From Solicola gregarius (GTDB taxonomy: Bacteria > Actinomycetota > Actinomycetes > Propionibacteriales > Nocardioidaceae), in contig NZ_CP094970.1 in the NCBI RefSeq assembly GCF_025790165.1, forward strand, positions 2,728,001-2,792,000: a stretch of DNA of 64,000 bases, in the 5' to 3' direction. The notes under the pieces are model-generated. The model saw only the letters and a program-made list of their open reading frames with translations. It searched no databases and was not told where the DNA came from. A program made the translations under genes and the position numbers. Shown piece after piece: positions 1 to 64,000 of the stretch (positions within the stretch are counted from its first letter, which is position 1; each line of letters begins with the position of its first letter).

Positions 1-90
1 TCGGTGCCTGTCACCGGGCGAATCGAAATAGGCTGCAAGCGGGGCACCGGGGCCTTCGTAGCGGTGGACCCGGCCGAGATGGTCTGGCAT
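1..90 (-). CDS. Hypothetical protein, N-terminal fragment running off the window
   Basis: From an ATG at 88-90 on the minus strand a reading frame stays open for 30 codons to the window edge. The peptide starts MPDHLGRVHRYEGPG and has the mixed composition of a real protein, but no family is recognised and no strong ribosome-binding site precedes it. It would be divergent from the HTH gene at 232, with the palindrome at 141-167 between the two. Only the N-terminus is visible, so this is a tentative call. Confidence 0.25.
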   Translation of the reverse strand, partial: MPDHLGRVHRYEGPGAPLAAYFDSPGDRHR

Positions 91-140
91 CGCGGCCGGG
101 TCCTACCTGTCGTTGCCTGCTGTGCCCATCGGTGCTCCAG

Positions 141-167
141 TCCGTGATGGATGCCTACCATCACGGA
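141..167. promoter_or_regulatory. Perfect 10-bp inverted repeat, candidate operator
   Basis: Arms tccgtgatgg (141-150) and ccatcacgga (158-167) are exact reverse complements around a 7-nt spacer. The element lies 65 bp upstream of the GTG of the HTH regulator, where an autoregulatory operator would be expected. It lacks the U-tract of a terminator. The left arm recurs at the start codon of the desaturase gene (625-638). Confidence 0.4.
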
Positions 168-231
168 CGTAACTGTACTCCGGATTTACAACACTAGCAA
201 TTCGTTTCTAGTATCTGTTAGCGTCTATCGC

Positions 232-561
232 GTGAGCCACTGGAGCTTCATCACAAACCACGCCCGGGTGCTGTTGTTCATCGCCAACCGCCCGGACGCT
301 CGGCTGCGTGATCTTGCTCTTGCCCTGGACATCACCGAGCGGACCGCGTACGGGATCGTTGCCGATCTGGCCGAAGGGGGCTACATCATCAAGAGGCGCG
401 GTGGTCGCCGGAACACGTACCAGATCCAGGAGGACCTGCCGATGCCCGAGGCCATGGGGCAGAAGCGAACCATCGGCGAGGTGTTGGAGCTCCTGGCGGT
501 CCGCCAAGAATCGTCCGATGAATCCGACGAACCGGGCTCCTCGAAATCGGCGCGAGTCTGA
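232..561 (+). CDS. Winged helix-turn-helix transcriptional regulator
   Basis: Small (109 aa) DNA-binding protein of the MarR-like winged-helix type. The N-terminal SHWSFITNHARVLLFIA followed by LRDLALALDITERTAYGIVADLAEGGYI is the helix-turn-helix core, with a basic wing (KRRGGRRNTYQI). A short acidic tail ends the protein. Actinobacterial relatives are stand-alone regulators of about this length. GTG 232 is preferred because the family aligns from this point; an in-frame ATG at 151 would add 27 unrelated residues and cover the palindrome. The regulator lies 68 bp upstream of the desaturase on the same strand, so control of that gene is plausible. No ligand domain is visible. Confidence 0.7.
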   Translation: MSHWSFITNHARVLLFIANRPDARLRDLALALDITERTAYGIVADLAEGGYIIKRRGGRRNTYQIQEDLPMPEAMGQKRTIGEVLELLAVRQESSDESDEPGSSKSARV

Positions 562-624
562 CGTACTACCCCGCGGCCCCTGGACGGACGGTCCGGGAAC
601 GCTGCATCCCCAACTTCGGAGGGC

Positions 625-638
625 AGTCCGTGATGGAC
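625..638. repeat. Second copy of 14-bp sequence from the upstream palindrome
   Basis: cagtccgtgatgga occurs at 138-151 and again here, where it covers the translation start of the desaturase. The upstream copy supplies the left arm of the palindrome at 141-167. Shared recognition by the HTH regulator encoded between the copies is an inference. Confidence 0.4.
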
Positions 639-1682
639 ACTCAAGAACGACATGTAAGCCTCTACACCAACCTCGCACACGCCGTTCGTGAGAGCGGGCT
701 GCTGCGCCGCCGGTACGCGTACTACTGGAGTCGGATCACTCTCGCCGTGCTCGCATTCGGGCTGATCTGGGCCGGGGTGTTCATGATCGGAAACTCGTGG
801 TTCCAGCTCATCCTTGCGGTTGCGCTCGGCGCCGTCATCACGCAGTTCGGATTCCTCGGCCACGACGGCGCGCACCGGCAGATCTTCGACTCGGCCGCGT
901 GGAACGAGTGGACCTCGCGAGTGCTCGGCGGGGTGTTCGCCGGCCTGAGCCATGGGTGGTGGCGGGCAAAGCACAACCGCCACCATGCGGCGCCGAACCA
1001 GGAAGGGAAGGATCCCGATATCGCTCCGGGAGCATTGGCCTTCACACGTGACGTTGCCGACAGCCGGCAGACCGGATTCGCCGGATGGTTCGTACGACGC
1101 CAGGGCTGGCTGTTCTTTCCGCTGCTGACACTGGAGGGGCTCAACCTCCACGTGGCCAGTGTGCGCACCGTGCTCCAACCGGGTGCGATAAAGCATCAGC
1201 GGGTCGAGGCCGCGCTCGTACTGTCGCGACTCGCGCTGTACGTCGTCGTGCTCTTGATGGTGCTCCCGCTCGGCAAGGCGGCGGCGTTCTTCGCGTTGCA
1301 GATGGCCGTATTCGGTCTGTGCCTCGGCGGATCGTTCGCCCCGAACCACAAGGGAATGCCGATCGTGCCGCCGACCGCACGGATCGACTTCCTGCGCCGG
1401 CAGGTCCTGATGTCTCGCAATATCCGCGGCGGCCCGGTCGTGGACTTTGCGATGGGCGGGCTCAACTACCAGATCGAGCATCACCTCTTCCCGAGCATGC
1501 CGCGCCCCAACCTCAAACACGTTCAGCCCCTCGTACGCAGCTACTGCGAGGACCACGGCATCAGCTACACCGAAGTCGGCCTCCTGCACTCCTATCGCAT
1601 CGTCGTCGACTACCTCAACAACGTTGGCCTCCGCGCCAGGGGGCCGTTCGATTGCCCCCTCGCTCAGCAGCTTCGCAACTAG
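630..1682 (+). CDS. Membrane fatty-acid desaturase (acyl-lipid type)
   Basis: Non-haem diiron desaturase that introduces a double bond into a fatty acyl chain at the membrane. All three histidine boxes are present: HDGAH (residues 78-82), HNRHH (115-119) and QIEHH (281-285); the Gln-initiated third box is typical of front-end or linoleoyl-type desaturases. Hydrophobic segments at about 36-72 and 195-235 flank the boxes. The 350-aa length is normal. GTG 630 or ATG 633 both follow a GGAGGG at 618-623; ATG 633 has the better spacing. The start overlaps a 14-bp repeat shared with the regulator's upstream palindrome, suggesting control by the gene at 232. Electron donor partners are not encoded nearby. 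Confidence 0.9.
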   Translation: MMDTQERHVSLYTNLAHAVRESGLLRRRYAYYWSRITLAVLAFGLIWAGVFMIGNSWFQLILAVALGAVITQFGFLGHDGAHRQIFDSAAWNEWTSRVLGGVFAGLSHGWWRAKHNRHHAAPNQEGKDPDIAPGALAFTRDVADSRQTGFAGWFVRRQGWLFFPLLTLEGLNLHVASVRTVLQPGAIKHQRVEAALVLSRLALYVVVLLMVLPLGKAAAFFALQMAVFGLCLGGSFAPNHKGMPIVPPTARIDFLRRQVLMSRNIRGGPVVDFAMGGLNYQIEHHLFPSMPRPNLKHVQPLVRSYCEDHGISYTEVGLLHSYRIVVDYLNNVGLRARGPFDCPLAQQLRN

Positions 1683-1711
1683 AGCCGGTGCCGACCCGGG
1701 TGCGAGCGACA

Positions 1712-2131
1712 TCATCGTCGACGGAGCGTTGATCGTCCGAGTTCAGCAAGTGCAGCGACGACGCCGAGGCCGGACGCCGAACCCACGAAGAGCAGGGCCG
1801 CTCCAATGGGCCACAAGCTTGCCCCGGCCTGGCACGGGTCCTCGACTGTCGCCGCGCCGAAGGACCACAGGACGGTGAGGCAGCAGACGCACGAAGCCGC
1901 TGCCGACCAGGCATGCCCGTGCCACGCCGCAACAGCGACGACAACGATCAGCCCGAGGGCGAGGACGACGACCTGCCATGATTCGTACGGACCGCTGCAC
2001 CGCGCTCCGTGTGGTGAGCGGGATATCTGGGCGTGCCAACCCAGGAGCAATAGATACATCGCCGCGGTTGCCGCTGTCGTGCCGGCTACCCAGATGCAGC
2101 CCACGAGGTGGCGGGCGTCGTGATCGGTCAT
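1712..2131 (-). CDS. Small integral membrane protein, function unknown
   Basis: 139-aa protein with about four hydrophobic segments (roughly residues 9-29, 50-66, 72-92 and 104-124) separated by short loops, and several cysteines around the second hairpin (CVCC). No family is recognised. It is convergent with the desaturase, leaving a 29-bp gap, and divergent from the DUF5946 gene. The chosen ATG gives MTDHDARHLVG; an upstream ATG at 2167 would add 12 residues. Neither start has a good ribosome-binding site. Function is not inferred. Confidence 0.55.
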   Translation of the reverse strand: MTDHDARHLVGCIWVAGTTAATAAMYLLLLGWHAQISRSPHGARCSGPYESWQVVVLALGLIVVVAVAAWHGHAWSAAASCVCCLTVLWSFGAATVEDPCQAGASLWPIGAALLFVGSASGLGVVAALAELGRSTLRRR

Positions 2132-2336
2132 GGGTTTGAGCGTGGGCGAGGACGTCGGCAGGCGCATGAGTACGCAGACTCATATCGGCATGACCGCACG
2201 GAGCGCGCAGCCGCTCCCGCAACCGGGACTATCTCCGGAACTCAGCGTGGTAAGGGAAACGTCATCCCCTGGATGCCGCTCTCCTGCACATCGCTTGCGC
2301 TCGTACGAGACGAGCGTCCCGTCGTACGGTGACGCC

Positions 2337-2777
2337 ATGGAGTTTGAGGCCTGCGGTGAGTGCGGGGCAACGGGTCGTTGGGGGACGTGCGAGCAGCTGT
2401 TCCATGTCCTGCTTGCGCTGGATCATGAACGACGCCAACCGTGGGCCGCGTACCACTCTGTCAACGTGGCCTGCTATCTGCTCCAGCATCCGTCGCTGGC
2501 GAGTCGCGAGGTACTGGCCGGCCAATGGAGCATCGTCGCCATCTTCGTCGATGAGGGCCTGGAGGCCGTGCATACGTTGACCGCACGCGCCGTTCGGCGG
2601 AACAACTGCCGCGCGAGCGGTCGCGCCGAGATCGTCGGTCGACCAGCGCCGCAGGCGGTCCGCCCCGTTGGCGCAACCATCGAGGATGTCTCGGTCGATG
2701 GCAGCTTCCCGGCGACCGGATACGAAGGCCGCATTCGTTTGTGGGCAGACGCAACCGCAACGGCGCGCGCCAGCTGA
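2337..2777 (+). CDS. DUF5946-like protein
   Basis: 146-aa soluble protein. The N-terminus carries an ECGATG element and a conserved-looking segment running from the LFHVLLALDHE region through HSVNVACYLLQHPS, matching my memory of the DUF5946 family, found in actinobacteria and of unknown function. The ATG is chosen because family similarity begins there; the frame stays open 207 bp upstream without a recognisable domain. Weak upstream Shine-Dalgarno. It stands 63 bp before the phosphatase gene on the same strand. Confidence 0.6.
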   Translation: MEFEACGECGATGRWGTCEQLFHVLLALDHERRQPWAAYHSVNVACYLLQHPSLASREVLAGQWSIVAIFVDEGLEAVHTLTARAVRRNNCRASGRAEIVGRPAPQAVRPVGATIEDVSVDGSFPATGYEGRIRLWADATATARAS

Positions 2778-2840
2778 CTGCTCGATCGCGACCCGGCAGG
2801 CGAGGTCAGCCGATCCTCGGGTCAGCGATCGGGTGCGAGG

Positions 2841-3383
2841 ATGGGCGGCGTGCTGTTGTTGGTGCGACACGCGATGCCGCTGGCGACAAAGGCGGCTCCG
2901 TCGGGCGCCTGGGCATTGACTGCCGATGGGCGGGCGGCGGCTCGGCAGCTGCGCGCGCGTTTCCCCGCCGGTGCACATCTGACAGCGAGCTGCGAGCGCA
3001 AAGCGTGGGAGACGGTCGGCGGGACGGACACCCATGTAGAGCGAGATGCCCGTTTTGATGAGATCGCCCGGACTGGTGAGCCCTGGGGCGGCGACTTCCT
3101 GCGCCTGCGGCGGCGCTATGTCGAAGGAGTGAGGCATGCCGGCTGGGAGTCGCACGAGGACGCGGCGGGGAGGTTCCACGCCGGTGTCGTCGCCGCCCAA
3201 GATCGATACCGCGACCGGGCGATCGTGATCGGGACACACGGGATGGTGCTCACCAACTGGCTCGTCAGCATCGGCGTAGTCTCGACTGCCGATGCGGGCG
3301 GGTTCTGGTCCGACCTGGGCTTTCCCGACTGCATCGAGGTCGACACCGTTGGCGCATCGTGGCGACGGTGCCTCATCGTCTAG
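2841..3383 (+). CDS. Histidine phosphatase family protein (phosphoglycerate-mutase fold)
   Basis: 180-aa cytoplasmic protein starting with the histidine-phosphatase signature LLLVRHAMP (the LVRHG-type motif with Ala replacing Gly after the catalytic His). A second His in VIGTHGMVL (around residue 134) is in the expected place for the other catalytic histidine, and an Arg/Glu-rich middle segment follows the family pattern. Substrate cannot be predicted; relatives act on phosphosugars, nucleotides or cofactors. ATG 2841 and GTG 2850 are both possible starts. An orphan between small genes. Confidence 0.8.
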   Translation: MGGVLLLVRHAMPLATKAAPSGAWALTADGRAAARQLRARFPAGAHLTASCERKAWETVGGTDTHVERDARFDEIARTGEPWGGDFLRLRRRYVEGVRHAGWESHEDAAGRFHAGVVAAQDRYRDRAIVIGTHGMVLTNWLVSIGVVSTADAGGFWSDLGFPDCIEVDTVGASWRRCLIV

Positions 3384-3446
3384 CCGGCGTGGCGCGTTGT
3401 GGTCACGGACGTACGAATCTGGGGACATATCCTCTCGTCATGCTCA

Positions 3447-3670
3447 AGACGCGCCTCGATCTCGACCGACGACGCCGTGCTGGTACGCGAGGAGTCGATC
3501 ATCGCGGGCGTACAGCTGCTCCTCGAGCACACGGGCCCGGTCGTCGAGCCCTCGGCGGCCCTCGGTGTGGCTGCCGTCTTGGAGGACCCCGAGCGAAACC
3601 TGTGCGGGGACGAGGCGGGCGTACCCGTTGCCGCGCTCCTCGGGCACGACGATCAGTCGTTGGATACTCC
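3447..3670 (+). pseudogene. C-terminal remnant of a threonine/serine dehydratase-type PLP enzyme
   Basis: A translated stretch containing DDAVLVREESIIAGVQLL, then LLEHTGPVVEPSAALGVAA and LEDPERNLCG, matches the C-terminal part of the catalytic domain of fold-type II PLP enzymes such as threonine dehydratase, where VLV-DE-I--A---L and EPSGA-G-AALL are characteristic. The catalytic lysine region and the N-terminal two thirds are absent and the frame runs into unrelated sequence after GHDDQSL. The only start codons in this frame (GTG 3399) or the ATG at 3440 (another frame) do not give a complete protein. This is a decayed gene fragment, consistent with the accessory look of this segment. Confidence 0.5.
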
Positions 3671-4131
3671 TAGTTCATGTAGCTCGCGAGGCCGAGCCAG
3701 GAGAAGCCGAGCTGGATGTCGGGTTCCTCGTTGGGGTCGACCCAGGGAACCTGCTCCTTCTTCTGCAGGTAGTGACTCGGTACGGGCGTGATCGGTGCTG
3801 GCGCCTCACCACTGAGCGCACCCTGCACGGCATCGACGAACCGGCTCGCACCCTTCGCATTGAACTTGCCGTCCAACACGGCCTGGCGCTGGCGCGGGTC
3901 GGCTCCCACCGCGACGTGGACCACGGTGTTCGACCCCTGGCTCTCGGTCGCGATGACGTAGATCTTCCGGTTCGACATCTTCGCCTTTTCCATGGCCACC
4001 AACTTCTGGCCTTCGTTGTGTACGGCGAGGATGTCCATGTTCTTGATGTTCTGCACAACGCCGAGTGCCGCCTGGAATGCTGCGGGAGCGGGCGCCTCGA
4101 CGGTCAACGAATTCTGGCGGATTGCCTTCAC
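3670..4131 (-). CDS. Hypothetical protein, 153 aa
   Basis: Soluble protein without signal peptide or membrane segment. It begins VKAIRQNSLTVEAPAPAAF, has alternating beta-like segments (KIYVIATESQ, TVVHVAVGAD) in the middle and a proline-rich tail (APITPVPSHYLQKKEQVPW). I do not recognise the family. GTG 4131 is preferred because GGAG at 4138-4141 is well spaced from it; GTG 4137 is too close. It is convergent with the PLP-enzyme remnant and divergent from the reductase at 4333. Confidence 0.5.
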   Translation of the reverse strand: MKAIRQNSLTVEAPAPAAFQAALGVVQNIKNMDILAVHNEGQKLVAMEKAKMSNRKIYVIATESQGSNTVVHVAVGADPRQRQAVLDGKFNAKGASRFVDAVQGALSGEAPAPITPVPSHYLQKKEQVPWVDPNEEPDIQLGFSWLGLASYMN

Positions 4132-4332
4132 GGTCACTCCGGAGTTCGACAGCAGGATTCCAGGAAATTACCAGGGCATCCATATACGAGGGTCCTCGGG
4201 CACGCGCTCGTCGGCATCCGCTGCAACGCCGCAGTCCTGTCACCGGGACGAACATGTCGACGTGGAAACGACCGCTGAATCCGCCCGGGCCGGCCCGTCT
4301 ACCTGGTGACTGACGAGAGAGCGGAGACAGGA

Positions 4333-4923
4333 ATGCAGGATCTGAAGCCGCAGATCGCGGCGGGGAAGGTGCACTGGGCTTTCATGATGTCTTTGGACGG
4401 GTTCGTAGCCGGCCCAGGCCACTCGATGGACTTCATGGCGGGCACAACCACCCGAGATGGTCTGCTCAGTGAATACGTCGAAGCGACCGGCGCGATTCTC
4501 GCCGGGCGCGACGGCTACGACAGCACCACCGGCATCACTCCGTACGGGGGAGCGTGGGACGGGCCGATCTTCGTGCTTACCCATCATCCCGAGGATGCAC
4601 GTCAGAAGGATGGCTTCACCATCCTTAGCTGCCCGGTGGACGAGGCTGTGCGTATCGGTCTAGCAGCGGCGCAGGGGAAGAACCTCCAGGTCCACTCGCC
4701 CACCATCGGACGGCAACTGCTTCAACGGGGCCTCATCGACGAGATCGATATACACATCGCGCCGGTCCTGCTCGGTGACGGCGTCCGACTTTACGATGCG
4801 CCCGGAGGCGAGATCGTGCATCTCCAACGTGACGGGACTGAACCCACGCTTGCTGCCGACCTTCGGTACCGACCGTCGACGACTGCCGCCGTGAACACCC
4901 CGCGGAATGCGAGTCCGATGTAG
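4333..4923 (+). CDS. Dihydrofolate reductase family protein (RibD C-terminal type)
   Basis: 196-aa NADPH-binding reductase-like protein. The N-terminal VHWAFMMSLDGFVAGPGHSMDF and later GRDGYDS, GPIFVLTHH and GRQLLQRGLIDEIDIHIAPVLLGDGVRLY are hallmarks of the RibD C-terminal/DHFR-like fold. Such stand-alone proteins are common in actinobacteria and mostly of unknown substrate; a role in folate synthesis should not be assumed. ATG 4333 is chosen because GGAG at 4323-4326 is correctly spaced; an upstream in-frame GTG at 4306 has no such site. A related gene follows at 5389. Confidence 0.85.
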   Translation: MQDLKPQIAAGKVHWAFMMSLDGFVAGPGHSMDFMAGTTTRDGLLSEYVEATGAILAGRDGYDSTTGITPYGGAWDGPIFVLTHHPEDARQKDGFTILSCPVDEAVRIGLAAAQGKNLQVHSPTIGRQLLQRGLIDEIDIHIAPVLLGDGVRLYDAPGGEIVHLQRDGTEPTLAADLRYRPSTTAAVNTPRNASPM

Positions 4924-5388
4924 CGGCCGTCGCAGTCAGCAGAAAGTCAGCGCACGCTGGCCGGTGAACGGTCGCCCTACGCCAACCACGGTCACTACGG
5001 TGCCAGGCGCGCACCACCTGGGGCGTGATCGCGACCAAGGCAAGTCGACCAGACTCGCCATACGAAGCCGCATGTTCCGACGACATGTCTCGGCCCACGG
5101 CTCGCCGATGTTTGTGCTCTCGGTGAGATACGAGCCCGGCCAAGGTTGTCTTGAAGCGGCAGGTCTTCATGGATCTGTGTCACTACCTGCTTGGCGTTCC
5201 GCCTAGGAGATTGATGGTGCGTCCGCCGGACCGCCAAGCGAGGACATCGGCATGGCCCGACGTGTCGCTACGCTTGCGATGCGCGAGCCGTCTGCGTCCC
5301 CCGGAACTCGCCAACACGCGGAACTGCGCGATGCATCCGATCGAAGAGTTGGCGATTCGTGGGGCGCGCATTGAAGGAGACCAACGAG
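4924..5388. other. 465-bp stretch without a recognisable gene
   Basis: No reading frame here shows convincing domain content, start site or coding bias on either strand. Two related reductase genes flank it. It may contain the promoter of the 5389 gene and decayed sequence. Nothing specific is supported. Confidence 0.5.
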
Positions 5389-5958
5389 ATGAGACCACTT
5401 CGATACTCGATCAACGTCACGCTTGACGGATGCTGCCATCACGAGGCCGGGCTCCCGCCGGACGAGGAGTCGATGCGGTACTGGACAGATGCGATGGCAC
5501 GCGCCGATGCTCTGCTATTCGGCCGGGTGACCTACGAGATGATGGAGTCGGCGTGGCGGAAGCCGGCCACGGGCACGTGGCCCGACTGGATGGGTGAGTG
5601 GGAGGTCCCGTTCGCCGAGACCATCGACCGGGCGAAGAAGTACGTTGTGTCGAGCACGCTGGGCGGCGCCGATTGGAACGCCGAACTGGTGCGAGGGGAT
5701 TTGGGGCAAGCAGTTCAGCGGCTCAAGCAGGAACCAGGCGAGAGCCTGTACGTCGGCGGCGTGACGCTCCCCCTGGCGTTGGCAGATCTGGGACTGATCG
5801 ACGAGTACGAGTTCCTCGTACAGCCGGTCCTCGCCGGACACGGACCGACGCTGCTCGCCGGTCTGCACGAGCGCATCCAGCTCGAGCTCGTGGATCGCCG
5901 GGAGTTCCGGTCGGGAGCGGTCGCCCTGCGATACCGACCCGCGCGAGTAACGGCCTGA
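5389..5958 (+). CDS. Dihydrofolate reductase family protein, second paralogue
   Basis: 189-aa RibD C-terminal/DHFR-fold protein. Evidence: YSINVTLDGCCHHE at the N-terminus, ADALLFGRVTYEMME, the KKYVVSSTL strand, GESLYVGGVTLPLALADLGLIDEYEFLVQPVLAGHGPTLL. ATG 5389 is preceded by aaggaga at 5374-5380. It is paralogous to the 4333 gene but only distantly similar, so tandem duplication is ancient or the two were acquired separately. Substrate unknown; NAD(P)H-dependent reduction is inferred from the fold. The coding sequence ends about 200 bp before tRNA-Phe. Confidence 0.85.
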   Translation: MRPLRYSINVTLDGCCHHEAGLPPDEESMRYWTDAMARADALLFGRVTYEMMESAWRKPATGTWPDWMGEWEVPFAETIDRAKKYVVSSTLGGADWNAELVRGDLGQAVQRLKQEPGESLYVGGVTLPLALADLGLIDEYEFLVQPVLAGHGPTLLAGLHERIQLELVDRREFRSGAVALRYRPARVTA

Positions 5959-6154
5959 CACCGTTCGTTCGTCCTGGCACGTTGGCCGCTCCCGAAGTAC
6001 CGCCATTTCAGGGCCACCTGCAACGCGTGCAGAAGCCAGTCCTGATCGACCTCGAACACTGGCCGCACCATGCGGTCGTCCCCGGAATGCATCAAGAGTC
6101 TGACGGGGGTCACTGAGGGGAGTGGCGATCGGGACTTTGGCCCGGAATTCTGGG

Positions 6155-6228
6155 TGGCCAGGGCCGGGATCGAACCGGCGACCTTCCGCTTTTCAGGCGG
6201 ACGCTCGTACCAACTGAGCTACCTGGCC
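6155..6228 (-). tRNA. tRNA-Phe (GAA)
   Basis: Cloverleaf on the minus strand: acceptor stem GGCCAGG/CCTGGCC, D-stem GCTC/GAGC, anticodon stem TCCGC/GCGGA with loop CTGAAAA (anticodon GAA), T-stem GCCGG/CCGGC with TTCGATC loop, discriminator A. The 3' CCA is not exactly encoded (CCCA follows the discriminator). Confidence 0.95.
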
Positions 6229-6313
6229 GTGTCCGCGGCGCGCGTACGAGCCGGGCGAACGAGTGCCCGGCGGCGGGCCGGGCTCCAGCAAGTATAGGGC
6301 CAACCGTGCCTCC

Positions 6314-6925
6314 CTATGTCGCGGGGACGCGCAGCACGGTGACGGCGAACGAGGCGGCGTCGTCCCAGGGGCGGAGGTCCCAGGTCGCGAAGCGGTGCTC
6401 ACGCGTCAGACCCGCAGTCGCGGCGTCGGCATCGAACTGCGAGAGGGAGTACTCCCGGTCGGTGGCGAAGCCGATCGCGAGGGGGCCATCGGGTCGTACG
6501 TGCGCGCGCAGGTTGGTCAGTACGTCGGCGCCGGTGCCGGCGGCGAGGAACGGCATCACGTTGCCGGCGCAGAGGGCGGCGTCGAACGGCTCGTCGATGC
6601 CCAGAGCGGGCAGGTCGAGGGTGGCAAGGTCTGCGTTGATCCAGGTCGGACCGGGATGGTCGACTCCGGCGGCCTCGATCAGCTCGGGGTCGACATCGAC
6701 GCCGACGACGGTGTGGCCGCGGCGATGGAGCTCCGCACCGAGCCGGCCGGGGCCGCAGCCGGCGTCGAGGATCCGCGAGCCGGGCGCCACGATCGCGTCG
6801 AGGAAGCGTGCCTCACCGGCGAGGTCGACGCCCTCGGCGGCCATCGTGCGGAAGCGTTCGATGTACCACTGCGAGTGGCCGTCTCCGGTCGCGGAGAACC
6901 AGCGGGGCGTGGGCGTGTCAGTCAC
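6314..6925 (-). CDS. Class I SAM-dependent methyltransferase
   Basis: 203-aa methyltransferase. Motif I is SRILDAGCGPGRLGAEL, followed by the acidic end of strand 2 (VVGVDVDPELI), motif for adenine contact (NADLATLDL) and FDAALCAGNVMPFL as motif IV region. The protein has only the Rossmann core, with no substrate domain that would reveal the target. GTG 6925 is preferred because GGAGGAG lies 8 nt upstream; ATG 6949 would place that site inside the gene. It lies downstream of the aminotransferase on the same strand but is separated by a strong hairpin, so it is probably transcribed separately. Confidence 0.85.
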   Translation of the reverse strand: MTDTPTPRWFSATGDGHSQWYIERFRTMAAEGVDLAGEARFLDAIVAPGSRILDAGCGPGRLGAELHRRGHTVVGVDVDPELIEAAGVDHPGPTWINADLATLDLPALGIDEPFDAALCAGNVMPFLAAGTGADVLTNLRAHVRPDGPLAIGFATDREYSLSQFDADAATAGLTREHRFATWDLRPWDDAASFAVTVLRVPAT

Positions 6926-6963
6926 GCGTACATCCTCCTCCATCCCCATGAAACCCCCGTGAG

Positions 6964-7012
6964 CCGCACGTTTCGGCCCCAGAAATCGAGAATCTGGGGC
7001 CGAAACGTGCGG
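6964..7012 (-). terminator. 20-bp perfect intergenic hairpin
   Basis: Arms 6964-6983 and 6993-7012 are perfect 20-bp reverse complements around a 9-nt loop (aatcgagaa). It sits 29 bp after the stop of the aminotransferase. There is no poly-U run, as is common for actinobacterial hairpin terminators. It belongs to a set of long intergenic hairpins in this window. Confidence 0.7.
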
Positions 7013-7040
7013 CCCAGCGGGGCTGTTGCCCGGCGAACGG

Positions 7041-8426
7041 TCAGGCGGCCAACTTGTCCGTGTACGCCAGCGCCTCGTCGATCACGGCGAGTCCGCGCCG
7101 CAGGTCGTCCTCGCCGATGACCAGCGGGGGCGCGATCTGGAGCCGGTTGAAATGGATCATCGGCCAGACACCGGACGCCTTGCAGCGGGCCGCGAGCTCG
7201 GCCATCGGCGCGGCGTCGGCGCCCGACGCATTGAACGGTACGAGCGGCTCGCGCGTGCCCTGGTCGCGGACGAGCTCGACCGCCCAGAACAGGCCGCGGC
7301 CGCGTACCTCACCGACGCTCGGGTGCCGCGACGCCCAGTCGGCGACCGTCGGCGCCACGACCTCGGATCCGAGGCGCCGGACCCGACCGAGGATGTCGTC
7401 GCGCTCGAACACCTCGAACGTCGCGATGCCCGCAGCGCAGCCGAGCGGGTGTCCCGAGTACGTGAGCCCACCGGTGTACGCGCGGTCGCCGAAGAAGTCG
7501 GCGATCTCGTCGCGGATCACGACACCGCCGAGCGGTACGTAGCCGGAGTTCACGCCCTTCGCGAACGAGATCAGGTCGGGCGCGACGTCGAACGCGTCGA
7601 ACGCGAACCACTCACCCACCCTGCCGAAGCCGACCATCACCTCGTCGGCGATGTAGATGATCCCGTGTCGGTCGCACAGCTCGCGTACACCCTGCAGGTA
7701 ACCGGGCGGCGGGATCAGCACACCATTGGTGCCGACCACCGTCTCCAGTGCGATCGCCGCGATCGTCTGCGGGCCCTCGAGCATGACGACCTCCTCGAGG
7801 TGGCGCAGCGCGCGCTCGGTCTCCTGTTCCGCCGAGTCGGAGTGGAACGGCGAGCGGTACGCGTACGGCCCGAAGAAGTGCACGACCGACGAGTCGCTCG
7901 GCTCGTTCGCCCAGCGTCGGGGATCGCCCGTCATGCTGATCGCCGAGCCGGTCGAGCCGTGGTACGAGCGGTACGTCGTCAGCACCTTGCGCCGGCCGGT
8001 GTAGCCGCGCGCCATCCGGACCGCGTTCTCGTTGGCGTCGGCACCTCCGTTGGTGAAGAACACCTTGTTGAGTCCGTCCGGCGCCTTCGAGGTGATCAGC
8101 CGCGCCAGCTCGCCGCGTACGTCGTTGGCCATCGACGGCTGGATCGTCGCGAGGCGCCCGGCCTGCTCCTGGATCGCGCGTACGAGATCGGGATGCTGGT
8201 GCCCGAGGTTGAGGTTGACCAGCTGCGAGCCGAAGTCGAGGTACTCGTTGCCGTCGTAGTCCCAGAACGTCGCGCCCTCGCCCCGTGCGACCGGCGTCGG
8301 GTCGATCAGGTTCTGCGCCGACCACGAGTGGAAGACATGGGCCCGGTCGTCGCGGCGTACCTGCTCATTCGCGGCGCGATCGGGCAGGGACGCGGTTGTG
8401 CCGTCCCTTCGGGTGTATTCAGTCAT
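7041..8426 (-). CDS. Class III PLP aminotransferase (omega-amino acid:pyruvate type)
   Basis: 461-aa pyridoxal-phosphate transaminase. Family features in order: FWDYDGNEYLDFGSQLVNLNLGH near the N-terminus, FFTNGGADANENAVRMAR (phosphate-binding), YRSYHGSTG, the ADEVMVGFGRVGEWFAFD segment with the cofactor-contacting Asp, and the Schiff-base lysine in SFAKGVNSGYVPLGGV. The C-terminal GEVRGRGLFWAVEL is also typical. Its partner, a CoA-acylating semialdehyde dehydrogenase, is 9 bp upstream, so the pair should convert an omega-amino acid such as beta-alanine, beta-aminoisobutyrate or taurine to a semialdehyde and then to an acyl-CoA. TAGGAG precedes the ATG. Exact amino donor is inferred only. Confidence 0.88.
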   Translation of the reverse strand: MTEYTRRDGTTASLPDRAANEQVRRDDRAHVFHSWSAQNLIDPTPVARGEGATFWDYDGNEYLDFGSQLVNLNLGHQHPDLVRAIQEQAGRLATIQPSMANDVRGELARLITSKAPDGLNKVFFTNGGADANENAVRMARGYTGRRKVLTTYRSYHGSTGSAISMTGDPRRWANEPSDSSVVHFFGPYAYRSPFHSDSAEQETERALRHLEEVVMLEGPQTIAAIALETVVGTNGVLIPPPGYLQGVRELCDRHGIIYIADEVMVGFGRVGEWFAFDAFDVAPDLISFAKGVNSGYVPLGGVVIRDEIADFFGDRAYTGGLTYSGHPLGCAAGIATFEVFERDDILGRVRRLGSEVVAPTVADWASRHPSVGEVRGRGLFWAVELVRDQGTREPLVPFNASGADAAPMAELAARCKASGVWPMIHFNRLQIAPPLVIGEDDLRRGLAVIDEALAYTDKLAA

Positions 8427-8435
8427 GGCAAGCTC

Positions 8436-9920
8436 CTAGCCGTTCGCCGGGAATCCGAGATCGATACGCGAGGTCGCGGGATCCGGCCAGCGGCTCGTCA
8501 CGACCTTGCTCCGAGTGTAGAAGTGCACGCTCTCGGGGCCGTAGATGTGGGCGTCGCCGAACAGCGAGTCCTTCCAGCCGCCGAACGAGTACGACCCGAC
8601 CGGCACCGGGATCGGCACGTTGATGCCGACCATGCCCGCCTCGACGTCGAACTCGAACTGCCGCGCGACGCCGCCGTCACGCGTGAACAGCGCGGCGCCG
8701 TTGCCGTACTGGTTCTCGTTGACGATCGCCAGCGCCTCTTCGTACGTCTCGGCGCGTACGACCGACAGCACCGGCCCGAAGATCTCGTCGGTGTAGACGG
8801 ACATGTCGGTGGTCACCGCGTCGACCAGGCTCACGCCGAGGAAGTATCCGTCGCCGTCGAAGCCCTGCTCGCGCCCGTCGACGACGACCTTCGCGCCCGA
8901 CTCGCGCGCGGCGTCGACGTACGACGCGACCCGGTCACGGTGCTCGCCGGTGATGAGCGGGCCCATCTCCGAGCTCGAATCCGTGCCCGGGCCGATCGAC
9001 AGCGAACCGATGCGCTCGGTGATCGCCGAGATCAGGTCGTCGGCGATGTCGCCGACGGTGACCAGCACGCTGACCGCCATGCAACGCTCGCCCGCCGAGC
9101 CGTACGCGGCGGAGACCGCGGCGTCGGCGGCCGACGCGATGTCGGCGTCCGGCAGCACGACCATGTGGTTCTTCGCGCCCCCGAGAGCCTGCACGCGCTT
9201 GCCGGCAACGGCGGCCCGCTCGTAGATCGAACGTGCGATCGGCGTCGAGCCGACGAAGCTGACCGCGCTGACGGTCGGTGACTCCAGGATCGCGTCGACC
9301 GCCTCCTTGTCGCCCTGCACGACGTTGAGTACGCCCGCCGGCAGGCCCGCCTCCGCGAACAGCTCGGCGATCAGCACCGCCGCCGAGGGGTCCTTCTCGC
9401 TCGGCTTGAGTACGACCGTGTTGCCGCACGCGATCGCGCTCGCGATCATCCACAGCGGCACCATGACCGGGAAGTTGAACGGCGTGATGCAGCCGACGAC
9501 CCCGACGGGCTGCTTGACGCTGTGCACGTCGACACCCGATGACACCTGCTCGCTGTACTCGCCCTTGAGGTGATCGGTCAGGCCAGCGGCGAACTCGACG
9601 TTCTCGATACCGCGCGCGACCTCGCCGGCCGCGTCGGCGAGTACCTTGCCGTGCTCGCTCGTGACGACCGCGGCGATCTCGTCGCGGTGCTCGGTCAGGA
9701 GCGTACGCAGTCGGAACAGCACGTCGGTGCGCTTGGTCAGGCTGGTCGCACGCCAGCCGGGGAGGGCGGCGGCGGCCGCCGCGATGGCCTCGTCGGTCTG
9801 CTGCCGGGACGCGTACGGCACCTCGTGCTGGCGCTCTCCGGTTGCCGGGTTGAACACCGTTCCGGTGCGGTCCGAGGTCTCGACGCGCTTACCGTCGATG
9901 AGATGGGGTACGACTGCCAC
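8436..9920 (-). CDS. mmsA: CoA-acylating methylmalonate-semialdehyde dehydrogenase
   Basis: 494-aa aldehyde dehydrogenase-superfamily enzyme that oxidises (methyl)malonate semialdehyde to propionyl- or acetyl-CoA with NAD+. Diagnostic pieces: HLIDGKRVETSDRTGTVFNPATG at the start, VGCITPFNFPVMVPLWM, the catalytic cysteine in SAGERCMAVSV, and a C-terminal SFGGWKDSLFGDAHIYGPE block that is characteristic of MmsA. GTG 9920 is chosen because aggag is 5 nt upstream; upstream in-frame codons to 10052 would cross the divergent promoter. It is the first gene of an operon with the aminotransferase, divergent from a PucR regulator. Confidence 0.92.
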   Translation of the reverse strand: MAVVPHLIDGKRVETSDRTGTVFNPATGERQHEVPYASRQQTDEAIAAAAAALPGWRATSLTKRTDVLFRLRTLLTEHRDEIAAVVTSEHGKVLADAAGEVARGIENVEFAAGLTDHLKGEYSEQVSSGVDVHSVKQPVGVVGCITPFNFPVMVPLWMIASAIACGNTVVLKPSEKDPSAAVLIAELFAEAGLPAGVLNVVQGDKEAVDAILESPTVSAVSFVGSTPIARSIYERAAVAGKRVQALGGAKNHMVVLPDADIASAADAAVSAAYGSAGERCMAVSVLVTVGDIADDLISAITERIGSLSIGPGTDSSSEMGPLITGEHRDRVASYVDAARESGAKVVVDGREQGFDGDGYFLGVSLVDAVTTDMSVYTDEIFGPVLSVVRAETYEEALAIVNENQYGNGAALFTRDGGVARQFEFDVEAGMVGINVPIPVPVGSYSFGGWKDSLFGDAHIYGPESVHFYTRSKVVTSRWPDPATSRIDLGFPANG

Positions 9921-10043
9921 GGTCACTCCTGACGAAGACACTGTGTTCGGGCGGTAATGCCCGGGCTCGAGTTCAGTATTCATCCCAGTCTGACATCGAC
10001 CGCAGGGGCGCATCGCGGCAGATCGTCGAGGATCTCGGCTATC

Positions 10044-10062
10044 GTCGGACACTATGTCCGAC
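10044..10062. promoter_or_regulatory. Inverted repeat between mmsA and pucR, candidate operator
   Basis: gtcggac-actat-gtccgac, a perfect 7-bp dyad with a 5-bp centre, lies 13 bp before the GTG of the PucR regulator within the 155-bp divergent intergenic region. The centre contains a TATA-like cactat that could be the pucR -10 element. Autoregulation and control of mmsA are inferred from position. Confidence 0.5.
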
Positions 10063-10075
10063 CCTGGGTGCAGCC

Positions 10076-11677
10076 GTGCTTCCGACGATCGCTGACGTCC
10101 TTGCGCTCGCCGAGGTCGCGGCCGGTCGTCCCCGTGTCGTCGCCGGTGCCGATCGGCTCGACCGGTCGGTGCGGTGGGTCCATGTCGCCCCGGTGACGGG
10201 TACGCGCCGGCTGCTGCTCGGCGGTGAGCTGCTGCTCACGACCGGAGTCGGGCTCGCCCAGGACGCGGGCGAGCTGGAGGCCTACGTCGACGACCTCGTC
10301 GCGGCAGATGTCGCCGGTCTGGTGCTGGAGCTCGGAGATCGTTTCTCGGAGTCGCCTCCGGCGCTCATCGAGCGGTGCCAGCGCGCCGGACTCCCGCTCG
10401 TGGTGCTCGATCGCGAGGTCCGCTTCGTGTCGATCACGCAGGCCGTGCACGGGCTGATCATCGACGGCCAGTCGCAGGCACTGCGCGAGCGCGACCACGT
10501 GCACGAGGTGTTCGCGGAGCTGAACCGCCGCGGCCGCTCGGTGCGCTTCCTGCTCGACCAGGTCGCACGCATGATCGGGTCGGCGGTCGTACTCGAGGAT
10601 CTCAACCACCGCGCCCTGGCGTGGAGCTCCTTCGGGCGCGATCCGGGGAGCTACCTGCACGAATGGGCACCCAGGTCCCGCCGAGCGGCCCAGCAGGCGT
10701 CGCCTCGCCCTGCGCCGTACGAGCGGACCACGTACTGGTCGTCCGGTGGCTGGCTGCGTACGCCGGTCGAGGCACTCGGCCAGCAGTGGGGACACCTCGT
10801 CGCCGTCGACTGTGACGAGGTACCGGCGACCGGGGAGGTCGTGCTCGAGAACGCCGCGCTCGCCCTCTCCCTCGCCCGCCTCGCCGGCCGCGACGAGTGG
10901 ACGCGCACCGGTCACCTGGAGCTGATCGACGGGTTGGTCGCGGGTGAGTTCGTCGGGCTCGACGACGTACGCGCGGCGTTCGAGTCGACCGGCTTTCGTA
11001 CGCGCCGCCGTGTGCTCACCGCAGTCGCGATACGCAGCGAGGATGCCGCCGATCGGGTCGCCGCGGCGAGCGCGGCCGCGCCGGGTGTCGACGTCGATGT
11101 CGTCGCCGCGCCGTGGGCACAGTCGCCGCGAGACACGGCATTGTTCCTGTGTTCGTCCAAGGCCGACTCGCGCGCCGGTGCCGGGTCGGCGCATGGCGAC
11201 CGGCTCGTATCGCTGCTCGCACCCGGCGATCCCGAGGCGTACACGCTCGTTGCGGTCGGGCCCGATGCGTCCGAATTCGCCGACCTGGGCGCGTCGGCCG
11301 ATGCGGCGATCGGGCTGCTCCAGTCACTGCCCGCAAGGGGACCGGCGGGCGTGCACGTGCATCACACGAAGCGCGCCGCGCTCGCGCTGCTGCTCTACGG
11401 CCGTCGCTCGGATCCCGCGCTCCAGGAGTTCGTCGAGCGCGTGCTCGGTCCACTGCTCGCGTACGACGCCGAGCACGGTGGCGACCTGGTCGCGGTCGCC
11501 CGCGCGTACGTCGACCATCCGACGAACCGCAAGCGCGCTGCGGCGGCGTGTCACCTGTCGCGGTCGGTGTTCTACCAGCGGCTCGAGACGATCGAGCGGC
11601 TCCTCGACATCGACCTGCGCGACGGGGAAGCGGTCGGCACGCTGCACGCCGCGCTTGTCGCGCACGGTCAGCGGTGA
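10076..11677 (+). CDS. PucR family transcriptional regulator
   Basis: 533-aa activator-type regulator. The N-terminal PucR domain spans about residues 1-130 (MLPTIADVLALAEVAAGRP ... GGELLLTTG), a middle sensory region follows, and the C-terminal PucR-type helix-turn-helix is at about 470-525 (VARAYVDHPTNRKRAAAACH, then LSRSVFYQRLETIERLLDID). Family members regulate purine, proline, GABA and related catabolic operons in response to their metabolites. Divergent orientation to mmsA and the aminotransferase strongly suggests it controls them. GTG 10076 gives the canonical N-terminus. Confidence 0.88.
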   Translation: MLPTIADVLALAEVAAGRPRVVAGADRLDRSVRWVHVAPVTGTRRLLLGGELLLTTGVGLAQDAGELEAYVDDLVAADVAGLVLELGDRFSESPPALIERCQRAGLPLVVLDREVRFVSITQAVHGLIIDGQSQALRERDHVHEVFAELNRRGRSVRFLLDQVARMIGSAVVLEDLNHRALAWSSFGRDPGSYLHEWAPRSRRAAQQASPRPAPYERTTYWSSGGWLRTPVEALGQQWGHLVAVDCDEVPATGEVVLENAALALSLARLAGRDEWTRTGHLELIDGLVAGEFVGLDDVRAAFESTGFRTRRRVLTAVAIRSEDAADRVAAASAAAPGVDVDVVAAPWAQSPRDTALFLCSSKADSRAGAGSAHGDRLVSLLAPGDPEAYTLVAVGPDASEFADLGASADAAIGLLQSLPARGPAGVHVHHTKRAALALLLYGRRSDPALQEFVERVLGPLLAYDAEHGGDLVAVARAYVDHPTNRKRAAAACHLSRSVFYQRLETIERLLDIDLRDGEAVGTLHAALVAHGQR

Positions 11678-11711
11678 GCGTATGCCGAGAGAGTCGCTCA
11701 CCGATCAAAGG

Positions 11712-11773
11712 CGCCGAGGTACGCCGTCCTGCCAATAGCGGATGTCTTATCGACGCGACGACGTACCTCGGCG
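11712..11773. terminator. Intergenic hairpin between convergent genes
   Basis: cgccgaggtacg (11712-11723) and cgtacctcggcg (11762-11773) form a 12-bp perfect stem with a 38-nt interior. The same arms occur in the hairpin at 38071-38136. The position between the 3' ends of pucR and the esterase suggests a bidirectional terminator. Confidence 0.55.
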
Positions 11774-11796
11774 ACGCGTCACGGAGCCGATGACGG

Positions 11797-12678
11797 TCAC
11801 CGCGAGGCGAGACTGTCGGCGAGGAAGCGCAGCTGGTCCGGCGCCATCCGCCGCCAGTACCCCACGTCGTGGTCGCCGAGCTGGAAGCCGCCGGCGGGAT
11901 CGTCCGCGAAACCGTCCACGTACGTACGGGTGTAGCCGTAGAAGGGGTCGCTCTCGCCGCAGTCGATCCGGACGGGAATGCCGCTCAGCCGATCCTGCTC
12001 GCCCCAGACCACGGCGTCGGCGAAGTCGGCTTCGTCGTCGTACGCGCCGGGTGCGGTGTCTTCGTAGCGCGGCCACAATGCCGGGCTCTCCGCCACGACA
12101 GCGAATACGCGGTCCGGGCCGAGGCGCGATGCGAGCAGGAGGGCGCCGTACCCGCCCATGGACCAGCCGAGGACTCCGACCCGCCGCGTTTCCAGCCCGC
12201 GCCCGCCGAGCAGCGGGATGAACTCGTCGACCACCATCGAACCGGCGTCCTCGCCGTTGTCGCGCGCGTGCCAGTACGTCTCACCGCCATCGACGCTCGC
12301 GATCGCGAACGGCTCCGCGCCCCGTCGTACCGCGTCTGCCAGGAACCGATCGAGTCCGAGGTCGGCGAAGGCCGAGGTGTGGTCGTTGCCTCTGCCGTGG
12401 AGTACGACCACAACGGGCAGGTTGCCGCGCTCGCCGGGGGGATAGGCGATGGACCAGCCGCAACGTTCGCCCAACCTGGCTTCGGACATGAAGGCGCCAC
12501 TCACCATACGACCGGGTGCGACGTCGGGGATGGTGCCGTCCTCGCCGTCGATTCCGAGATGGCTGTACGCCCACGAGCGCCCCGGGAGTACCCCGGTCTC
12601 GACGCCGGCCGCCGTCGCGCCCGCGCCGACGACGAGGAGCCCGCCTGCGGTGAGGAAGCTTCGCCGACTCAGGCCCAT
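11797..12678 (-). CDS. Tat-exported alpha/beta hydrolase (esterase-like)
   Basis: 293-aa exported hydrolase. The N-terminus MGLSRRSFLTAGGLLVVGAG is a twin-arginine signal. The mature part has VVVVLHGRGNDHTS (oxyanion-hole strand), the nucleophile elbow GWSMGGYGALLLA (Ser in GxSxG), an acidic segment IDCGESDPFYGYT that likely provides the Asp, and a His near LGDHDVGYW. This layout resembles the antigen 85/esterase D type of secreted hydrolases. ATG 12678 was chosen because it begins the signal peptide; an upstream ATG at 12765 would start inside the palindromic operator region. Substrate unknown. The double palindrome upstream suggests tight repression. Confidence 0.85.
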   Translation of the reverse strand: MGLSRRSFLTAGGLLVVGAGATAAGVETGVLPGRSWAYSHLGIDGEDGTIPDVAPGRMVSGAFMSEARLGERCGWSIAYPPGERGNLPVVVVLHGRGNDHTSAFADLGLDRFLADAVRRGAEPFAIASVDGGETYWHARDNGEDAGSMVVDEFIPLLGGRGLETRRVGVLGWSMGGYGALLLASRLGPDRVFAVVAESPALWPRYEDTAPGAYDDEADFADAVVWGEQDRLSGIPVRIDCGESDPFYGYTRTYVDGFADDPAGGFQLGDHDVGYWRRMAPDQLRFLADSLASR

Positions 12679-12736
12679 CCGGGCAGTTTCGCAGATCGGC
12701 AGGGCGGGGCGGGCGGGGCCGATCGAGCGGGTCGCA

Positions 12737-12782
12737 ACAAATAGACATTTGTTACGCCCTGGCATGACAAATGTCTATTTGT
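12737..12782 (-). promoter_or_regulatory. Double palindromic AT-rich operator upstream of the esterase
   Basis: Two 16-bp sites, acaaatagacatttgt (12737-12752) and acaaatgtctatttgt (12767-12782), are exact reverse complements of each other and each is itself an acaaat-N4-atttgt dyad. They lie 59-104 bp upstream of the esterase ATG. On the minus strand a TAGACA-N17-TAACAA promoter-like arrangement overlaps both. The pattern fits a dimeric TetR/MarR-type repressor site pair; it could also end transcription from the tRNA genes. Confidence 0.5.
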
Positions 12783-12839
12783 CCGAGAATGACCCAGCGC
12801 CCCCGCCCCGAAGGGACGAGAGCGCTGATGTGCCATCGA

Positions 12840-12916
12840 TGGCGACCCTGACGAGACTCGAACTCGCGACCTCCGCCGTGACAGGGCGGCGCGCTAACCA
12901 ACTGCGCCACAGGGCC
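12840..12916 (-). tRNA. tRNA-Asp (GTC)
   Basis: Minus-strand cloverleaf with acceptor GGCCCTG/CAGGGTC (one G-T pair), anticodon stem CCGCC/GGCGG with loop CTGTCAC (anticodon GTC), T-arm CGCGAGTTCGAGTCTCG. The 3' CCA is encoded and included (12840-12842). It follows tRNA-Glu on the same strand. Confidence 0.95.
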
Positions 12917-12975
12917 AAACTATTCAGCTGTGTTGCGGTCTGCTGCGCTGCATATCGTAGCGCAGCGCGACAGTG

Positions 12976-13048
12976 TGCCCCCAACGGGATTCGAACCCGT
13001 GCTACCGCCTTGAAAGGGCGGCGTCCTAGGCCTCTAGACGATGAGGGC
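12976..13048 (-). tRNA. tRNA-Glu (TTC)
   Basis: Minus-strand cloverleaf with acceptor GCCCTCA/TGGGGGC (one T-G pair), anticodon stem CCGCC/GGCGG around CTTTCAA (anticodon TTC), T-arm ACGGGTTCGAATCCCGT, discriminator A. CCA is not encoded. First gene of a Glu-Asp pair. Confidence 0.95.
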
Positions 13049-13157
13049 GAGGTGTCAGGCGGTCGATGCCGTCAGGGACCGGTACAGCATAGAGCGTCAC
13101 CTGCGATGCGCCCAAATCGGCCCCGACCGGTGTGGATCGGGCTGCAACACTTGTCCC

Positions 13158-13508
13158 GTGATCGACATCAACGAGGAGCGGTTCTTCACGCTGGTCGAGT
13201 CGGCGTTCGCCGAGATCCCCGACGAGCTGACCAACCTGCTCGACAACGTCGCGCTGTTCGTGGAGGACGACGCGCCGGCGTACGATCCCGGGCTGCTCGG
13301 GCTGTACGTCGGCACTCCGCTGACCGAGCGCGACACCTCGTACGCCGGGGCGATGCCCGACCGGATCATGATCTACCGGCGCCCGACCCTGCGCATCTGC
13401 CACTCCGAGGACGACGTCGTACGCGAGGTCGCGATCACCGTTGCGCACGAGATCGCGCATCACTTCGGGATCGACGACGACCGGCTGCACGAGCTGGGCT
13501 ATGCCTGA
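13158..13508 (+). CDS. Minimal zincin metallopeptidase-like protein
   Basis: 116-aa protein with the zinc-protease signature TVAHEIAHHFGIDDDRLHELG near the C-terminus: HExxH supplies two zinc ligands and the catalytic Glu, and the downstream Asp/His the third. This matches the small actinobacterial zincin family (DUF2010-like), whose members are cytoplasmic with no known substrate. GTG 13158 gives an N-terminus (VIDINEERFFTLVESAF) that matches the family. The gene overlaps the next by 8 bp, so the two are probably translated together. Confidence 0.85.
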   Translation: MIDINEERFFTLVESAFAEIPDELTNLLDNVALFVEDDAPAYDPGLLGLYVGTPLTERDTSYAGAMPDRIMIYRRPTLRICHSEDDVVREVAITVAHEIAHHFGIDDDRLHELGYA

Positions 13509-14223
13509 GATGGAGCCCGCGGTCACGATCCAACGCTCCGCGGAGCGTTACCTGAGCGTCCGCGAGGGCATCGAGACCCGCCACTGCTTCTCGTTCGGCG
13601 ACCACTACGACCCGGACAACATCGGGTTCGGCGACCTCACGGCCGTCAACGACGAGGCGCTCGCCCCGGGCAGTGGGTACGACCTGCACCGCCACCGCGA
13701 CGCCGAGATCGTGACCTGGGTGCTCGACGGCACGCTCGAGCACGAGGACTCCGCCGGCCACCACGGGACGATCCGGCCCGGCACGATCCAGCGGATGAGC
13801 GCGGGTGCCGGCGTCGAGCACGCCGAGCGCAACGCGTCGGCGGACGATTCGCTCCGCTTCGTACAGATGTGGCTACGTTCCGACGGCGTCGACCGGCCGT
13901 CGTACCGACAGGCCGACCTCGAAGCGCACCTCGACGAGCCGGAGTTCGTGCTCGCCGTGGCCGGCGGCCACGACGAGACGGCGGCGATCGACATCGACCG
14001 GGTGGGTGCTGAGCTGTGGATCGGCCGGATCGCCGGCGGCGTCGACGTCGCGCTCCCCGATGCGCCCTTGCGGCACCTGCACGTCGTACGCGGGGGCGTG
14101 GCGATCGACGGCGAGCAGCTCGCCGACGGCGACACGATGCGTATCGCGGCACCAGGAGCGCACCGGATCATCGCCGAGGGCGCTACAGAAGTCCTCCTCT
14201 GGGCAATGCATCGGTCCAGCTGA
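13501..14223 (+). CDS. Pirin-like bicupin protein
   Basis: 240-aa pirin family protein. The N-terminal cupin carries the metal-binding pattern HRHRDAEIVTWVLDGTLEHEDS and, downstream, GAGVEHAERN, giving the HxH...E...H arrangement seen in pirins with quercetinase-like activity. The C-terminal cupin is degenerate. Pirins are linked to redox sensing and flavonol degradation, but a specific role is not visible here. ATG 13501 overlaps the preceding stop; ATG 13510 is an alternative. Its 3' end overlaps the convergent HATPase gene by 41 bp. Confidence 0.85.
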   Translation: MPEMEPAVTIQRSAERYLSVREGIETRHCFSFGDHYDPDNIGFGDLTAVNDEALAPGSGYDLHRHRDAEIVTWVLDGTLEHEDSAGHHGTIRPGTIQRMSAGAGVEHAERNASADDSLRFVQMWLRSDGVDRPSYRQADLEAHLDEPEFVLAVAGGHDETAAIDIDRVGAELWIGRIAGGVDVALPDAPLRHLHVVRGGVAIDGEQLADGDTMRIAAPGAHRIIAEGATEVLLWAMHRSS

Positions 14224-15103
14224 CCGGATCCTTCCCGTCGATCTGGCGGACGAACTCGTCGAACTGCCAGTGGCGTACGCGCACCTGGTCCTCCGGCGGC
14301 GGCAGCGTCAGCAGCACCTTCTCCCGGCAGAACTCCTCTGCACGGTCGAACAGCAGCGTCAGCTCGATGCAGTCGGAGCGTTCCTCGGCCCGCGTCTGAT
14401 AGTGCAGGGTCGTCGCCTTCTCGCCCCGCATGTACGCGCGGTCGAGCACCTGCTCGTCGCCGAGGAACACCGGGTTGACCTCGTCGAAGCGGCGGGCCAG
14501 GTCGATCAGCGAGTCCGGTACCTCGGGATCGCGCTCCGGCTGCAGGTTGATCAGCATGATCTCGCGCCGCAGGTCGCGGTAGTACATCCGCGACTGCCAG
14601 AGCAGGTCGACGGGAGTATCGAGCAGGTAGACGTCGATCGGTGCGGTCTGGGGGCGTACGGAGGTGTACTGCTCCACGAAGTCGGACTCGGCCGGCATAT
14701 CCGGTGGCGCGGGAATGAACCAGACGCACTTGCCGTCGCCCCACGGCTCGACTCCCCAGCTTTGGGTCATCGCCGAGACGAGCGCGATGCCGTTGCCGTT
14801 GTTGCCGGTGTCCTGCAGCGCATCGGAAACGACCGGCCGCGGTCGGATGCGTCGGCGCGACAGGTCGTAGACGTCGATACGGGGCGCTTCGTCATCGAGT
14901 CGAAGCCCGACCCAGATCGTCGTACGCGCGTGGATCACGGCGTTGGCGACGAGCTCCGAGACCGCCAGCGTGGCGCTGTCGATGAGCTCGGTGCGCTGCA
15001 GCTCGGCGAGCTGGGCACGTACCCACCGGCGTGCTTGTGAGGCCGAGCGAGGGTCGGGAGGAAGCTCCAGAGCTCGATCGGGGAGCGCACCAGCCGTACT
15101 CAC
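14183..15103 (-). CDS. HATPase-domain protein with unknown C-terminal half
   Basis: 306-aa protein. Residues about 15-135 form an RsbW-like histidine-kinase-type ATPase domain: SASQARRWVRAQLAEL, the N-box SELVANAVIHARTT, and the G-box region NNGNGIALVSAMTQSWGVE. The C-terminal half (from about 150) has no family I recognise; it is rich in charged helices (MYYRDLRREIMLINLQPERD, then SDCIELTLLFDRAEEFCRE). Such proteins in actinobacteria act as anti-sigma factors or phosphatase-linked switches, so a regulatory role is inferred. GTG 15103 start. Transcription is convergent with the pirin gene, with overlapping 3' ends. Confidence 0.7.
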   Translation of the reverse strand: MSTAGALPDRALELPPDPRSASQARRWVRAQLAELQRTELIDSATLAVSELVANAVIHARTTIWVGLRLDDEAPRIDVYDLSRRRIRPRPVVSDALQDTGNNGNGIALVSAMTQSWGVEPWGDGKCVWFIPAPPDMPAESDFVEQYTSVRPQTAPIDVYLLDTPVDLLWQSRMYYRDLRREIMLINLQPERDPEVPDSLIDLARRFDEVNPVFLGDEQVLDRAYMRGEKATTLHYQTRAEERSDCIELTLLFDRAEEFCREKVLLTLPPPEDQVRVRHWQFDEFVRQIDGKDPVSWTDALPRGGLL

Positions 15104-15201
15104 GAGGCCAACACTTGCACTTATGTCGTGCTGCTCGCCACCCCTGGGGGTGTGTGTCCGGCTCGGGTCTGGGTCCGTGGCCGGGTTCGGCGGCGTCCGC
15201 G

Positions 15202-15207
15202 TAGGCT
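15202..15207 (+). promoter_or_regulatory. Candidate -10 element of a leaderless transcript
   Basis: TAGGCT (TANNNT pattern) ends 6 nt before the GTG at 15214, the distance expected when transcription starts at the start codon itself. No Shine-Dalgarno is present. Leaderless mRNAs with this spacing are common in actinobacteria. Confidence 0.45.
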
Positions 15208-15213
15208 GAGCGG

Positions 15214-16599
15214 GTGACGACGATTGGACTTACCGCACATCGGCGCGGGGTGCAGCGGCTCGTCGATTCGTACCACGCAATCCCCGCAGATCGTCCCGTT
15301 CGACTGGCGAAGAAGACCTCGAACCTCTTCCGCGCCCGCGAGGGCGTCGAGACCGCCGGCCTCGACGTTTCGGCCCTTGCCGGGGTCGTCTCCATCGACG
15401 TGAACGCGCAGACGGCCGATGTGCAGGGCATGTGCACCTACGAGGATCTCGTCGACGCGACCCTGCCGCACGGGCTCATCCCGTACGTCGTGCCGCAGCT
15501 GCGCACGATCACCCTCGGTGGCGCCGTGACGGGTCTGGGTATCGAGTCGACGTCGTTCCGCAACGGGTTGCCGCACGAGTCGGTGATGGAGATGGACATC
15601 CTGACCGGCGACGGCGAGATCGTGACGGCGACGCCCGATGGCGTCAACGCCGACCTGTTCGAGGCGTTCCCCAACTCGTACGGCAGCCTCGGGTACGCGA
15701 CCAGGCTCCGCATCCGGCTGGAGCGGGTGCCGCGTTTCGTGTCGCTGCGCCATGTCCGCTTCGACGGCGTCGCGCAGGCCGCCGCGGCGATCGAGGAGAT
15801 CGTGCCGGCCGCCGCGTACGACGGACAGCGGGTCGACGGACTCGACGGCGTCGTGTTCTCGCCGACCGAGGTCTACCTCACGCTTGCGACGTTCACCGAT
15901 GAAGTGACAGGCACCAGTGACTACGGCGGCCAGGAGATCTACTACCGGTCGATCCGCACCCGCACGAGCGACACCCTGACGATGTACGACTACCTGTGGC
16001 GTTGGGACACCGACTGGTTCTGGTGCTCACGTGCGTTCGGGGCACAGCACCCCCTCGTACGCCGCGTGTGGCCGCGGCGATACCGGCGCAGCGACGTCTA
16101 CCACAAGCTGGTGGGGCTCGAGAACCGCTTCGGCGTCGCCGCGCGGATCGACCGGGCTCGCGGCCTCCCGGCGCGCGAGCGGGTGATCCAGGACGTCGAG
16201 GTGCCGGCCGGCCGGCTCGCAGACTTCATGTCGTGGTTCGACGAGTCCGTCGGCATGAGCCCCGTCTGGCTGTGCCCGCTGCGGCTGCGACGCAGCGACG
16301 ACGAGCCGGCGCGTACGTGGCCGCTCTACCCGCTGGAGGTATCGGAGCTGTACGTCAACGTCGGCTTCTGGGGCACTGTGCCGATCGCCCCCGGCGCCGG
16401 CGACGGCGACGTGAACCGCGCGATCGAGCGGCGGGTCACCGAGCTCGGCGGTCACAAGTCGCTGTACTCAGACGCGTACTACGACCGCGAGACCTTCGAC
16501 CGTCTCTACGACGGCGAGACCTGGGCAAAGGTGAAGAGTCATTACGACCCGCAGCAACGGCTGACGGGCATGTACGAGAAGGCGGTGAGACGTCGATGA
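15214..16599 (+). CDS. tmsA: FAD-binding oxidoreductase of 10-methyl fatty acid synthesis
   Basis: 461-aa enzyme with an N-terminal FAD-binding 4 (vanillyl-alcohol-oxidase type) domain: VVSIDVNAQTADVQGMCTYEDLV, LPYVVPQLRTITLGGAV-type segment at about residues 90-110, then GLGIESTSFRNGLPHESVM. Together with the adjacent methyltransferase it matches the TmsA/BfaA-TmsB/BfaB pair that makes tuberculostearic (10-methylstearic) acid: the methyltransferase creates a 10-methylene intermediate and this protein reduces it. The stop overlaps the next ATG (ATGA), so the two are coupled. Leaderless GTG start. DHCR24/DprE1-like oxidases are alternatives if the context were ignored. Confidence 0.82.
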   Translation: MTTIGLTAHRRGVQRLVDSYHAIPADRPVRLAKKTSNLFRAREGVETAGLDVSALAGVVSIDVNAQTADVQGMCTYEDLVDATLPHGLIPYVVPQLRTITLGGAVTGLGIESTSFRNGLPHESVMEMDILTGDGEIVTATPDGVNADLFEAFPNSYGSLGYATRLRIRLERVPRFVSLRHVRFDGVAQAAAAIEEIVPAAAYDGQRVDGLDGVVFSPTEVYLTLATFTDEVTGTSDYGGQEIYYRSIRTRTSDTLTMYDYLWRWDTDWFWCSRAFGAQHPLVRRVWPRRYRRSDVYHKLVGLENRFGVAARIDRARGLPARERVIQDVEVPAGRLADFMSWFDESVGMSPVWLCPLRLRRSDDEPARTWPLYPLEVSELYVNVGFWGTVPIAPGAGDGDVNRAIERRVTELGGHKSLYSDAYYDRETFDRLYDGETWAKVKSHYDPQQRLTGMYEKAVRRR

Positions 16600-17885
16600 C
16601 GACAACTAGCGCGCGCATCCGGATCGCGGATGCCATCGGGGAGATACTTCCGCATGGCGTTCCGTTCCGGTTCACTGCGTACGACGGGAGCAGCGCGGGC
16701 CCGCCCGACGCGCGAGTGCACCTGCACCTCGCGAACGAGCGCGGCCTTTCTTTCATGTTGACCGCGCCGGGTGATCTCGGCATGGCACGCGCGTACGTCT
16801 CGGGCGACCTGGAGCTCGAGGGCGTGCATCCGGGTGACCCGTACGAGGCGATGGCGACGGTGATGGACGACCTTCGGCCGAAGCTGCCGTCGCCGAGCGA
16901 CGCGTTCCGGATCCTGCGCGGGCTCGGCCTGTCGCACCTGAAGCCGCCGCCTCCGCCGCCGCAGGAGCACCTCCCGCGCTGGCGCCGCACCCTCGAAGGG
17001 CTGCGGCACAGCAAGAACCGCGATGCCGCGGTGATCCACCACCACTACGACGTTTCGAACGAGTTCTACGAGCACGTGCTCGGCCCGTCGATGACGTACA
17101 CCTGTGCGGCGTTCCCGCACGAGGACGCGACGCTCGAGGAGGCGCAGGCCTACAAGTACGACCTGGTCGCGCGCAAGATCGGCTTGAAGCCGGGCATGAC
17201 GCTGCTCGATGTCGGCTGCGGCTGGGGCGGCATGGCGCGCCACGCTGCGCGTGAGTACGGCGTCAAGGCCATCGGCGTGACGCTGTCGGAGCAGCAGGCG
17301 CAGTGGGCGCAGCGCGCGATCGAGCGCGACGGGCTCGCGGATCTCGCCGAGGTGCGGTTCGGCGACTACCGCGACGTGGCCGAGCGTGACTTCGATGCGA
17401 TCAGCTCCATCGGGCTGACCGAGCACATCGGCGTCCGCAACTACCCCGGCTACTTCCGGTTCCTGTTCGACCGGCTGCGTCCCGGCGGGCGGTTGCTGAA
17501 CCACTGCATCACCCGGCCCGACAACCACTCGCGGGCGAGCGCCGGCGCGTTCATCGACCGGTACGTGTTCCCGGACGGTGAGCTCACCGGGTCGGGCAAG
17601 ATCATCTCGGTCATGCAGGACACCGGCTTCGAGGTGCGCCACGAGGAGAACCTCCGCGAGCACTACGCGCGGACGCTCGCCGGCTGGAACCGCAACCTCG
17701 AGGCCAATTGGGACGCCTGCGTGAAGGAGGCCGGACTCGGTACGTCACGCGTGTGGGGCCTGTACATGGCCGGTTCCCGGCTGGCGTTCGAGCGCAACGA
17801 GATCCAGCTGCATCAGGTCCTCGGCGTACGGCCCGACGCGGCCGGCAACGCGCACTTCCCGCTGCGTCCCGACTGGGAAGGCTGA
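16596..17885 (+). CDS. tmsB: Cyclopropane-synthase-like fatty acyl methyltransferase
   Basis: 429-aa SAM-dependent enzyme of the cyclopropane/mycolic acid cyclase family. An N-terminal region (about 1-135, ending in a PPPPPPQEHLPRW stretch) precedes the catalytic domain: HHHYDVSNEFYEHVLG, SMTYTCAAF, motif I LLDVGCGWGGMARHA (203-217), VTLSEQQAQWAQ, and SIGLTEHIG. It is predicted to methylenate the double bond of membrane phospholipid oleate-type chains, with the partner oxidoreductase completing 10-methyl-branched fatty acid. Product assignment rests on the tmsAB pairing; plain cyclopropane synthesis is the alternative. Confidence 0.85.
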   Translation: MTTTSARIRIADAIGEILPHGVPFRFTAYDGSSAGPPDARVHLHLANERGLSFMLTAPGDLGMARAYVSGDLELEGVHPGDPYEAMATVMDDLRPKLPSPSDAFRILRGLGLSHLKPPPPPPQEHLPRWRRTLEGLRHSKNRDAAVIHHHYDVSNEFYEHVLGPSMTYTCAAFPHEDATLEEAQAYKYDLVARKIGLKPGMTLLDVGCGWGGMARHAAREYGVKAIGVTLSEQQAQWAQRAIERDGLADLAEVRFGDYRDVAERDFDAISSIGLTEHIGVRNYPGYFRFLFDRLRPGGRLLNHCITRPDNHSRASAGAFIDRYVFPDGELTGSGKIISVMQDTGFEVRHEENLREHYARTLAGWNRNLEANWDACVKEAGLGTSRVWGLYMAGSRLAFERNEIQLHQVLGVRPDAAGNAHFPLRPDWEG

Positions 17886-17901
17886 GCCGCGAGCAGTAGC
17901 A

Positions 17902-17944
17902 AAGCGAGACGCCCCTTCCGATTGTCGGACGGGGCGTCTCGCTT
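17902..17944. terminator. Hairpin terminator after tmsB
   Basis: aagcgagacgcccc (17902-17915) pairs perfectly with ggggcgtctcgctt (17931-17944), and the interior contains a further ccga/tcgg stem. It lies between convergent genes and can serve both strands. Confidence 0.75.
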
Positions 17945-17963
17945 CAGCTGGAGCCTTGCGCGC

Positions 17964-18653
17964 TCAGAGGTCCGACTTGAGCGGCCCGACCTCGAGGTGC
18001 AGCGTGTTGCCGGGACCGGACAGCAGCTGGGTGAGCAACGTGTTGCGCAGACCGAACGGCGGCACGTTCACGATGCTGCAGCCGTCGAACTTCGGAATCG
18101 TGAACTTCGTGTCGATGATGATCTTCTTGTCGAGGTTCAGCTTCTTGTTGCTGATCATCTTGATCTTGAACGGCTCGGTGGTGCAGGTGTCCTGCACGAT
18201 GTTGATGCCGTCGAGCACCGGGATCGGCACGTCGAGCGTCGCCTTCGGAATGGCGAAGCGAACGGTCGCGGCAGAGACCATGTGACCCTTGTTCTTGCCC
18301 TTGCTCGGCACCTTGCCGGTGATCGGTGCCACCTGGACCATGTTGACCTTGGCCTTCATCGGAACACCCGGGAGGAAGTCCAGGCCGGGGATCTTGGCGT
18401 CCATGTGCGCCGTGATCGTCGGTACGTCCATGACGCCCTTGCGGATCTTGCCGCTCGGGAGGAACAGGCTGGCCTTCAGACTCGCCCCCCTGGGAAGCGT
18501 GAGCGTGTCACCGCTCTTCGCGACGGTGCTGGAGCCCGCGACCTTGCCCTTGATCTTGATCTCCGACGCGGACGCTGGCCCACCGGCCGCGATCGTCGCC
18601 GTGACCAAGGCTGTTGCGGCGGCCCCGATAGCCACACGCTTGAGAACCGACAT
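17964..18653 (-). CDS. Secreted protein of unknown function
   Basis: 229-aa exported protein. A Sec signal peptide occupies about residues 1-29 (MSVLKRVAIGAAATALVTA, cleavage near ASAS). The mature part is beta-rich, Lys- and Gly/Pro-rich and carries two cysteines in DTCTTEP and FDGCSIV that could form a disulphide. It resembles families of secreted actinobacterial beta-sandwich proteins, but I cannot name one. An inverted repeat (18745-18758) lies about 90 bp upstream. No enzymatic motif is visible. Confidence 0.65.
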   Translation of the reverse strand: MSVLKRVAIGAAATALVTATIAAGGPASASEIKIKGKVAGSSTVAKSGDTLTLPRGASLKASLFLPSGKIRKGVMDVPTITAHMDAKIPGLDFLPGVPMKAKVNMVQVAPITGKVPSKGKNKGHMVSAATVRFAIPKATLDVPIPVLDGINIVQDTCTTEPFKIKMISNKKLNLDKKIIIDTKFTIPKFDGCSIVNVPPFGLRNTLLTQLLSGPGNTLHLEVGPLKSDL

Positions 18654-18744
18654 TGACTACTCCCTAACTCGACACGCGTACGCCCCGAGATAGCGTACGG
18701 CCCATGGCGATCCGGATGTGACCCAGACCATCAGGCCCCGCATC

Positions 18745-18758
18745 TTACTTTCGAGTAA
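18745..18758. promoter_or_regulatory. Inverted repeat upstream of the secreted protein
   Basis: ttact-ttcg-agtaa, followed by cc, forms a 5-bp dyad in a 244-bp intergenic region between two divergent genes. The TTACT/AGTAA pattern is common for TetR-type operators near actinobacterial lipid genes. No regulator gene is adjacent, so this is only a candidate. Confidence 0.3.
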
Positions 18759-18897
18759 CCAGTGGTGCAACCCTACGTTGCGCCCCTTGACCTGGGTCTT
18801 CGTCCCGCACCGTGGTGGGCCTACGTCCACTGACGCGACGTACCGCCGTAGCAGATGATGGCAGAGTCGAAGTCGCCCGAGACCGAGAGGACACACC

Positions 18898-20796
18898 GTG
18901 ACGGCACTGTTGGATGAGCGTGGTGCGGACCACCAGCTCTCTGCGCGGGTCAAGCTGACCGCGCTCGCCGTCGCGTACACGCTGCTCAACATTCCCGTCC
19001 TGCTGATCGCCGTGCTGACCACGGTGAGCGGACTCCTGGTGGCGACCGGCGTCGGCATCCTGCTGCTGTCGATGTTCCTGCCGCTACTGCGTGCGCTCGC
19101 CGACCAGCATCGCCGGATGGCCGAGCTGACCCTCGGCGGGCACATCCAGTCACCGTACGTACCCACCAAGGGCATGCGGGTCTCCACCCGGCTGGGTACG
19201 TGGCTCACCGATCCGGCGACCTGGCGCGACCTGTTGTGGGCGCTCGCCAGCTGCACGATCGGGATCCTGCTCACCTCGCTGGCATTGGCGTTCCTGCTGG
19301 GCGTGGCCTGGTACCTCGTGTTTCCGCTCGTGTTCGCGGTGACGCCCGATGGCATCTTCGACATCAACTACGGGCTGTTCAAGATCGACACCTTCCGCGA
19401 GTCGTTCTTCGAGTGGACCTGGGCGGTCGTGTCGGGGCTGCTCTGGTGGTACGGCACGCCGTACCTGATCCGGCTGCGAGCTCAGCTCGACCGGACCCTG
19501 CTCGCACCGTCGCGAGGCCAACTGGAGCGCCGGGTCGCCCAGGTGGCCGAGTCGCGCGCCGAGACGATCGACCATTCGGCCGCCGAGCTGCGGCGAATCG
19601 AACGCGACCTGCACGACGGCGCACAGGCCAGGCTCGTGGCGCTCGGCATGAACCTCGGGATGGCCGAGGACATCATCCGCAGAGACCCGGAGGCGGCGGC
19701 GAAGCTCCTCGAGGAGGCGCGTCTGACCACCACCTCCGCTCTGGGTGATCTGCGGTCCGTCGTACGCGGCATCCACCCTCCCGTGCTCGCTGACCGCGGA
19801 CTCGACGGGGCGGTACGCGCCCTCGCGCTCGACATGGCGGTGCCGGTCGACGTCGCGATCACGCTCGACGGTCGGGCGCCGGCGCCGGTCGAGTCGGCGG
19901 GGTACTTCGCGGTCGCAGAGATGCTCGCCAACGTCGGTAAGCACGCGGGCGCAACGAGCGCGCGGGTCGATATCCGCCACGCCGACGGTCTTCTGCGCAT
20001 GACGATCACCGACGACGGGCACGGTGGCGCTGACATCGACCGCGGCACTGGATTGTCGGGGGTGCGTCGACGTCTCGCGGCATTTGACGGCACGATGGAG
20101 GTAGTGAGCCCCGCAGGGGGGGCCGACCACCATCACGATGGAGCTGCCGTGCGTGTTGTCATCGCCGAGGACCTCGCCCTCCTGAGGGATGGGCTCACCC
20201 GCCTGCTGGAGGCGAACGAGTTCGAGGTGGTCGCGGCCGTCGACAACGCGCCGTCGCTGGTGAAGGCGCTCGCCGAGACCGATGTCGACGTCGCGGTCGT
20301 CGACGTACGCATGCCGCCGACGTTCACCGACGAGGGACTCCGTGCGGCGATCGAGGCGCGCGGAAAGCGTCCCGGCCTGCCCGTCCTCGTGCTCTCGCAG
20401 TACGTCGAGCAGCTGTACGCCCGCGAGCTGCTCGCGAGCGGTGACGGCGCGGTCGGCTACCTGCTCAAGGACCGCGTCTCCAACATCACGGAGTTCGTGG
20501 AGGCCGTACGCCGGGTCGCCGGCGGTGGCACGGTGCTCGACCCGGAGGTCGTCTCGACCCTCCTCGCGAAGGCCGGCAACGACACCGGCATCGGCAACCT
20601 CACCCAGCGCGAGCGCGAGGTGCTCGAGCTGATGGCCGAAGGTCGTTCCAACGCCGCGATCGCGCGCGAGATGTTCGTGACCGAGAAGGCGATCAGCAAG
20701 CACTCCAACAGCATCTTCACCAAGCTCGACCTCCCGGTCGACGAGGACGACAACCGGCGGGTGCTCGCCGTGCTCGCGTACCTGCAGGGCGGCTGA
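18898..20796 (+). CDS. Sensor histidine kinase fused in frame to a NarL-type response regulator
   Basis: 632-aa continuous frame. Residues 1-200 are a sensor with about five membrane segments (22-66, 112-150, 174-190). The HisKA_3 dimerisation helix has the phospho-acceptor His239 in RRIERDLHDGAQARL, and a HATPase follows (SAGYFAVAEMLANVGKHAGA ... GGTGLSGVRRRL region). At about residue 407 a run of seven G bases (20116-20122) shifts the kinase into the regulator frame; the receiver starts at Val418 (GTG 20149, GGAG 5 nt upstream), with Asp469 as phosphorylation site and a LuxR-type HTH at about 570-632. With six Gs the kinase would stop at 20185, overlapping a separate regulator gene, the usual arrangement. 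True fusion, slippage or a base-call error are all possible. Confidence 0.85.
   Translation: MTALLDERGADHQLSARVKLTALAVAYTLLNIPVLLIAVLTTVSGLLVATGVGILLLSMFLPLLRALADQHRRMAELTLGGHIQSPYVPTKGMRVSTRLGTWLTDPATWRDLLWALASCTIGILLTSLALAFLLGVAWYLVFPLVFAVTPDGIFDINYGLFKIDTFRESFFEWTWAVVSGLLWWYGTPYLIRLRAQLDRTLLAPSRGQLERRVAQVAESRAETIDHSAAELRRIERDLHDGAQARLVALGMNLGMAEDIIRRDPEAAAKLLEEARLTTTSALGDLRSVVRGIHPPVLADRGLDGAVRALALDMAVPVDVAITLDGRAPAPVESAGYFAVAEMLANVGKHAGATSARVDIRHADGLLRMTITDDGHGGADIDRGTGLSGVRRRLAAFDGTMEVVSPAGGADHHHDGAAVRVVIAEDLALLRDGLTRLLEANEFEVVAAVDNAPSLVKALAETDVDVAVVDVRMPPTFTDEGLRAAIEARGKRPGLPVLVLSQYVEQLYARELLASGDGAVGYLLKDRVSNITEFVEAVRRVAGGGTVLDPEVVSTLLAKAGNDTGIGNLTQREREVLELMAEGRSNAAIAREMFVTEKAISKHSNSIFTKLDLPVDEDDNRRVLAVLAYLQGG
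20116..20122 (+). other. G7 homopolymer joining kinase and regulator frames
   Basis: The tract sits in SPAGG of the kinase C-terminus. Removing one G restores the usual kinase ending (PTTITMELPC) and a stop at 20183-20185, leaving an independent response regulator from GTG 20149. The tract therefore decides between one fused and two separate proteins. Confidence 0.7.
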
Positions 20797-20813
20797 GGTC
20801 ACGACCCCTCCCG

Positions 20814-20878
20814 CCGAGATCTGGGACGCAATTGCGACTCTGCGGGCGCGAAAGGCGCAGTTACGTCCCAAATCTCGG
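20814..20878. terminator. Long imperfect hairpin between convergent genes
   Basis: The 23-nt arms 20814-20836 and 20856-20878 pair at 20 positions (ccgagat...gggacg.../cgtccc...atctcgg) around a 19-nt loop. It lies 17 bp after the response-regulator stop and 11 bp from the exonuclease stop, so it probably terminates both. Confidence 0.7.
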
Positions 20879-20889
20879 GGGAGCGGCCC

Positions 20890-21678
20890 CTACCCGAGGT
20901 CGACGATCACCGGGGCGTGGTCGCTGGGGCTCTTGCCCTTGCGCTCCTCACGGTCGATGGACGCGCGGGTGACCCGCTTCGCGAACGACGGGGAGCCGAG
21001 GATGAAGTCGATGCGCATGCCGCGCCGCTTCGGGAAGCTGAGCTGCTTGTAGTCCCAGTACGTGTAGACGCCGGGGCCGGGGGTGTGCGGGCGTACGACG
21101 TCGGTCAGGCCGGCGTCGAGAACGGAGCGGAACGCCGCGCGCTCGTCGGCCGAGACGTGCGTATCGCCGTCGAACGCCGCCATGTCCCAGACGTCGTCGT
21201 CGCATGGCGCGATGTTCCAGTCACCCATCAGCGCGAGCGGCAGGTCGGGCTCGTCGGCGAGCCAGCCCGCGGTCGTCGTACGCAGGTGGTCGAGCCAGTC
21301 GAGCTTGTACCGGTAGTGCGGATCGTCGAGCGCCCGACCGTTCGGCACGTAAAGGCTCCACACCCGTACGCCGCCGCACGTTGCCCCGATCGCGCGGGCC
21401 TCGACCTCCGGCGGCTCGCCCCAGCTCGGTTGACCCGCGAAGCCGACCGTCACGTCGTCGAAGCCGACGCGTGAGCACAACGCCACGCCGTTCCACTGCG
21501 ACCGGCCGTCGTGCACCACGTCGTAGCCGAGGTCGCGGAAGCGATCCGTCGGGAACTGGTCGTCGCGGCACTTCGTCTCCTGCAGCGCGACGATGTCGAC
21601 GTCGGAGCGGGCCAGCCAGTCGGTCACCCGGTCGATGCGGGCGCGGATCGAGTTCACGTTCCAGGTAGCGATGCGCAC
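20890..21678 (-). CDS. xthA: Exodeoxyribonuclease III
   Basis: 262-aa AP endonuclease/3'-exonuclease of base-excision repair. The exonuclease-endonuclease-phosphatase fold is clear: MRIATWNVNSIRARID (metal/DNA-binding Asn), VDIVALQETKCRDDQFP (catalytic Glu), WSLYVPNGRA, the GDWNIAP motif and the terminal KSPSDHAPVIVDL with the catalytic Asp-His pair. Length is typical. It begins 9 bp after mrpG on the same strand and may be the last gene of that operon. Confidence 0.95.
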   Translation of the reverse strand: MRIATWNVNSIRARIDRVTDWLARSDVDIVALQETKCRDDQFPTDRFRDLGYDVVHDGRSQWNGVALCSRVGFDDVTVGFAGQPSWGEPPEVEARAIGATCGGVRVWSLYVPNGRALDDPHYRYKLDWLDHLRTTTAGWLADEPDLPLALMGDWNIAPCDDDVWDMAAFDGDTHVSADERAAFRSVLDAGLTDVVRPHTPGPGVYTYWDYKQLSFPKRRGMRIDFILGSPSFAKRVTRASIDREERKGKSPSDHAPVIVDLG

Positions 21679-21687
21679 CCGGTCACG

Positions 21688-22089
21688 CTAGCGCTCGCCA
21701 CCGACGGGGCCGTCGTCCGGGCGATCGGGCCGCTCCTCCAACCGCGGTGTCAGCTCGTCGACGAGCAGCAGGTCTTTGCGAATGGGTGTCTTGCGAAACG
21801 CCGTACGCCCGAGCATGTGCGCCGAGACCGGCGCGGTGAGCAGCTGGAACATCGCGATCAGCACCAGCATGCCGACGTCGGTCGGGTTGCGCAGGCGCAG
21901 GCCGAGCCCGATGACGATGAGGATGAGCCCGAGCACCTGCGGTTTGGTCGCCGCATGCATGCGGCTCAGCAGGTCGGGAAAGCGCACCAGCCCGATCGCG
22001 GCGACCATCGCAAGGAACGCGCCCAGCAGCAGACACGCGACCGACAAGCCGTCGGCCACGGCAGCCCCGCTCATGGATTCAATGCTCAT
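21688..22089 (-). CDS. mrpG: Mrp antiporter subunit G
   Basis: 133-aa subunit of the multi-subunit Na+/H+ antiporter. Three hydrophobic segments (about 12-35, 44-62 and 66-88) contain the MnhG pattern LGAFLAMVAAIGLVRFPDLL followed by SRMHAATKPQVLGLIL. A charged cytoplasmic tail follows. The ATG overlaps the mrpF stop. Last Mrp gene before xthA. Confidence 0.9.
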   Translation of the reverse strand: MSIESMSGAAVADGLSVACLLLGAFLAMVAAIGLVRFPDLLSRMHAATKPQVLGLILIVIGLGLRLRNPTDVGMLVLIAMFQLLTAPVSAHMLGRTAFRKTPIRKDLLLVDELTPRLEERPDRPDDGPVGGER

Positions 22090-22367
22090 CAGTGGTCCTC
22101 CCGGCTCTCCCGGGCGGCGAACCGCGAGATGCTGACGGAACCCACGAACCCGACCAGCGAGACCACCACCAGGATCGGCAGCGTCGTGGAGTGCTTGTTG
22201 TACGCGGCCTCGATCGCGAGCCCGGCGACGATGGTCGCCGCGAGTACGTCCATCGCGACCGCGCGGTTGAGCATGGTCGGTCCGATCGCCATCCGGACCA
22301 GCGCCAGGACGGCGGCGATCCCGAGCATTGCGGCGCACGCCCATACGAAGAACTCGGTGTCGTTCAT
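22089..22367 (-). CDS. mrpF: Mrp antiporter subunit F
   Basis: 92-aa membrane subunit with three hydrophobic segments. The sequence LALVRMAIGPTMLNRAVAMD and the helix around VLAATIVAGLAIEA are typical of MnhF/MrpF. Its start overlaps the end of mrpE (ATGA), its end overlaps mrpG, so it is translated as part of a tightly coupled operon. Confidence 0.9.
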   Translation of the reverse strand: MNDTEFFVWACAAMLGIAAVLALVRMAIGPTMLNRAVAMDVLAATIVAGLAIEAAYNKHSTTLPILVVVSLVGFVGSVSISRFAARESREDH

Positions 22368-23056
22368 GGCAGCTCCTCCCTCACGGTGCGGTGGTACGCC
22401 TCGAGATCGGCGTCGGTCGCGAGCGCCTCGACGACCCGGCGTTCCTGTGCGAGGACGTCGGCGCGTGCGCGCTCGACGTCGGCCAGGTCGCGTACGCCGA
22501 AGATGTGCACGAACAGCACATTGCGATCCTGCGCCTGTGCCGCGCCCGGGTCTCCGACCGGCTCTACCTCGATCAGCAGACTTCCGGGGACGAGCGACAC
22601 GAGTTCCGCGGTGAGCGTCAAGAACAGGTCCGAGCGTGCCCGCAGCCGTACCTCGATGACGGCGTTCATCGGCTGGTGCCCGAACCACAGCGCCTGCGCG
22701 GCCACCTGAACGCTTGCGACCACCACGTCGTACGCGAACCGCGCGAGCAGCCGGATCAGGGGCAGCGGCCGAAATCGGACGGGTTCGATCAACGGCGGCA
22801 GCGGGAACACCGCGAGCACGACGATCGCAACGAGCAAGCCCGCCACGACGTTCAGCGCATTGAGCTCGCCCCACAGCAGCACCCAGACCGCCGCCAGGGC
22901 AAGCACGATCGGCCACTGTGCGAACGCGCGCCCACCGCTCATCCTTGAACGTTCGCGCTCGTCGAGCCGCTCGTCCCTCGCTCTCTCCTCGCCGCTCATC
23001 TTTGAACGTTCGCGCTCGTCGAGCCGCTCGTCCCTCGCTCTCTCCTCGCCGCTCAT
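22364..23056 (-). CDS. mrpE: Mrp antiporter subunit E with duplicated N-terminus
   Basis: 230 aa from ATG 23056. The MrpE domain runs from about residue 40: WPIVLALAAVWVLLWGELN, LNVVAGLLVAIVVLAVFPLP, and the RSDLFLTLTAELVSLVPGSL core typical of the family. The first 38 residues are two near-identical 19-aa units (GEERARDERLDERERS), encoded by a 57-bp tandem duplication, each starting with its own Met. ATG 23056 overlaps the mrpD stop as ATGA, which favours it as the real start; ATG 22942 would give a normal-length MrpE. Presence of the charged repeats in the protein is therefore uncertain. Confidence 0.88.
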   Translation of the reverse strand: MSGEERARDERLDERERSKMSGEERARDERLDERERSRMSGGRAFAQWPIVLALAAVWVLLWGELNALNVVAGLLVAIVVLAVFPLPPLIEPVRFRPLPLIRLLARFAYDVVVASVQVAAQALWFGHQPMNAVIEVRLRARSDLFLTLTAELVSLVPGSLLIEVEPVGDPGAAQAQDRNVLFVHIFGVRDLADVERARADVLAQERRVVEALATDADLEAYHRTVREELP

Positions 23057-23057
23057 C
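22935..23057. repeat. 57-bp tandem repeat at the mrpE start
   Basis: Two copies (22935-22991 and 22992-23048) differ at a single base, and a third partial copy ends at 23057. Each unit contains an ATG with a purine-rich stretch before it. It encodes the repeated 19-aa N-terminus of MrpE. Confidence 0.9.
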
Positions 23058-24621
23058 GGTCCGCCGCATCGGTCACGGCCGTGATGTACGGCGTACGGTC
23101 GCGCAGCTCATCGGCCGAGCGCTCCGCGATCCCGAACAGCGGGCCGGCGGCGACCGTGAACGCCAGCCCGACCGCCACCAGCACCGCCGTCGGTACGACC
23201 AGGCTGATCGGCATCGCAGACGTACGAGGTGCGTCGACCGCCACGGCGTCGCCGCCGTGCAAAGCGCCCTCGGCGGGCGTCGCCTCGACCGAGTCGGGCG
23301 GCGCCTGCCAGAACGCGCGGTTCCATGCCTTCGCCATCGCGTACAGAGTGAGCAGGCTCGTCACCACGCCGCCCGCGACGAGCACGTACGCGAGCCAGGT
23401 GCCCGACTCGGCGCCCGCCTGCAACAGCGCGACCTTGCCGAGGAAGCCGGAGAACGGCGGGATGCCGGCGAGGTTCATCGCCGGGATGAAGAACAGCACG
23501 CCGAGCACCGGCGACACCCGGGCAAGCCCTCCGATCAGATCGAGGTTCGTGCTCCCACCGCGGATCTCGATCAACCCGCTGACCAGGAACAGCGTGGTCT
23601 GCACCGTGATGTGGTGGATGACGTAGTAGACGGTTCCGGCCAATGCGATCGGGCTGTCGATCGTCGTGGCGAGCGCCAGCCCGAACATCATGTAGCCGAT
23701 GTGGCTCAGCAGCGTGAACGACAGCAGCCGCTTGATGTCCGACTGGGCGACCGCGCCGAGGATGCCGATGACCATCGTCAGCAGTGCTGCGACGAGGAGC
23801 AGCCCTTCGAGGGGCGAGTCGGGAAACAGCAGCGTCTGCACGCGGATCATCGCGTACACGCCGACCTTCGTCAGCAGGCCGGCGAACACCGCCGTGACGG
23901 GTGCGGGGGCGGTCGGATAGCTGTCCGGCAGCCACGCACCGAGCGGGAACACCGCCGCCTTGATCCCGAACGCGGTCAACAGCATCAGCTGCAGGATCAG
24001 CGTCACGCCGTCGGGGAGATCATCGATGCGCGAGGCGAGCGACGCGAGGTTCACCGTGCCCGTCGCGGCGTACACGAGCGCGATCGCGATCAGGAAGATC
24101 AGCGACGACAGCAGGCTCACCACGACGTACGTCGTGCCCGCGCGTACCCGTGCAGCTGTGCCGCCGAGGGTGATCAGTACGTAGCTCGCGGCGAGCAGCA
24201 CCTCGAAGCCGACGTAGAGGTTGAACAGGTCACCGGAGAGGAAGGCGTTCGAGACACCCGCGACCAGGACGAGGTAGGTCGGATGGAACACCGACAGCGG
24301 GGTGTCGCGGCCGTACTCGACGATGCCCTGACCGAGCGAGTACGCGAGCACGCACAGCGTCACGATGCTCGAGACGACCAGGAGCAAAGCGGAAAGGCGG
24401 TCGGCGACCAGGCTGATGCCGAGGTCCCCCCAACCCCCGACATCGACGACCTGCGGCCCGCTCGCGTCCGTCTTCCACAACAGCACACCGGAGATCACGA
24501 CGACCGCGGAGAGCACCGCGAGGCTGACGATGCGTTGTGCTCGCGCGGACCGCCCGAGCACGAGGCAGATTCCCGCGCCGAGCATCGGCAACATCACGGG
24601 CATCGGTACGAGGGCGTTCAC
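23053..24621 (-). CDS. mrpD: Mrp antiporter subunit D
   Basis: 522-aa proton-translocating subunit related to NuoN/NuoM. About 14 membrane helices; family landmarks include YVGFEVLLAASYVLITLGGT, the lysine-containing LLTAFGIKAAVFPLGAWLPD, APVTAVFAGLLTKVGVYAMIR and AQSDIKRLLSFTLLSHIGYM. It forms the ion-conducting core together with MrpA. Start overlaps mrpC by ATGA and end overlaps mrpE. Confidence 0.93.
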   Translation of the reverse strand: MNALVPMPVMLPMLGAGICLVLGRSARAQRIVSLAVLSAVVVISGVLLWKTDASGPQVVDVGGWGDLGISLVADRLSALLLVVSSIVTLCVLAYSLGQGIVEYGRDTPLSVFHPTYLVLVAGVSNAFLSGDLFNLYVGFEVLLAASYVLITLGGTAARVRAGTTYVVVSLLSSLIFLIAIALVYAATGTVNLASLASRIDDLPDGVTLILQLMLLTAFGIKAAVFPLGAWLPDSYPTAPAPVTAVFAGLLTKVGVYAMIRVQTLLFPDSPLEGLLLVAALLTMVIGILGAVAQSDIKRLLSFTLLSHIGYMMFGLALATTIDSPIALAGTVYYVIHHITVQTTLFLVSGLIEIRGGSTNLDLIGGLARVSPVLGVLFFIPAMNLAGIPPFSGFLGKVALLQAGAESGTWLAYVLVAGGVVTSLLTLYAMAKAWNRAFWQAPPDSVEATPAEGALHGGDAVAVDAPRTSAMPISLVVPTAVLVAVGLAFTVAAGPLFGIAERSADELRDRTPYITAVTDAADR

Positions 24622-25079
24622 CTGTGATCGCCCCCACTCGTTGCCTCGGACTCGTCGCTGCCTTCCTCGTCGGCAACGCCGCCCTCACTGTCGTCGAACG
24701 ACGTCGACGCTTCGTCGAGGTCGGCGAGGCGCTTGATGAGCGCATCCTCGACATCGTCCTGTACGTCGTCGTTGCGGTTCAGCTGCCAGGATCGGTACGA
24801 CAGCGCGAGCAGGAACGCCGTGACGCCGAGCGTGATCACGATCGCGGTGAGCACCATGGCCTGCGGGAGTGGGTCGCTCATGCTCGCCCGCTGGTCGGGT
24901 GCGCCGACGATCGGGGCGTGACCCGCGCGGCCCGAGGCGACGAGGAACAGCAGGTTCGCGCCGTTGCCGAGCAGCAGCACGCCGATCAGGATGCGTGACA
25001 GGCTGCGCTCGAGGACGAGTGGCACACCGGTCGCGAAGAGTACGCCGATCGTGACGATCAGGGTCAGGTTGGCGCTCAT
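24618..25079 (-). CDS. mrpC: Mrp antiporter subunit C
   Basis: 153-aa NuoK-like subunit. Three helices in the first 105 residues with LSRILIGVLLLGNGANLLFL and DPLPQAMVLTAIVITLGVTAF, both diagnostic of MnhC. A long acidic C-terminal tail (ending in DDSEGGVADEEGSDESEATS) extends beyond the usual length and is probably cytoplasmic. Coupled to both neighbours by 4-bp overlaps. Confidence 0.92.
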   Translation of the reverse strand: MSANLTLIVTIGVLFATGVPLVLERSLSRILIGVLLLGNGANLLFLVASGRAGHAPIVGAPDQRASMSDPLPQAMVLTAIVITLGVTAFLLALSYRSWQLNRNDDVQDDVEDALIKRLADLDEASTSFDDSEGGVADEEGSDESEATSGGDHR

Positions 25080-27967
25080 GCGTCACTCCCGATCTCGGCG
25101 GGCTCAGCTGGCTCGCTCTCTTCGCCCTGCCGGTCGATGCCGCCGCCGAGACTGCGGAGTACGTCGAGCATCAGGCCGATCACGACGAGGTAGACGCCGA
25201 CGTCGAAGAACAGCGAGGTGACCAGGTGGATGTCACCGAGCAGCGGCGGGTGCAGGTCGATCACCGCGCTCTGCAGCACGTCGCCACCGAACAGCAGCGG
25301 CGCCATCGCCGCCACCATCGAGGTCGTCAGGCCGAGGCCGAGCACGACGCCGGCGTCGATCGGTGCGGCGTTGTCGAGCTCGTGGCGCCCACCGGCCAGG
25401 TAACGCACCATCAGCGCGATGCCCGCGACCAGGCCCCCGGCGAAGCCGCCGCCGGGGAGGTTGTGGCCGGAGAAGACCAGGTAGATCGAGAACACGATGA
25501 TCGTGTGGAAGATCAGCCGGGTGATCACCTCGAAGACCAGGGAACGGCGATCGGCCCGCAGCGTCGGTCCGGCGGCGAGCCACCGGCCGGTCGGCCGCGT
25601 GGGTACGTCGCTCGACTCGTCGCGATGCGGTAGGCGCTGGACGCGCCCGGACCGCCCGGTGATGAGGAAGATGAGGCTCGCGACACCGGTCGCGGCGACG
25701 ACCAGGACGGTCAGCTCGCCCATGGTGTCCCATGCCCGGATGTCGACGAGGGTCACGTTGACGATGTTCTTGCCGCCGCCGTACTCGACCGCCTCCTTGG
25801 CGAACCGCTCGGAGATCGGGGTGGCTGTCCGGCTGCCGCTGGCGACGTACGCCATGCCCGCGGCGACGACGCCGACGACGACACCGAGCGCGATGCGCCA
25901 CCATCGGCTCTTCGAGAGCGGGCGGCTCGAGAAGTACGCCGGCAGCCGCCGCATGACCAGAACGAAAACCACGAGCGTGACGGTCTCGACCAGGATCTGG
26001 GTGAGCGCGAGGTCTGGTGCGCCGTGCAGGATGAACAGCAGTGCGGTGCCGTATCCCACGACGCTGACCAGGATCACGGCTCGCAGCCGACGCCGCGAGC
26101 GTACGGTGAGCACAGCCGCGGCGGCCATGATCGCCGCGACCGCTGCCTGCACGGGGGTGTCCCAGACGTGATACTCCGTCGGCCATTCGCCGTTCATCGC
26201 GAGCGCAGCACCCGGCAGGATCACGACGGCGAGCAGGATCACGCTCAGGTAGACCGGAAGCGAACCGCTCTGCGTACGTCCGGTCACCTCGACGGCGAGC
26301 CGGTCGATGGCCCGCATCACCGCGCGGTACGCCCGTTCGGCATCGAGGGTGCTCGGCCAGGTCCAGCGCAGGGCAGCGATGCGTCGGCGCTGCCAGAACA
26401 GCACGATGCCACCGGTGATGGCGATCGCCGACAACCCGAGCGCGAGCGTCCAGCCGTGCCAGAGGGAGAGGTACGGCTCATGCGCGCCGGCGGGGAACTG
26501 CTCGGCGTACGGCAGCAGCGCGTCGGTCTCGGGGCGGCCGAGGAACCCGAGCGCGAGACTGCCGACGCCGAGCACCACAGGTGCGAGCACGAACAACGGC
26601 AGCGGGCGACGCTCGTGGTCGGGCTCGGCGGCGTCGGCCTTGTCGCCGAAGACGCCCCAGACGAAGCGCGCGCTGTACGCCGCGGTCAGCAGGGACCCCA
26701 GGAACATGCCGGCGAGGATCGCGAGGCTGAACCAGGTCTCGATGCCGGTGCCGTCGCCCCCGTCGATGACATCGAGGAACGCGGCGTACACGCTCTCCTT
26801 CGCGACGAACCCGGCAAGGGGCGGAATGCCCGCCATCGACGCTGCCGCCAGCAGCGTGGTCCAGAACAGCACCGGCATCCGGTGCCGCATGCCGGTCAGC
26901 TCCCGCAGGTCGCGCGTGCCCGTACACCGGTCGACGATGCCGACCACCAGGAACAGCGCCGCCTTGAACAACGCGTGCGCGACGATCATCGCCACACCGG
27001 CCAGTGCCGCGGCTCGCGTACCGACACCGACGACGACCATCAGGAAGCCGAGCTGGCTCACCGTGCCGTACGCCAGGAGCAGCTTGACGTCGTACTGCCG
27101 CAGTGCGCGCAGACCCCCGAGGACCATAGTGAACACGCCGAGCGCGAGCAGCGGTTCCCGCCACACCGCGCTCGCCGCGAATGCGGGTGCCATCGCGGCG
27201 ACGAGATAGATGCCGGCCTTGACCATGGCCGCTGCGTGGAGGTACGCGCTGACCGGCGTCGGCGCGGCCATCGCCCCCGGCAGCCAGAAGTGGAACGGAA
27301 CGAGCGCCGACTTCGTGATCGCCCCGACGAGTAGCAGCCCGACGCTGACGGTGACGAGGGTGCCGTCGGGTGGCTCGGCCAACAGGGTGGTGAGCCGGTA
27401 CGAGCCGGTCGACTCGCCGATCAGGATGATCCCGACGAGCATCGCCAGGCCACCGAACGTCGTCACGATGAGTGCGGTCATGGCCGCGCGCCGGTTGGCC
27501 TTGCGCTCGGGGTTGTGGCCGACCAACAGGTACGAGAAGACCGTCGTGAGCTCCCAGAACACGTACATCAGCAGCAGGTTGTCGGCGAGTACGAGGCCGA
27601 GCATGGAGCCCGCGAACGCCGTGAAGACGGCCGTGAACCGCCACAGGTGCGGATCGTCCGCACGGAAGTACGACCCGCAGTAGACGAGTACGAGGGCACC
27701 GACGCCGCTGACCAGCAGCGCCATCACCCACGAGAGGGCGTCGAGGCGGAAGTCGAGGTCGAAGCCGAGGGAGACGATCCAGTCGTGGCGTTCGTCGTAC
27801 GTGTCGCCCGAGGAGCCGACGACGGTCGCCGCCTGGCTCACGACCCAGCCGAAGGCGATCGCGGGCACCGCGGCGAGTACATAGAACGCCCGCCGGTCGA
27901 GTAGGTGTACCAGCGTGGGCGCGCCGACGGCCGCAACGAGGTGGAGGGTGAGCAGAACGGCGATCAT
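25076..27967 (-). CDS. mrpA: Mrp antiporter subunit A fused to subunit B
   Basis: 963-aa protein. The NuoL-like part (about 1-500) includes VLADNLLLMYVFWELTTVFSY, TKSALVPFHFWLPGAMAAPT and KAALFLVVGIVDRCTG. A DUF4040-type segment (about 625-690) follows, and the last 170 residues form an MnhB domain (ITRLIFHTIIVFSIYLVFSG followed by HNLPGGGFAGGLVAG), so no separate mrpB exists; this fusion is typical of actinobacteria. The complex exports Na+ against H+ and supports pH and salt tolerance. The ATG has no obvious ribosome-binding site and appears coupled to an 18-aa upstream frame. Confidence 0.93.
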   Translation of the reverse strand: MIAVLLTLHLVAAVGAPTLVHLLDRRAFYVLAAVPAIAFGWVVSQAATVVGSSGDTYDERHDWIVSLGFDLDFRLDALSWVMALLVSGVGALVLVYCGSYFRADDPHLWRFTAVFTAFAGSMLGLVLADNLLLMYVFWELTTVFSYLLVGHNPERKANRRAAMTALIVTTFGGLAMLVGIILIGESTGSYRLTTLLAEPPDGTLVTVSVGLLLVGAITKSALVPFHFWLPGAMAAPTPVSAYLHAAAMVKAGIYLVAAMAPAFAASAVWREPLLALGVFTMVLGGLRALRQYDVKLLLAYGTVSQLGFLMVVVGVGTRAAALAGVAMIVAHALFKAALFLVVGIVDRCTGTRDLRELTGMRHRMPVLFWTTLLAAASMAGIPPLAGFVAKESVYAAFLDVIDGGDGTGIETWFSLAILAGMFLGSLLTAAYSARFVWGVFGDKADAAEPDHERRPLPLFVLAPVVLGVGSLALGFLGRPETDALLPYAEQFPAGAHEPYLSLWHGWTLALGLSAIAITGGIVLFWQRRRIAALRWTWPSTLDAERAYRAVMRAIDRLAVEVTGRTQSGSLPVYLSVILLAVVILPGAALAMNGEWPTEYHVWDTPVQAAVAAIMAAAAVLTVRSRRRLRAVILVSVVGYGTALLFILHGAPDLALTQILVETVTLVVFVLVMRRLPAYFSSRPLSKSRWWRIALGVVVGVVAAGMAYVASGSRTATPISERFAKEAVEYGGGKNIVNVTLVDIRAWDTMGELTVLVVAATGVASLIFLITGRSGRVQRLPHRDESSDVPTRPTGRWLAAGPTLRADRRSLVFEVITRLIFHTIIVFSIYLVFSGHNLPGGGFAGGLVAGIALMVRYLAGGRHELDNAAPIDAGVVLGLGLTTSMVAAMAPLLFGGDVLQSAVIDLHPPLLGDIHLVTSLFFDVGVYLVVIGLMLDVLRSLGGGIDRQGEESEPAEPAEIGSDA

Positions 27968-28020
27968 CGCGACCGGGCCGCCGTCGCTGTCGGGCCCGGC
28001 GTGACGGTGCCTGTGCGCAT
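27964..28020 (-). CDS. Short upstream reading frame coupled to mrpA
   Basis: An 18-codon frame (starts MRTGTVTPGP) has a strong AGGAGAG a few bases before its ATG at 28020, and its TGA overlaps the mrpA start as ATGA. The mrpA ATG itself has no Shine-Dalgarno. A TAGAAT -10-like element (28057-28062 on the minus strand) lies about 36 bp upstream. The peptide has no recognisable function; translational coupling is the likely purpose. Confidence 0.4.
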   Translation of the reverse strand: MRTGTVTPGPTATAARSR

Positions 28021-28118
28021 CGTCTCTCTCCTGGTCGCCGAGTCCATTCGGCCCTCATTCTACGGGTCTGCGGCCGGGCCGCCGCCGCGCGACCGCTGCG
28101 GGTTGGCGTCCGTTTGAC

Positions 28119-28862
28119 GTGGTATTGGATGATGGTCCGGTGACTGCTGGAGCCAGGGATACCGAAACCGACACCTCGCCGGACGCCGAACCCGACTCGT
28201 ACGACGAGTTCGACGATGACCGCGACCTCGACGACGTCGACCTCGATGCCGACGATCGCGGCGTTCCGTCGATGCCGGTGCTGCCGTGGCTGCTGCTCGT
28301 CGGCGGAGCCATCGGGCTGGTGTCGGCGTTCATCCTGACCCTCGACAAGATCGAGCTGCTCAAGGACCCCGACTTCGTACCGAACTGCAACATCAACCCG
28401 ATCATCAGCTGCGGCACGGTGATGGCGGAGGAGCAGGCCGAGGCGTTCGGCTTCATGAACCCGCTCATCGGGCTGGTCGGCTTCTCCATGGTGATCGCGG
28501 TCGGCGCCGCGATGCTCGCGGGTGCGCAGTTCCGCGCGTGGTTCTGGATCGGTCTGCAGGCGGGCGTGACGTTCGGCATCGCCTTCGTGCACTGGCTGAT
28601 CTTCCAGACGATCTACGACATCAACGCGCTCTGCCCGTACTGCATGGTGGTGTGGATCGTGACCGCGCCGATCTTCTTGTACGTCACGCGGCGCAATCTC
28701 GCCGTGCTCGCGCCGCGGCTCTCGAGCGCCCCGCGCAAGGTGGTCAACGCGATCGTCGACTACCACGCGCTGATCCTGTGCCTGTGGTACATCTTCGTGC
28801 TGGTGCTGATCATCGAGCACTTCTGGTACTTCTGGTCGCTCGGTCCCAGCCACTGGTTCTGA
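28119..28862 (+). CDS. Vitamin K epoxide reductase (VKOR) family protein
   Basis: 247-aa membrane protein that regenerates oxidised thiol-disulphide partners of the DsbA type using a quinone. After an acidic cytoplasmic N-terminus (about 1-50) come five hydrophobic segments. Loop cysteines Cys90 and Cys98 (FVPNCNINPIISCG) and the active-site motif Cys172-Pro-Tyr-Cys175 are all present, which is the complete VKOR set. The C-terminal extension with one more helix is common in mycobacterial-type VKORs. No fused or adjacent thioredoxin/DsbA domain is seen. GTG 28119 and GTG 28140 are both possible starts. Confidence 0.9.
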   Translation: MVLDDGPVTAGARDTETDTSPDAEPDSYDEFDDDRDLDDVDLDADDRGVPSMPVLPWLLLVGGAIGLVSAFILTLDKIELLKDPDFVPNCNINPIISCGTVMAEEQAEAFGFMNPLIGLVGFSMVIAVGAAMLAGAQFRAWFWIGLQAGVTFGIAFVHWLIFQTIYDINALCPYCMVVWIVTAPIFLYVTRRNLAVLAPRLSSAPRKVVNAIVDYHALILCLWYIFVLVLIIEHFWYFWSLGPSHWF

Positions 28863-28943
28863 TCGGGCTGTCGTCGCGCGCAACCTTGCGCGGGCACAGC
28901 GTGTCCGCGTCCCGGTCGCCGCATGTCTTGACATGATGGCGGC

Positions 28944-29282
28944 ATGAGCGACGACTCCGACCCGACGCGCCGCTACGACCCGTATCCCGGTCAGTACGGA
29001 TACCCACCGCCGACACCGCCGAAGCGGTCGAAGGCGCCGGTGATCCTGGCGGTTGTCATCACGCTGCTCGTCGTGGCGGTCGCGGTTCTCGTGTTCATGT
29101 TGGTCAGCGATGACTCGGACGACGGGCCCGCCGACGAGGACACGCCGTCGCAGACGACCCCGAGCGACACCGAGTCGAGTGAGCCGTCGGAGGAGCCGAC
29201 CACCGAGCCCACGACGTCGGACGAGCCGACCGACGAGCCGACCGTAGGGCCAACGGAGACCTCCGAGGAGGGTACCGGCTGA
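28944..29282 (+). CDS. Small single-pass membrane protein with acidic repetitive tail
   Basis: 112-aa protein: N-terminal Tyr/Pro-rich segment (RYDPYPGQYGYPPPTPP), one membrane helix at about 31-54 (PVILAVVITLLVVAVAVLVF), then an extracellular tail of Thr/Ser/Glu/Pro repeats (EEPTTEP, DEPTDEPT). Such proteins are common in actinobacteria and of unknown role, possibly surface or signalling. Orientation with the tail outside is inferred from the positive residues before the helix. Confidence 0.7.
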   Translation: MSDDSDPTRRYDPYPGQYGYPPPTPPKRSKAPVILAVVITLLVVAVAVLVFMLVSDDSDDGPADEDTPSQTTPSDTESSEPSEEPTTEPTTSDEPTDEPTVGPTETSEEGTG

Positions 29283-29300
29283 ACCCCGCGACCGGGCTGC

Positions 29301-30251
29301 TCAGCGCGCGGGCGTACGACTGATCTGCGACGCGTCCGAACCCGATCCGCCGACGAACTGCATCGGGTCGCCGCTGCCGAGGTCGGAAATGCCGGCCGTC
29401 TCGAGTGCGCCGACCGCGAGCGTACGACGTACTGCCGAGAACGTGAGCACATGCGCGATGACGCCTGCGTACGTGAATGTCTCGGGCGGGTCGCAGACGG
29501 CATCGACGAAGGTCTCCTCTGCGCGACCTTCGTCGAGTGCCGCGACGACGAGCGCTCGGAACCGCGGCGCCACGACCTCGAGCCGACGACCGAGGCCGGC
29601 CGCCGTGCGGTCGCCCTCGGGCGGCATCGACGTCGCGCCCTCGAGCGCGCCGACCCACATCTCGAGTTGCCCGACGAGCCGGTCGCCCAGGGAGCGCAGG
29701 GTCGGGTTGTCGTCGATGCCCTCCACGGACAGCTCGATGGGCCTGTCGAGGGTGGTGTCGTCGAGCCGGTCCATCCGGTCGATGATCTGGCCGACGAGCC
29801 AAAGGTGGTGGTCGAGCATCCGGGTCAGGACGTCCATGGTCGTACTCCTCGTGAGCGCCGGCAGCCGTAGGCCGCCGGGCGGGTTGAAGTGGATGCCGCT
29901 CGCGCCGGGGAGCCGATGGTGAACTCGCCCGGTGTGTCGGTACGCGCTCGGCGGCTCGCCGTAGGCACGGGCGAATGCACGTGCGAACGCCTCTGGTGAG
30001 CCGTACCCGCTCGCGTACGCGACGTCGGTCACGGGATCGTCGCTGCCGACCAACCGGTGCGCCGCGCGTTCGAGCAGCAACCGGCGGCGGAAGGTTCCGG
30101 GAGGTTCGCCGATCGCCGCCGAGACGAGTCGGTCGAAGTGGAAACGCGAGAGGTACGCGCGCGCCGCGAGATCGTCGCCGGTCAGCTCGGGTTCGTCCAA
30201 GCTGGACTCGACGAGGTCGAGGATTCCGCGTAACCGGTCGGTCGTTGGCAT
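29301..30251 (-). CDS. AraC-type regulator with C-terminal DinB-like domain
   Basis: 316-aa protein. Residues about 5-105 form an AraC/XylS DNA-binding domain: LDEPELTGDDLAARAYLSRF, HFDRLVSAAIGEPPGTF, and VTDVAYASGYGSPEAFARAF. From about 140 a four-helix DinB-like domain follows (TRMLDHHLWLVGQIIDRMDR, HVLTFSAVRR with His), which usually binds a metal. Helix-turn-helix plus DinB proteins are known in actinobacteria but poorly studied. ATG 30251 is the first codon of the recognised domain; upstream codons would overlap the convergent-side gene. Target genes are unknown. Confidence 0.8.
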   Translation of the reverse strand: MPTTDRLRGILDLVESSLDEPELTGDDLAARAYLSRFHFDRLVSAAIGEPPGTFRRRLLLERAAHRLVGSDDPVTDVAYASGYGSPEAFARAFARAYGEPPSAYRHTGRVHHRLPGASGIHFNPPGGLRLPALTRSTTMDVLTRMLDHHLWLVGQIIDRMDRLDDTTLDRPIELSVEGIDDNPTLRSLGDRLVGQLEMWVGALEGATSMPPEGDRTAAGLGRRLEVVAPRFRALVVAALDEGRAEETFVDAVCDPPETFTYAGVIAHVLTFSAVRRTLAVGALETAGISDLGSGDPMQFVGGSGSDASQISRTPAR

Positions 30252-30332
30252 GTGCCCATCGTGCAGCCGATCGCGTCGCGGCGCCTGATTCTGGTTGCTG
30301 TTCGTGGTGACCGATCCGTTAGCGTCGGTGGC

Positions 30333-30959
30333 GTGCATCAACTCGATGAGCCGCTCGTCTGGTACGTCGCGTACGGCTCGAACCTGTCGGCCGAGCGGTT
30401 CGCCTGCTACGTGGTCGGCGGCCGGCCGGCCGGAAGCCTGCGTGACTGTCCGGGCTTCCGCGACGACACGCCGCCTCGGGCAGTGCGTTCGGTGACGGTG
30501 CCGGGTGGCATCTACTTCGCCGGTGAGTCGCGCGTGTGGACCGGCGGCACCGCGTTCCTCGATCCGGACGCCGACGGCGTCGTCGCCGCGCGGGCGTACC
30601 TGATCACAGTGGCGCAGTTCGCCGATCTCGCCGAGCAGGAGATGCTGCGCGCTCCGGGTGCCGACCGTGACCTCTCGGTCGTTCTCGCCGAGGGCCGGCA
30701 CTCGTACGGCACCGGGCGGTACGAGACGCTACTGCGTCTCGGAGCGTACGAGGGGACCCCGATGCTGACCGTCAGCGCACCGTGGTCGCCGTCGACGGCG
30801 AAGCTGAGCGCACCAACGGGCGACTACCTCCGGATGATCGGTCGCGGGCTGGTCGAGACGCATGCGTGGGACAGTGTCCGCGCCGGCTCGTACCTCGCCG
30901 ACGCCCCCGGCGCGCTCGGCAGCTGGCGGGCCGATCAGGTCGCGGCACTGCTCGGCTGA
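30333..30959 (+). CDS. Gamma-glutamylcyclotransferase-like protein
   Basis: 208-aa protein starting with the YVAYGSNLSAERF motif of the AIG2/gamma-glutamylcyclotransferase fold, and a middle Gly-Ala-rich loop. Related actinobacterial proteins are sometimes annotated as histone deacetylase, which the sequence does not support. The start (GTG 30333) lies 81 bp from the divergent AraC/DinB start. Catalysis is not certain because the family's key acidic residue cannot be placed confidently. Its 3' end is 3 bp from that of the DeoR gene. Confidence 0.65.
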   Translation: MHQLDEPLVWYVAYGSNLSAERFACYVVGGRPAGSLRDCPGFRDDTPPRAVRSVTVPGGIYFAGESRVWTGGTAFLDPDADGVVAARAYLITVAQFADLAEQEMLRAPGADRDLSVVLAEGRHSYGTGRYETLLRLGAYEGTPMLTVSAPWSPSTAKLSAPTGDYLRMIGRGLVETHAWDSVRAGSYLADAPGALGSWRADQVAALLG

Positions 30960-30962
30960 GCG

Positions 30963-31715
30963 TCAGACCGTGACGACCTCGACACCGACGTCCGCGAGCG
31001 TGCTGAGGGTGATCGCATCTGCACCTTGGTTGGTCACGGCGACGTCGATGTCCGTGGGCGCGCAGACAAGGGCCTTCCCGGTGCCGGGGAACTTGCCGGC
31101 GTCCGCCGCGAGCACGACCTGGTCTGCGGCGGCGATCATGCCGCGTTTGACCGGCACCTCGACGACGGTAGTGTCGGTGACCGACCCGTCGCGTCGTACG
31201 CCGCTGGTGCCCAGGAACGCCCGATCTGCGCGTACCTGCTTGAGCGACTCCTCGGCGAGGAAGCCGACCAGCGAGCGATAGCTTCGCCGCACGACGCCGC
31301 CGAGCATCATCAGCTCGACATTCGGGTCGTGTTGCAGCTCCTCGAAGACGGCGAGGCTGGTCGTCATGACCGTGACCCGGCGGCCGTGCAGGCGCCGCGC
31401 GATCCGGTACGTGGTGGTACCGATGTCGAGCAGGACCGCCTCGCCGTCGAGGATCAGCGCCGCGCAGGCGTCGGCCACCGCGTCCTTCTGGTCCGAGCGG
31501 ACGTCCGAGACGTCTGCGAACGGTTGGTCGGCGTCATCGGCGGCGACCGCGCCGCCGTACACCCGGGTGAGCCGGCCCTCGTCGGCGAGGTGCACGAGGT
31601 CGCGGCGGACGGTGGCCTGGCTCGCGCCGACTCGGTCGGCGAGCACGCGTACGGCCGCAGGTCCGTCCGTCCGCAGCGCCCGCAGGATCTTGTCGTGGCG
31701 TTCGGATGCCAACAT
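30963..31715 (-). CDS. DeoR family transcriptional regulator
   Basis: 250-aa sugar-type repressor. N-terminal DeoR helix-turn-helix at about 5-55 (RHDKILRALRTDGPAAV ... GASQATVRRDLVHLADEGRL), then the ligand-binding sugar-phosphate-isomerase-like domain: GEAVLLDIGTTTYRIA, RVTVMTTSLAVF and the C-terminal KFPGTGKALVCAP. ATG 31715 aligns with the family start. It is divergent from the GH76 gene, which it probably controls; direct repeats in the shared intergenic region are candidate operator sites. A phosphorylated sugar would be the expected inducer. Confidence 0.88.
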   Translation of the reverse strand: MLASERHDKILRALRTDGPAAVRVLADRVGASQATVRRDLVHLADEGRLTRVYGGAVAADDADQPFADVSDVRSDQKDAVADACAALILDGEAVLLDIGTTTYRIARRLHGRRVTVMTTSLAVFEELQHDPNVELMMLGGVVRRSYRSLVGFLAEESLKQVRADRAFLGTSGVRRDGSVTDTTVVEVPVKRGMIAAADQVVLAADAGKFPGTGKALVCAPTDIDVAVTNQGADAITLSTLADVGVEVVTV

Positions 31716-31761
31716 GGCGGTCACGTTATCACTCAAACTCGCGCAAACACGTGCAAAGAAC

Positions 31762-31783
31762 TGCTCAACTCTTGCTCAACTCG
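31762..31783. promoter_or_regulatory. Direct repeats between deoR-type gene and GH76 gene
   Basis: tgctcaactct and tgctcaactcg are adjacent 11-bp direct repeats, one helical turn apart, 49 bp upstream of the GH76 ATG. DeoR-type regulators often bind such repeats. No regulatory data; position only. Confidence 0.4.
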
Positions 31784-31832
31784 CTCACCACGTGCGAAGG
31801 TCCTGTGCATTGGTCGTACGAGGAGGCGCGGG

Positions 31833-32972
31833 ATGTCGAAACGTTGGATCCGAGCAGGTGCCGCGGCCCTCGCCGCCACCATGGTCGTCTCACTGTCACC
31901 GGCGGGTGCCGCATCACTCGCGCCCGCCCCCGACTCGGACCGCGGCCGTTCGATGCCGCGGGAGCGCGCGTCCGGCGCCGTCGACGCGATGATGCGGATG
32001 TACGACGCGAAATCCGGGCGCTGGGACCCGGACGCGGCGTGGTGGCAGTCGGGCAATGCGCTGATCGCACTGCTCGACTACGTTCGCGCGACGGGCGACC
32101 GCGAGCACCTGTGGGCGCTGGACAACACGGTCGAGGAGCAGCGCAAGCCGTTGCCATGGTGGCCGGAGGGCGGCGGCGAGTTCCGGGCCGACTCGACCGA
32201 CGACACGGGCTGGTGGGGGCTCGCCATGGTGCGGGCGTACGACCTGACGCGTCGCACGAAGTACCTCGACATCGCGAAGATCGACGAGGAGTACATCTAT
32301 CGCTACTGGGACGACGTATGTGGCGGCGGGGTCTGGTGGGATATCCCGGACCCTTCGTACAAGAACGCGATCAGCATCGAGCTGTACATCAAGCTCGCGG
32401 CGTCGTTGCACAACCGCATCCCGCGCGACAAGGCCTACCTGCGTCGGGCGATCGAGGCATGGGAGTGGTTCCGCGACAGCGGCATGATCAACGACGCCGG
32501 CCTCGTCAACGACGGTTTGGATACGCAGAGCGGAAGCTGCGCGAGCAACCACGGAACGACCTGGACCTACAACCAGGGTGTCGTTCTGGGCGGTCTCGCC
32601 GAGCTGTACAAGGCGACGCACGATCGTACGTATCTACGCAGTGCGCGCCGGATCGCCGACGCGGTGATTGCGAGCGACGAGCTGTCGCCGGACGGTCACC
32701 TGACCGAGCCGTGCGAGCACGCGGGCACCTGCAACGAGGACCAGGCGGCGTTCAAGGGGATCTTCGCCCGCAACCTGGCCGAACTCGAGCGCGCACTGCC
32801 GGGCGATCGTTACGGCCCCTACCTGCGTACGCAGGCGCGCACGGCGTTCCGACTCGCACGCAACGGCGCCGACGAGTACGGACTGTCCTGGACCGGGCCG
32901 TTCGACAAGGCGACGATCGCGCGGCAGGAGTCGGCGGTGAGCCTCTTGGTCGCGGCGTTGCCGCGACGGTAG
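31833..32972 (+). CDS. Secreted glycoside hydrolase family 76 enzyme (alpha-1,6-mannanase type)
   Basis: 379-aa exported protein. A signal peptide covers about 1-27 (MSKRWIRAGAAALAATMVV, cleaved near AGAAS). The GH76 (alpha/alpha)6 barrel includes the catalytic Asp pair D123-D124 in ADSTDDTGWWGLAMVRAYDL, plus DDVCGGGVWWDI and TTWTYNQGVVLGGLAELYKA. GH76 enzymes cleave alpha-1,6-mannan, so cell-wall or environmental mannan is the predicted substrate. The ATG follows an aggagg 6 nt upstream. Divergent DeoR-type regulator; no transporter nearby. Confidence 0.88.
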   Translation: MSKRWIRAGAAALAATMVVSLSPAGAASLAPAPDSDRGRSMPRERASGAVDAMMRMYDAKSGRWDPDAAWWQSGNALIALLDYVRATGDREHLWALDNTVEEQRKPLPWWPEGGGEFRADSTDDTGWWGLAMVRAYDLTRRTKYLDIAKIDEEYIYRYWDDVCGGGVWWDIPDPSYKNAISIELYIKLAASLHNRIPRDKAYLRRAIEAWEWFRDSGMINDAGLVNDGLDTQSGSCASNHGTTWTYNQGVVLGGLAELYKATHDRTYLRSARRIADAVIASDELSPDGHLTEPCEHAGTCNEDQAAFKGIFARNLAELERALPGDRYGPYLRTQARTAFRLARNGADEYGLSWTGPFDKATIARQESAVSLLVAALPRR

Positions 32973-32993
32973 CCCGCAAGGTGCCCGTAGCTT

Positions 32994-33054
32994 CGCGAGT
33001 GGCGCAAGTCCGTTGTTTTTAAGGCGTCCTAGCAACCAACTTGCGCCACTCGCG
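32994..33054. terminator. Hairpin after the GH76 gene
   Basis: cgcgagtggcgcaagt (32994-33009) is the exact reverse complement of 33039-33054. The 29-nt interior contains a tgttttt run. It lies 21 bp after the GH76 stop. Rest of the 452-bp intergenic stretch holds the riboswitch described next. Confidence 0.6.
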
Positions 33055-33269
33055 GACGAAACAGAAGTCCCGTAATCGGTAGCCCAGCGTACCGGAAGCC
33101 GATAGGCCCCAACCGGAGTAGCGGGAAACCCGAAGGCGCCAGCCGAAAGATCGGCGACGCCGAGCAAACCCCACTCTCCGTCACCTTGGGATCACGCGCC
33201 GTACCCCGTACCGTCGGGGGCTGCAAACCGCATAATCCGCGGCGGCACGCCGAATCCCATCCCACCGCC

Positions 33270-34048
<779 letters not shown>

Positions 34049-34057
34049 CTCCCGAGA

Positions 34058-34095
34058 CCGGGCCGGCGGCGTCACGCGGTGCGTCGCCGGCCCGG
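34058..34095. terminator. GC-rich hairpin after rpf-like gene
   Basis: ccgggccggcg (34058-34068) and cgccggcccgg (34085-34095) form an 11-bp stem with a 16-nt loop, lying 10 bp after the rpf stop and between convergent genes. Confidence 0.65.
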
Positions 34096-34106
34096 CGTCT
34101 GGATTG

Positions 34107-34679
34107 CTACGGCCTCCAGGCGGGGTCGCGACCGGCGTAGCCGAGTGCGCGGTCGAACAGCGGCGCGTTCTCGGGCACCTCTACCGGCGGGCCGAACACG
34201 CCCTCGCTGCCGGCTTCGGCCGACTGCTGGGTGAAGCCGAAGATGACCTGCGTCGTCTCGGGGTCGCAGTCGTACTGCTGACCCGTCGCCCGGGCGAGGT
34301 CCCAGCCGTGGATGACCAGCTCGTCCGTGGCGACGATGCCGGCAATATCCCCGGGTAGCGAGACGCCGCCGGCCTCGGTCATACCCGTCCAGGCGTCTGG
34401 GGCCCGCCATGCCGTGACGAGCTCGTCGAGCCGTACCGGCAGTTTCGTACGCCAGTCAGGGTCGAGGCCGTCCGCCAGCGCGGCCTGCGGCGGCATCGAC
34501 TGCCCGACCTTGTGCGCAGCGTCGCGGAACGCCGTTGCGAGTCCGAGTACGTGCGTCAGGAGCACGGAGACCGAGTAGTCGGGGCAGGGCGTCGGACCGT
34601 CGAGCTGGTCGTCGCGGATGCCCGCCGCTACGTCGGCGACCCGACGTGCGGCTGGTGCGAGGTCGAACGGCTCCGCCAT
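34107..34679 (-). CDS. TIGR03086-type metal-binding protein (mycothiol-dependent isomerase fold)
   Basis: 190-aa protein of the DinB-like/mycothiol-dependent maleylpyruvate isomerase N-terminal family: DQLDGPTPCPDYSVSVLLTH, LGLATAFRDAA, and TDELVIHGWDLARATGQQY with the metal-binding histidines (HVLGL, IHGWD). A GGAGGGGG lies just upstream of the ATG. These proteins may act in mycothiol-linked detoxification, but substrates are mostly unknown. Convergent with the rpf-like gene. Confidence 0.8.
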   Translation of the reverse strand: MAEPFDLAPAARRVADVAAGIRDDQLDGPTPCPDYSVSVLLTHVLGLATAFRDAAHKVGQSMPPQAALADGLDPDWRTKLPVRLDELVTAWRAPDAWTGMTEAGGVSLPGDIAGIVATDELVIHGWDLARATGQQYDCDPETTQVIFGFTQQSAEAGSEGVFGPPVEVPENAPLFDRALGYAGRDPAWRP

Positions 34680-34782
34680 GTCTGCCCCCTCCATGCAGCG
34701 CGAAATCCACCCCACTGTAGGCCGAATCGCCCGGCTGGTGTGATGTGCGCACCGAGAGTGACGTACGCGGAGGCCGTCGGCG

Positions 34783-35709
34783 TCAGTAGACCGTGACGTG
34801 TACGTGGTCGTAGTGGTTCGCAGTGGTCGAGCCACGGTCCTCCATCGGCCGCCAGCCCTCCGAGGCCCGCTCGACGGTCCAGATCTGCTGCGACCACAGC
34901 ACCTCGCTGACGCCCAGGGCGCTCGCGTTCGCGCGGGCGAACTCGGCGATCTCGTCACCGGTCGACCCGCTGATCATGATGTCGAGCGCCTGGCCGGTGC
35001 CGTGTTCGCCGTCGTCGCCCGGACGCAGCCCGCCGTACGACGTGACCTCGGGGAACTCCGCGCACACGGCTCGGTGGACGGTGATCGCGTTCTCGGTGAG
35101 CCCGGACTCGACGTCGGATCCGGAGGCGCAGGGCGCGTCGGACAGGCCGCCGGTGGAGGTGTCGGTCTCGTCCTCCTCGGGCTTGTCCTCGGAGAGGTAC
35201 TCGGCGGTGACCCAGCGTGACTCGCCTTCGTACACCACCTCGGCCCAGGGCCCGTCGGTCTCGTCGGTGACCGGGAGCTTCGTGCCCGTGGAAACGGTCG
35301 TGACCACGTCGTAGCTCTCACCGGGACCGGTACGTATGTTGAGCTCGGTGGTGGCGAAGAGCCTGCCGGACGGCTCCGGCGGCTCCTCGGACTTCTGCTC
35401 GGCAGCCTTGCCGGAGCCGGCTCCCGGTTGGTGCGCCTCGCCGGGCGCGCCGGGCAGGCCCTTGCGCTCCTCGCTTCGGCTGGTGCGGTGCTCGGGCGTA
35501 CGCGCACCGTCGTCGGCCGCGGACGTGTCGGACGCAGTGCCCCCGCTTTCGCCGGAGGCCGTCACCGATGACCCGTCGCCCTGGTTGTCGGCGGGCAGGT
35601 CGACCGCGACGGCGCCGATGGCGACCGCGGCAACCGCCGCGACGGCCGCGGGTGCGATCTTGCGTACGAAACTGCGCTGCTTGGGCTGCTTATGGCGGGA
35701 AGTAGCCAC
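34783..35709 (-). CDS. Exported SH3-domain protein with C-terminal peptidase-like domain
   Basis: 308-aa protein with a basic N-terminus and one membrane segment (about 17-36), so probably anchored or exported. A disordered Ser/Glu/Pro segment follows. An SH3b domain spans about 115-168 (RLFATTELNIRTGPGESYDV ... GESRWVTAEYL), then a domain at about 195-308 with DAPCASGSDVESGLTENAIT, GEHGTGQALDIMISG and the terminal NHYDHVHVTVY; the His/Asp pattern resembles D,D-peptidases of the VanY/ARB_07466 kind. A role in cell-wall turnover fits the neighbourhood but is inferred. Confidence 0.75.
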   Translation of the reverse strand: MATSRHKQPKQRSFVRKIAPAAVAAVAAVAIGAVAVDLPADNQGDGSSVTASGESGGTASDTSAADDGARTPEHRTSRSEERKGLPGAPGEAHQPGAGSGKAAEQKSEEPPEPSGRLFATTELNIRTGPGESYDVVTTVSTGTKLPVTDETDGPWAEVVYEGESRWVTAEYLSEDKPEEDETDTSTGGLSDAPCASGSDVESGLTENAITVHRAVCAEFPEVTSYGGLRPGDDGEHGTGQALDIMISGSTGDEIAEFARANASALGVSEVLWSQQIWTVERASEGWRPMEDRGSTTANHYDHVHVTVY

Positions 35710-35812
35710 GACGATTCATTCACCCACGATCGAGATCAAAGCGTTACCAGGGGCGCACACTACCGGGTCAACCCTGATGGCGACACCTCGGAGCATGCCC
35801 CCGCGGCATAAA

Positions 35813-36241
35813 TCACGCTCGCCGGCGTACGAGCCGCCCCGTGATCGAGGTCGGGGTGATGCGCAGAAACAGGTTTCGCGTCCCGGCCGCCCAGGGGTTC
35901 GGGCCGGCCTGCTCCCAGAGAGCGGTGAGCTCGTCGGTGGCCGGCACGGCGGCTACCCGACCGGCGACCAGCACGCTCCAGCCCGACTGGGTCAGGTCCT
36001 CGTGATGGTCCACCTCGAACGCCACCCCGTCGACGCCGGTCGCGAGCGCCGCGAGCGGGCCGTACGGCGACGTGCGCAGCAGCACACTGTCGTCCTGGTA
36101 GGTGTAGTTCACCGGCAGGATCTCGATGTGCTCCCGGCCGGCGTACGCGATCCGGCCGATGACCGCCGAGCGCAGGAACTCCTCGCAGCGCTCCCAGCTC
36201 AGCTCCTCGAACGTTCCGCTGATCTCTCGGTCGTCAGGCAT
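35813..36241 (-). CDS. Pyridoxamine 5'-phosphate oxidase-like flavin-binding protein
   Basis: 142-aa split-barrel protein: LSWERCEEFLRSAVIGRIAY, IEILPVNYTYQDDSVLLRTS and VAFEVDHHEDLTQSGWSVLV are characteristic of small FMN- or F420-binding proteins of the nitroreductase/NimA-like group. It is 15 bp downstream of the cupin gene and is likely co-transcribed. Substrate is unknown. Confidence 0.85.
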   Translation of the reverse strand: MPDDREISGTFEELSWERCEEFLRSAVIGRIAYAGREHIEILPVNYTYQDDSVLLRTSPYGPLAALATGVDGVAFEVDHHEDLTQSGWSVLVAGRVAAVPATDELTALWEQAGPNPWAAGTRNLFLRITPTSITGRLVRRRA

Positions 36242-36256
36242 TGCTCTCCTCGTACG

Positions 36257-36601
36257 TCAGTCCTCGAGCCACTCGGTGATGAACTCGTCGCTCGCGTGGA
36301 TGTGCGTGGCGACGTACCGCTCGGGACCCAGCACGGCGAACTTGTGCGGCGTCCACGCCGGGACGACGAGCAGGTGCCCCGCCTCGCCGATCAGTTGCTC
36401 GTCACCGACGGTGAACGTGGCGCGGCCCGCGCGGATGATGAACGTCTCCGCGTACGGGTGCTGGTGCAGGCGCGGACCGGCGCCGACGGTGTCGGTGTCC
36501 TCGAAGATGAGCGAGACGCCGGCCCCGTACGCCGCCCCCTCGATGTTGTCGAGGATCCGTCCGTCATCGCGGGTCAGGCCGCTGGTCTCGATGATGTGCA
36601 T
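36257..36601 (-). CDS. Small cupin-domain protein
   Basis: 114-aa single cupin. The first cupin motif is GPRLHQHPYAETFIIRAGRA and the second is GHLLVVPAWTPHKF, providing His/His/Glu and His ligands for a metal. Small cupins of this type act as metal-dependent oxygenases or sensors; none can be assigned. Forms a likely operon with the flavin-binding protein. Confidence 0.85.
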   Translation of the reverse strand: MHIIETSGLTRDDGRILDNIEGAAYGAGVSLIFEDTDTVGAGPRLHQHPYAETFIIRAGRATFTVGDEQLIGEAGHLLVVPAWTPHKFAVLGPERYVATHIHASDEFITEWLED

Positions 36602-36645
36602 GAGGTCACATTAGGCCGCCGGAGCCCGGTGGGCAGGTTCGCGAA

Positions 36646-37095
36646 CTAATCGGCCAGGTCGAGCCGGCGCAGCAGCTTGCCGAGTACGCGCCGCAGGTCG
36701 CTGAGATCTCGATCGCTGAGCCGCTCGTCGAACAGGTCCTTGCGCGCCCGAGTCACGGCGTGCGAGCTCTTGCGTACGGCCCGTACTCCCTCATCGGTGA
36801 GCATCGCGTACGTCGCGCGGCGGTTCGTCGCGTCGACCTCTCGCCGCACCCAGCCGTTGCGCTCGAGCCGCTCGACCAGCCGCGTCGCGCCGCTGCGCGT
36901 GACCATCGCGCGTTCGGCGATGTCGGACATCGTCAGGCGACGGTCGACGTCGTTCGCGAGCGCCCACATGACGTCGTGCTCCGTCGCGGTCATCCCCGAA
37001 TCCGCTTCGACCCGGCGGCTGAGATCCGTGCGTACACGCGCCGTCGCCTGCTGTAGCTCGAGCCAGGCGAGGCCGCAGTCGGGGTCCGTTCCCAT
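36646..37095 (-). CDS. MarR family transcriptional regulator
   Basis: 149-aa winged-helix repressor. The DNA-binding core is LTMSDIAERAMVTRSGATRLVERLERNGWVRREVDATNRRATYAMLTDEG, with the dimerisation helices on both sides (TARVRTDLSRRVEAD; DLSDLRRVLGKLLRRLD). It is divergent from the NmrA-like gene with 75 bp between the starts and probably controls it and itself. A TTGCGCAA palindrome is in that gap. Phenolic or redox ligands are typical. Confidence 0.88.
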   Translation of the reverse strand: MGTDPDCGLAWLELQQATARVRTDLSRRVEADSGMTATEHDVMWALANDVDRRLTMSDIAERAMVTRSGATRLVERLERNGWVRREVDATNRRATYAMLTDEGVRAVRKSSHAVTRARKDLFDERLSDRDLSDLRRVLGKLLRRLDLAD

Positions 37096-37145
37096 GAGCC
37101 CATGGTATCAGTGGCTTGACTGTGCAATGATTGCGAAAGAAACAG

Positions 37146-37153
37146 TTGCGCAA
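37146..37153. promoter_or_regulatory. TTGCGCAA palindrome, candidate MarR site
   Basis: An 8-bp perfect palindrome, with related ttgcg sequence at 37131-37135, 18 bp before the NmrA-like ATG. TTGC/GCAA half-sites are common for MarR family operators. Confidence 0.4.
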
Positions 37154-37170
37154 ACAATCAAGGAGCAGAG

Positions 37171-38064
37171 ATGAGCGAGCAGATGACGGTGCTGGTCACG
37201 GGCGCGACGGGTACGCAGGGCGGCGCGGTCGCCCGGGAGCTGTTGGCGCACGGGCACAATGTCCGAGCCCTGACCCGCCGGGTCGACTCCGATGCGGCAC
37301 GGGCGATCGCCGACCGGGGAGCCGCGCTCGTCGAGGGTGACTTCGACGATCCGACGTCGCTACAGAGCGCGGCGAGCGGCGTGGATGCCGCGTTCGTGAT
37401 GGGTACGCCGTTCGAGACCGATACCGAGAACGAGACGCGGCAGTCGATCGCGGTGATCGACGCCGCACGTGCCGCCGGTGTGCCGCACCTCGTGTACACG
37501 TCGGTCGCGAGCGCACTCGACGAGACCGGGATCCCCCACTTCGAGAGCAAGGCGCGTGTGGAGCGGCACCTACGTACCGTCGACCCGAGTGCCACGGTGA
37601 TCGCGCCGGCGGCGTTCCTCGGCGACCTCGCCTCGCCGTGGTACCTACCCGGGCTGCGGAGCGGTCAGTACGCGTTCGCGCTGCCGGCAGACGTACCGCT
37701 GCAGCAGGTGACCGTCGCAGACCTCGGCGCGTTCGGCAGGCTGGCCATCGAGGAGCGGGAGCGGTTCGCGGGTGCGCGGGTCGAGATCGCGTCGGTGACC
37801 GCGACGGGGGCAGAGGTCGCGGGCAAGCTGTCGGGATGGCTCGATCGGGAGATCCAGTACGTCGAGATCCCCCTCGACGCCGTACGCGAGCAGATGGGCG
37901 ACGACGGCCTCGCGATGGTCGAGTGGTTCCGCGCGGGCGGCTACACGGTCGACGTGCCGGCCCTTCACGGCGCGTACCCGGAGATCAAGTGGCACGACCT
38001 CGACGACTGGATCCGTGGCCACGACCTGTCGGGGCTGCGCCCTGAGCGGGGCTCTGAGTCCTGA
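37171..38064 (+). CDS. NmrA-like NAD(P)-binding protein
   Basis: 297-aa Rossmann-fold protein of the atypical short-chain dehydrogenase type. TVLVTGATGTQGGAVARELL is the glycine-rich dinucleotide site, with GAALVEGDFDDPTSL and TDTENETRQSIAVIDAAR typical of NmrA/HSCARG proteins that sense NADP(H). It lacks a clear YxxxK catalytic pair, supporting a sensor or quinone-reductase-like role. Divergent MarR regulator. SD aaggag precedes the ATG. Confidence 0.82.
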   Translation: MSEQMTVLVTGATGTQGGAVARELLAHGHNVRALTRRVDSDAARAIADRGAALVEGDFDDPTSLQSAASGVDAAFVMGTPFETDTENETRQSIAVIDAARAAGVPHLVYTSVASALDETGIPHFESKARVERHLRTVDPSATVIAPAAFLGDLASPWYLPGLRSGQYAFALPADVPLQQVTVADLGAFGRLAIEERERFAGARVEIASVTATGAEVAGKLSGWLDREIQYVEIPLDAVREQMGDDGLAMVEWFRAGGYTVDVPALHGAYPEIKWHDLDDWIRGHDLSGLRPERGSES

Positions 38065-38070
38065 GTCCTA

Positions 38071-38136
38071 CCCGCCGAGGTACGCGCTCCCGCCGATAGA
38101 GCGACGCTGATTGGCGGGAGCGCGTACCTCGGCGGG
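38071..38136 (+). terminator. 24-bp perfect hairpin terminator
   Basis: Arms 38071-38094 and 38113-38136 are exact 24-bp reverse complements around an 18-nt loop, 7 bp after the NmrA-like stop and followed by ttgt. The outer arms are identical to those at 11712-11773. Confidence 0.8.
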
Positions 38137-38193
38137 TTGTCTGTGCGGGCGTACGGGTTGACGCGCGCCAACGGGTGCGGCAAGGTAAGCGAT

Positions 38194-38209
38194 CTAAGCA
38201 AGCGCTTAG
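38194..38209. promoter_or_regulatory. CTAAGC-N4-GCTTAG palindrome ahead of the acyl-CoA gene cluster
   Basis: ctaagc (38194-38199), aagc, gcttag (38204-38209) lies 63 bp before the first SDR start. The pattern resembles TetR-family operators found before actinobacterial fatty-acid and acyl-CoA genes. The regulator is not encoded adjacent. Confidence 0.5.
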
Positions 38210-38271
38210 TCAAGGTCGGTGAGCGCCGACGCGGGTCTCCTTCGCCGGCGCGCTGTCGATGGGAGGCGCCG

Positions 38272-39051
38272 ATGTCGGTGCGCGGGCAGGGCGTCGTCGT
38301 CACCGGGGCAGGCCGTGGCATCGGCCGAGCTCTGGCCGCTCGGCTTGCCGCCGAGGGTGCACGCGTCGTCGTCAACGACCTCGACGGGCCGGCCGCGATG
38401 GCCGTCGCCGACGAGATCGGCGCTCATGCCGTGCCCGGCGACGGCGCGTCCGAGGCGGGTGTTGCCGACCTGATCGACGCCGCTCGTGCCCACCTGGGCG
38501 AGATCGACTGCTGGTTCGCCAACGCCGGCATCGACCGCGGGCACGGTCTCGACGCGTCCGAGGACGACTGGGCGGCGTCGCTCGAGGTCAACGTTCTCGC
38601 GCACGTACGCGCGGCGCGGCTGCTCGTGCCGGCGTGGGTCGAGCGCGGTTCGGGGCGGTTCGTGGTGACCGCGTCGGCCGCGGGCGTACTCACCATGCTC
38701 GGCAGCCCGACGTACTCCGTGAGCAAGCACGGCGCCGTCGCCTTCGCGGAGTGGCTGTCCGCGACGTACCGGCATCGCGGTGTGGTCGTGCAGGCGATCT
38801 GCCCGCAGGGCGTACGAACCCGGATGCTCGAGCAGGCGGCTGCGTTGCAGGACCTGCTCAGCCGCGACACGGCGCTCGCGCCCGAGGACGTCGCCGAGGC
38901 GATGTGGCAGGCGCTGCAGGACGATCGGTTCCTGGTGCTTCCGCACGCCGAGGTCGGCACCTACTACGCCAGCCGCGCGACGCAGACCGACCGCTGGCTG
39001 GGCGGGATGAACAAGCTCCAGCAGCGCCTCGAGGGCGAGGGCGCGCTGTGA
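38272..39051 (+). CDS. Short-chain dehydrogenase/reductase
   Basis: 259-aa NAD(P)-dependent oxidoreductase: VVVTGAGRGIGRALAARLAA (TGxxxGIG), NAGIDRG, catalytic Ser in VTASAAG and YSVSKHG (YxxxK). ATG 38272 has GGGAGG upstream and follows the 16-bp palindrome. It is the first gene of a long operon of acyl-CoA metabolism and likely oxidises or reduces a hydroxyl/keto group of the pathway intermediate. Confidence 0.88.
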   Translation: MSVRGQGVVVTGAGRGIGRALAARLAAEGARVVVNDLDGPAAMAVADEIGAHAVPGDGASEAGVADLIDAARAHLGEIDCWFANAGIDRGHGLDASEDDWAASLEVNVLAHVRAARLLVPAWVERGSGRFVVTASAAGVLTMLGSPTYSVSKHGAVAFAEWLSATYRHRGVVVQAICPQGVRTRMLEQAAALQDLLSRDTALAPEDVAEAMWQALQDDRFLVLPHAEVGTYYASRATQTDRWLGGMNKLQQRLEGEGAL

Positions 39052-39118
39052 CCCACCGCATCCGATGGCGTCGTACGACCGGCGCAATGATGACCGAGAA
39101 CCGATAGGAGCAGATCGC

Positions 39119-39868
39119 ATGACCCAAACCGCCATCGTCACCGGTGCAGCCCGAGGCATCGGCGCCGCCGTCGCGAAGCGGCTCGCCTCGGACGGCCTCG
39201 CCGTCGCCGTCATCGACCTGGACGAGTCGGCCTGCAAGGCCGTCGTCGAGGAGATCGAAGGCGCCGGCGGCCGCGCGCTGGGGATCGGCGCGGACGTCTC
39301 CGACGAGGAGGCCGTGCAGGCGGCCGTCGAGCGGGTCGCCGAGGAGCTCGGCGCCCCCACGGTTCTGGTGAACAACGCCGGCGTCATCCGCGACAACATG
39401 CTGTTCAGGATGACCGCCGACGACTGGGATGCCGTGATGAACGTGCACCTGCGGGGCTCCTTCCTGATGTCGCGGGCCGCCCAGTCGTACATGACCAAGG
39501 CGGGCGGCGGTCGCATCGTCAATCTGTCGAGTACGTCCGCGCTCGGCAATCGCGGTCAGGCGAACTACTCGGCGGCGAAGGCCGGCCTCCAGGGCTTCAC
39601 CAAGACGCTCGCGATCGAGCTCGGAAAGTTCGGGGTGACGGTCAACGCGATCGCTCCCGGCTTCATCGAGACGGAGATGACCGCCTCGACGGCGGAGCGG
39701 GTGGGCGTGCCGTTCGAGGAGTTCAAGGCGGCCGCGGCGGCACAGATCCCGGTCGCGCGGACGGGCAAGCCGGACGACATCGCCCATGCCGTGTCGTTCT
39801 TCGTGAGTGAGGGAGCCGGGTTCGTCTCCGGTCAGGTGCTGTACGTCGCCGGCGGGCCGAGGGCCTGA
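39119..39868 (+). CDS. FabG-like short-chain dehydrogenase/reductase
   Basis: 249-aa SDR: AIVTGAARGIGAAVAKRLAS, VLVNNAGVIRDNMLFRMTADDW, catalytic Ser-Tyr-Lys as IVNLSSTSALGNRGQANYSAAKAGL, and VNAIAPGFIETEMTA. Close to 3-oxoacyl-(acyl carrier)/CoA reductases; here a 3-hydroxyacyl-CoA dehydrogenase role is more likely than fatty-acid synthesis. aggag precedes ATG 39119. Confidence 0.9.
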   Translation: MTQTAIVTGAARGIGAAVAKRLASDGLAVAVIDLDESACKAVVEEIEGAGGRALGIGADVSDEEAVQAAVERVAEELGAPTVLVNNAGVIRDNMLFRMTADDWDAVMNVHLRGSFLMSRAAQSYMTKAGGGRIVNLSSTSALGNRGQANYSAAKAGLQGFTKTLAIELGKFGVTVNAIAPGFIETEMTASTAERVGVPFEEFKAAAAAQIPVARTGKPDDIAHAVSFFVSEGAGFVSGQVLYVAGGPRA

Positions 39869-39883
39869 GGCGAGGCAGTCGCG

Positions 39884-39931
39884 ATGAGGACCCTTCACGG
39901 CGTCGAGACGATCCGCGTGCTGGTGCCCTGA
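39884..39931 (+). CDS. Short upstream reading frame coupled to the kinase-fold gene
   Basis: 15-codon frame (MRTLHGVETIRVLVP) preceded by gaggcgagg, ending in a TGA whose last base is the first base of the kinase ATG (39929-39931/39931). The kinase start has no Shine-Dalgarno of its own, so coupling is plausible. No regulatory codon run is visible. Confidence 0.3.
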   Translation: MRTLHGVETIRVLVP

Positions 39932-40962
39932 TGCTCGCCGCCAACCGCAACCCGCCCGGCCTCGACCTCGCGCGGCTCAGCGAGTGGTTCGCCGAATCGA
40001 TCCCCGGAGGCGGGGACGCCCTCGTCGCCGAGCTGGTTCCGGGCGGCAAGTCGAACCTCACGTACGAGGTGAGCGACGGCACGTCGACGTGGATCGTACG
40101 GCGCCCGCCGCTCGGCCACGTGCTGGCGACCGCGCACGACATGGCGCGGGAGTACCGCGTGATGTCGGCGCTGTACGACACCTCGGTACCCGTGCCGCAG
40201 ACGTACGCGCTCTGCCGCGACGACGATGTGCTCGGTGCGCCGTTCTACGTGATGGAGCGGGTTTTCGGCACGCCGTACCGTCGGGCTGCGGAGCTGGAGC
40301 GCCTGGGGCCCGAGCGCACCCGGGAGATCTCGGCCACGCTCGTCGAGACGCTCGCCACGTTGCATGCTGTCGACCCGGAGCAGGTCGGGCTCGCCGACTT
40401 CGGCAAGCCCGAAGGCTTCCTCAGCCGTCAGGTGCGGCGCTGGAAACAGCAGCTCGACGCGTCGTACTCCCGCAAGCTCCCGGCCGCGGACGAGTTGTAC
40501 CGACGACTTGCGGCGGACGTACCGCAGGAGTCGGCGCCGGGCATCGTGCACGGCGACTTCCGGCTTGACAACGTGCTCACCGACGACCGCGACCGCCCGG
40601 CCGCCGTGATCGACTGGGAGATGGCCACCATCGGCGACCCGCTCACCGACCTGGCGCTGCTCGTTCTGTACCAGCGACTTGCCACGATGCTCGGCGGCGA
40701 TGCGGTCGCCGACGCGTCTTCGGCACCCGGATTCCTCACCGAGAACGAGATTATCGATCGCTACCTTGCACGCAGTGACCGTTCGTCGGACCGCTTCGGG
40801 TTCTACCTCGGGCTCGCCTCGTTCAAGCTCTCGGCGATCCTCGAGGGCATTCACTACCGCCACCTGCGCGGTCAGACCGTTGGCCCGGGCTTCGGGCAGG
40901 TGGGCGACGCCATCCACCCGATGCTCGAGACCGGCCTCACCGCACTGAAGGAGTACCGCTGA
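39931..40962 (+). CDS. Aminoglycoside-phosphotransferase-fold kinase, ACAD10/11 N-terminal type
   Basis: 343-aa phosphotransferase family protein. [16 protein letters not shown] (nucleotide loop), [41 protein letters not shown], catalytic loop [16 protein letters not shown] with Asp and Asn, and [20 protein letters not shown] (metal Asp) all match the kinase half of vertebrate ACAD10/11 and bacterial LvaA. These phosphorylate the 4-hydroxyl of 4-hydroxyacyl-CoA. The gene ends in a TGATG overlap with an ACAD11-like dehydrogenase, making a split version of the animal fusion. Pathway role is inferred from that partner. Confidence 0.88.
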
Positions 40963-42194
40963 TGGACTTCGGCTTCGACCCCACGACCGAGGAGCTGCGC
41001 GCCAGCCTGCTGGACTTCATGGACGGACACGTCTACCCGGCGGAGCCGGTCTTCCGTGAACAGGTCGCGCGACTGGACGATCGATGGGCCTGGGACTCCG
41101 CGCCGGTGATCGCCGAGCTGCGCGCCGAGGCGCGTCGCCGTGGCCTGTGGAATCTGTTCCTTCCCGGTGAGCAGGGCGCCGGCCTGACCAACCTCCAGTA
41201 CGCGCCGCTCGCCGAGATCACCGGACGCAGTGGTTCGCTGGCGCCGGCGGCACTGAACTGCTCGGCACCCGACACCGGCAACATGGAGGTGCTGGCGATG
41301 TTCGGCACCGACGAGCAGCGCGAGCGGTGGCTGAAACCCTTGCTGGAGGGCGAGATCCGGTCGTCGTTCGCGATGACCGAGCCCGACGTGGCCTCGTCGG
41401 ACGCAACGAACATCGCGACCCGGATCGAGCGCGACGGCGACGATTACGTGATCAACGGCCGCAAGTGGTGGATCACCGGTGCGATGAATCCGAACGCACG
41501 CGTCTTCATCGTCATGGGCAAGACCGATCCGGATGCCGATCGGCATCGACAGCAGAGCATGATCCTGGTTCCGCGCGACACCCCGGGCGTCGAGATCGAG
41601 CGCGGCATGGAGGTGTTCGGCTATGACGACCACGACCATGGTGGCCACGCCGAGATGTCGTTCACCGACGTACGCGTGCCCGCGTCGTACCTGATCGGCG
41701 ACGAGGGCGATGGTTTCGCGATCGCACAGGCGCGTCTCGGGCCAGGGCGGATCCATCACTGCATGCGCTCGATCGGCCTTGCCGAGCGCGCGATAGGGCT
41801 GATGTGTGCGCGCGCCGAGGAGCGTGTCGCGTTCGGCAAACCGGTCGCGGCACAAGGAGTCGTACGCGACTGGATCGCCGAGTCGCGCGTCCGGATCGAG
41901 CAGCTGCGACTGCTCGTGCTCAAGACCGCCTGGCTGATGGACACCGTCGGCAACAAGGGCGCTCACACCGAGATCCAAGCGATCAAGATCGCCACCCCGA
42001 CCGCAGTGCAATGGATTCTCGACAAGGCGATCCAGGTTCACGGTGCAGCGGGACTCTCGCAGGACTTCCCGCTTGCCGAGGCGTACGCCGGAATCCGCAC
42101 CCTGCGCTTCGCCGACGGTCCCGACGAGGTGCACAAGAACGCGCTTGCTCGGGCCGAGCTGCGCCGGCAGGCCGATGGGAGGGAGCGGTCATGA
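40962..42194 (+). CDS. ACAD11-like acyl-CoA dehydrogenase
   Basis: 410-aa flavoprotein. Striking matches to the ACAD10/11 subfamily: [20 protein letters not shown], the [11 protein letters not shown] segment, [40 protein letters not shown] and the [20 protein letters not shown] block, then [19 protein letters not shown]. In this subfamily the enzyme removes phosphate and isomerises 4-phosphoacyl-CoA to 3-hydroxyacyl-CoA after action of the partner kinase. The ATG overlaps the kinase stop. Substrate chain unknown. Confidence 0.92.
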
Positions 42195-43378
42195 GTGGCA
42201 AGCCGACCGAGGACGTCCGCCGGCGCATCACGGAGTTCCTGGTCGCACACGACCCGACGACGACCGGCCGGCTCGAGTTCCTCCGCGCCCGGTACGACGC
42301 GGGGCTGGCGTGGGTGGCGTTCCCGGAAGGCCATGGCGGGCTGGATCTTCCGCAGGCGCTCCAGCTCGAGGTCGACCGGTTGTTCGACGATGCCGGCGCC
42401 CCCGACAACAATCCTCGCGCGAACGGCATCGGACTCGGCATGGCCGCGCCGACGATTCGGCGCTTCGGCACCGAGGAGCAGAAGCACCGCTTCCTGCGGC
42501 CGTTGTGGACCGGCGAGGAGGTGTGGTGCCAGCTGTTCAGTGAGCCGAACGCCGGCTCCGACCTGGCCGCCATCGCGACCCGCGCAGTACGCGACGGCGA
42601 TACCTGGGTGGTCAACGGCCAGAAGGTGTGGACATCCGGCGCCCACAACGCACGCTTCGCGATCCTGGTCGCCCGGACGGACCCCGACGTCCCCAAGCAT
42701 CAGGGGCTCACGTACTTCCTGTGCGACATGAGCGATGCCGGGGTCGACGTACGCCCGCTGCGACAGATCACCGGTGAGGCGGAGTTCAACGAGGTCTTCC
42801 TGACCGACGTACGGGTCCCGGACGCGAACCGGTTGGGCGCCGAGGGTGAGGGTTGGAAGGTCGCGAACGCCACCTTGAACAACGAACGCGTGGCGATCGG
42901 CGGTCGGGCGGGTCCGCGTGAGGGCGGCATGGTCGGCGTCGTCGCACACACCTGGCGTGCGCGTCCCGAGCGCCGGACTCCCGAGCTGCACGACCGGCTC
43001 GTGCGGCTATGGGTCGAGGCCGAGGTCGCCCGGCTCACCGGACAGCGGCTCCGCCAGAAGCTGGCGCTCGGTCAACCCGGCCCCGAAGGCGCGGCGATGA
43101 AGCTCACCTTCGCCCGGCTCAACCAACAGCTGTCCGGCCTCGAGGTCGAGCTGCTCGGCGAGGACGGCCTGCGGTACTCCGACTGGACGCAGGTCAGACC
43201 CGAACACACCGATATGACAGGGCGCGACGCGGGCTACCGGTACCTGCGCGCGAAGGGCAACTCGATCGAGGGCGGCACCTCGGAGATCCTCCGCAACGTC
43301 GTGGCCGAGCGCGTACTCGGGCTGCCACCCGAACGCCGTGTCGACAAGGACGTGCCGTGGAAGGAGATCCAGAAATGA
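42191..43378 (+). CDS. Acyl-CoA dehydrogenase, probable subunit of a heteromer
   Basis: 395-aa FadE-like protein: [58 protein letters not shown] (FAD-binding), [20 protein letters not shown] and the C-terminal [24 protein letters not shown] overlap at both ends. Adjacent, divergent-sequence pairs of acyl-CoA dehydrogenases in actinobacteria often form alpha2beta2 enzymes for steroid or branched side chains; the following gene is the likely partner. Confidence 0.9.
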
Positions 43379-44538
43379 GCGCCGAGGAGAGAGCGACGGA
43401 CGAGCGCGACCAGACATCACCGAGTGAGCTCGACCTGCTCTACAGCGACGTCGAGGACGACCTGCGCTCCACGGTGCGCGGCCTCCTCGCGGAGCGCTGT
43501 GACCCCAGCGCGGTGATCGCGACTTACGACGGCGATCGCTCGATCGTCGACGGGCTCTGGAAGTCGCTCGCGGCAGATCTCGGGTTGGCGGGCCTCCTCG
43601 TTCCCGAGGACAGAGGCGGGGCCGGCGCCTCGGCACGTGAGGCCGCCGTCGTACTGGAGGAGCTGGGGCGGGCGGCGGCGCCGGTGCCATATCTCACCAG
43701 TGCGGTCGTCGCGACGGTCGCCGTGCTCGGAGCCGACGACGAGTTGGAGGTTCCGCGGAACCTCTTACTCCCCTCGCTCGCCGCCGGCGAGCGTACTGCC
43801 GCACTCGTCGTACCGCTGTCGACGCCGCCGGACGGTTCGTTCGCGACGGTCGCGGCCGACTCCGACCGGCTCTCCGGCACGGTCACCAGCGTGGCCGGCG
43901 CGCTCGAGGCCGAGGTCCTGCTGGTGCCCGTCGCGACCACCGACGGGTTCTCCGTGTACGCCGTGTCCGCCGCCGACGCCACTGTCACGCCCGTCGCGTC
44001 GCTCGACATGACTCGCCAGCTCGCCGACGTCACGTTCGCCGGCGCCGCCGGCGCGGTGGTCGTCGCCGATGGCGAGTCGGGCGTACGTCGGGCGCTCGAG
44101 GTAGGCGCGGCGTTGCTCGCGTCCGAGCAGGTTGGCGTTGCGCGCTGGTGCCTGGACGCAACGGTGGAGTACCTCCAGGAGCGCCGGCAGTTCGGCCGCG
44201 CCGTCGGCGGCTTCCAGGCGCTCAAGCACCGTCTTGCCGATCTGTACACCGGTGTGGAGTCGGCCGTCGCCGCGGCGCGGTACGCGGCCGCGACGATCGC
44301 GGACGACGATCCCGACGTACCCGTTGCGACCGCGGTGGCGCAGGCGTACTGCAGCGACCTCGCCGTCACCGCGGCCGAGGAAGCGGTCCAGCTGCACGGC
44401 GGAATCGCCATGACCTGGGAGCATCCGGCACACCTGTATCTGAAGCGTGCAAAGGCCGATCAGCTCGCGTTCGGCACCGCCGGCACACATCGGGCCCGGC
44501 TCGCCGGCCTGGTAGACCTACCGAAGGAGAGCACATGA
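43375..44538 (+). CDS. Acyl-CoA dehydrogenase, divergent partner subunit
   Basis: 387-aa acyl-CoA dehydrogenase-fold protein lacking the EGTxxI segment of catalytic single-subunit enzymes. Present are LGLAGLLVPEDRGGAGASAR, QVGVARWCLDATVEYLQERR, FGRAVGGFQALKHRLADLYT and LHGGIAMTWEHPAHLYLKRA. The sequence from about residue 130 to 240 is Ala/Val-rich and poorly conserved. Overlap with the preceding dehydrogenase supports a two-subunit enzyme. The N-terminus [11 protein letters not shown] resembles the MrpE repeat peptide. Confidence 0.85.
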   Translation: MSAEERATDERDQTSPSELDLLYSDVEDDLRSTVRGLLAERCDPSAVIATYDGDRSIVDGLWKSLAADLGLAGLLVPEDRGGAGASAREAAVVLEELGRAAAPVPYLTSAVVATVAVLGADDELEVPRNLLLPSLAAGERTAALVVPLSTPPDGSFATVAADSDRLSGTVTSVAGALEAEVLLVPVATTDGFSVYAVSAADATVTPVASLDMTRQLADVTFAGAAGAVVVADGESGVRRALEVGAALLASEQVGVARWCLDATVEYLQERRQFGRAVGGFQALKHRLADLYTGVESAVAAARYAAATIADDDPDVPVATAVAQAYCSDLAVTAAEEAVQLHGGIAMTWEHPAHLYLKRAKADQLAFGTAGTHRARLAGLVDLPKEST

Positions 44539-45572
44539 GTACGAAGAGCACCCAGATCCGGCTGGCCGCGCGGCCGGTCGGAGAGCCGCAGGACTCGGAC
44601 TTCGAGTTCGTCACGACCGAGCTCCCCGCACTCGGCGACGGGCAGGTGCTGCTGCGCACCGTCTATCTCTCCCTGGATCCCTACATGCGAGGCCGGATGA
44701 GCGCGGCCAAGTCGTACGCGAAGCCGGTCGAGGTCGGCGACGTGATGGTGGGCGCCACCGTGTGCGAGGTGGTCGAGTCGCGTTCGCCGAAGCGCGGCGT
44801 CGGCGACCTCGTACTCGCGTACACCGGCTGGCAGACGTATGCAGTCGCGGAGGCACACCACACGCGCCGCCTGGACCCTGGTGCGGCTCCGATCTCGACC
44901 GCACTCGGCGTGCTCGGCATGCCGGGATTCACCGCGTACGCGGGGCTGCTGGAGATCGGCCGTCCGCAGCCGGGAGAGACCGTTGTGGTCGCGGCGGCCA
45001 GCGGACCGGTCGGATCTGCGGTCGGTCAGATCGCGAAGGTCAAGGGTGCCCGCGCGGTCGGTATCGCCGGTGGTGCCGAGAAGTGCCGCGCGCTGCTCGA
45101 GGAGTTCGGCTTCGATGCGGCGGTCGACCATCGCTCGGCGACGTTCCGCGACGACCTGGAGGCCGCGACGCCCGACGGGGTCGATGTCTACTTCGAGAAC
45201 GTCGGTGGTCCGGTGAGCGCGGCCGTCGTACGTAGGCTCAACAAGTTCGCGAGAGTGCCCGTGTGTGGGTTGGTTGCCAACTACAACGCGACCGAAGCGC
45301 CGCCCGGGCCCGATCGCCTGCCGGGCTTCCTCGGCGCGATCCTCACCCTGAGCCTGACCGTTCGTGGCTTCATCCAGGACGAGTTCGTGCCGACGCGTCA
45401 TGACGACTTCCTGCGCGAGATGGCCGGATGGCTGCGCGACGGCTCGGTGCGCTACCGCGAAGACATCGTCGAGGGCCTCGAGCAGACCCCCGACGCGTTC
45501 CGTGGGCTGTTGGTGGGGCGCAACTTCGGCAAGTTGCTCGTACGCGTCGGCGAAGACCTGACGCGCGAGTGA
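44535..45572 (+). CDS. Zinc-independent MDR-family NADP oxidoreductase (CurA-like)
   Basis: 345-aa enoyl/quinone-type reductase. SLDPYMRGRMSAAKSYAKPV, the GMPGFTAYAGLLEIGRPQPG element, TVVVAAASGPVGSAVGQIAK (NADP-binding AxxGxxG), VDVYFENVGGPVSAAVVRRL and the tyrosine near RYREDIVEGLEQTPDAF are typical of leukotriene-B4-dehydrogenase/CurA-like proteins acting on alpha,beta-unsaturated carbonyls. In the operon it may reduce an enoyl-CoA or enone intermediate. SD gaaggaga before ATG, which overlaps the previous stop. Confidence 0.88.
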   Translation: MSTKSTQIRLAARPVGEPQDSDFEFVTTELPALGDGQVLLRTVYLSLDPYMRGRMSAAKSYAKPVEVGDVMVGATVCEVVESRSPKRGVGDLVLAYTGWQTYAVAEAHHTRRLDPGAAPISTALGVLGMPGFTAYAGLLEIGRPQPGETVVVAAASGPVGSAVGQIAKVKGARAVGIAGGAEKCRALLEEFGFDAAVDHRSATFRDDLEAATPDGVDVYFENVGGPVSAAVVRRLNKFARVPVCGLVANYNATEAPPGPDRLPGFLGAILTLSLTVRGFIQDEFVPTRHDDFLREMAGWLRDGSVRYREDIVEGLEQTPDAFRGLLVGRNFGKLLVRVGEDLTRE

Positions 45573-45582
45573 GGAGCGTCGA

Positions 45583-46734
45583 ATGGACCTGTCGCTGACC
45601 GAGGAACAGCAGAGCTTCCGCAGGCTGGCCAGGGAGTTCCTCGACAAGGAGGTCGTGCCACACCGCGCGGCCTGGGATCGTGCGGAGTCGGTCGACACAG
45701 CGGTGATCCCCAAGCTGGGTGACCTCGGCTTCTTCGCGCTCACCCTCCCCGAGGAGTACGGCGGCGACGACGGCGACGCGCTCACGTACTGTGTCGCGAT
45801 GGAGGAGCTCGGACGCGCAGACTCCGCCGTACGTGGGATCGTATCGGTCTCGAACGGCCTTGTGGGCAAGGTGATCGCCACTCGTGGCACCGACGAGCAG
45901 AAGGCGCGGTGGCTGCCGGGGATCGCATCGGGCCGCCGGCTCGGCTGCTTCGGACTCACTGAGCCCGACAACGGCTCGGACCCCGCGAACCTGCGTACGC
46001 GCGCGGTGCGTGCGGGCGACGAGTACGTGCTCAGCGGCACGAAGGTCTTCATCACCAACGGGACCTGGGCGGACGTGTGTCTCCTGTTCGCGCGTACGGA
46101 TGACTCCGGAGCAAAAGGCATCTCGGCGTTCCTGGTGCCGACCGACAGCGCCGGCTTCGTCTCCCGTGAGATCAAGGGCAAGCTCGGCCTGCGGGGTCAG
46201 GCGACCGCCGAGCTGTCGCTCGATGGCGTACGTGTGCCCGTGAGTGCCCGGATCGGCAATGAGGGTGAGGGCTTCGCGATCGCGATGGCCTCCCTCGACA
46301 AGGGGCGGGTGAGCGTCGCGGCCGGGTGTGTCGGCATCCTGCAAGGCTGTCTCGACGCGGCAGTCGAGTACGCGAGGGAGCGCAGACAGTTCGGTCGCGC
46401 GATCGCGTCGTACCAGCTCGTCCAGGACCTGATCGCCGACATCTCGGTCGACACGGACGCCGCCCGACTGTTGACGTGGCGCGCTGCCACCCGCATCGAT
46501 GCCGGCGAGCCGTTCGGAACGGCCGCCTCGAAGGCGAAGTACTTCGCGTCCGAGGCCGCCGTACGCGCGGCGAACAGCGCCATCCAGATCTTCGGCGGGT
46601 ACGGCTACATCGACGAGTACCCGGTGCAGAAGTACATGCGCGATGCGCGCGTCATGACGCTCTACGAAGGCACGTCGCAGATCCAGAAACTGCTCATCGG
46701 CCGCGCCGAAACGGGCGTCAGCGCGTTCAGCTGA
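45583..46734 (+). CDS. Acyl-CoA dehydrogenase, short/medium-chain type
   Basis: 383-aa canonical acyl-CoA dehydrogenase: MDLSLTEEQQSFRRLAREFL, CFGLTEPDNGSDPANLRTRA, VFITNGTWADVCLL, QLVQDLIADISVDTDAARLL and the catalytic Glu in VMTLYEGTSQIQKLLIGR. FGGYGYIDEYPVQKYMRDAR is the FAD/ETF-side motif. It is the last gene of the operon and the only one of the four here with a full single-subunit catalytic signature. Chain-length preference not assignable. Confidence 0.93.
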   Translation: MDLSLTEEQQSFRRLAREFLDKEVVPHRAAWDRAESVDTAVIPKLGDLGFFALTLPEEYGGDDGDALTYCVAMEELGRADSAVRGIVSVSNGLVGKVIATRGTDEQKARWLPGIASGRRLGCFGLTEPDNGSDPANLRTRAVRAGDEYVLSGTKVFITNGTWADVCLLFARTDDSGAKGISAFLVPTDSAGFVSREIKGKLGLRGQATAELSLDGVRVPVSARIGNEGEGFAIAMASLDKGRVSVAAGCVGILQGCLDAAVEYARERRQFGRAIASYQLVQDLIADISVDTDAARLLTWRAATRIDAGEPFGTAASKAKYFASEAAVRAANSAIQIFGGYGYIDEYPVQKYMRDARVMTLYEGTSQIQKLLIGRAETGVSAFS

Positions 46735-46776
46735 CCATACGTGGGCCCATGGTAATCCGCAGGGCAAGGTCGGCGC

Positions 46777-48003
46777 CTACTCGTCTGCGGCCATCAACGC
46801 CAGGCTGAACAGCAGCCGCTCGCGGGGATCGGCGAGGTCGCGGCCGGTGAGCTCGGCGATCTGGCGCATCCGGTAGATCACCGTGTTGCGGTGGCAGTAG
46901 AGCTCCTCGGCGGCGTGCGTCGGCGATCCGTTGTGGGCAACGAGCGCGGCCAACGTCGCCAGCAGTACGTCCGCCTGCTGGCCCTGCTGACCACGCAGTG
47001 GGCCGATGGTGCGCTCGACGAGCAGGTTGGTCACATCCGGGGCGGAGGTCAGCAGCACCTCGGGCAGGCGATCGGTCACCGCGGCGACCGCCGGGCCGGT
47101 ACGCGGGAGGGTCTCGACGGTCCCTGCCGCGAGCTGGTACGCGGTGCAGAACCCACCCAGCCCGTCGGGCGCCTCGGCAACGCCGGCGCGGCCGGTGGTG
47201 ATCTGGTCGAGCAGAGCGACCAGGTCGGCGACGTTCGACTCACCCAGCTGCACCAGGCCGAAGTACAGGTCGCCGCGGACGTGCCAGTACGACATCAGGC
47301 CGGCCCGCTCGAGATGGTCCTCGGGCGCGCGCAGCGGAGCATCGAGCGATCCGTCGTAGTGCGCGACGACGCAGGCGACGGGTGCGTCTGTCGCGACGCC
47401 CAGCACCTCGCGTACCTCGGCGGCGAACTCCGGATCGCTTCCGCGGCCCTCGACGAGGGCGTCGAGCAGCCGCTGCTGACGCTGCAGGTCGCGGCGCTGC
47501 AGTCGCGCGGACTCGCGCCGGTACGAGTCGATCAGGGTCGCGTTCTGTACGTCGAGCGCCGACCAGGCGCGTTGGCCCGCCGTGAGCAGCACCTCGTCGT
47601 CGATGCCGATCGTCGGGTCGTGTCGCTGAGCGAGCAACGCCTCCCAGAGCACCCGGGTGCCGAGGGTGTACGCATTGAGCACGAGCTCCATCGGCACGCC
47701 CTGCTGGGCGCGGCGCCTACCGGTCTCCCGCCACACGTGGACGGCTCGCTCGTCCTCGTCGGCAATGCCGGCCATGGTGCGGATGCCGCGACGTACGTGC
47801 TCTCGGGTGCTCTGGCGGACATCGGCCTGTAGCTCGGGGACGTACTCGTACCACTGCTCGTCGCGTTCCATCAGGGTCAGGGTGATGTCGTCGGCGATCG
47901 CGTCGCAGCGATCGAGCAGCGACGCCCACGCGCGTCGTACCTGCGCCTGCAGGTCCTCGGCGTCGACGGCCGGCGTCCCACCCATGGCCGCAGCATTCAC
48001 CAT
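46777..48003 (-). CDS. PucR/CdaR-type transcriptional regulator
   Basis: 408-aa regulator with a long helical sensory N-terminus and the C-terminal PucR helix-turn-helix: LAALVAHNGSPTHAAEELYC, HRNTVIYRMRQIAELTGRDL, LLFSLALMAADE. ATG 48003 is chosen because it gives a complete N-terminal domain; ATG 47985 is also possible. It is convergent with the dehydrogenase operon and divergent from the LIV transporter genes, so it probably controls one or both. Confidence 0.87.
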   Translation of the reverse strand: MVNAAAMGGTPAVDAEDLQAQVRRAWASLLDRCDAIADDITLTLMERDEQWYEYVPELQADVRQSTREHVRRGIRTMAGIADEDERAVHVWRETGRRRAQQGVPMELVLNAYTLGTRVLWEALLAQRHDPTIGIDDEVLLTAGQRAWSALDVQNATLIDSYRRESARLQRRDLQRQQRLLDALVEGRGSDPEFAAEVREVLGVATDAPVACVVAHYDGSLDAPLRAPEDHLERAGLMSYWHVRGDLYFGLVQLGESNVADLVALLDQITTGRAGVAEAPDGLGGFCTAYQLAAGTVETLPRTGPAVAAVTDRLPEVLLTSAPDVTNLLVERTIGPLRGQQGQQADVLLATLAALVAHNGSPTHAAEELYCHRNTVIYRMRQIAELTGRDLADPRERLLFSLALMAADE

Positions 48004-48203
48004 TTGCACAGCCCAGCCAAGGCCTCGGGCGAGATCAGGGCGATCTGCACCAGCAATTCTGTGCACTCCGCCCATGTCGCCGGCTGTGCGCAGTGACCAA
48101 AGTGTGCTGCGTCACGCCGCCAACGCTCGACCGCCGACGACGCCGGTCGTTTGCCGCGTCGCGTCACGGGGCGCCAGAGTCCGGCCGCCGCCCGAGGAGG
48201 GCC

Positions 48204-49022
48204 ATGAGCGAGCATGAGAACACCGTCCCGCTGTTCTCGATGAGCGATGTGTCCGTGACCTTCGGGGGCATCCAGGCGTTGTCCGATGTCGCGTTGGACG
48301 TCGGTTCGCGGCAGGTGCTCGGCCTGATCGGGCCGAACGGTGCCGGCAAGACGACGCTGTTCAACGTCGCGTGCGGGTTCGTACGCCCGGACAGCGGGTC
48401 GCTGTATCTGCGGGGCAAGCGGGTCGAACGGCTGCGGCCGCACCAGCTCGCCGACCACCGGATCTCACGCACGCTGCAGGGACTCGGGCTCTTCGACCGG
48501 ATGACGGTGCTCGAGAACGTCATGGTCGGTGCCGACCGCCATGCACAAACGGGCTTCCTGTCCGCACTGGCCGGAGTCGGTCATCGCGATGATGCGCGGC
48601 TCGTATCCCGATCGCGGGCGCTGCTCGAGGAGCTCGGCATCGAGGCGTACGCCGACCGGCTGCCGACCAGCCTGCCGTACCCGATCCGCAAGCGCGTCGC
48701 ACTGGCCCGCGCGTTGGTCGCCGAGCCCGAGCTGTTGCTGCTGGATGAGCCGGCGAGCGGTCTGTCCCAGGAGGAGATGGCCGACCTCGGGACCCTCATC
48801 CGCGGACTCACCGACCGGATGTCGGTGATGCTCGTCGAGCACCACATGGACCTGGTGATGTCGGTCTGCGACGACGTCTGCGTACTCGACTTCGGCCGGG
48901 TCATCGCGCGCGGAGCACCGGACGACGTACGTCGCGACCCCGCCGTGCTGGCCGCGTACCTCGGCGACGAGGTCGAGCACCGAGCGACGGAGGTGGGCCG
49001 ATGTTCGAGGTACGCGATCTGA
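48204..49022 (+). CDS. livG: LIV-type ABC transporter ATP-binding protein
   Basis: 272-aa ATPase. Walker A GLIGPNGAGKTTLFNVACG, Q-loop ISRTLQGLGLFDRMTVLENV, signature-like LPYPIRKRVALARALV, Walker B PELLLLDEPASGLSQEEM, H-loop MLVEHHMDLVMSV. The first of two ATPases in a branched-chain amino acid/short organic acid import system. GAGGAGGG precedes ATG 48204. The C-terminal tail overlaps the livF start by 22 bp. Confidence 0.93.
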   Translation: MSEHENTVPLFSMSDVSVTFGGIQALSDVALDVGSRQVLGLIGPNGAGKTTLFNVACGFVRPDSGSLYLRGKRVERLRPHQLADHRISRTLQGLGLFDRMTVLENVMVGADRHAQTGFLSALAGVGHRDDARLVSRSRALLEELGIEAYADRLPTSLPYPIRKRVALARALVAEPELLLLDEPASGLSQEEMADLGTLIRGLTDRMSVMLVEHHMDLVMSVCDDVCVLDFGRVIARGAPDDVRRDPAVLAAYLGDEVEHRATEVGRCSRYAI

Positions 49023-49705
49023 CGGCCGCGTACGGTCCCGTGACCGCACTCGACGGTGTCTCGTTCACGGCGCCGAAGGCGAAGGTGACCGCGGTGCTCG
49101 GTGCGAACGGCGCCGGCAAGACGACCTTGCTGCGCACTGTCTCCGGGCTCGTACGACCACAGCGTGGGCAGGTCGTGCTCGACGGCGACGACATCACCCG
49201 CGCGCCGGTCGAGACGATGTCATCGCGCGGCCTCGCACACGTACCCGAGGGGCGCGGCGTCATCGCCGAGCTGACGGTCGAGGAGAACCTCCGCCTCGGC
49301 GCGCTCGGTGGAGCAGACCGTACGCGGCGGGGCGACACCGAGCGGGTCTACGAGCTGTTCCCGGTGATCGGCGACCGGCGCAACGCGACGGCGCACGTGC
49401 TTTCCGGTGGGGAGCGGCAGATGCTGGTCATCGGGCGGGCCCTGATGGCCGCGCCGAAGGTGCTGCTCCTCGACGAGCCGTCGCTCGGCCTCGCACCGCG
49501 GATCGTCGCCCAGATCCTCGACCTGCTTCGCTCGCTCGTCGAGAGCGAGGGTCTGACCGTCGTGCTCGTCGAGCAGAACGCCCGAAGCGCCCTGTCCATC
49601 GCCGACCTCGGCGTCGTACTCAACCTCGGCACGGTGGTGGCCAACGACGACGCGGCCACCCTCGCCGACGACGTGCAGCTGCGTCACGCGTACCTCGGAT
49701 TCTGA
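49001..49705 (+). CDS. livF: LIV-type ABC transporter ATP-binding protein
   Basis: 234-aa ATPase. FEVRDLTAAYGPVTALDGVS, Walker A VLGANGAGKTTLLRTVSG, HVPEGRGVIAELTVEENLRL (typical LivF), signature HVLSGGERQMLVIGRALMAA, Walker B VLLLDEPSLGLAPRIV. ggaggt 6 nt upstream of the ATG. Pairs with the preceding ATPase. Confidence 0.94.
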   Translation: MFEVRDLTAAYGPVTALDGVSFTAPKAKVTAVLGANGAGKTTLLRTVSGLVRPQRGQVVLDGDDITRAPVETMSSRGLAHVPEGRGVIAELTVEENLRLGALGGADRTRRGDTERVYELFPVIGDRRNATAHVLSGGERQMLVIGRALMAAPKVLLLDEPSLGLAPRIVAQILDLLRSLVESEGLTVVLVEQNARSALSIADLGVVLNLGTVVANDDAATLADDVQLRHAYLGF

Positions 49706-49717
49706 GCAGGAGACCGT

Positions 49718-50596
49718 ATGCAGCAGTTCGTCAACACCGCACTCGGTGGTATCACTCTGGGCGCCGTGTACGCCGCCTTCGCCCTGGCGCTGAACCTGAT
49801 CTGGCGATCGACGCGCATCGTCAACTTCGCGCAGGCGCCGATGGCCATGATCACCACGTACGTCGCGCTGGTGCTCATCGACGAGGGGTACTCGTACTGG
49901 GTGGGGTTCGCGGTCGCCCTGCTGTCCGGGCTGGTGCTCGGTGCGGTGGTCGAGCGAGTGGTTATCCGTCCGGTCGAGGGCAAGCCGGACATCAACGCGA
50001 TCATCCTGACGCTGGGACTGTTCGTGGTGCTGCACTCGGCGGCAGCGATCGTCTTCGGCTCGCGCTTCCAGTCGTTCCCGGCGCCGTTCGGGCTGCGGGG
50101 CATCGAGGTCGGCGGTACGTCGATCGCGCTGACACCGTTCGGGGTGTTTACCGTGGTCGCGGTGGCGACCGTGATGGTCCTGCTGGTGTTGCTCTTCAGG
50201 TATACCGACCTCGGGCTCAAGATGCGGGCGTCGGCGTTCGGCCCGGAGGTCGCCCGCCTCCTCGGTGTCCGAGTCGGCAGGATGCTCACGCTCGGGTGGG
50301 CGCTCGCCGCGCTCGTCGGGTCGTTGTCCGGTCTGCTCATCGCGGGCGGGAGCCTCGTGCACCCCGCGTACATGGACTCCGTCGTCGTATACGGGTTCGT
50401 CGCCGCAGTGCTCGGTGGTCTGGACAGCCCGGTGGGCTCGGTGGTCGGCGGAGTGCTACTGGGCCTGTCGTTGAGCTTCGTCAGCGGGTACGTCGGCTCG
50501 GAGCTCGTGCCGCTGTCCGCGCTCGCGATCCTGATGGTCGTGCTGCTCCTACGACCGGGCGGGCTGTTCTCGCACGTCGCCGAGCGGAGGGTCTGA
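49718..50596 (+). CDS. livH: LIV-type ABC transporter permease
   Basis: 292-aa integral membrane protein with about eight helices. TALGGITLGAVYAAFALALN, RSTRIVNFAQAPMAMITTY, and LGLKMRASAFGPEVARLLGV (EAA-like loop) are family features. Together with livM it forms the pore. aggaga precedes ATG 49718. Confidence 0.92.
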   Translation: MQQFVNTALGGITLGAVYAAFALALNLIWRSTRIVNFAQAPMAMITTYVALVLIDEGYSYWVGFAVALLSGLVLGAVVERVVIRPVEGKPDINAIILTLGLFVVLHSAAAIVFGSRFQSFPAPFGLRGIEVGGTSIALTPFGVFTVVAVATVMVLLVLLFRYTDLGLKMRASAFGPEVARLLGVRVGRMLTLGWALAALVGSLSGLLIAGGSLVHPAYMDSVVVYGFVAAVLGGLDSPVGSVVGGVLLGLSLSFVSGYVGSELVPLSALAILMVVLLLRPGGLFSHVAERRV

Positions 50597-50597
50597 A

Positions 50598-51638
50598 ATG
50601 ATCCGCCGGTTCACCCGCGTGCCGCTCGTCCGGCACCTGCTGCTCGCCCTCGTCGGACTGGCCGCCGTCGTCGTGGTGCTCGAGTCGACCAGTCCGTTTC
50701 GCAATGCACAGCTGGCGAATGTCGCGTACCTCGGCATCGCGGCCGGAGGGCTGACCGTGCTGACCGGGCTGAACGGTCAACTCTCGTTGGGACATGGCGC
50801 GTTCATGGCCATCGGGGCGTACACCACCGCGCTGCTGCTGCAGGACGCCGACCCGGCTCTGCCGCTCGTCGGCGTCCTCGCCGTCGCGACCGTCGTCGCT
50901 CTCGTGTGCGGGGTCGTCGTCGGAGTGCCCGCGGCGCGTCTGCACGGCCCGTACATTGCCGGTGCCACCTTGGCGTTGGCGATCGCGATTCCCAGCACCG
51001 CGTTGTTCTTCGACGATCTGGGCGGTGAGCAGGGACTCAACGTGCTCGTGCCCGACCTGCCGACATGGATTCTCGACGCGGCGTACTTCGTCACCGGCAA
51101 CGAGATGGACCGCACCCGCTCCATCGCCTACATCGGGTGGGTCTGCCTGATCGTGACGTACGTACTGCTCGCAAACCTGCAACGCAGCCGCGTCGGGCGT
51201 ACGTGGCGGGCGGTACGCGACGACGATGTCGCCGCCGAGATCGCCGGGATCCACCTGGGGCGCGCACGGGTGCTCGCCTTCGTCGTGAGCGCAGGGTGTG
51301 CCGGCCTTGCCGGCTCGGTGATGGCGATGGCCGTCCGGATCACCGCCCCGAGCGGGTTCACTCTCAACCTGTCGTTGCTGCTGCTCAGCGCGGTCGTGCT
51401 CGGCGGTCTCGGCAGCCTCGCCGGCGCGCTCATCGGCTCTGCACTGCTGACCTTCCTGCCGCAGGTCGTCACGGACGTGGGCGTCGACGCCGGACTCACC
51501 GACGTACAGGCCGCACAGCTGTCACCGCTCGTCTATGGCCTCGTCACGATGGCCGTCATCCTGCTCGCGCCCGCAGGTCTCGTCGGTAGCCTGCGCGGGC
51601 TGTTGCAGCGACGGCGCCTCGCCAGTGCGGGGAACTGA
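50598..51638 (+). CDS. livM: LIV-type ABC transporter permease
   Basis: 346-aa permease. GGLTVLTGLNGQLSLGHGAF, MAIGAYTTALL, and RTWRAVRDDDVAAEIAGIHL with the AGCAGLAGSVMAMAVRITAP segment are typical of LivM. Immediately downstream of livH (1 bp gap). Confidence 0.92.
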   Translation: MIRRFTRVPLVRHLLLALVGLAAVVVVLESTSPFRNAQLANVAYLGIAAGGLTVLTGLNGQLSLGHGAFMAIGAYTTALLLQDADPALPLVGVLAVATVVALVCGVVVGVPAARLHGPYIAGATLALAIAIPSTALFFDDLGGEQGLNVLVPDLPTWILDAAYFVTGNEMDRTRSIAYIGWVCLIVTYVLLANLQRSRVGRTWRAVRDDDVAAEIAGIHLGRARVLAFVVSAGCAGLAGSVMAMAVRITAPSGFTLNLSLLLLSAVVLGGLGSLAGALIGSALLTFLPQVVTDVGVDAGLTDVQAAQLSPLVYGLVTMAVILLAPAGLVGSLRGLLQRRRLASAGN

Positions 51639-51688
51639 CCTCACCGACCCCATCGCGGCGTACGCCGCCGCAACCAACAGGAGGCACC

Positions 51689-53017
51689 ATGAGATCGACA
51701 ACAGTGCGGGTCGCCGGCGCGCTGACCGCCGCGGCGCTGCTGGCCGCATGCGGCGCCGGCGAGAGCCGCGATGATGACGACAGCGGGGGTGGGTCCGCCG
51801 TCGGGATCACCGATGACTCGATCAAGATCGGCGCGCACTTCCCGCTCACGGGAGTCGCGGCTCCGGGCTACAGCGAGATCCCCTCAGGTCACCAGGCGTA
51901 CTACGACTACGTGAACGCGAACGGTGGCGTGAACGGGCGCAAGATCGAGTTCGTCGTCAAGGACGACGCGTACGACCCCACGAAGACCAGCAGTGTGACG
52001 AACGAGCTCGTGCTCGAGGACGAGATCTTCGGAATGGTGTCGGGGCTCGGCACACCGACCCACAGCGCGGTCGTCGACTTCCTCAACTCCGAGGAGGTGC
52101 CCGACCTGTTCGTCTCCAGTGGCTCGCTGATGTGGGGCGACGACCCCGAGGCGAGGCCGTGGACGTTCGGCTGGCAGCCCGACTACGAGATCGAGGGCAA
52201 GATCATCGGTCAGTGGGTCAAGGAGAACATGCCCGATGCCAAGGTGGGCTTGTTCCTGCAGGACGACGACTTCGGCGAGGACGGCGAGGCCGGCGTACGT
52301 CAGTACATCGACGACCAGATCGTCGACGTGCAGAGGTACACGCCGGGCAACACCGACGTCGGCCCGCAGATCGCCGCGCTCCAGGCCTCGAAGGTGGATC
52401 TGGTGCTCGGCTTCAACGTGCCCTCGTACACGGCGCTCAGCCAGCTCGTGGCGATGAAGCTGAACTTCACGCCGAAGTGGTTCTACAGCAATGTCGGCTC
52501 GGACCCTGCGCTCGTCGGATCGTTGCTCGCCAGGTTCTCGGAGGGCTCGGTCAAGGACGATGCGAGCCTGCTCGATGGCGTACTCAGCACCGAGTACATT
52601 CCCGGCGTCGATGCCCCCGACGATCCGTGGATGAAGCTCTGGCAACAGGTCTGGGACGAGTACGGCGAGGGCGGCAAGCTGACGAACTATCGCGTCTACG
52701 GGATGTCGGAGGCTTACACGTTCGTGCAGGCCCTGCAGGCCGCGGGCGATGACCCGACCCGCGAGAGCGTCGTCGAGGCGCTCGAGCAGGTCGGTGGCGA
52801 CTTCGAGGGGCCAGGCATGGCGCCGTTCCGGTACTCCGAGGACAGCCACCTCGGGATCTCCGGCATGTCGGTCGTCGAGCTCAAGGGTGGGAAGGCGGAC
52901 CCGCTCACGCCGGTCCTGGTCACCGACATCGGAGACGCCGAGATCACCGAGGACGACTCGGCCGCCGGCGACGTGCCGCCGGACAACGGCATCCCTGACG
53001 AAGAGCCCGCTTCCTGA
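51689..53017 (+). CDS. livK: LIV-type substrate-binding lipoprotein
   Basis: 442-aa periplasmic-binding-type lipoprotein. The lipobox LLAAC places the lipidated cysteine at residue 21. The receptor-ligand (Peripla_BP_6) domain starts IGITDDSIKIGAHFPLTG, with SGHQAYYDYVNANGGVNGRK and VVSGLGTPTHSAVVDFLNSE-type segments. Acidic extensions at both ends. An aggagg lies upstream of the ATG. The binding pocket cannot be read to a ligand; the linked acyl-CoA ligase suggests a carboxylic acid. Confidence 0.9.
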   Translation: MRSTTVRVAGALTAAALLAACGAGESRDDDDSGGGSAVGITDDSIKIGAHFPLTGVAAPGYSEIPSGHQAYYDYVNANGGVNGRKIEFVVKDDAYDPTKTSSVTNELVLEDEIFGMVSGLGTPTHSAVVDFLNSEEVPDLFVSSGSLMWGDDPEARPWTFGWQPDYEIEGKIIGQWVKENMPDAKVGLFLQDDDFGEDGEAGVRQYIDDQIVDVQRYTPGNTDVGPQIAALQASKVDLVLGFNVPSYTALSQLVAMKLNFTPKWFYSNVGSDPALVGSLLARFSEGSVKDDASLLDGVLSTEYIPGVDAPDDPWMKLWQQVWDEYGEGGKLTNYRVYGMSEAYTFVQALQAAGDDPTRESVVEALEQVGGDFEGPGMAPFRYSEDSHLGISGMSVVELKGGKADPLTPVLVTDIGDAEITEDDSAAGDVPPDNGIPDEEPAS

Positions 53018-53043
53018 CCGTTTCGTCGAGGGAGGAAGGAACG

Positions 53044-54555
53044 ATGACGACACTCTCGCTCGCGTCCGTGCTGGCCGAACCGGCACGGCGTACGCCCGAC
53101 CGAACGGCCCTCGTGGAGGGTGGGCTCCGGCTCGACTACGCGACCCTGTGGGAGGACGCGCGTCGGTGCGCGGCCGCGCTTGCCGAGCGCGGCGTGCAGG
53201 CTGGAAGCCGGGTGGCGCTGCTCGCCCCGAACGTCGCCGACTTCGTACGCGCGTACTACGGGATCATCGCGGCCGGCGGAGTTGTCGTTCCCGTTCCGAC
53301 GTTGCTGAACTCGGACGAGGCGGCATACATCCTGGGCCACGCGGGTGCGGGCATCGTGCTGCACGACGCGTCATTCGCCTCCGTCGCCACAGCGGCGGCG
53401 GAGGCGGTCGGCATCGAAGCCGTTGCCGTCGAGGGTCTCGGCGCTGGTCGTGACCCCGTTGCTGCGCCAACGGCTCGTGATGCCGACGACACTGCGGTGA
53501 TCTTCTACACCAGCGGTACGACCGGGCGGCCGAAAGGCGCGCGGCTGACGCACCTGAACCTCGTACTCAATGCGACCACGAACGCGTTCGACGCGAACTC
53601 GTTCACGCGAGACGACGTGGTGATGGGGTGCCTCCCGCTGTTCCATACGTTCGGGCAGTCGGTCGCGATGAACTCGACGTTCCGTGCGGGCGCAACGCTC
53701 GTCCTGCAGGCGCGCTTCGACGCGGCGGCCGCGCTCGAGCTGATGGTGCGCGAGCGGGCGTCCCTGTTCTTCGGTGTACCGACGATGTACGTCCAGCTGC
53801 TGCAGGCGGCCGGTGGTGCGGATCGCCTTCCGGAGCTGCGGGATTGCGTTTCAGGTGGGGCGTCGTTGCCGGTCGCCGTCCTCGAGGAGTTCGAGAAGAC
53901 CTTCGGTACAACGGTCTTCGAGGGGTATGGCCTTTCGGAGACGTCGCCGACGGCGACGGTCAACCAACGATGCTTCGGTACTCGCGCGGGCACCGTCGGT
54001 CACCCCCTGTGGGGCATCGACGTCGAGGTGGCTGACGAGGCGAGCGAGGATCGGATCGTGTTGTTGGCGACGGGCGAGCTCGGCGAGGTCGTGGTGCGCG
54101 GACACAACGTCTTCGCCGGATACCTCGATGACCCCGCGGCCACTGCGCAGGCGATGGTCGACGGCTGGTTCCGTACCGGAGACATCGGCCGCAAGGACGC
54201 CGACGGGTTCATCTCGATCGTCGACCGGAAGAAGGACCTCATCATCCGGGGTGGGTTCAACGTTTATCCGCGTGAGGTCGAAGAGGTTCTCGTCAGGCAT
54301 CCCGCGGTCGGACAGGTCGCCGTCATCGGGCTCCCGGACCCGGAGAAGGGAGAGGAGGTGTGTGCCGTCGTCGTACCCGCCGATGAATCGAGCGTCGATC
54401 CCGACGAGGTGCGTACGTGGGCGCGCGAGCGTCTCGGCCGACACAAGTACCCGCGGACCGTCGAGGTGGTCGAGGAGCTTCCCCTGGGGCCGAGCCACAA
54501 GGTGCTTAAGCGCGAGCTGCGTCGTACGCTCACCGCCGCACTCCGCAACGGTTGA
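53044..54555 (+). CDS. AMP-forming acyl-CoA ligase
   Basis: 503-aa adenylating enzyme. P-loop TAVIFYTSGTTGRPKGARLT, A5 FEGYGLSETSPTATVN, A7 GWFRTGDIGRKDADGFIS, A8 DRKKDLIIRGGFNVYPREVE and the C-terminal catalytic Lys in LGPSHKVLKRELR are all intact. It activates a carboxylate to the CoA thioester. Located 26 bp after the solute-binding protein, it most likely activates the substrate imported by the transporter and feeds the dehydrogenase cluster. Confidence 0.92.
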   Translation: MTTLSLASVLAEPARRTPDRTALVEGGLRLDYATLWEDARRCAAALAERGVQAGSRVALLAPNVADFVRAYYGIIAAGGVVVPVPTLLNSDEAAYILGHAGAGIVLHDASFASVATAAAEAVGIEAVAVEGLGAGRDPVAAPTARDADDTAVIFYTSGTTGRPKGARLTHLNLVLNATTNAFDANSFTRDDVVMGCLPLFHTFGQSVAMNSTFRAGATLVLQARFDAAAALELMVRERASLFFGVPTMYVQLLQAAGGADRLPELRDCVSGGASLPVAVLEEFEKTFGTTVFEGYGLSETSPTATVNQRCFGTRAGTVGHPLWGIDVEVADEASEDRIVLLATGELGEVVVRGHNVFAGYLDDPAATAQAMVDGWFRTGDIGRKDADGFISIVDRKKDLIIRGGFNVYPREVEEVLVRHPAVGQVAVIGLPDPEKGEEVCAVVVPADESSVDPDEVRTWARERLGRHKYPRTVEVVEELPLGPSHKVLKRELRRTLTAALRNG

Positions 54556-54573
54556 CGGCGAGGTTGCGCACCC

Positions 54574-54608
54574 GTTCGGGGTCACGCCCTCCGGTCGTGA
54601 CCCCGAAC
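54574..54608. terminator. Hairpin between acyl-CoA ligase and CHRD-like gene
   Basis: gttcggggtcac (54574-54585) pairs with gtgaccccgaac (54597-54608), 12 bp, 11-nt loop. It lies between convergent genes. Confidence 0.7.
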
Positions 54609-54653
54609 AACTGCGGGTCAGGTCACCGGCCGATCAGGCCGGTAACGGGGTTG

Positions 54654-55337
54654 CTACTTGTGGTTGGTGCGCAGGACACCACACGCGACGGGATCAGTCG
54701 CTTCGGTCGGGAGCTTCGGATCGAGATCGCTCTTGCCCGCCTTGAAGTCGTACTTGCGGTTGTGGTTGTAGTCGATCCCGTGGACCACCAGGACGCTGTT
54801 GCCGTTCCGGACGCCGCGGGCGACCGCCTTGCTGGTGCGCAGTGTGCGGCTGTAGTGGATCTTGCCGCGCGGCGCGGTCGGGAACCGCTTGACGGCCAAT
54901 GCGCTCTTCGGCCCGGTCGCGCCACTCTTGGTCAGCGAGACCCGTACGTTGCCGTACGCGCCGGTGCCTTCGGTCGTGTTGAGCCGGTGGTCGGCGTTCT
55001 TGTCGTCACGCACCGTCGGGCACGTGTGCCGCGCCTTCTTGGCGAAGTGAAGATGCATCGCATGCGGCATCTTACGCAGCAGCCCGTGAGCATTGACGCT
55101 GACGGTCAGCCTTCGGTTGTGGACCTTGACCCTGGCCGTGCCTCGTACGCCCGAGTTGTTGATCGGCGCGAGATGGGTACGAGTCTTCTTCGCGCCAACC
55201 GCACCGGGCGCGCCCGACGAACCGTCGCCGTCGGTTGCCGACGCGGAGCCGGTGCTCGCGAGCAAGCCGCCCACGAGCACCCCCGACGCAAGCACAGACA
55301 CGACTCCTACTGAAGCCTTTGCTCTGGTGAGCCTCAT
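54654..55337 (-). CDS. Secreted CHRD-like protein
   Basis: 227-aa exported protein with signal peptide (about 1-33, LTRAKASVGVVSVLASGVLV). The mature part has the beta pattern NNSGVRGTARVKVHNRRLTV followed by MPHAMHLHFAKKARHTCP, similar to CHRD/superoxide-dismutase-like domains, with His residues in HMHLHF-type context but no complete copper site. Two cysteines are far apart. ATG 55337 is preferred, since ggaggt is 7 nt upstream; ATG 55343 is too close. Role unknown, probably surface. Confidence 0.65.
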   Translation of the reverse strand: MRLTRAKASVGVVSVLASGVLVGGLLASTGSASATDGDGSSGAPGAVGAKKTRTHLAPINNSGVRGTARVKVHNRRLTVSVNAHGLLRKMPHAMHLHFAKKARHTCPTVRDDKNADHRLNTTEGTGAYGNVRVSLTKSGATGPKSALAVKRFPTAPRGKIHYSRTLRTSKAVARGVRNGNSVLVVHGIDYNHNRKYDFKAGKSDLDPKLPTEATDPVACGVLRTNHK

Positions 55338-55557
55338 GTACATGACCTCCACTCAGACTGCTGTGTCGGATGAGCCGGATTGCCCACCCGATCGGTGGTT
55401 CGAAGCCGGTTCGCGTGCGGATTGGTGATCGCCGCAACCGATCCCGCGAGCTTCCGGTCGGGCTCGGCTCCGGGACCGACCAGGGCATCCCCGGATGTCG
55501 TCGGCGGCCGTACTCCAGCAGGCTCGACCTCGACGGACAACGCACAAGGGGGCAGTG

Positions 55558-56664
55558 ATGAGGCGAGCGCACAGCGCGCTGGTGACCGCAGCGACGGCGC
55601 TGGCGGTGATGTCGGCGCCCGCCGCCGCGGGCGCGGGGGAGTCGGGCGACGATGGGATGCAGCGACGACTGGACGCTCTCGTGGACAACGGCGCGATCGG
55701 CGTGCTGGCGGAGGTACGCGACGAGCATGGCGTGTGGCGAGGCACCAGTGGCGCCGCCGAGTTGGGTACGACGCGAAAGGTGCCGGCTCGTGGCCGGTTC
55801 CGGGCTGGTAGCGAAACGAAGACGTTCGTCGCCACCGTCGTGTTGCAGCTGGTCGGCGAAGGGCGGCTGCGGTTGAACGACACGATCGAGGAGTGGCTCC
55901 CGGGTGCCGTTCCCGATGGCGACCGCATCACCATGCGCCAGCTGCTCAACCACACCAGCGGTCTGTACGACTACCAAGACACCCTGCCGATGCCTCCGAC
56001 GCCGGAGTTCTTCGCCAATCGGTGGCGGACCTGGACGCCCGACGAGCTGGTTGAGCGCGCCGTGGCCGAGCCGCCGACATCCGAGCCGGGTTCGGCGTAC
56101 GCGTACTCGAACACGGGGTATGTGCTTCTCGGTCAGGTCATCGAGAACGTGACCGGCCGGTCGTACGCCGAGGAGATCGAACGTCGGATCATCCGGCCCC
56201 TGCGTTTGCACCAGACGTCGCTGCCAGGGGTGTCACCACTCATCCGCGGGCCGCATCCGCACGGTTACCTACCGACCCGACTGCAGGGTAGGACGTACCT
56301 CGTCGACTACACGGAGATGAACCCGTCGGTCTTCGACGCGGGAGGCGAGATCGTCTCCTCGGCCAAGGACATGAACCGGTTCTTCGCCGCCCTGCTCGGT
56401 GGTCGACTTCTGCCGGATCGCCTGCTCGACGAGATGACGACGCCGGGCATCGCCGGCGAGACGTACGGGCTCGGACTGGCCTGGCGGGACACGTCGTGCG
56501 GCATCCGGGCGTACGGCAACGATGGCGACGCCCTGGCGTACCAGTCGTGGACGTTCGCCACGCAGGACCGGCGCCGCGAGGTCACCATCGCCCTGACACC
56601 CGGTATCAACAGGGATCTCGACGACGTCGTCGACGCGGCCGTTGACGAGGCCATCTGTGGCTGA
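55558..56664 (+). CDS. Secreted serine hydrolase (class C beta-lactamase/esterase type)
   Basis: 368-aa exported protein with signal peptide (about 1-25). The SxxK motif is Ser85-Glu-Thr-Lys88, YxN is Tyr183-Ser-Asn185. The third motif region (CGIRAYGNDGD) has Gly-Asn-Asp-Gly instead of the more usual His-x-Gly, so D-peptidase or esterase activity is more likely than antibiotic hydrolysis. LLNHTSGLYDYQDTLPMPP is a typical lid segment. aaggggg precedes the ATG. Peptidoglycan or other ester/amide substrates are possible. Confidence 0.85.
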   Translation: MRRAHSALVTAATALAVMSAPAAAGAGESGDDGMQRRLDALVDNGAIGVLAEVRDEHGVWRGTSGAAELGTTRKVPARGRFRAGSETKTFVATVVLQLVGEGRLRLNDTIEEWLPGAVPDGDRITMRQLLNHTSGLYDYQDTLPMPPTPEFFANRWRTWTPDELVERAVAEPPTSEPGSAYAYSNTGYVLLGQVIENVTGRSYAEEIERRIIRPLRLHQTSLPGVSPLIRGPHPHGYLPTRLQGRTYLVDYTEMNPSVFDAGGEIVSSAKDMNRFFAALLGGRLLPDRLLDEMTTPGIAGETYGLGLAWRDTSCGIRAYGNDGDALAYQSWTFATQDRRREVTIALTPGINRDLDDVVDAAVDEAICG

Positions 56665-56761
56665 CGCCGGTTGGGCGCTAGGACTCATCCCCGCGACGTT
56701 GGTCAGGAGGACGTGTGGTCAGCGGCCTGGTACTCCGCGAGCAGCACGATCCACGCCGGGC

Positions 56762-59700
56762 CTAGGCAGACTGGATCCTGGCGTCGATTATCTCGGCGAG
56801 CGCGCCCGGGGCATGTTCGGGGATCCAGTGGCTGACGCCGGTCATGATCTCCAGCCGGTACGGCCCCGTCACGTGGTCGGCCGTGAGCTCCGCGCCGCGC
56901 CGGGCGAGCGCGGTGTCGCCGTCGCTCCAGACGTGCGTGGTCGGCACCGAGACCTTGACGTTCATCCGGCCCGGCGAGGTGAAGGGCATCGCGCGGTACC
57001 AGTTCAGCCCGCCGGTCAGTGCGCCGCCGGCGACGATCTCGGATCGGAACCGCTCGATCTGCCCGTCGGTCATGCCCGACTTGCGCAGCATCGTCGTCAA
57101 CGGTCCGACGAGTGTCTCCGGTAGGCGCGGTAGCTGGAACAGCAGCATGTAGTACGAACGGAGCGCCTGGCTGCTGCGCAGCATCGAGGTCACGAACGCC
57201 TGCGGGTGCGGGACCGAGACCGTGGTGAGAGTGCTGACGAGCTCGGGATTACCGGCCGCCAGCGACCAGGCGACGGCGGCGCCCCAGTCGTGGCCGACCA
57301 CGTGCACCGGGCCGGCGTCGAGGGTCGTGATCAGCGCACGGGTGTCGGCGACCAGGGCTCCGGTCCGGTACGCGCGCCGACCGGTCGGGCGGGCTCCCGG
57401 AGAGTAGCCGCGCTGGTCCGGAGCGATGGCTCGATAGCCACGTGCGTTGAGGTCGGCCGCCACCGCTTCCCACGACGTCGACGTCTGTGGAAAGCCGTGG
57501 AGCAGTACGACGATCGCGCCGTCCAGCGGCCCGTTGTCGCGTACGTCGAACCGCAGGCCGTCGTGCTCGTACTCCGTCATACGCTCATCGCTCGGCATCT
57601 GACAATCCTTCAGCGCCTTCCGCGACTCGTCAAGGTGCCCGACGCGGGGCGACGGTGTCGGATGCCGTCGGCTGCGCCGACTCCGACGCGCCGGATCCGG
57701 GGAGGGCTGCTGAAGCGTGCCGTAGCGCTCGCTGCGTTGCCACCGCAAACGGATGCCAGCGACCGCGGTCCACACACTCTGGATCACGACGAGGTACATC
57801 AGCTGGCGGTACGCGAACTGTTGCAGTGCAAGAGTCCAGAGCGGGCGCATGCGTTCCCCATCGAGCCGGAAGGCGTACATGCTGATCCCGGTTTGCAAGG
57901 CGAGGAAGCCAAGCCACAGTCCGGCGACGCGCACCGGGTCGAGGAAGATGAGGCCGTACAGGGCGAACACGTCGACCGCCGGGGCGAGCAACGGCAGCAG
58001 AACCTGGAACAGCAATAGGTAGCTCAGCCCGCGTCGGCCGAACCTCCCGCCCGCGCCACGCTGGAACATCGCGGAGCGGTGCTTCCACATCGCCTGCATC
58101 GTGCCGTAGCTCCAGCGATACCGCTGCCGCCACAGTGCGCCGAGCGTCGCGGGCGCCTCGGTCCACGCTACGGCGTCGGGTTCGTACACCACGCGCCAGC
58201 CGGCGCGACAGAACGCCATGGTGAGATCGGTGTCCTCGGCCAGCGTCGCATCGCTGACGCCTCCGACCTCGATCAGCGCGGCCCGCCGGAACGCCCCGAC
58301 CGCGCCAGGGACTGTCGGCATGCACTCGGCAAGGTCGTACATCCGCCGGTCCAGGTTGAAACCGACGACGTACTCGATGTGCTGCCAGCGCCCGAGGAGT
58401 CCGGACCGGTTGGCGACCTTCGCGTTGCCGGAGACCGCGCCGACGCGCGGGTCGGAGAATGGCCGGATGAGCTCACGTACGGTGTCCGGCTGGAAGACCG
58501 TGTCGCCGTCGACCATGACAACGAGATCGAACGTGGCCGCAGCGATCCCGGTGTTCAGTGCCGCGGGCTTACCCGCGTTGACCTGTCGGATCAGTCGTAC
58601 GGCGGGGAGGCCCAGACTCTCAACGATGGCCGCGGTGTCATCGGTGGAACCGTCGTCGACGACGATCACCTCGACGGGTAGGTCCGAGGCCACGAGGGAG
58701 CGCACCGCAGCCTCGATGCCGGCGGCCTCGTTGTACGCCGGCACCACGATGCTGACCGGCCCCACGATGCCGTCACCCCAACGTCGGTCGCTTCGACGAT
58801 GATGCCGACGCGCTACCCAGACGAGCACGAGTCCGCGAAGAGCGGCAAGAACGCCGGCCACGATCATGAACCAGGAGAGTACGGTCAGCACGATGTCGCT
58901 GCCGTGTACTGCGGCGATGACCGCAATCCCCTTCCAGCGGTCAGCAGTGGTGGCCGGACGGTTGGCGCCCGTCAGGCCGGTCGTCTCGCTGACGTCACCG
59001 ACGTGGTAGCCGTCTTTGGCCAACTGCGGCAGGAGCTTGTCGAGCGCGTCGACGGTCTGGCTGCGGTCGCCACCCCCGTCGTGCATGAGCAGGACGTTGC
59101 CTGCGCGGCTGTCCGGCGTCGAGTTCGTGATGATGTCCGAGACGCCCGGTGTGCGCCAGTCCTCGCTGTCCAGCGTGGACAGAACGGTGAGGTAGCCCTC
59201 GTCGGCCGCGTGCCGCATCGCTCCCCACGCGGCGTCGTCGACAGCCTCATTGGTGCTCGAGTACGGCGGCCGGAGCAGCGTGCTGGTGTTGTCGGCAGCG
59301 CCGGCAACGGTCAGTTGAGTTTCATCCAGCTCGACAGACTGACGCCATGGCCCGATGGCGCCGAGATCGGCGTGTACGAAGGTGTGCACCCCGATCTCGT
59401 GTCCCTCGTCGACGATCCGGCTGATGAGGCCCGGGTGCTCGGCCGCCTGCGTGCCCGTGACGAAGAAGGTCGCGTGCACGCCATGCTTCTCGAGCACATC
59501 CAAGATGCGTGGCGTCCAGGTCGGATCGGGGCCGTCGTCGAAGGTCAACGCGACGGTCGATCGGCGTGGGCGCAGCGTTCGCGGCTGCGTGTCGGCGGCA
59601 TCGATGATCGGACCGCCGTTGGTGATCTCGTTGGGGACGGACTCGGCGTCGCCCGCAGGCCTTGGCTCGGCCTCCACCTCGCCGAACATCTGCCGGGTGT

Positions 59701-59830
59701 ATCCCTGGACGACAAGAGCGCAGGCAAGCGTGAGCAGCACCAACGCCAGTAAGAACCAGTGGGTGCGCGCCGGAACCGAGCGCGCACCTCGGTGCTTTCG
59801 GGCACGACGCAGCGTGCTGCGCCGTGTCAC
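56762..59830 (-). CDS. Polysaccharide deacetylase/GT2 protein fused in frame to an alpha/beta hydrolase
   Basis: 1022-aa frame with three parts. An N-terminal membrane helix (about 25-45) leads to an extracellular deacetylase (TFDDG 96-100, HTFVH 149-153). A second membrane segment (about 315-340) precedes a processive GT2 (IVVPAYNEAAG, VDGDTV, EDTDLTMAF, QRYRW), then C-terminal membrane helices to about 680. Residues 745-1022 are an epoxide-hydrolase-like alpha/beta hydrolase: LLHGFPQTS, nucleophile Asp in GHDWGAAVAW, catalytic His in SHWIPEHAP. ATG 57598 (MPSDERM) with AAGGA upstream could start the hydrolase separately (278 aa). The linker 700-744 is low complexity, so stop-codon loss is possible. 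The first half likely makes and trims an N-acetylated surface polysaccharide. Confidence 0.85.
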   Translation of the reverse strand: MTRRSTLRRARKHRGARSVPARTHWFLLALVLLTLACALVVQGYTRQMFGEVEAEPRPAGDAESVPNEITNGGPIIDAADTQPRTLRPRRSTVALTFDDGPDPTWTPRILDVLEKHGVHATFFVTGTQAAEHPGLISRIVDEGHEIGVHTFVHADLGAIGPWRQSVELDETQLTVAGAADNTSTLLRPPYSSTNEAVDDAAWGAMRHAADEGYLTVLSTLDSEDWRTPGVSDIITNSTPDSRAGNVLLMHDGGGDRSQTVDALDKLLPQLAKDGYHVGDVSETTGLTGANRPATTADRWKGIAVIAAVHGSDIVLTVLSWFMIVAGVLAALRGLVLVWVARRHHRRSDRRWGDGIVGPVSIVVPAYNEAAGIEAAVRSLVASDLPVEVIVVDDGSTDDTAAIVESLGLPAVRLIRQVNAGKPAALNTGIAAATFDLVVMVDGDTVFQPDTVRELIRPFSDPRVGAVSGNAKVANRSGLLGRWQHIEYVVGFNLDRRMYDLAECMPTVPGAVGAFRRAALIEVGGVSDATLAEDTDLTMAFCRAGWRVVYEPDAVAWTEAPATLGALWRQRYRWSYGTMQAMWKHRSAMFQRGAGGRFGRRGLSYLLLFQVLLPLLAPAVDVFALYGLIFLDPVRVAGLWLGFLALQTGISMYAFRLDGERMRPLWTLALQQFAYRQLMYLVVIQSVWTAVAGIRLRWQRSERYGTLQQPSPDPARRSRRSRRHPTPSPRVGHLDESRKALKDCQMPSDERMTEYEHDGLRFDVRDNGPLDGAIVVLLHGFPQTSTSWEAVAADLNARGYRAIAPDQRGYSPGARPTGRRAYRTGALVADTRALITTLDAGPVHVVGHDWGAAVAWSLAAGNPELVSTLTTVSVPHPQAFVTSMLRSSQALRSYYMLLFQLPRLPETLVGPLTTMLRKSGMTDGQIERFRSEIVAGGALTGGLNWYRAMPFTSPGRMNVKVSVPTTHVWSDGDTALARRGAELTADHVTGPYRLEIMTGVSHWIPEHAPGALAEIIDARIQSA

Positions 59831-60606
59831 CTTGTCGCGGCCGCAGGGGCGTCGGGGCCGGGTTTGTGCTCCGTGGCGTGGTCGGACTGTGCGTGGTCCT
59901 GGCCCGCCTCAGACGCGTTGCTCGTTGACGGGTGAGGCTGCTGTACCGAAGCATTGGAGTCGGCCTGGGTTGGCAGCGGCGGGCGGTTGGAGTTTCCCTG
60001 GGCCTGGGTCGCGGCTTGATCGGGCAGCGACGAGTTGTCGCCGGTGTTCGAGGAGTTGGACGGGTCCGGCTTGTTGTCGGACGACTCCGATTGGTCGTCG
60101 TGCGCATCGACGCTGTTGTCGCCTTGCGAGCTCGTGTTGTCGATCTCCTGCGTGTCCCCGCTGTTCGACTCCTGCGACCCCGCGCTGTCGGGCTCGACCA
60201 GGTCCGGCCGCGAACTCTGCGACCTATCGGAATCCGTGCCGCCCGTGCGTGACGTGACCGCGGCGTTTGTCTCGTCCGTCCCTGCCGGCGACTGCGACGC
60301 GCCCGCGGATCGGGCGCTCGAGCCCAGGCCAGGGATCGGCAGGATCGCCGAATTCAGCGACGATCCGCCCATCAGGCTGATCGCCACGGCGACGAGGTAC
60401 GCTGCCGCAGGAGTCACGAGAGCGATGCCCCAGCGGCGGGCCCGATGAGCCCGTCGACCGGTAGCATCCACGAAAACCGGCCGGGTGACAACTGGGCGCG
60501 GACGCTCGGCGACGGTAGGCGAGTCGCCCGTGTCGGCGGTCGTAGCCGCAGTGGGGTTGGTGTCTGTGAAAGTCACGACCGGCGATTCTACAGGGCTCCC
60601 GGGCAT
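59827..60606 (-). CDS. Membrane-anchored low-complexity protein coupled to the polysaccharide synthase
   Basis: 259-aa protein with one membrane helix at about 59-80 (GIALVTPAAAYLVAVAISLM), a short basic cytoplasmic part and a 170-residue extracellular tail rich in Ser, Asn, Asp and Gln, with repeated SSNTGDNSS-like stretches. No family is recognised. The stop overlaps the next start (ATGA), so it is translated together with the deacetylase/GT2 protein and may assist its assembly. The start is uncertain: ATG 60606 or GTG 60573. Confidence 0.6.
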   Translation of the reverse strand: MPGSPVESPVVTFTDTNPTAATTADTGDSPTVAERPRPVVTRPVFVDATGRRAHRARRWGIALVTPAAAYLVAVAISLMGGSSLNSAILPIPGLGSSARSAGASQSPAGTDETNAAVTSRTGGTDSDRSQSSRPDLVEPDSAGSQESNSGDTQEIDNTSSQGDNSVDAHDDQSESSDNKPDPSNSSNTGDNSSLPDQAATQAQGNSNRPPLPTQADSNASVQQPHPSTSNASEAGQDHAQSDHATEHKPGPDAPAAATR

Positions 60607-60670
60607 ACGACCCAGTGATTCCCGACACTCGGTCGAGGCGTTGAAACACGGTTCGACGCCAGTGAATCGG

Positions 60671-60743
60671 TGGGCCCCGTGGGACTCGAACCCACAACCC
60701 GCGGATTAAAAGTCCGCTGCTCTGCCAATTGAGCTAGAGGCCC
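60671..60743 (-). tRNA. tRNA-Lys (TTT)
   Basis: Minus-strand cloverleaf: acceptor GGGCCTC/GGGGCCC (one C-G and T-G variation), anticodon stem GCGGA/TCCGC with loop CTTTTAA (anticodon TTT), T-arm TGTGGGTTCGAGTCCCACG, discriminator A. CCA is not encoded. Confidence 0.95.
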
Positions 60744-60967
60744 GCGACCGGCTCGGCACTCGGTCTGCGCGTTGACGGCGCCAAGTGGCCGGAGTCGGTT
60801 TCGTACGTCCGCGACGGTGTCGACGGCCGCGAGGGCAGCCTATCGGGACGTCTTCGGGCGGCAGGAGTTCCCCTGCCGGTCTACCGAGCTCCTGATGCAT
60901 TCTGCGACGTGACGGGGTTCCCGCGTCGTACAGTCTGGCCACCGCCTCGTCGACGAAAGGGAAGCCC

Positions 60968-61492
60968 ATGGCTGTAGGAGCACGTCGAGCCCTTGCGGGA
61001 TTGTTACTCCTCGGGCTCGCCGCACCGATCGGCCCCGCGTACGCCGACCGTGGTGGTGACGAGATCGAGGGCCAGGCGACGAGTGGCTCAGCCGCCGGCA
61101 AGATCCGGTCCGGCAAGTACACCGGCCACATCATCGAGGACGGCAAACCCTCGAAGAAGGAGTGGCTGCGGTTCCGGGTCACGAAGAAGCGCAAGTACGT
61201 CACCGGCTACGCCTCCCGGGTCTGGGTCATCTGCTACTCGTACCCGTCGACCTACACGCACCTCCCGGTGAAGTTCCGCGCACCCGCGGCGAAGATCAAG
61301 CGCGGCAAGGTCGACCGGCGGTGGAAGAGGAAGTTCACCGTCGACGGTGAGCGATACACCTTCAAGGGCCGCCTGAAGCTGAACCTCAGGAAGCGCACCG
61401 TTCGCGGCCAGATCTCCGTCGACTTCGCCTCGTGCGCGACGAAGCTCGGCGACCCGCCGTACTTCATACCGCTCCGAGCCCGGCACAAGTAG
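60968..61492 (+). CDS. Small secreted basic protein, unknown function
   Basis: 174-aa exported protein with a signal peptide (about 1-27, cleavage near PAYA-D). The mature part is Lys/Arg- and Tyr-rich with beta-like segments (KYVTGYASRVWVICYSYPST) and two or three cysteines. No family is recognised. Same strand as the following secreted orphan. Confidence 0.6.
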   Translation: MAVGARRALAGLLLLGLAAPIGPAYADRGGDEIEGQATSGSAAGKIRSGKYTGHIIEDGKPSKKEWLRFRVTKKRKYVTGYASRVWVICYSYPSTYTHLPVKFRAPAAKIKRGKVDRRWKRKFTVDGERYTFKGRLKLNLRKRTVRGQISVDFASCATKLGDPPYFIPLRARHK

Positions 61493-61496
61493 GCGT

Positions 61497-61515
61497 TTCT
61501 CGGTCGTGCCGAGAA
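61497..61515 (+). terminator. Short hairpin after the secreted protein
   Basis: ttctcgg-tcgtg-ccgagaa, a 7-bp perfect stem with a 5-nt loop, 4 bp after the stop codon. Modest size and no U-run. Confidence 0.4.
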
Positions 61516-61630
61516 GCGGCGCGACGTCGCCGGGGTATGTCCCCTCCGACGTCACGGGATCCGCGAGGCAACCATCCGGGCCTGCTCGCCGTTAGTAAGG
61601 GTGGATCTGTTCTCGAGCCCAGGGGGTCGC

Positions 61631-62284
61631 ATGACGGTGCGCCGTGCGGCGTGTGCGGTTGTGATCACCGCGCTGCTGGGTGGATGTGTCGTCGGGTCGG
61701 CCGCCGCGAACTCGGGCGAGGACCAGGCCGGCAAGCCCAGCTGGAAGCACAAGGGCGGTCGTGGCGACAGTTCGGCGAAGGCCGACCGGATCGCGCTCGA
61801 CGCGCTCGGTGATGCCGATCGCGGCGTCGACATCCAGTCGCTTGCCGTATTCAACCCCACCGACCTCGACTTCGTCGGCCTTTCGATCGCCGGGCGTGAC
61901 TTCCGAACGTCGCAGACTCGCTCGGTCGACGCATACCTCGACACCAACCGGCGCTGGAGCGGTCCGGAGTACCGGATCGTCGCGTTCAACAAGGTGCCGA
62001 CCAAGCACATCGCCGAAGTCCGGCTGTACCGGGTCGGCGACTGGGACACCGACGACCCGAAGCGCGTTACCTGCAAGCGGCTTCGGGTCCAGTTCGACGT
62101 CCCGGAGCGGAGCCAGATCAGGATCGCCGTGCCGCGTTCCTGTCTCGGCGGCGTACGCGGTCCGCTGCGGGCGAATGCGACCGTGTGGCGCCAGCAGCCG
62201 GCCGCCTGGAAGACCCGTCCCGCGCCCGGCGACGGCGCCGACGTCGTCCCCGAAGAGCATGAGCTGACCGAGGCGGCTCGCTGA
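61631..62284 (+). CDS. Exported or lipid-anchored protein, unknown function
   Basis: 217-aa protein with an N-terminal export signal. LLGGC at residues 16-20 looks like a lipobox, with an AXA site near SAAA as the alternative. The mature part has VDIQSLAVFNPTDLDFVGLS, then YRIVAFNKVPTKHIAEVRLY and RVQFDVPERSQIRIAVPRSC, giving a beta-sandwich look. It is a second secreted orphan after 60968, suggesting a surface-related gene pair. Confidence 0.6.
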   Translation: MTVRRAACAVVITALLGGCVVGSAAANSGEDQAGKPSWKHKGGRGDSSAKADRIALDALGDADRGVDIQSLAVFNPTDLDFVGLSIAGRDFRTSQTRSVDAYLDTNRRWSGPEYRIVAFNKVPTKHIAEVRLYRVGDWDTDDPKRVTCKRLRVQFDVPERSQIRIAVPRSCLGGVRGPLRANATVWRQQPAAWKTRPAPGDGADVVPEEHELTEAAR

Positions 62285-62326
62285 CGATCGAGTTCGCCAC
62301 CGGCCGACCACGATGCGTCCGCAGGT

Positions 62327-62340
62327 GTGGCGTACGCCAC
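62327..62340. promoter_or_regulatory. 14-bp perfect palindrome
   Basis: gtggcgtacgccac is self-complementary. It lies 43 bp after the preceding stop, in the 149-bp gap before the small gene at 62434. Confidence 0.35.
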
Positions 62341-62376
62341 GCCGAACGGCCCCCGGGCTCGAAATCGAGACCCGGC

Positions 62377-62396
62377 ACCTTACGCGCGCGTAAGGT
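62377..62396. promoter_or_regulatory. 20-bp perfect palindrome before the 47-aa gene
   Basis: accttacgcgcgcgtaaggt is fully self-complementary and lies 37 bp before ATG 62434. A dimeric-repressor site is the simplest reading. Confidence 0.5.
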
Positions 62397-62433
62397 AGGG
62401 CCGTTGACGAGGCAGCGAGAGGTGTCCGTGCAC

Positions 62434-62577
62434 ATGTCAGAGCCGCTCGACGTACGCCTGCGCGATGAACAGGCACTCGACGAGATCGAATTGACCAGCG
62501 ATCTCATCATCGCCGCGTCCGAGCACCCTGGACCCCTTACGCAGCAACAGGTCGACGACATCCTGGGTATCCCCTGA
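62434..62577 (+). CDS. 47-aa conserved-looking small protein
   Basis: MSEPLDVRLRDEQALDEIEL continues with TSDLIIAASEHPGPLTQQQV and ends VDDILGIP. It has the coding bias of a real gene and is amphipathic, acidic and probably helical. GTG 62428 or 62422 could extend it by a few residues and have gagagg upstream. Similar short proteins occur in actinobacteria, often near regulatory genes, but I cannot name a family. It lies 109 bp before the DUF47 gene. Confidence 0.6.
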   Translation: MSEPLDVRLRDEQALDEIELTSDLIIAASEHPGPLTQQQVDDILGIP

Positions 62578-62619
62578 GCGGGTCCGCCGGCACCGTCGTA
62601 CCGGCCGGGGCCGACCGTT

Positions 62620-62650
62620 TTGACGCGCGAGTAGCACCACCGCTTAGCAT
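62620..62650 (+). promoter_or_regulatory. Candidate promoter of the DUF47-Pit operon
   Basis: TTGACG (62620-62625) and TAGCAT (62645-62650) are separated by 19 nt, 36 bp upstream of the GTG of the DUF47 gene. Spacing is slightly long. Confidence 0.4.
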
Positions 62651-62686
62651 GGTCGCGGTCACTGCCCACCTCGACGGGAGAATCTC

Positions 62687-63304
62687 GTGCGGCTAAGACT
62701 CCGCCCCACGGAAGACACGTTCTACGATCTGTTCACCGAATCAGCCACGCATCTGGTGAACGGCGCCCGTCTGCTCGCTGCCATGTTGGACGTCGACAGC
62801 GACCGGCCCGCCATCGCCGAGCAGATGCGCGAGGCCGAGCACCAGGCGGACGAGACGACCCACGCGATCGTCCGGCGGGTGAACAGCACGTTCGTGACGC
62901 CGTTCGACCGCGAGGACATCTACCGGCTCGCGGGCATCCTCGACGACGTCATGGACTTCATGGAGGAGGCGGTCGACCTCATCGGGCTGTACGAGATCGG
63001 GGAGCTGCCGGCGGAGTTCGCGACCCAGGTCGAAGTACTCCAGCGGGCCGCGGAGCTGACCGCCGAGGCGATGCCTCGGCTGCGGACGATGAAAGACCTC
63101 GAGGAATACTGGATCGAGATCAACAGACTCGAGAACCAAGGCGATCGAAGTTACCGGCGCATCCTCGCGAAGCTGTTCAGCGGCAAGTACAAGGCCCTCG
63201 AGGTGCTCAAGCTCAAGGACGTCGTCGACGCCCTCGAACACGCGACCGATGCCCTCGAGACCGTCGCGAACACCATCGAGCAGATCGCCGTCAAGGAGAG
63301 CTGA
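62687..63304 (+). CDS. DUF47 family phosphate-transport accessory protein
   Basis: 205-aa PhoU-like helical protein: RLRPTEDTFYDLFTESATHL, EHQADETTHAIVRRVNSTFV, TPFDREDIYRLAGILDDVMD, LKDVVDALEHATDALETVAN. DUF47 proteins accompany Pit phosphate transporters and modulate them. GTG 62687 is preceded by gggaga. The transporter gene starts 2 bp after its stop. Confidence 0.92.
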   Translation: MRLRLRPTEDTFYDLFTESATHLVNGARLLAAMLDVDSDRPAIAEQMREAEHQADETTHAIVRRVNSTFVTPFDREDIYRLAGILDDVMDFMEEAVDLIGLYEIGELPAEFATQVEVLQRAAELTAEAMPRLRTMKDLEEYWIEINRLENQGDRSYRRILAKLFSGKYKALEVLKLKDVVDALEHATDALETVANTIEQIAVKES

Positions 63305-63306
63305 GC

Positions 63307-64000
63307 GTGGACGTCAGCCTTGCGCTGGTGATCGCGGTCGTCGTCGTCGCTCTCGTATTCGACTACACCAACGGCTTCCACGACGCCGCGAATGCAATCG
63401 CGACGTCGGTGTCGACGCGTGCGCTCACCCCGCGGATCGCACTTGCGATGGCCGCGATCATGAACTTCATCGGCGCCTTCCTCGGTACGGAGGTCGCCGA
63501 CACGATCGGGAGCATCATCGCCGGCGGCGTCGAGGGCGAGGGGGCACATGGCCTGACCGTCGTACTCGGGGCACTCGCCGGCGCGATCGTGTGGAACCTC
63601 ATCACCTGGTACTTCGGCCTGCCGTCGTCCTCCTCGCACGCGCTCATCGGCGGTCTGGTCGGCGCCGGGGTCGCATCGTCGAGCGCGGTCAAATGGGACG
63701 CGCTCATCGACAAGGTCCTGATCCCGATGGTGGTGTCGCCGCTGATCGGGTTCGGCGGCGCGTTCATGCTGATGATCGCGATCCTGTGGACCTTCCGGCA
63801 CTCGAGCCCGTGGCGGGTCGGGCGCGGCTTCCGGTTCGCGCAGACCATCTCGGCCGCGGGCATGGCGCTCGGGCACGGTCTGCAGGACGCCCAGAAGACC
63901 ATGGGCGTCATCTTCCTCGCGTTGCTCGCGAGCGGTCACTACAGCAAGGACGACGGCATCCCGCTGTGGGTCAAGATCTCGGCGGCGACGGCGATCTCGC
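63307..64000 (+). CDS. pit: Low-affinity inorganic phosphate transporter (Pit), 5' part
   Basis: 231 complete codons from GTG 63307 to the window edge; the 3' end is missing. Pit signatures: VFDYTNGFHDAANAIATSVS near the N-terminus and the second repeat element SAAGMALGHGLQDAQKTMGV. Several membrane helices (about 6-22, 40-58, 80-100, 150-175). It imports phosphate-metal complexes with protons. The pair with DUF47 is the usual actinobacterial arrangement. Confidence 0.94.
   Translation, partial: MDVSLALVIAVVVVALVFDYTNGFHDAANAIATSVSTRALTPRIALAMAAIMNFIGAFLGTEVADTIGSIIAGGVEGEGAHGLTVVLGALAGAIVWNLITWYFGLPSSSSHALIGGLVGAGVASSSAVKWDALIDKVLIPMVVSPLIGFGGAFMLMIAILWTFRHSSPWRVGRGFRFAQTISAAGMALGHGLQDAQKTMGVIFLALLASGHYSKDDGIPLWVKISAATAIS

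Follow-up and report, generated by a model that had tools for sequence, protein, structure and literature searches.

A putative 4-hydroxyacyl-CoA kinase and ACAD11-type dehydrogenase pair in a probable catabolic island of Solicola gregarius

We suggest that two overlapping genes in the analysed window (the whole stretch of 64,000 nucleotides from Solicola gregarius) encode a kinase/eliminase pair within a catabolic island, and we assign this explanation as a whole a probability of about 0.8. Based on the ACAD11-type scores, the active-site residues and the co-occurrence of the two genes, the most likely role of the pair is to phosphorylate a 4-hydroxyacyl-CoA and to turn the product into 2-enoyl-CoA. 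There is good reason to propose that the operon degrades 4-hydroxy or 4-keto acids. For the most part, normal beta-oxidation cannot handle 4-hydroxy acids, and mammalian enzymes clearing them were reported only in 2024-2025.

According to published work, animal ACAD11 removes the hydroxyl at carbon 4 of fatty acids, a split bacterial form is represented by LvaA/LvaC (PMC12440821, PMC11342911), and bacterial orthologues stood in for the ACAD10 domains in vitro (PMC11342911). The split gene state is not special, because LvaA/LvaC is already published as a split form, and two-gene pairs of this kind are common and have been recognised before. The two reactions were demonstrated by others in relatives; we infer the same activity here, as well as all roles outside the pair.

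Organization of the operon and the surrounding island

The following features were assigned.

38194..38209, no strand: palindrome CTAAGC-N4-GCTTAG (CTAAGCAAGCGCTTAG), 16 bp, presumed repressor operator, 62 bp before the SDR1 start
38272..39051, + strand: SDR1, short-chain dehydrogenase/reductase (PF00106, 141 bits; scanned as 38269-39051)
39119..39868, + strand: SDR2, FabG-like short-chain reductase (TIGR01830, 260.7 bits, below the cut-off of 297.75; scanned from 39065)
39931..40962, + strand: APH-fold kinase, 343 aa, presumed 4-hydroxyacyl-CoA kinase of the LvaA / ACAD11 N-terminal type (PF01636, 187 bits)
40962..42194, + strand: ACAD11/LvaC-type acyl-CoA dehydrogenase, presumed 4-phosphoacyl-CoA eliminase (human ACAD11 2wbi, 460 bits)
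42191..43378, + strand: ACADL, large-subunit-type acyl-CoA dehydrogenase (best solved relatives Tcur3483, 6wy9/6wy8, then 4x28 chain A)
43375..44538, + strand: ACADS, partner-subunit-type acyl-CoA dehydrogenase (best solved relative Tcur3481, 6wy8 chain A)
44535..45572, + strand: CurA-type NADPH-dependent alkenal/enone reductase (NF058644, 530.9 bits, above the cut-off of 440)
45583..46734, + strand: ACAD3, canonical acyl-CoA dehydrogenase (PF00441, 178 bits), Glu (YEGT) occupying the usual catalytic position
46777..48075, - strand: PucR-type regulator (PF13556), convergent (tail to tail) with the operon and divergently oriented to the transporter
48093..53017, + strand: Liv-type ABC transporter, consisting of two ATPases, two permeases and a binding protein (Pfam)
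53044..54555, + strand: AMP-forming acyl-CoA ligase, presumed CoA activation step (PF00501, 293 bits)

The operon order is two SDRs, kinase, ACAD11-type dehydrogenase, ACADL, ACADS, CurA-type reductase and ACAD3, and the SDR1 start is most likely the ATG at 38272. As read from the ORFs, the kinase TGA (40960-40962) and the dehydrogenase ATG (40962-40964) share one base in a TGATG overlap. The two genes are separate ORFs in different frames, which rules out a fused bacterial form at this locus. ATGA overlaps follow at 42191, 43375 and 44535, with a 10-bp gap before 45583. The ORF map and the family searches bear out the earlier note's operon with two SDRs, further dehydrogenases and a reductase; its TGATG-joined kinase-fold gene and ACAD11-type dehydrogenase were likewise recovered by coordinates, motifs and bit scores.

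The island, which is partly conserved, comprises the operon with its steroid-type heteromeric dehydrogenase together with the Liv-type ABC transporter, the CoA ligase and PucR; the functional unit likely reaches to about 54555. The PucR-type regulator was detected in 6/80 related loci. Behind PucR, the ABC transporter occurs in the same order (59-79% identical) in L059, L063, L064, L108 and L114, where the binding protein is clipped by the locus end. The best solved relatives of the ligase are a fatty-acyl-CoA synthase and a feruloyl-CoA synthetase (8weu/8wev). The operon genes outside the pair are less constant: matches were found for SDR1 (above 240 bits) in 35/80 loci, for SDR2 upstream of the dehydrogenase (above 300 bits) in 31/80 and for ACAD3 (above 450 bits) in 6/80. 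No account of this operon was found in the literature, which is weak evidence of absence since subscription journals were mostly outside the search.

Assignment of the dehydrogenase to the ACAD10/11-LvaC group

Bit scores, residues and the tree support, at the sequence level, the placement of the dehydrogenase in the ACAD10/11-LvaC group. It matches four ACAD11-type entries at 440-460 bits, with the best match outside the group at 162 bits. The corresponding E values, 1e-137 to 1e-130 versus 1e-46 for the next dehydrogenase, exclude a chance likeness. A motif encoded at 41616-41648 has the counterpart FGYMDNMHGGH in the same place of mouse ACAD11, and RIHHCMR, encoded at 41748-41768, is identical in mouse ACAD11 at the corresponding place.

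The active-site residues reported for mouse ACAD11 that were compared are R626, H634, R637 and D753, with D220, N225, R86 and R176 in the kinase (PMC12440821). The catalytic Asp of the window dehydrogenase, D385 (codon 42114-42116), aligns with mouse D753 and replaces Glu; the structure 8v3v has N at the D753 place, confirming which residue is the catalytic Asp. The upstream Arg (R258), the HCMR motif and the HGGH His are all kept. Counterparts of R626, H634, R637 and D753 are invariant in 121/121 dehydrogenase rows and the HCMR Cys is present in 114/121, in alignments (121 dehydrogenase and 88 kinase rows) picked by similarity and including second copies of the window's own proteins. At the column chosen for the helix-breaking Pro (human P463) the window has Pro, but so do 3/5 outgroup rows. 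A quick tree of 76 of the 126 rows, drawn up outside ACAD10 and LvaC and with long outgroup branches flagged, splits the group from other dehydrogenases at SH-aLRT 96 and places mouse ACAD11 inside the group of the window dehydrogenase.

The kinase belongs to a wider group of partner kinases

The kinase matches 9o56 (201 bits), 3dxp (181 bits) and mouse ACAD11 (175 bits), followed by the next kinase at 59 bits. Relative to mouse D220, N225, R86 and R176, it keeps the catalytic Asp (D209, codon 40555-40557), the Asn and the two CoA-pocket Arg, which are those modelled at CoA; the four residues are invariant in 88/88 rows. In the rooted tree, whose members are other than LvaA and ACAD10, a 100/100 clade unites the mouse ACAD11 kinase with 3dxp and three plasmid kinases, and the window kinase lies outside it. 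That ACAD11-kinase clade takes in proteobacterial kinases. The whole kinase group splits from six other APH proteins of the genome at 81/98. The scores, the residues and the tree support treating the kinase as a member of the wider set of kinases that partner ACAD11-type dehydrogenases.

The earlier note had presented both proteins as ACAD10/11 relatives. The dehydrogenase half of this placement stood in the phylogeny; the kinase half did not in its strict form, and because of its position outside the 100/100 clade only one half holds by strict phylogeny. Compared with mouse and human ACAD11 (8v3u, 8v3v, 2wbi), the window has both domains and the reported active-site residues that were checked, whereas there they form one fused protein and here two proteins, with the window kinase of a separate lineage.

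Co-occurrence and adjacency of the two genes

A search for the pair in other actinobacteria, suggested in the earlier note, gave a near perfect co-occurrence. Of 176 genomes, 80 have both genes and 4 have just one. The 58 relatives comprise 32 genomes with both, none with the dehydrogenase only, 1 with the kinase only and 25 with neither; the respective numbers for 119 phylum-wide genomes are 49, 2, 1 and 67 (combined Fisher 3.8e-45, a value that ignores the kinship of genomes). The kinase gene is directly 5' of the dehydrogenase gene in 63/80 related loci, with a one-base overlap in 28 of those 63 (TGATG in 12/12 overlaps listed). No kinase was found within 13/80 related loci, 4 of which end early at contig ends.

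The kinase has the fold of aminoglycoside phosphotransferases, as would be expected if an ordinary dehydrogenase stood by chance beside an antibiotic-resistance-type phosphotransferase. We regard this as highly improbable. The adjacency in 63/80 loci and the fact that 80 of the 84 genomes with either gene have both reject such a neighbourhood, and the ACAD10/11-type residues also argue against it.

On plasmids of Paraburkholderia, Novosphingobium, Streptomyces, Rhodococcus and Haematobacter, a phosphotransferase gene adjoins the dehydrogenase homologue; on a Cupriavidus plasmid no kinase was found near the homologue. The same-genus genome G001 has a dehydrogenase 89% identical to that of the window, together with an NmrA-like gene and CurA and with no adjoining kinase. 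Its sole kinase match is 36% identical and distant from the dehydrogenase. These kinase-free loci, like the position of the window kinase outside the ACAD11-kinase clade, weigh against the proposed function.

Proposed function and possible substrates

The kinase would use ATP to phosphorylate the 4-hydroxyl of a 4-hydroxyacyl-CoA. The ACAD11-type enzyme would bind the resulting 4-phosphoacyl-CoA and expel phosphate in a transient redox cycle of FAD, and the released 2-enoyl-CoA would enter beta-oxidation. The ABC transporter potentially imports an acid that the ligase would convert to its CoA ester. One SDR may form the 4-hydroxyl by reducing a 4-keto group, and the remaining SDR, the heteromeric ACADL/ACADS, ACAD3 and the CurA-type reductase would handle the rest of the molecule. 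A point against this scheme is that the island as annotated has no enoyl-CoA hydratase or thiolase; some relatives carry them nearby.

A mild argument for a bulkier substrate is the steroid-type heteromeric dehydrogenase encoded next to the pair. As a tentative refinement of the best explanation, the pair may act on a bulky or ring-bearing acyl-CoA with a 4-hydroxyl, such as a terpenoid- or steroid-like side chain, and not on a short linear acid. ACADL and ACADS match complementary subunits of the heteromeric dehydrogenases Tcur3481-Tcur3483 and 4x28, which we take to be enzymes acting on steroid side chains, and an AtuA-type terpene gene adjoins a homologue in Tistrella. However, these scores are moderate (92-131 bits), and ACADL and ACADS are under the cut-off for every NCBIfam model matched (for ACADS, 200 bits against 450 for IpdE2). 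The third-ranked solved relative of ACADS is 4x28 chain D, behind an isovaleryl-CoA dehydrogenase. ACADL adjoins the ACAD11-type gene in only 28/80 loci; the pair is thus not bound to ACADL.

The CurA-type reductase passes its equivalog cut-off, with the leukotriene/prostaglandin reductase family as the second match. This would fit the salvage of 4-hydroxyalkenals or 4-hydroxy acids from oxidised lipids, in which the CurA-type enzyme saturates the alkenal and the pair then strips the 4-hydroxyl. The dehydrogenase and CurA stay together in the sister species G001, where the rest of the operon is absent, and PMC11342911 mentions a possible role of the mammalian phospho-intermediate route in the metabolism of 4-hydroxynonenal. 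Such salvage is nevertheless unlikely: CurA was found in only 1/80 named loci, and the adjoining transporter and ligase point to a growth substrate taken up from outside.

The earlier note had also named levulinate-like substrates, for which we found no specific support; nothing points particularly to levulinate. According to PMC6692424, the P. putida lva operon has separate kinase and dehydrogenase genes in a catabolic operon with an SDR and a CoA ligase, and functional equivalents of LvaA, LvaC, LvaD (SDR) and LvaE (ligase) are present in the window. Compared by gene composition and not by LvaA/LvaC sequence, the two differ in several respects. Because of the one-base overlap, nothing fits between the two genes at the place expected for lvaB (its position between lvaA and lvaC is deduced from the locus tags PP_2791 and PP_2793); P. 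citronellolis is also without lvaB (PMC6692424). The transporter is of the Liv-type ABC and not of the acetate-symporter type, and PucR and the TetR-type palindrome stand in place of the sigma54 regulator LvaR. The window has three additional dehydrogenases and the CurA reductase, and a C5 acid has no need of extra dehydrogenases. An lva-type levulinate route is improbable here.

The many actinobacterial pairs could provide model enzymes that are separate and easy to express, and the genes around them (transporter, ligase and extra dehydrogenases) may help to show which 4-hydroxy or 4-keto acids these bacteria meet.

Relationship to ACAD10

ACAD10 was compared by domain order, not by its sequence. 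The two activities are expected to be common to both systems, and the gene order HAD-kinase-dehydrogenase in 13/80 related loci recalls ACAD10, whereas the window operon is without a HAD gene and its genome has no match at E 1e-20. Among the 58 relatives, HAD is present in 12, all of which also have the dehydrogenase; 8 of them belong to one genus, where HAD is not adjacent. With these counts, HAD was rejected as a constant partner. The HAD protein scores 68.5 against TIGR02247, below the cut-off of 125.4, and its best solved relatives include the glucose-1-phosphate phosphatase YihX; a specific homology to the ACAD10 HAD is thus unproven. In the HAD-preceded loci, the proposed regulatory role of the ACAD10 HAD can be tested with separate proteins.

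Palindrome and potential regulation

The palindrome is the only match in the window (0 expected). Its shorter form, TAAGC-N4-GCTTA, has one genomic place, as does the backward control, so this count is at chance level. Among related loci the exact palindrome was detected in 25/80 and the shorter form in 43/80, with 0.0 and 0.2 expected from mononucleotide shuffles, and a TetR gene lies less than 200 bp from the palindrome in 27/28 loci holding both. No related description of the operator was found in the literature, again weak evidence of absence given the limited journal coverage.

The long palindrome is carried by 64/196 genomes of the order, the window genome included. In another family, eight genomes of a single genus (G038, G041, G043, G046, G048, G051, G054 and G056) have one copy of the palindrome far from the ACAD11-type gene or on another contig, and in the largest same-family genus surveyed (g7) only 2/46 genomes have it. 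This distribution rules out an operator dedicated to the pair; as far as genome comparison tells, the palindrome is part of a broader regulon, is not confined to the pair and is not needed for it.

We also considered that the actinobacterial 4-hydroxyacyl-CoA islands may form a distinct lineage (transporter, ligase, kinase, ACAD11-type enzyme and heteromeric steroid-type dehydrogenase) under a TetR-type repressor acting on CTAAGC-N4-GCTTAG, a subset of which would have HAD-kinase-dehydrogenase as a split ACAD10 with HAD restraining the kinase as in ACAD10 itself. This proposal is rather doubtful, and the wider spread of the palindrome slightly lowers its odds. The nearest match in the genome to the TetR protein of the related locus L057 is 51% identical and unlinked. 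The interval discussed in the earlier note starts at 38194, which is the first base of the palindrome.

Architecture of the operon

The earlier note had proposed a split counterpart of vertebrate ACAD10/11, and all the features that it described were found in the window (GC 66-70%) of this single-contig genome of 4.9 Mb: the APH-fold kinase and ACAD11/LvaC-type dehydrogenase ORFs, their TGATG overlap, and two blocks in the dehydrogenase.

38194-38209: palindrome CTAAGCAAGCGCTTAG (CTAAGC-N4-GCTTAG), 62 bp before SDR1; its first base is the start of the region delimited earlier
39931-40962, operon strand: kinase (P0001)
40962-42194, operon strand: dehydrogenase
41616-41648: 11-residue block with HGGH
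41748-41768: RIHHCMR
46777-48075, opposite strand: PucR-type regulator
48093-53017: Liv-type ABC transporter, five genes
53044-54555: AMP-forming acyl-CoA ligase

According to Pfam and NCBIfam assignments, one strand carries SDR1, SDR2, the kinase, the dehydrogenase, ACADL, ACADS, the reductase CurA and ACAD3, and adjacent frames from the kinase to CurA overlap by 1-4 bases, which fits the expectation for a single transcript.

Identity of the dehydrogenase and the kinase

The dehydrogenase scored 460 bits with human ACAD11, 457-459 with mouse ACAD11 and 440 with 4hr3, a protein which we take to be from M. abscessus; the next dehydrogenase reached 162 bits. Among the 20 stretches of its own genome matching the query, the second best had 138 bits. 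Mouse ACAD11 residues R626, H634, R637 and D753, linked to 4-phosphoacyl-CoA turnover by mutation or modelling in PMC12440821, have identical counterparts in the window enzyme, including R258 and D385, and are invariant in 121/121 family rows. In an alignment, five other dehydrogenases of the genome are without R626, both His and Met; their catalytic column holds Glu in 2/5 and Asp in 0/5, and the R637 column Arg in 1/5. Residue counting equates the final His of the HGGH block with mouse H597, kept in 119/121 family rows; its substitution lowered activity only partly (PMC12440821). In the dehydrogenase tree (76 of 126 rows) the mouse enzyme branches from within the bacterial members, and the ACAD11-type group splits from other dehydrogenases at SH-aLRT 96, with very long outgroup branches that raised a tool warning.

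The kinase matched 9o56 (201 bits), 3dxp (181) and the mouse ACAD11 kinase domain (175), the next kinase having 59. All 88 rows keep the catalytic Asp and Asn and the two Arg placed at CoA by modelling; these rows were selected by similarity to P0001, so that this conservation is not independent evidence. A rooted tree of 34 proteins separated 28 family rows from six outgroup rows at 81/98 and joined the mouse kinase, 3dxp and three plasmid kinases in a clade at 100/100; a quick tree (58 of the 88 rows) agrees on this clade. The window kinase lies outside it, among other actinobacterial kinases, which, read strictly, counts against the ACAD10/11 placement proposed for this half of the pair. 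On this sampling, which holds neither LvaA nor ACAD10, we infer a separate lineage, not a direct ACAD11-kinase orthologue.

In the mammalian and Lva systems, as described in PMC12440821, PMC11342911 and PMC6692424, the kinase with ATP forms 4-phosphoacyl-CoA, and the FAD enzyme eliminates phosphate to give 2-enoyl-CoA with no net redox change. Judged by sequence, the parts for both steps are present in the window; short, long, branched and ring-bearing acids are all possible substrates. The earlier observation is sound, and the pair is of an already known kind. The sections of PMC6692424 at hand cite lvaABCD homologues for Alpha-, Beta- and Gammaproteobacteria, with actinobacteria not named there, and the literature searched gave no description of the partly conserved genomic setting of the actinobacterial pair.

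Co-occurrence and neighbourhood

The co-occurrence raised in the earlier note was borne out in 58 relatives (thresholds 1e-60 and 1e-25; both genes 32, dehydrogenase alone 0, kinase alone 1, neither 25) and in 119 phylum-wide genomes (49, 2, 1 and 67, respectively). Fisher's test gave 3.8e-45 for 176 distinct genomes, ignoring their relatedness. The genes are far apart in some phylum-wide genomes (e.g., G066, G107, G129), so co-occurrence reflects more than linkage alone.

The 80 best of at least 597 candidate stretches (dehydrogenase 76-87% identical) are actinobacterial wherever the group is stated. The kinase is directly upstream in 63, near but not adjacent in 4, and not in the sequence covered in 13, four of which end early at contig ends (L060, L077, L078, L106). 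A one-base overlap occurs in 28/63 adjacent loci, as TGATG in 12/12 inspected.

Four Aeromicrobium loci (L086:7530-9221, L090, L100, L118) have the ACAD11-type gene with no kinase in the sequence covered, an SDR1-like gene after it and, about 500 bp ahead of it, the palindrome; in L086 a MaoC hydratase gene immediately precedes the ACAD11-type gene.

Eight of 128 plasmid records were examined. A phosphotransferase adjoins the homologue in Paraburkholderia, Novosphingobium, Streptomyces, Rhodococcus and Haematobacter and lies within 2 kb in Deinococcus; no kinase was seen in the stretch around the Cupriavidus necator pHG1 homologue. The Tistrella plasmid has an annotated HPr-kinase-like protein in place of the APH kinase (32.4 bits to Hpr_kinase_C, just below the cut-off), possibly a non-homologous substitute. 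At this locus (L123:4035-8267) the kinase-like gene follows the ACAD11-type gene, and an AtuA-family (acyclic terpene utilisation) gene adjoins.

A HAD-fold gene lies upstream of the kinase in 13 of the 80 best loci, immediately before it in nine.

HAD loci: L050:6338-6958, L059, L061, L063, L064, L067, L076:1197-1943, L104, L107; also L048, L052, L054, L062

Twelve of the proteins are 46-66% identical to that of L076. The HAD-kinase-dehydrogenase order is that of ACAD10, and the first motif, D-[YW]-G in 6/6 proteins with the start inspected, misses the second Asp of DxD, as does the ACAD10 HAD according to PMC11342911. The lva operon has no counterpart of this HAD, as stated in PMC12440821. 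We regard the resemblance as a lead, not a demonstration.

The same-genus genome G001 keeps NmrA, the dehydrogenase and CurA (L126:6634-10392); SDR1, SDR2, the kinase, ACADL, ACADS and ACAD3 are absent from its 19.9-kb stretch. Its one distant kinase match (36% identical) might serve the dehydrogenase. S. gregarius itself has a second family kinase (35% identical, 1806885-1807862). Genes for an SDR and a histidine phosphatase come after it (L125:11320-13887, genome 1805319-1807886), with no ACAD11-type gene adjoining. This arrangement resembles that of the Pseudomonas citronellolis LvaA homologue, near which PMC6692424 also places an SDR and a histidine phosphatase.

Palindrome and wider island

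Among the 80 best loci, exact palindrome arms occur in 25 and a shorter form in 43 (expected near zero), and a TetR gene lies within 200 bp in 27/28 loci holding both. The shorter form has one copy in the own genome, and so has its backward control, so the evidence is position and recurrence, not rarity. The long form occurs in 64/196 genomes of the order, at a distance from the pair in some of them, and in just 2/46 genomes of a same-family genus (g7); this distribution counts against a site dedicated to the pair. The nearest TetR homologue in the own genome is unlinked and 51% identical.

The PucR, transporter and ligase genes lie past the end of the region delimited earlier. In L059, L063, L064, L108 and L114 the five transporter genes follow the PucR gene in the same order (last gene incomplete at the locus end; ligase position beyond the sequence covered), so operon, regulator and transporter stay together in some of the relatives. 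MaoC hydratase (23/80) and thiolase (12/80) genes were counted in the best loci by a crude gene caller, the family confirmed on one example each; the window's island showed neither of them. In the same crystal structures (Tcur3483/Tcur3481 and 4x28 A/D) ACADL matches one chain and ACADS another, and the two therefore very probably form one heteromeric enzyme. Heteromeric dehydrogenases of this kind act on steroid side chains.
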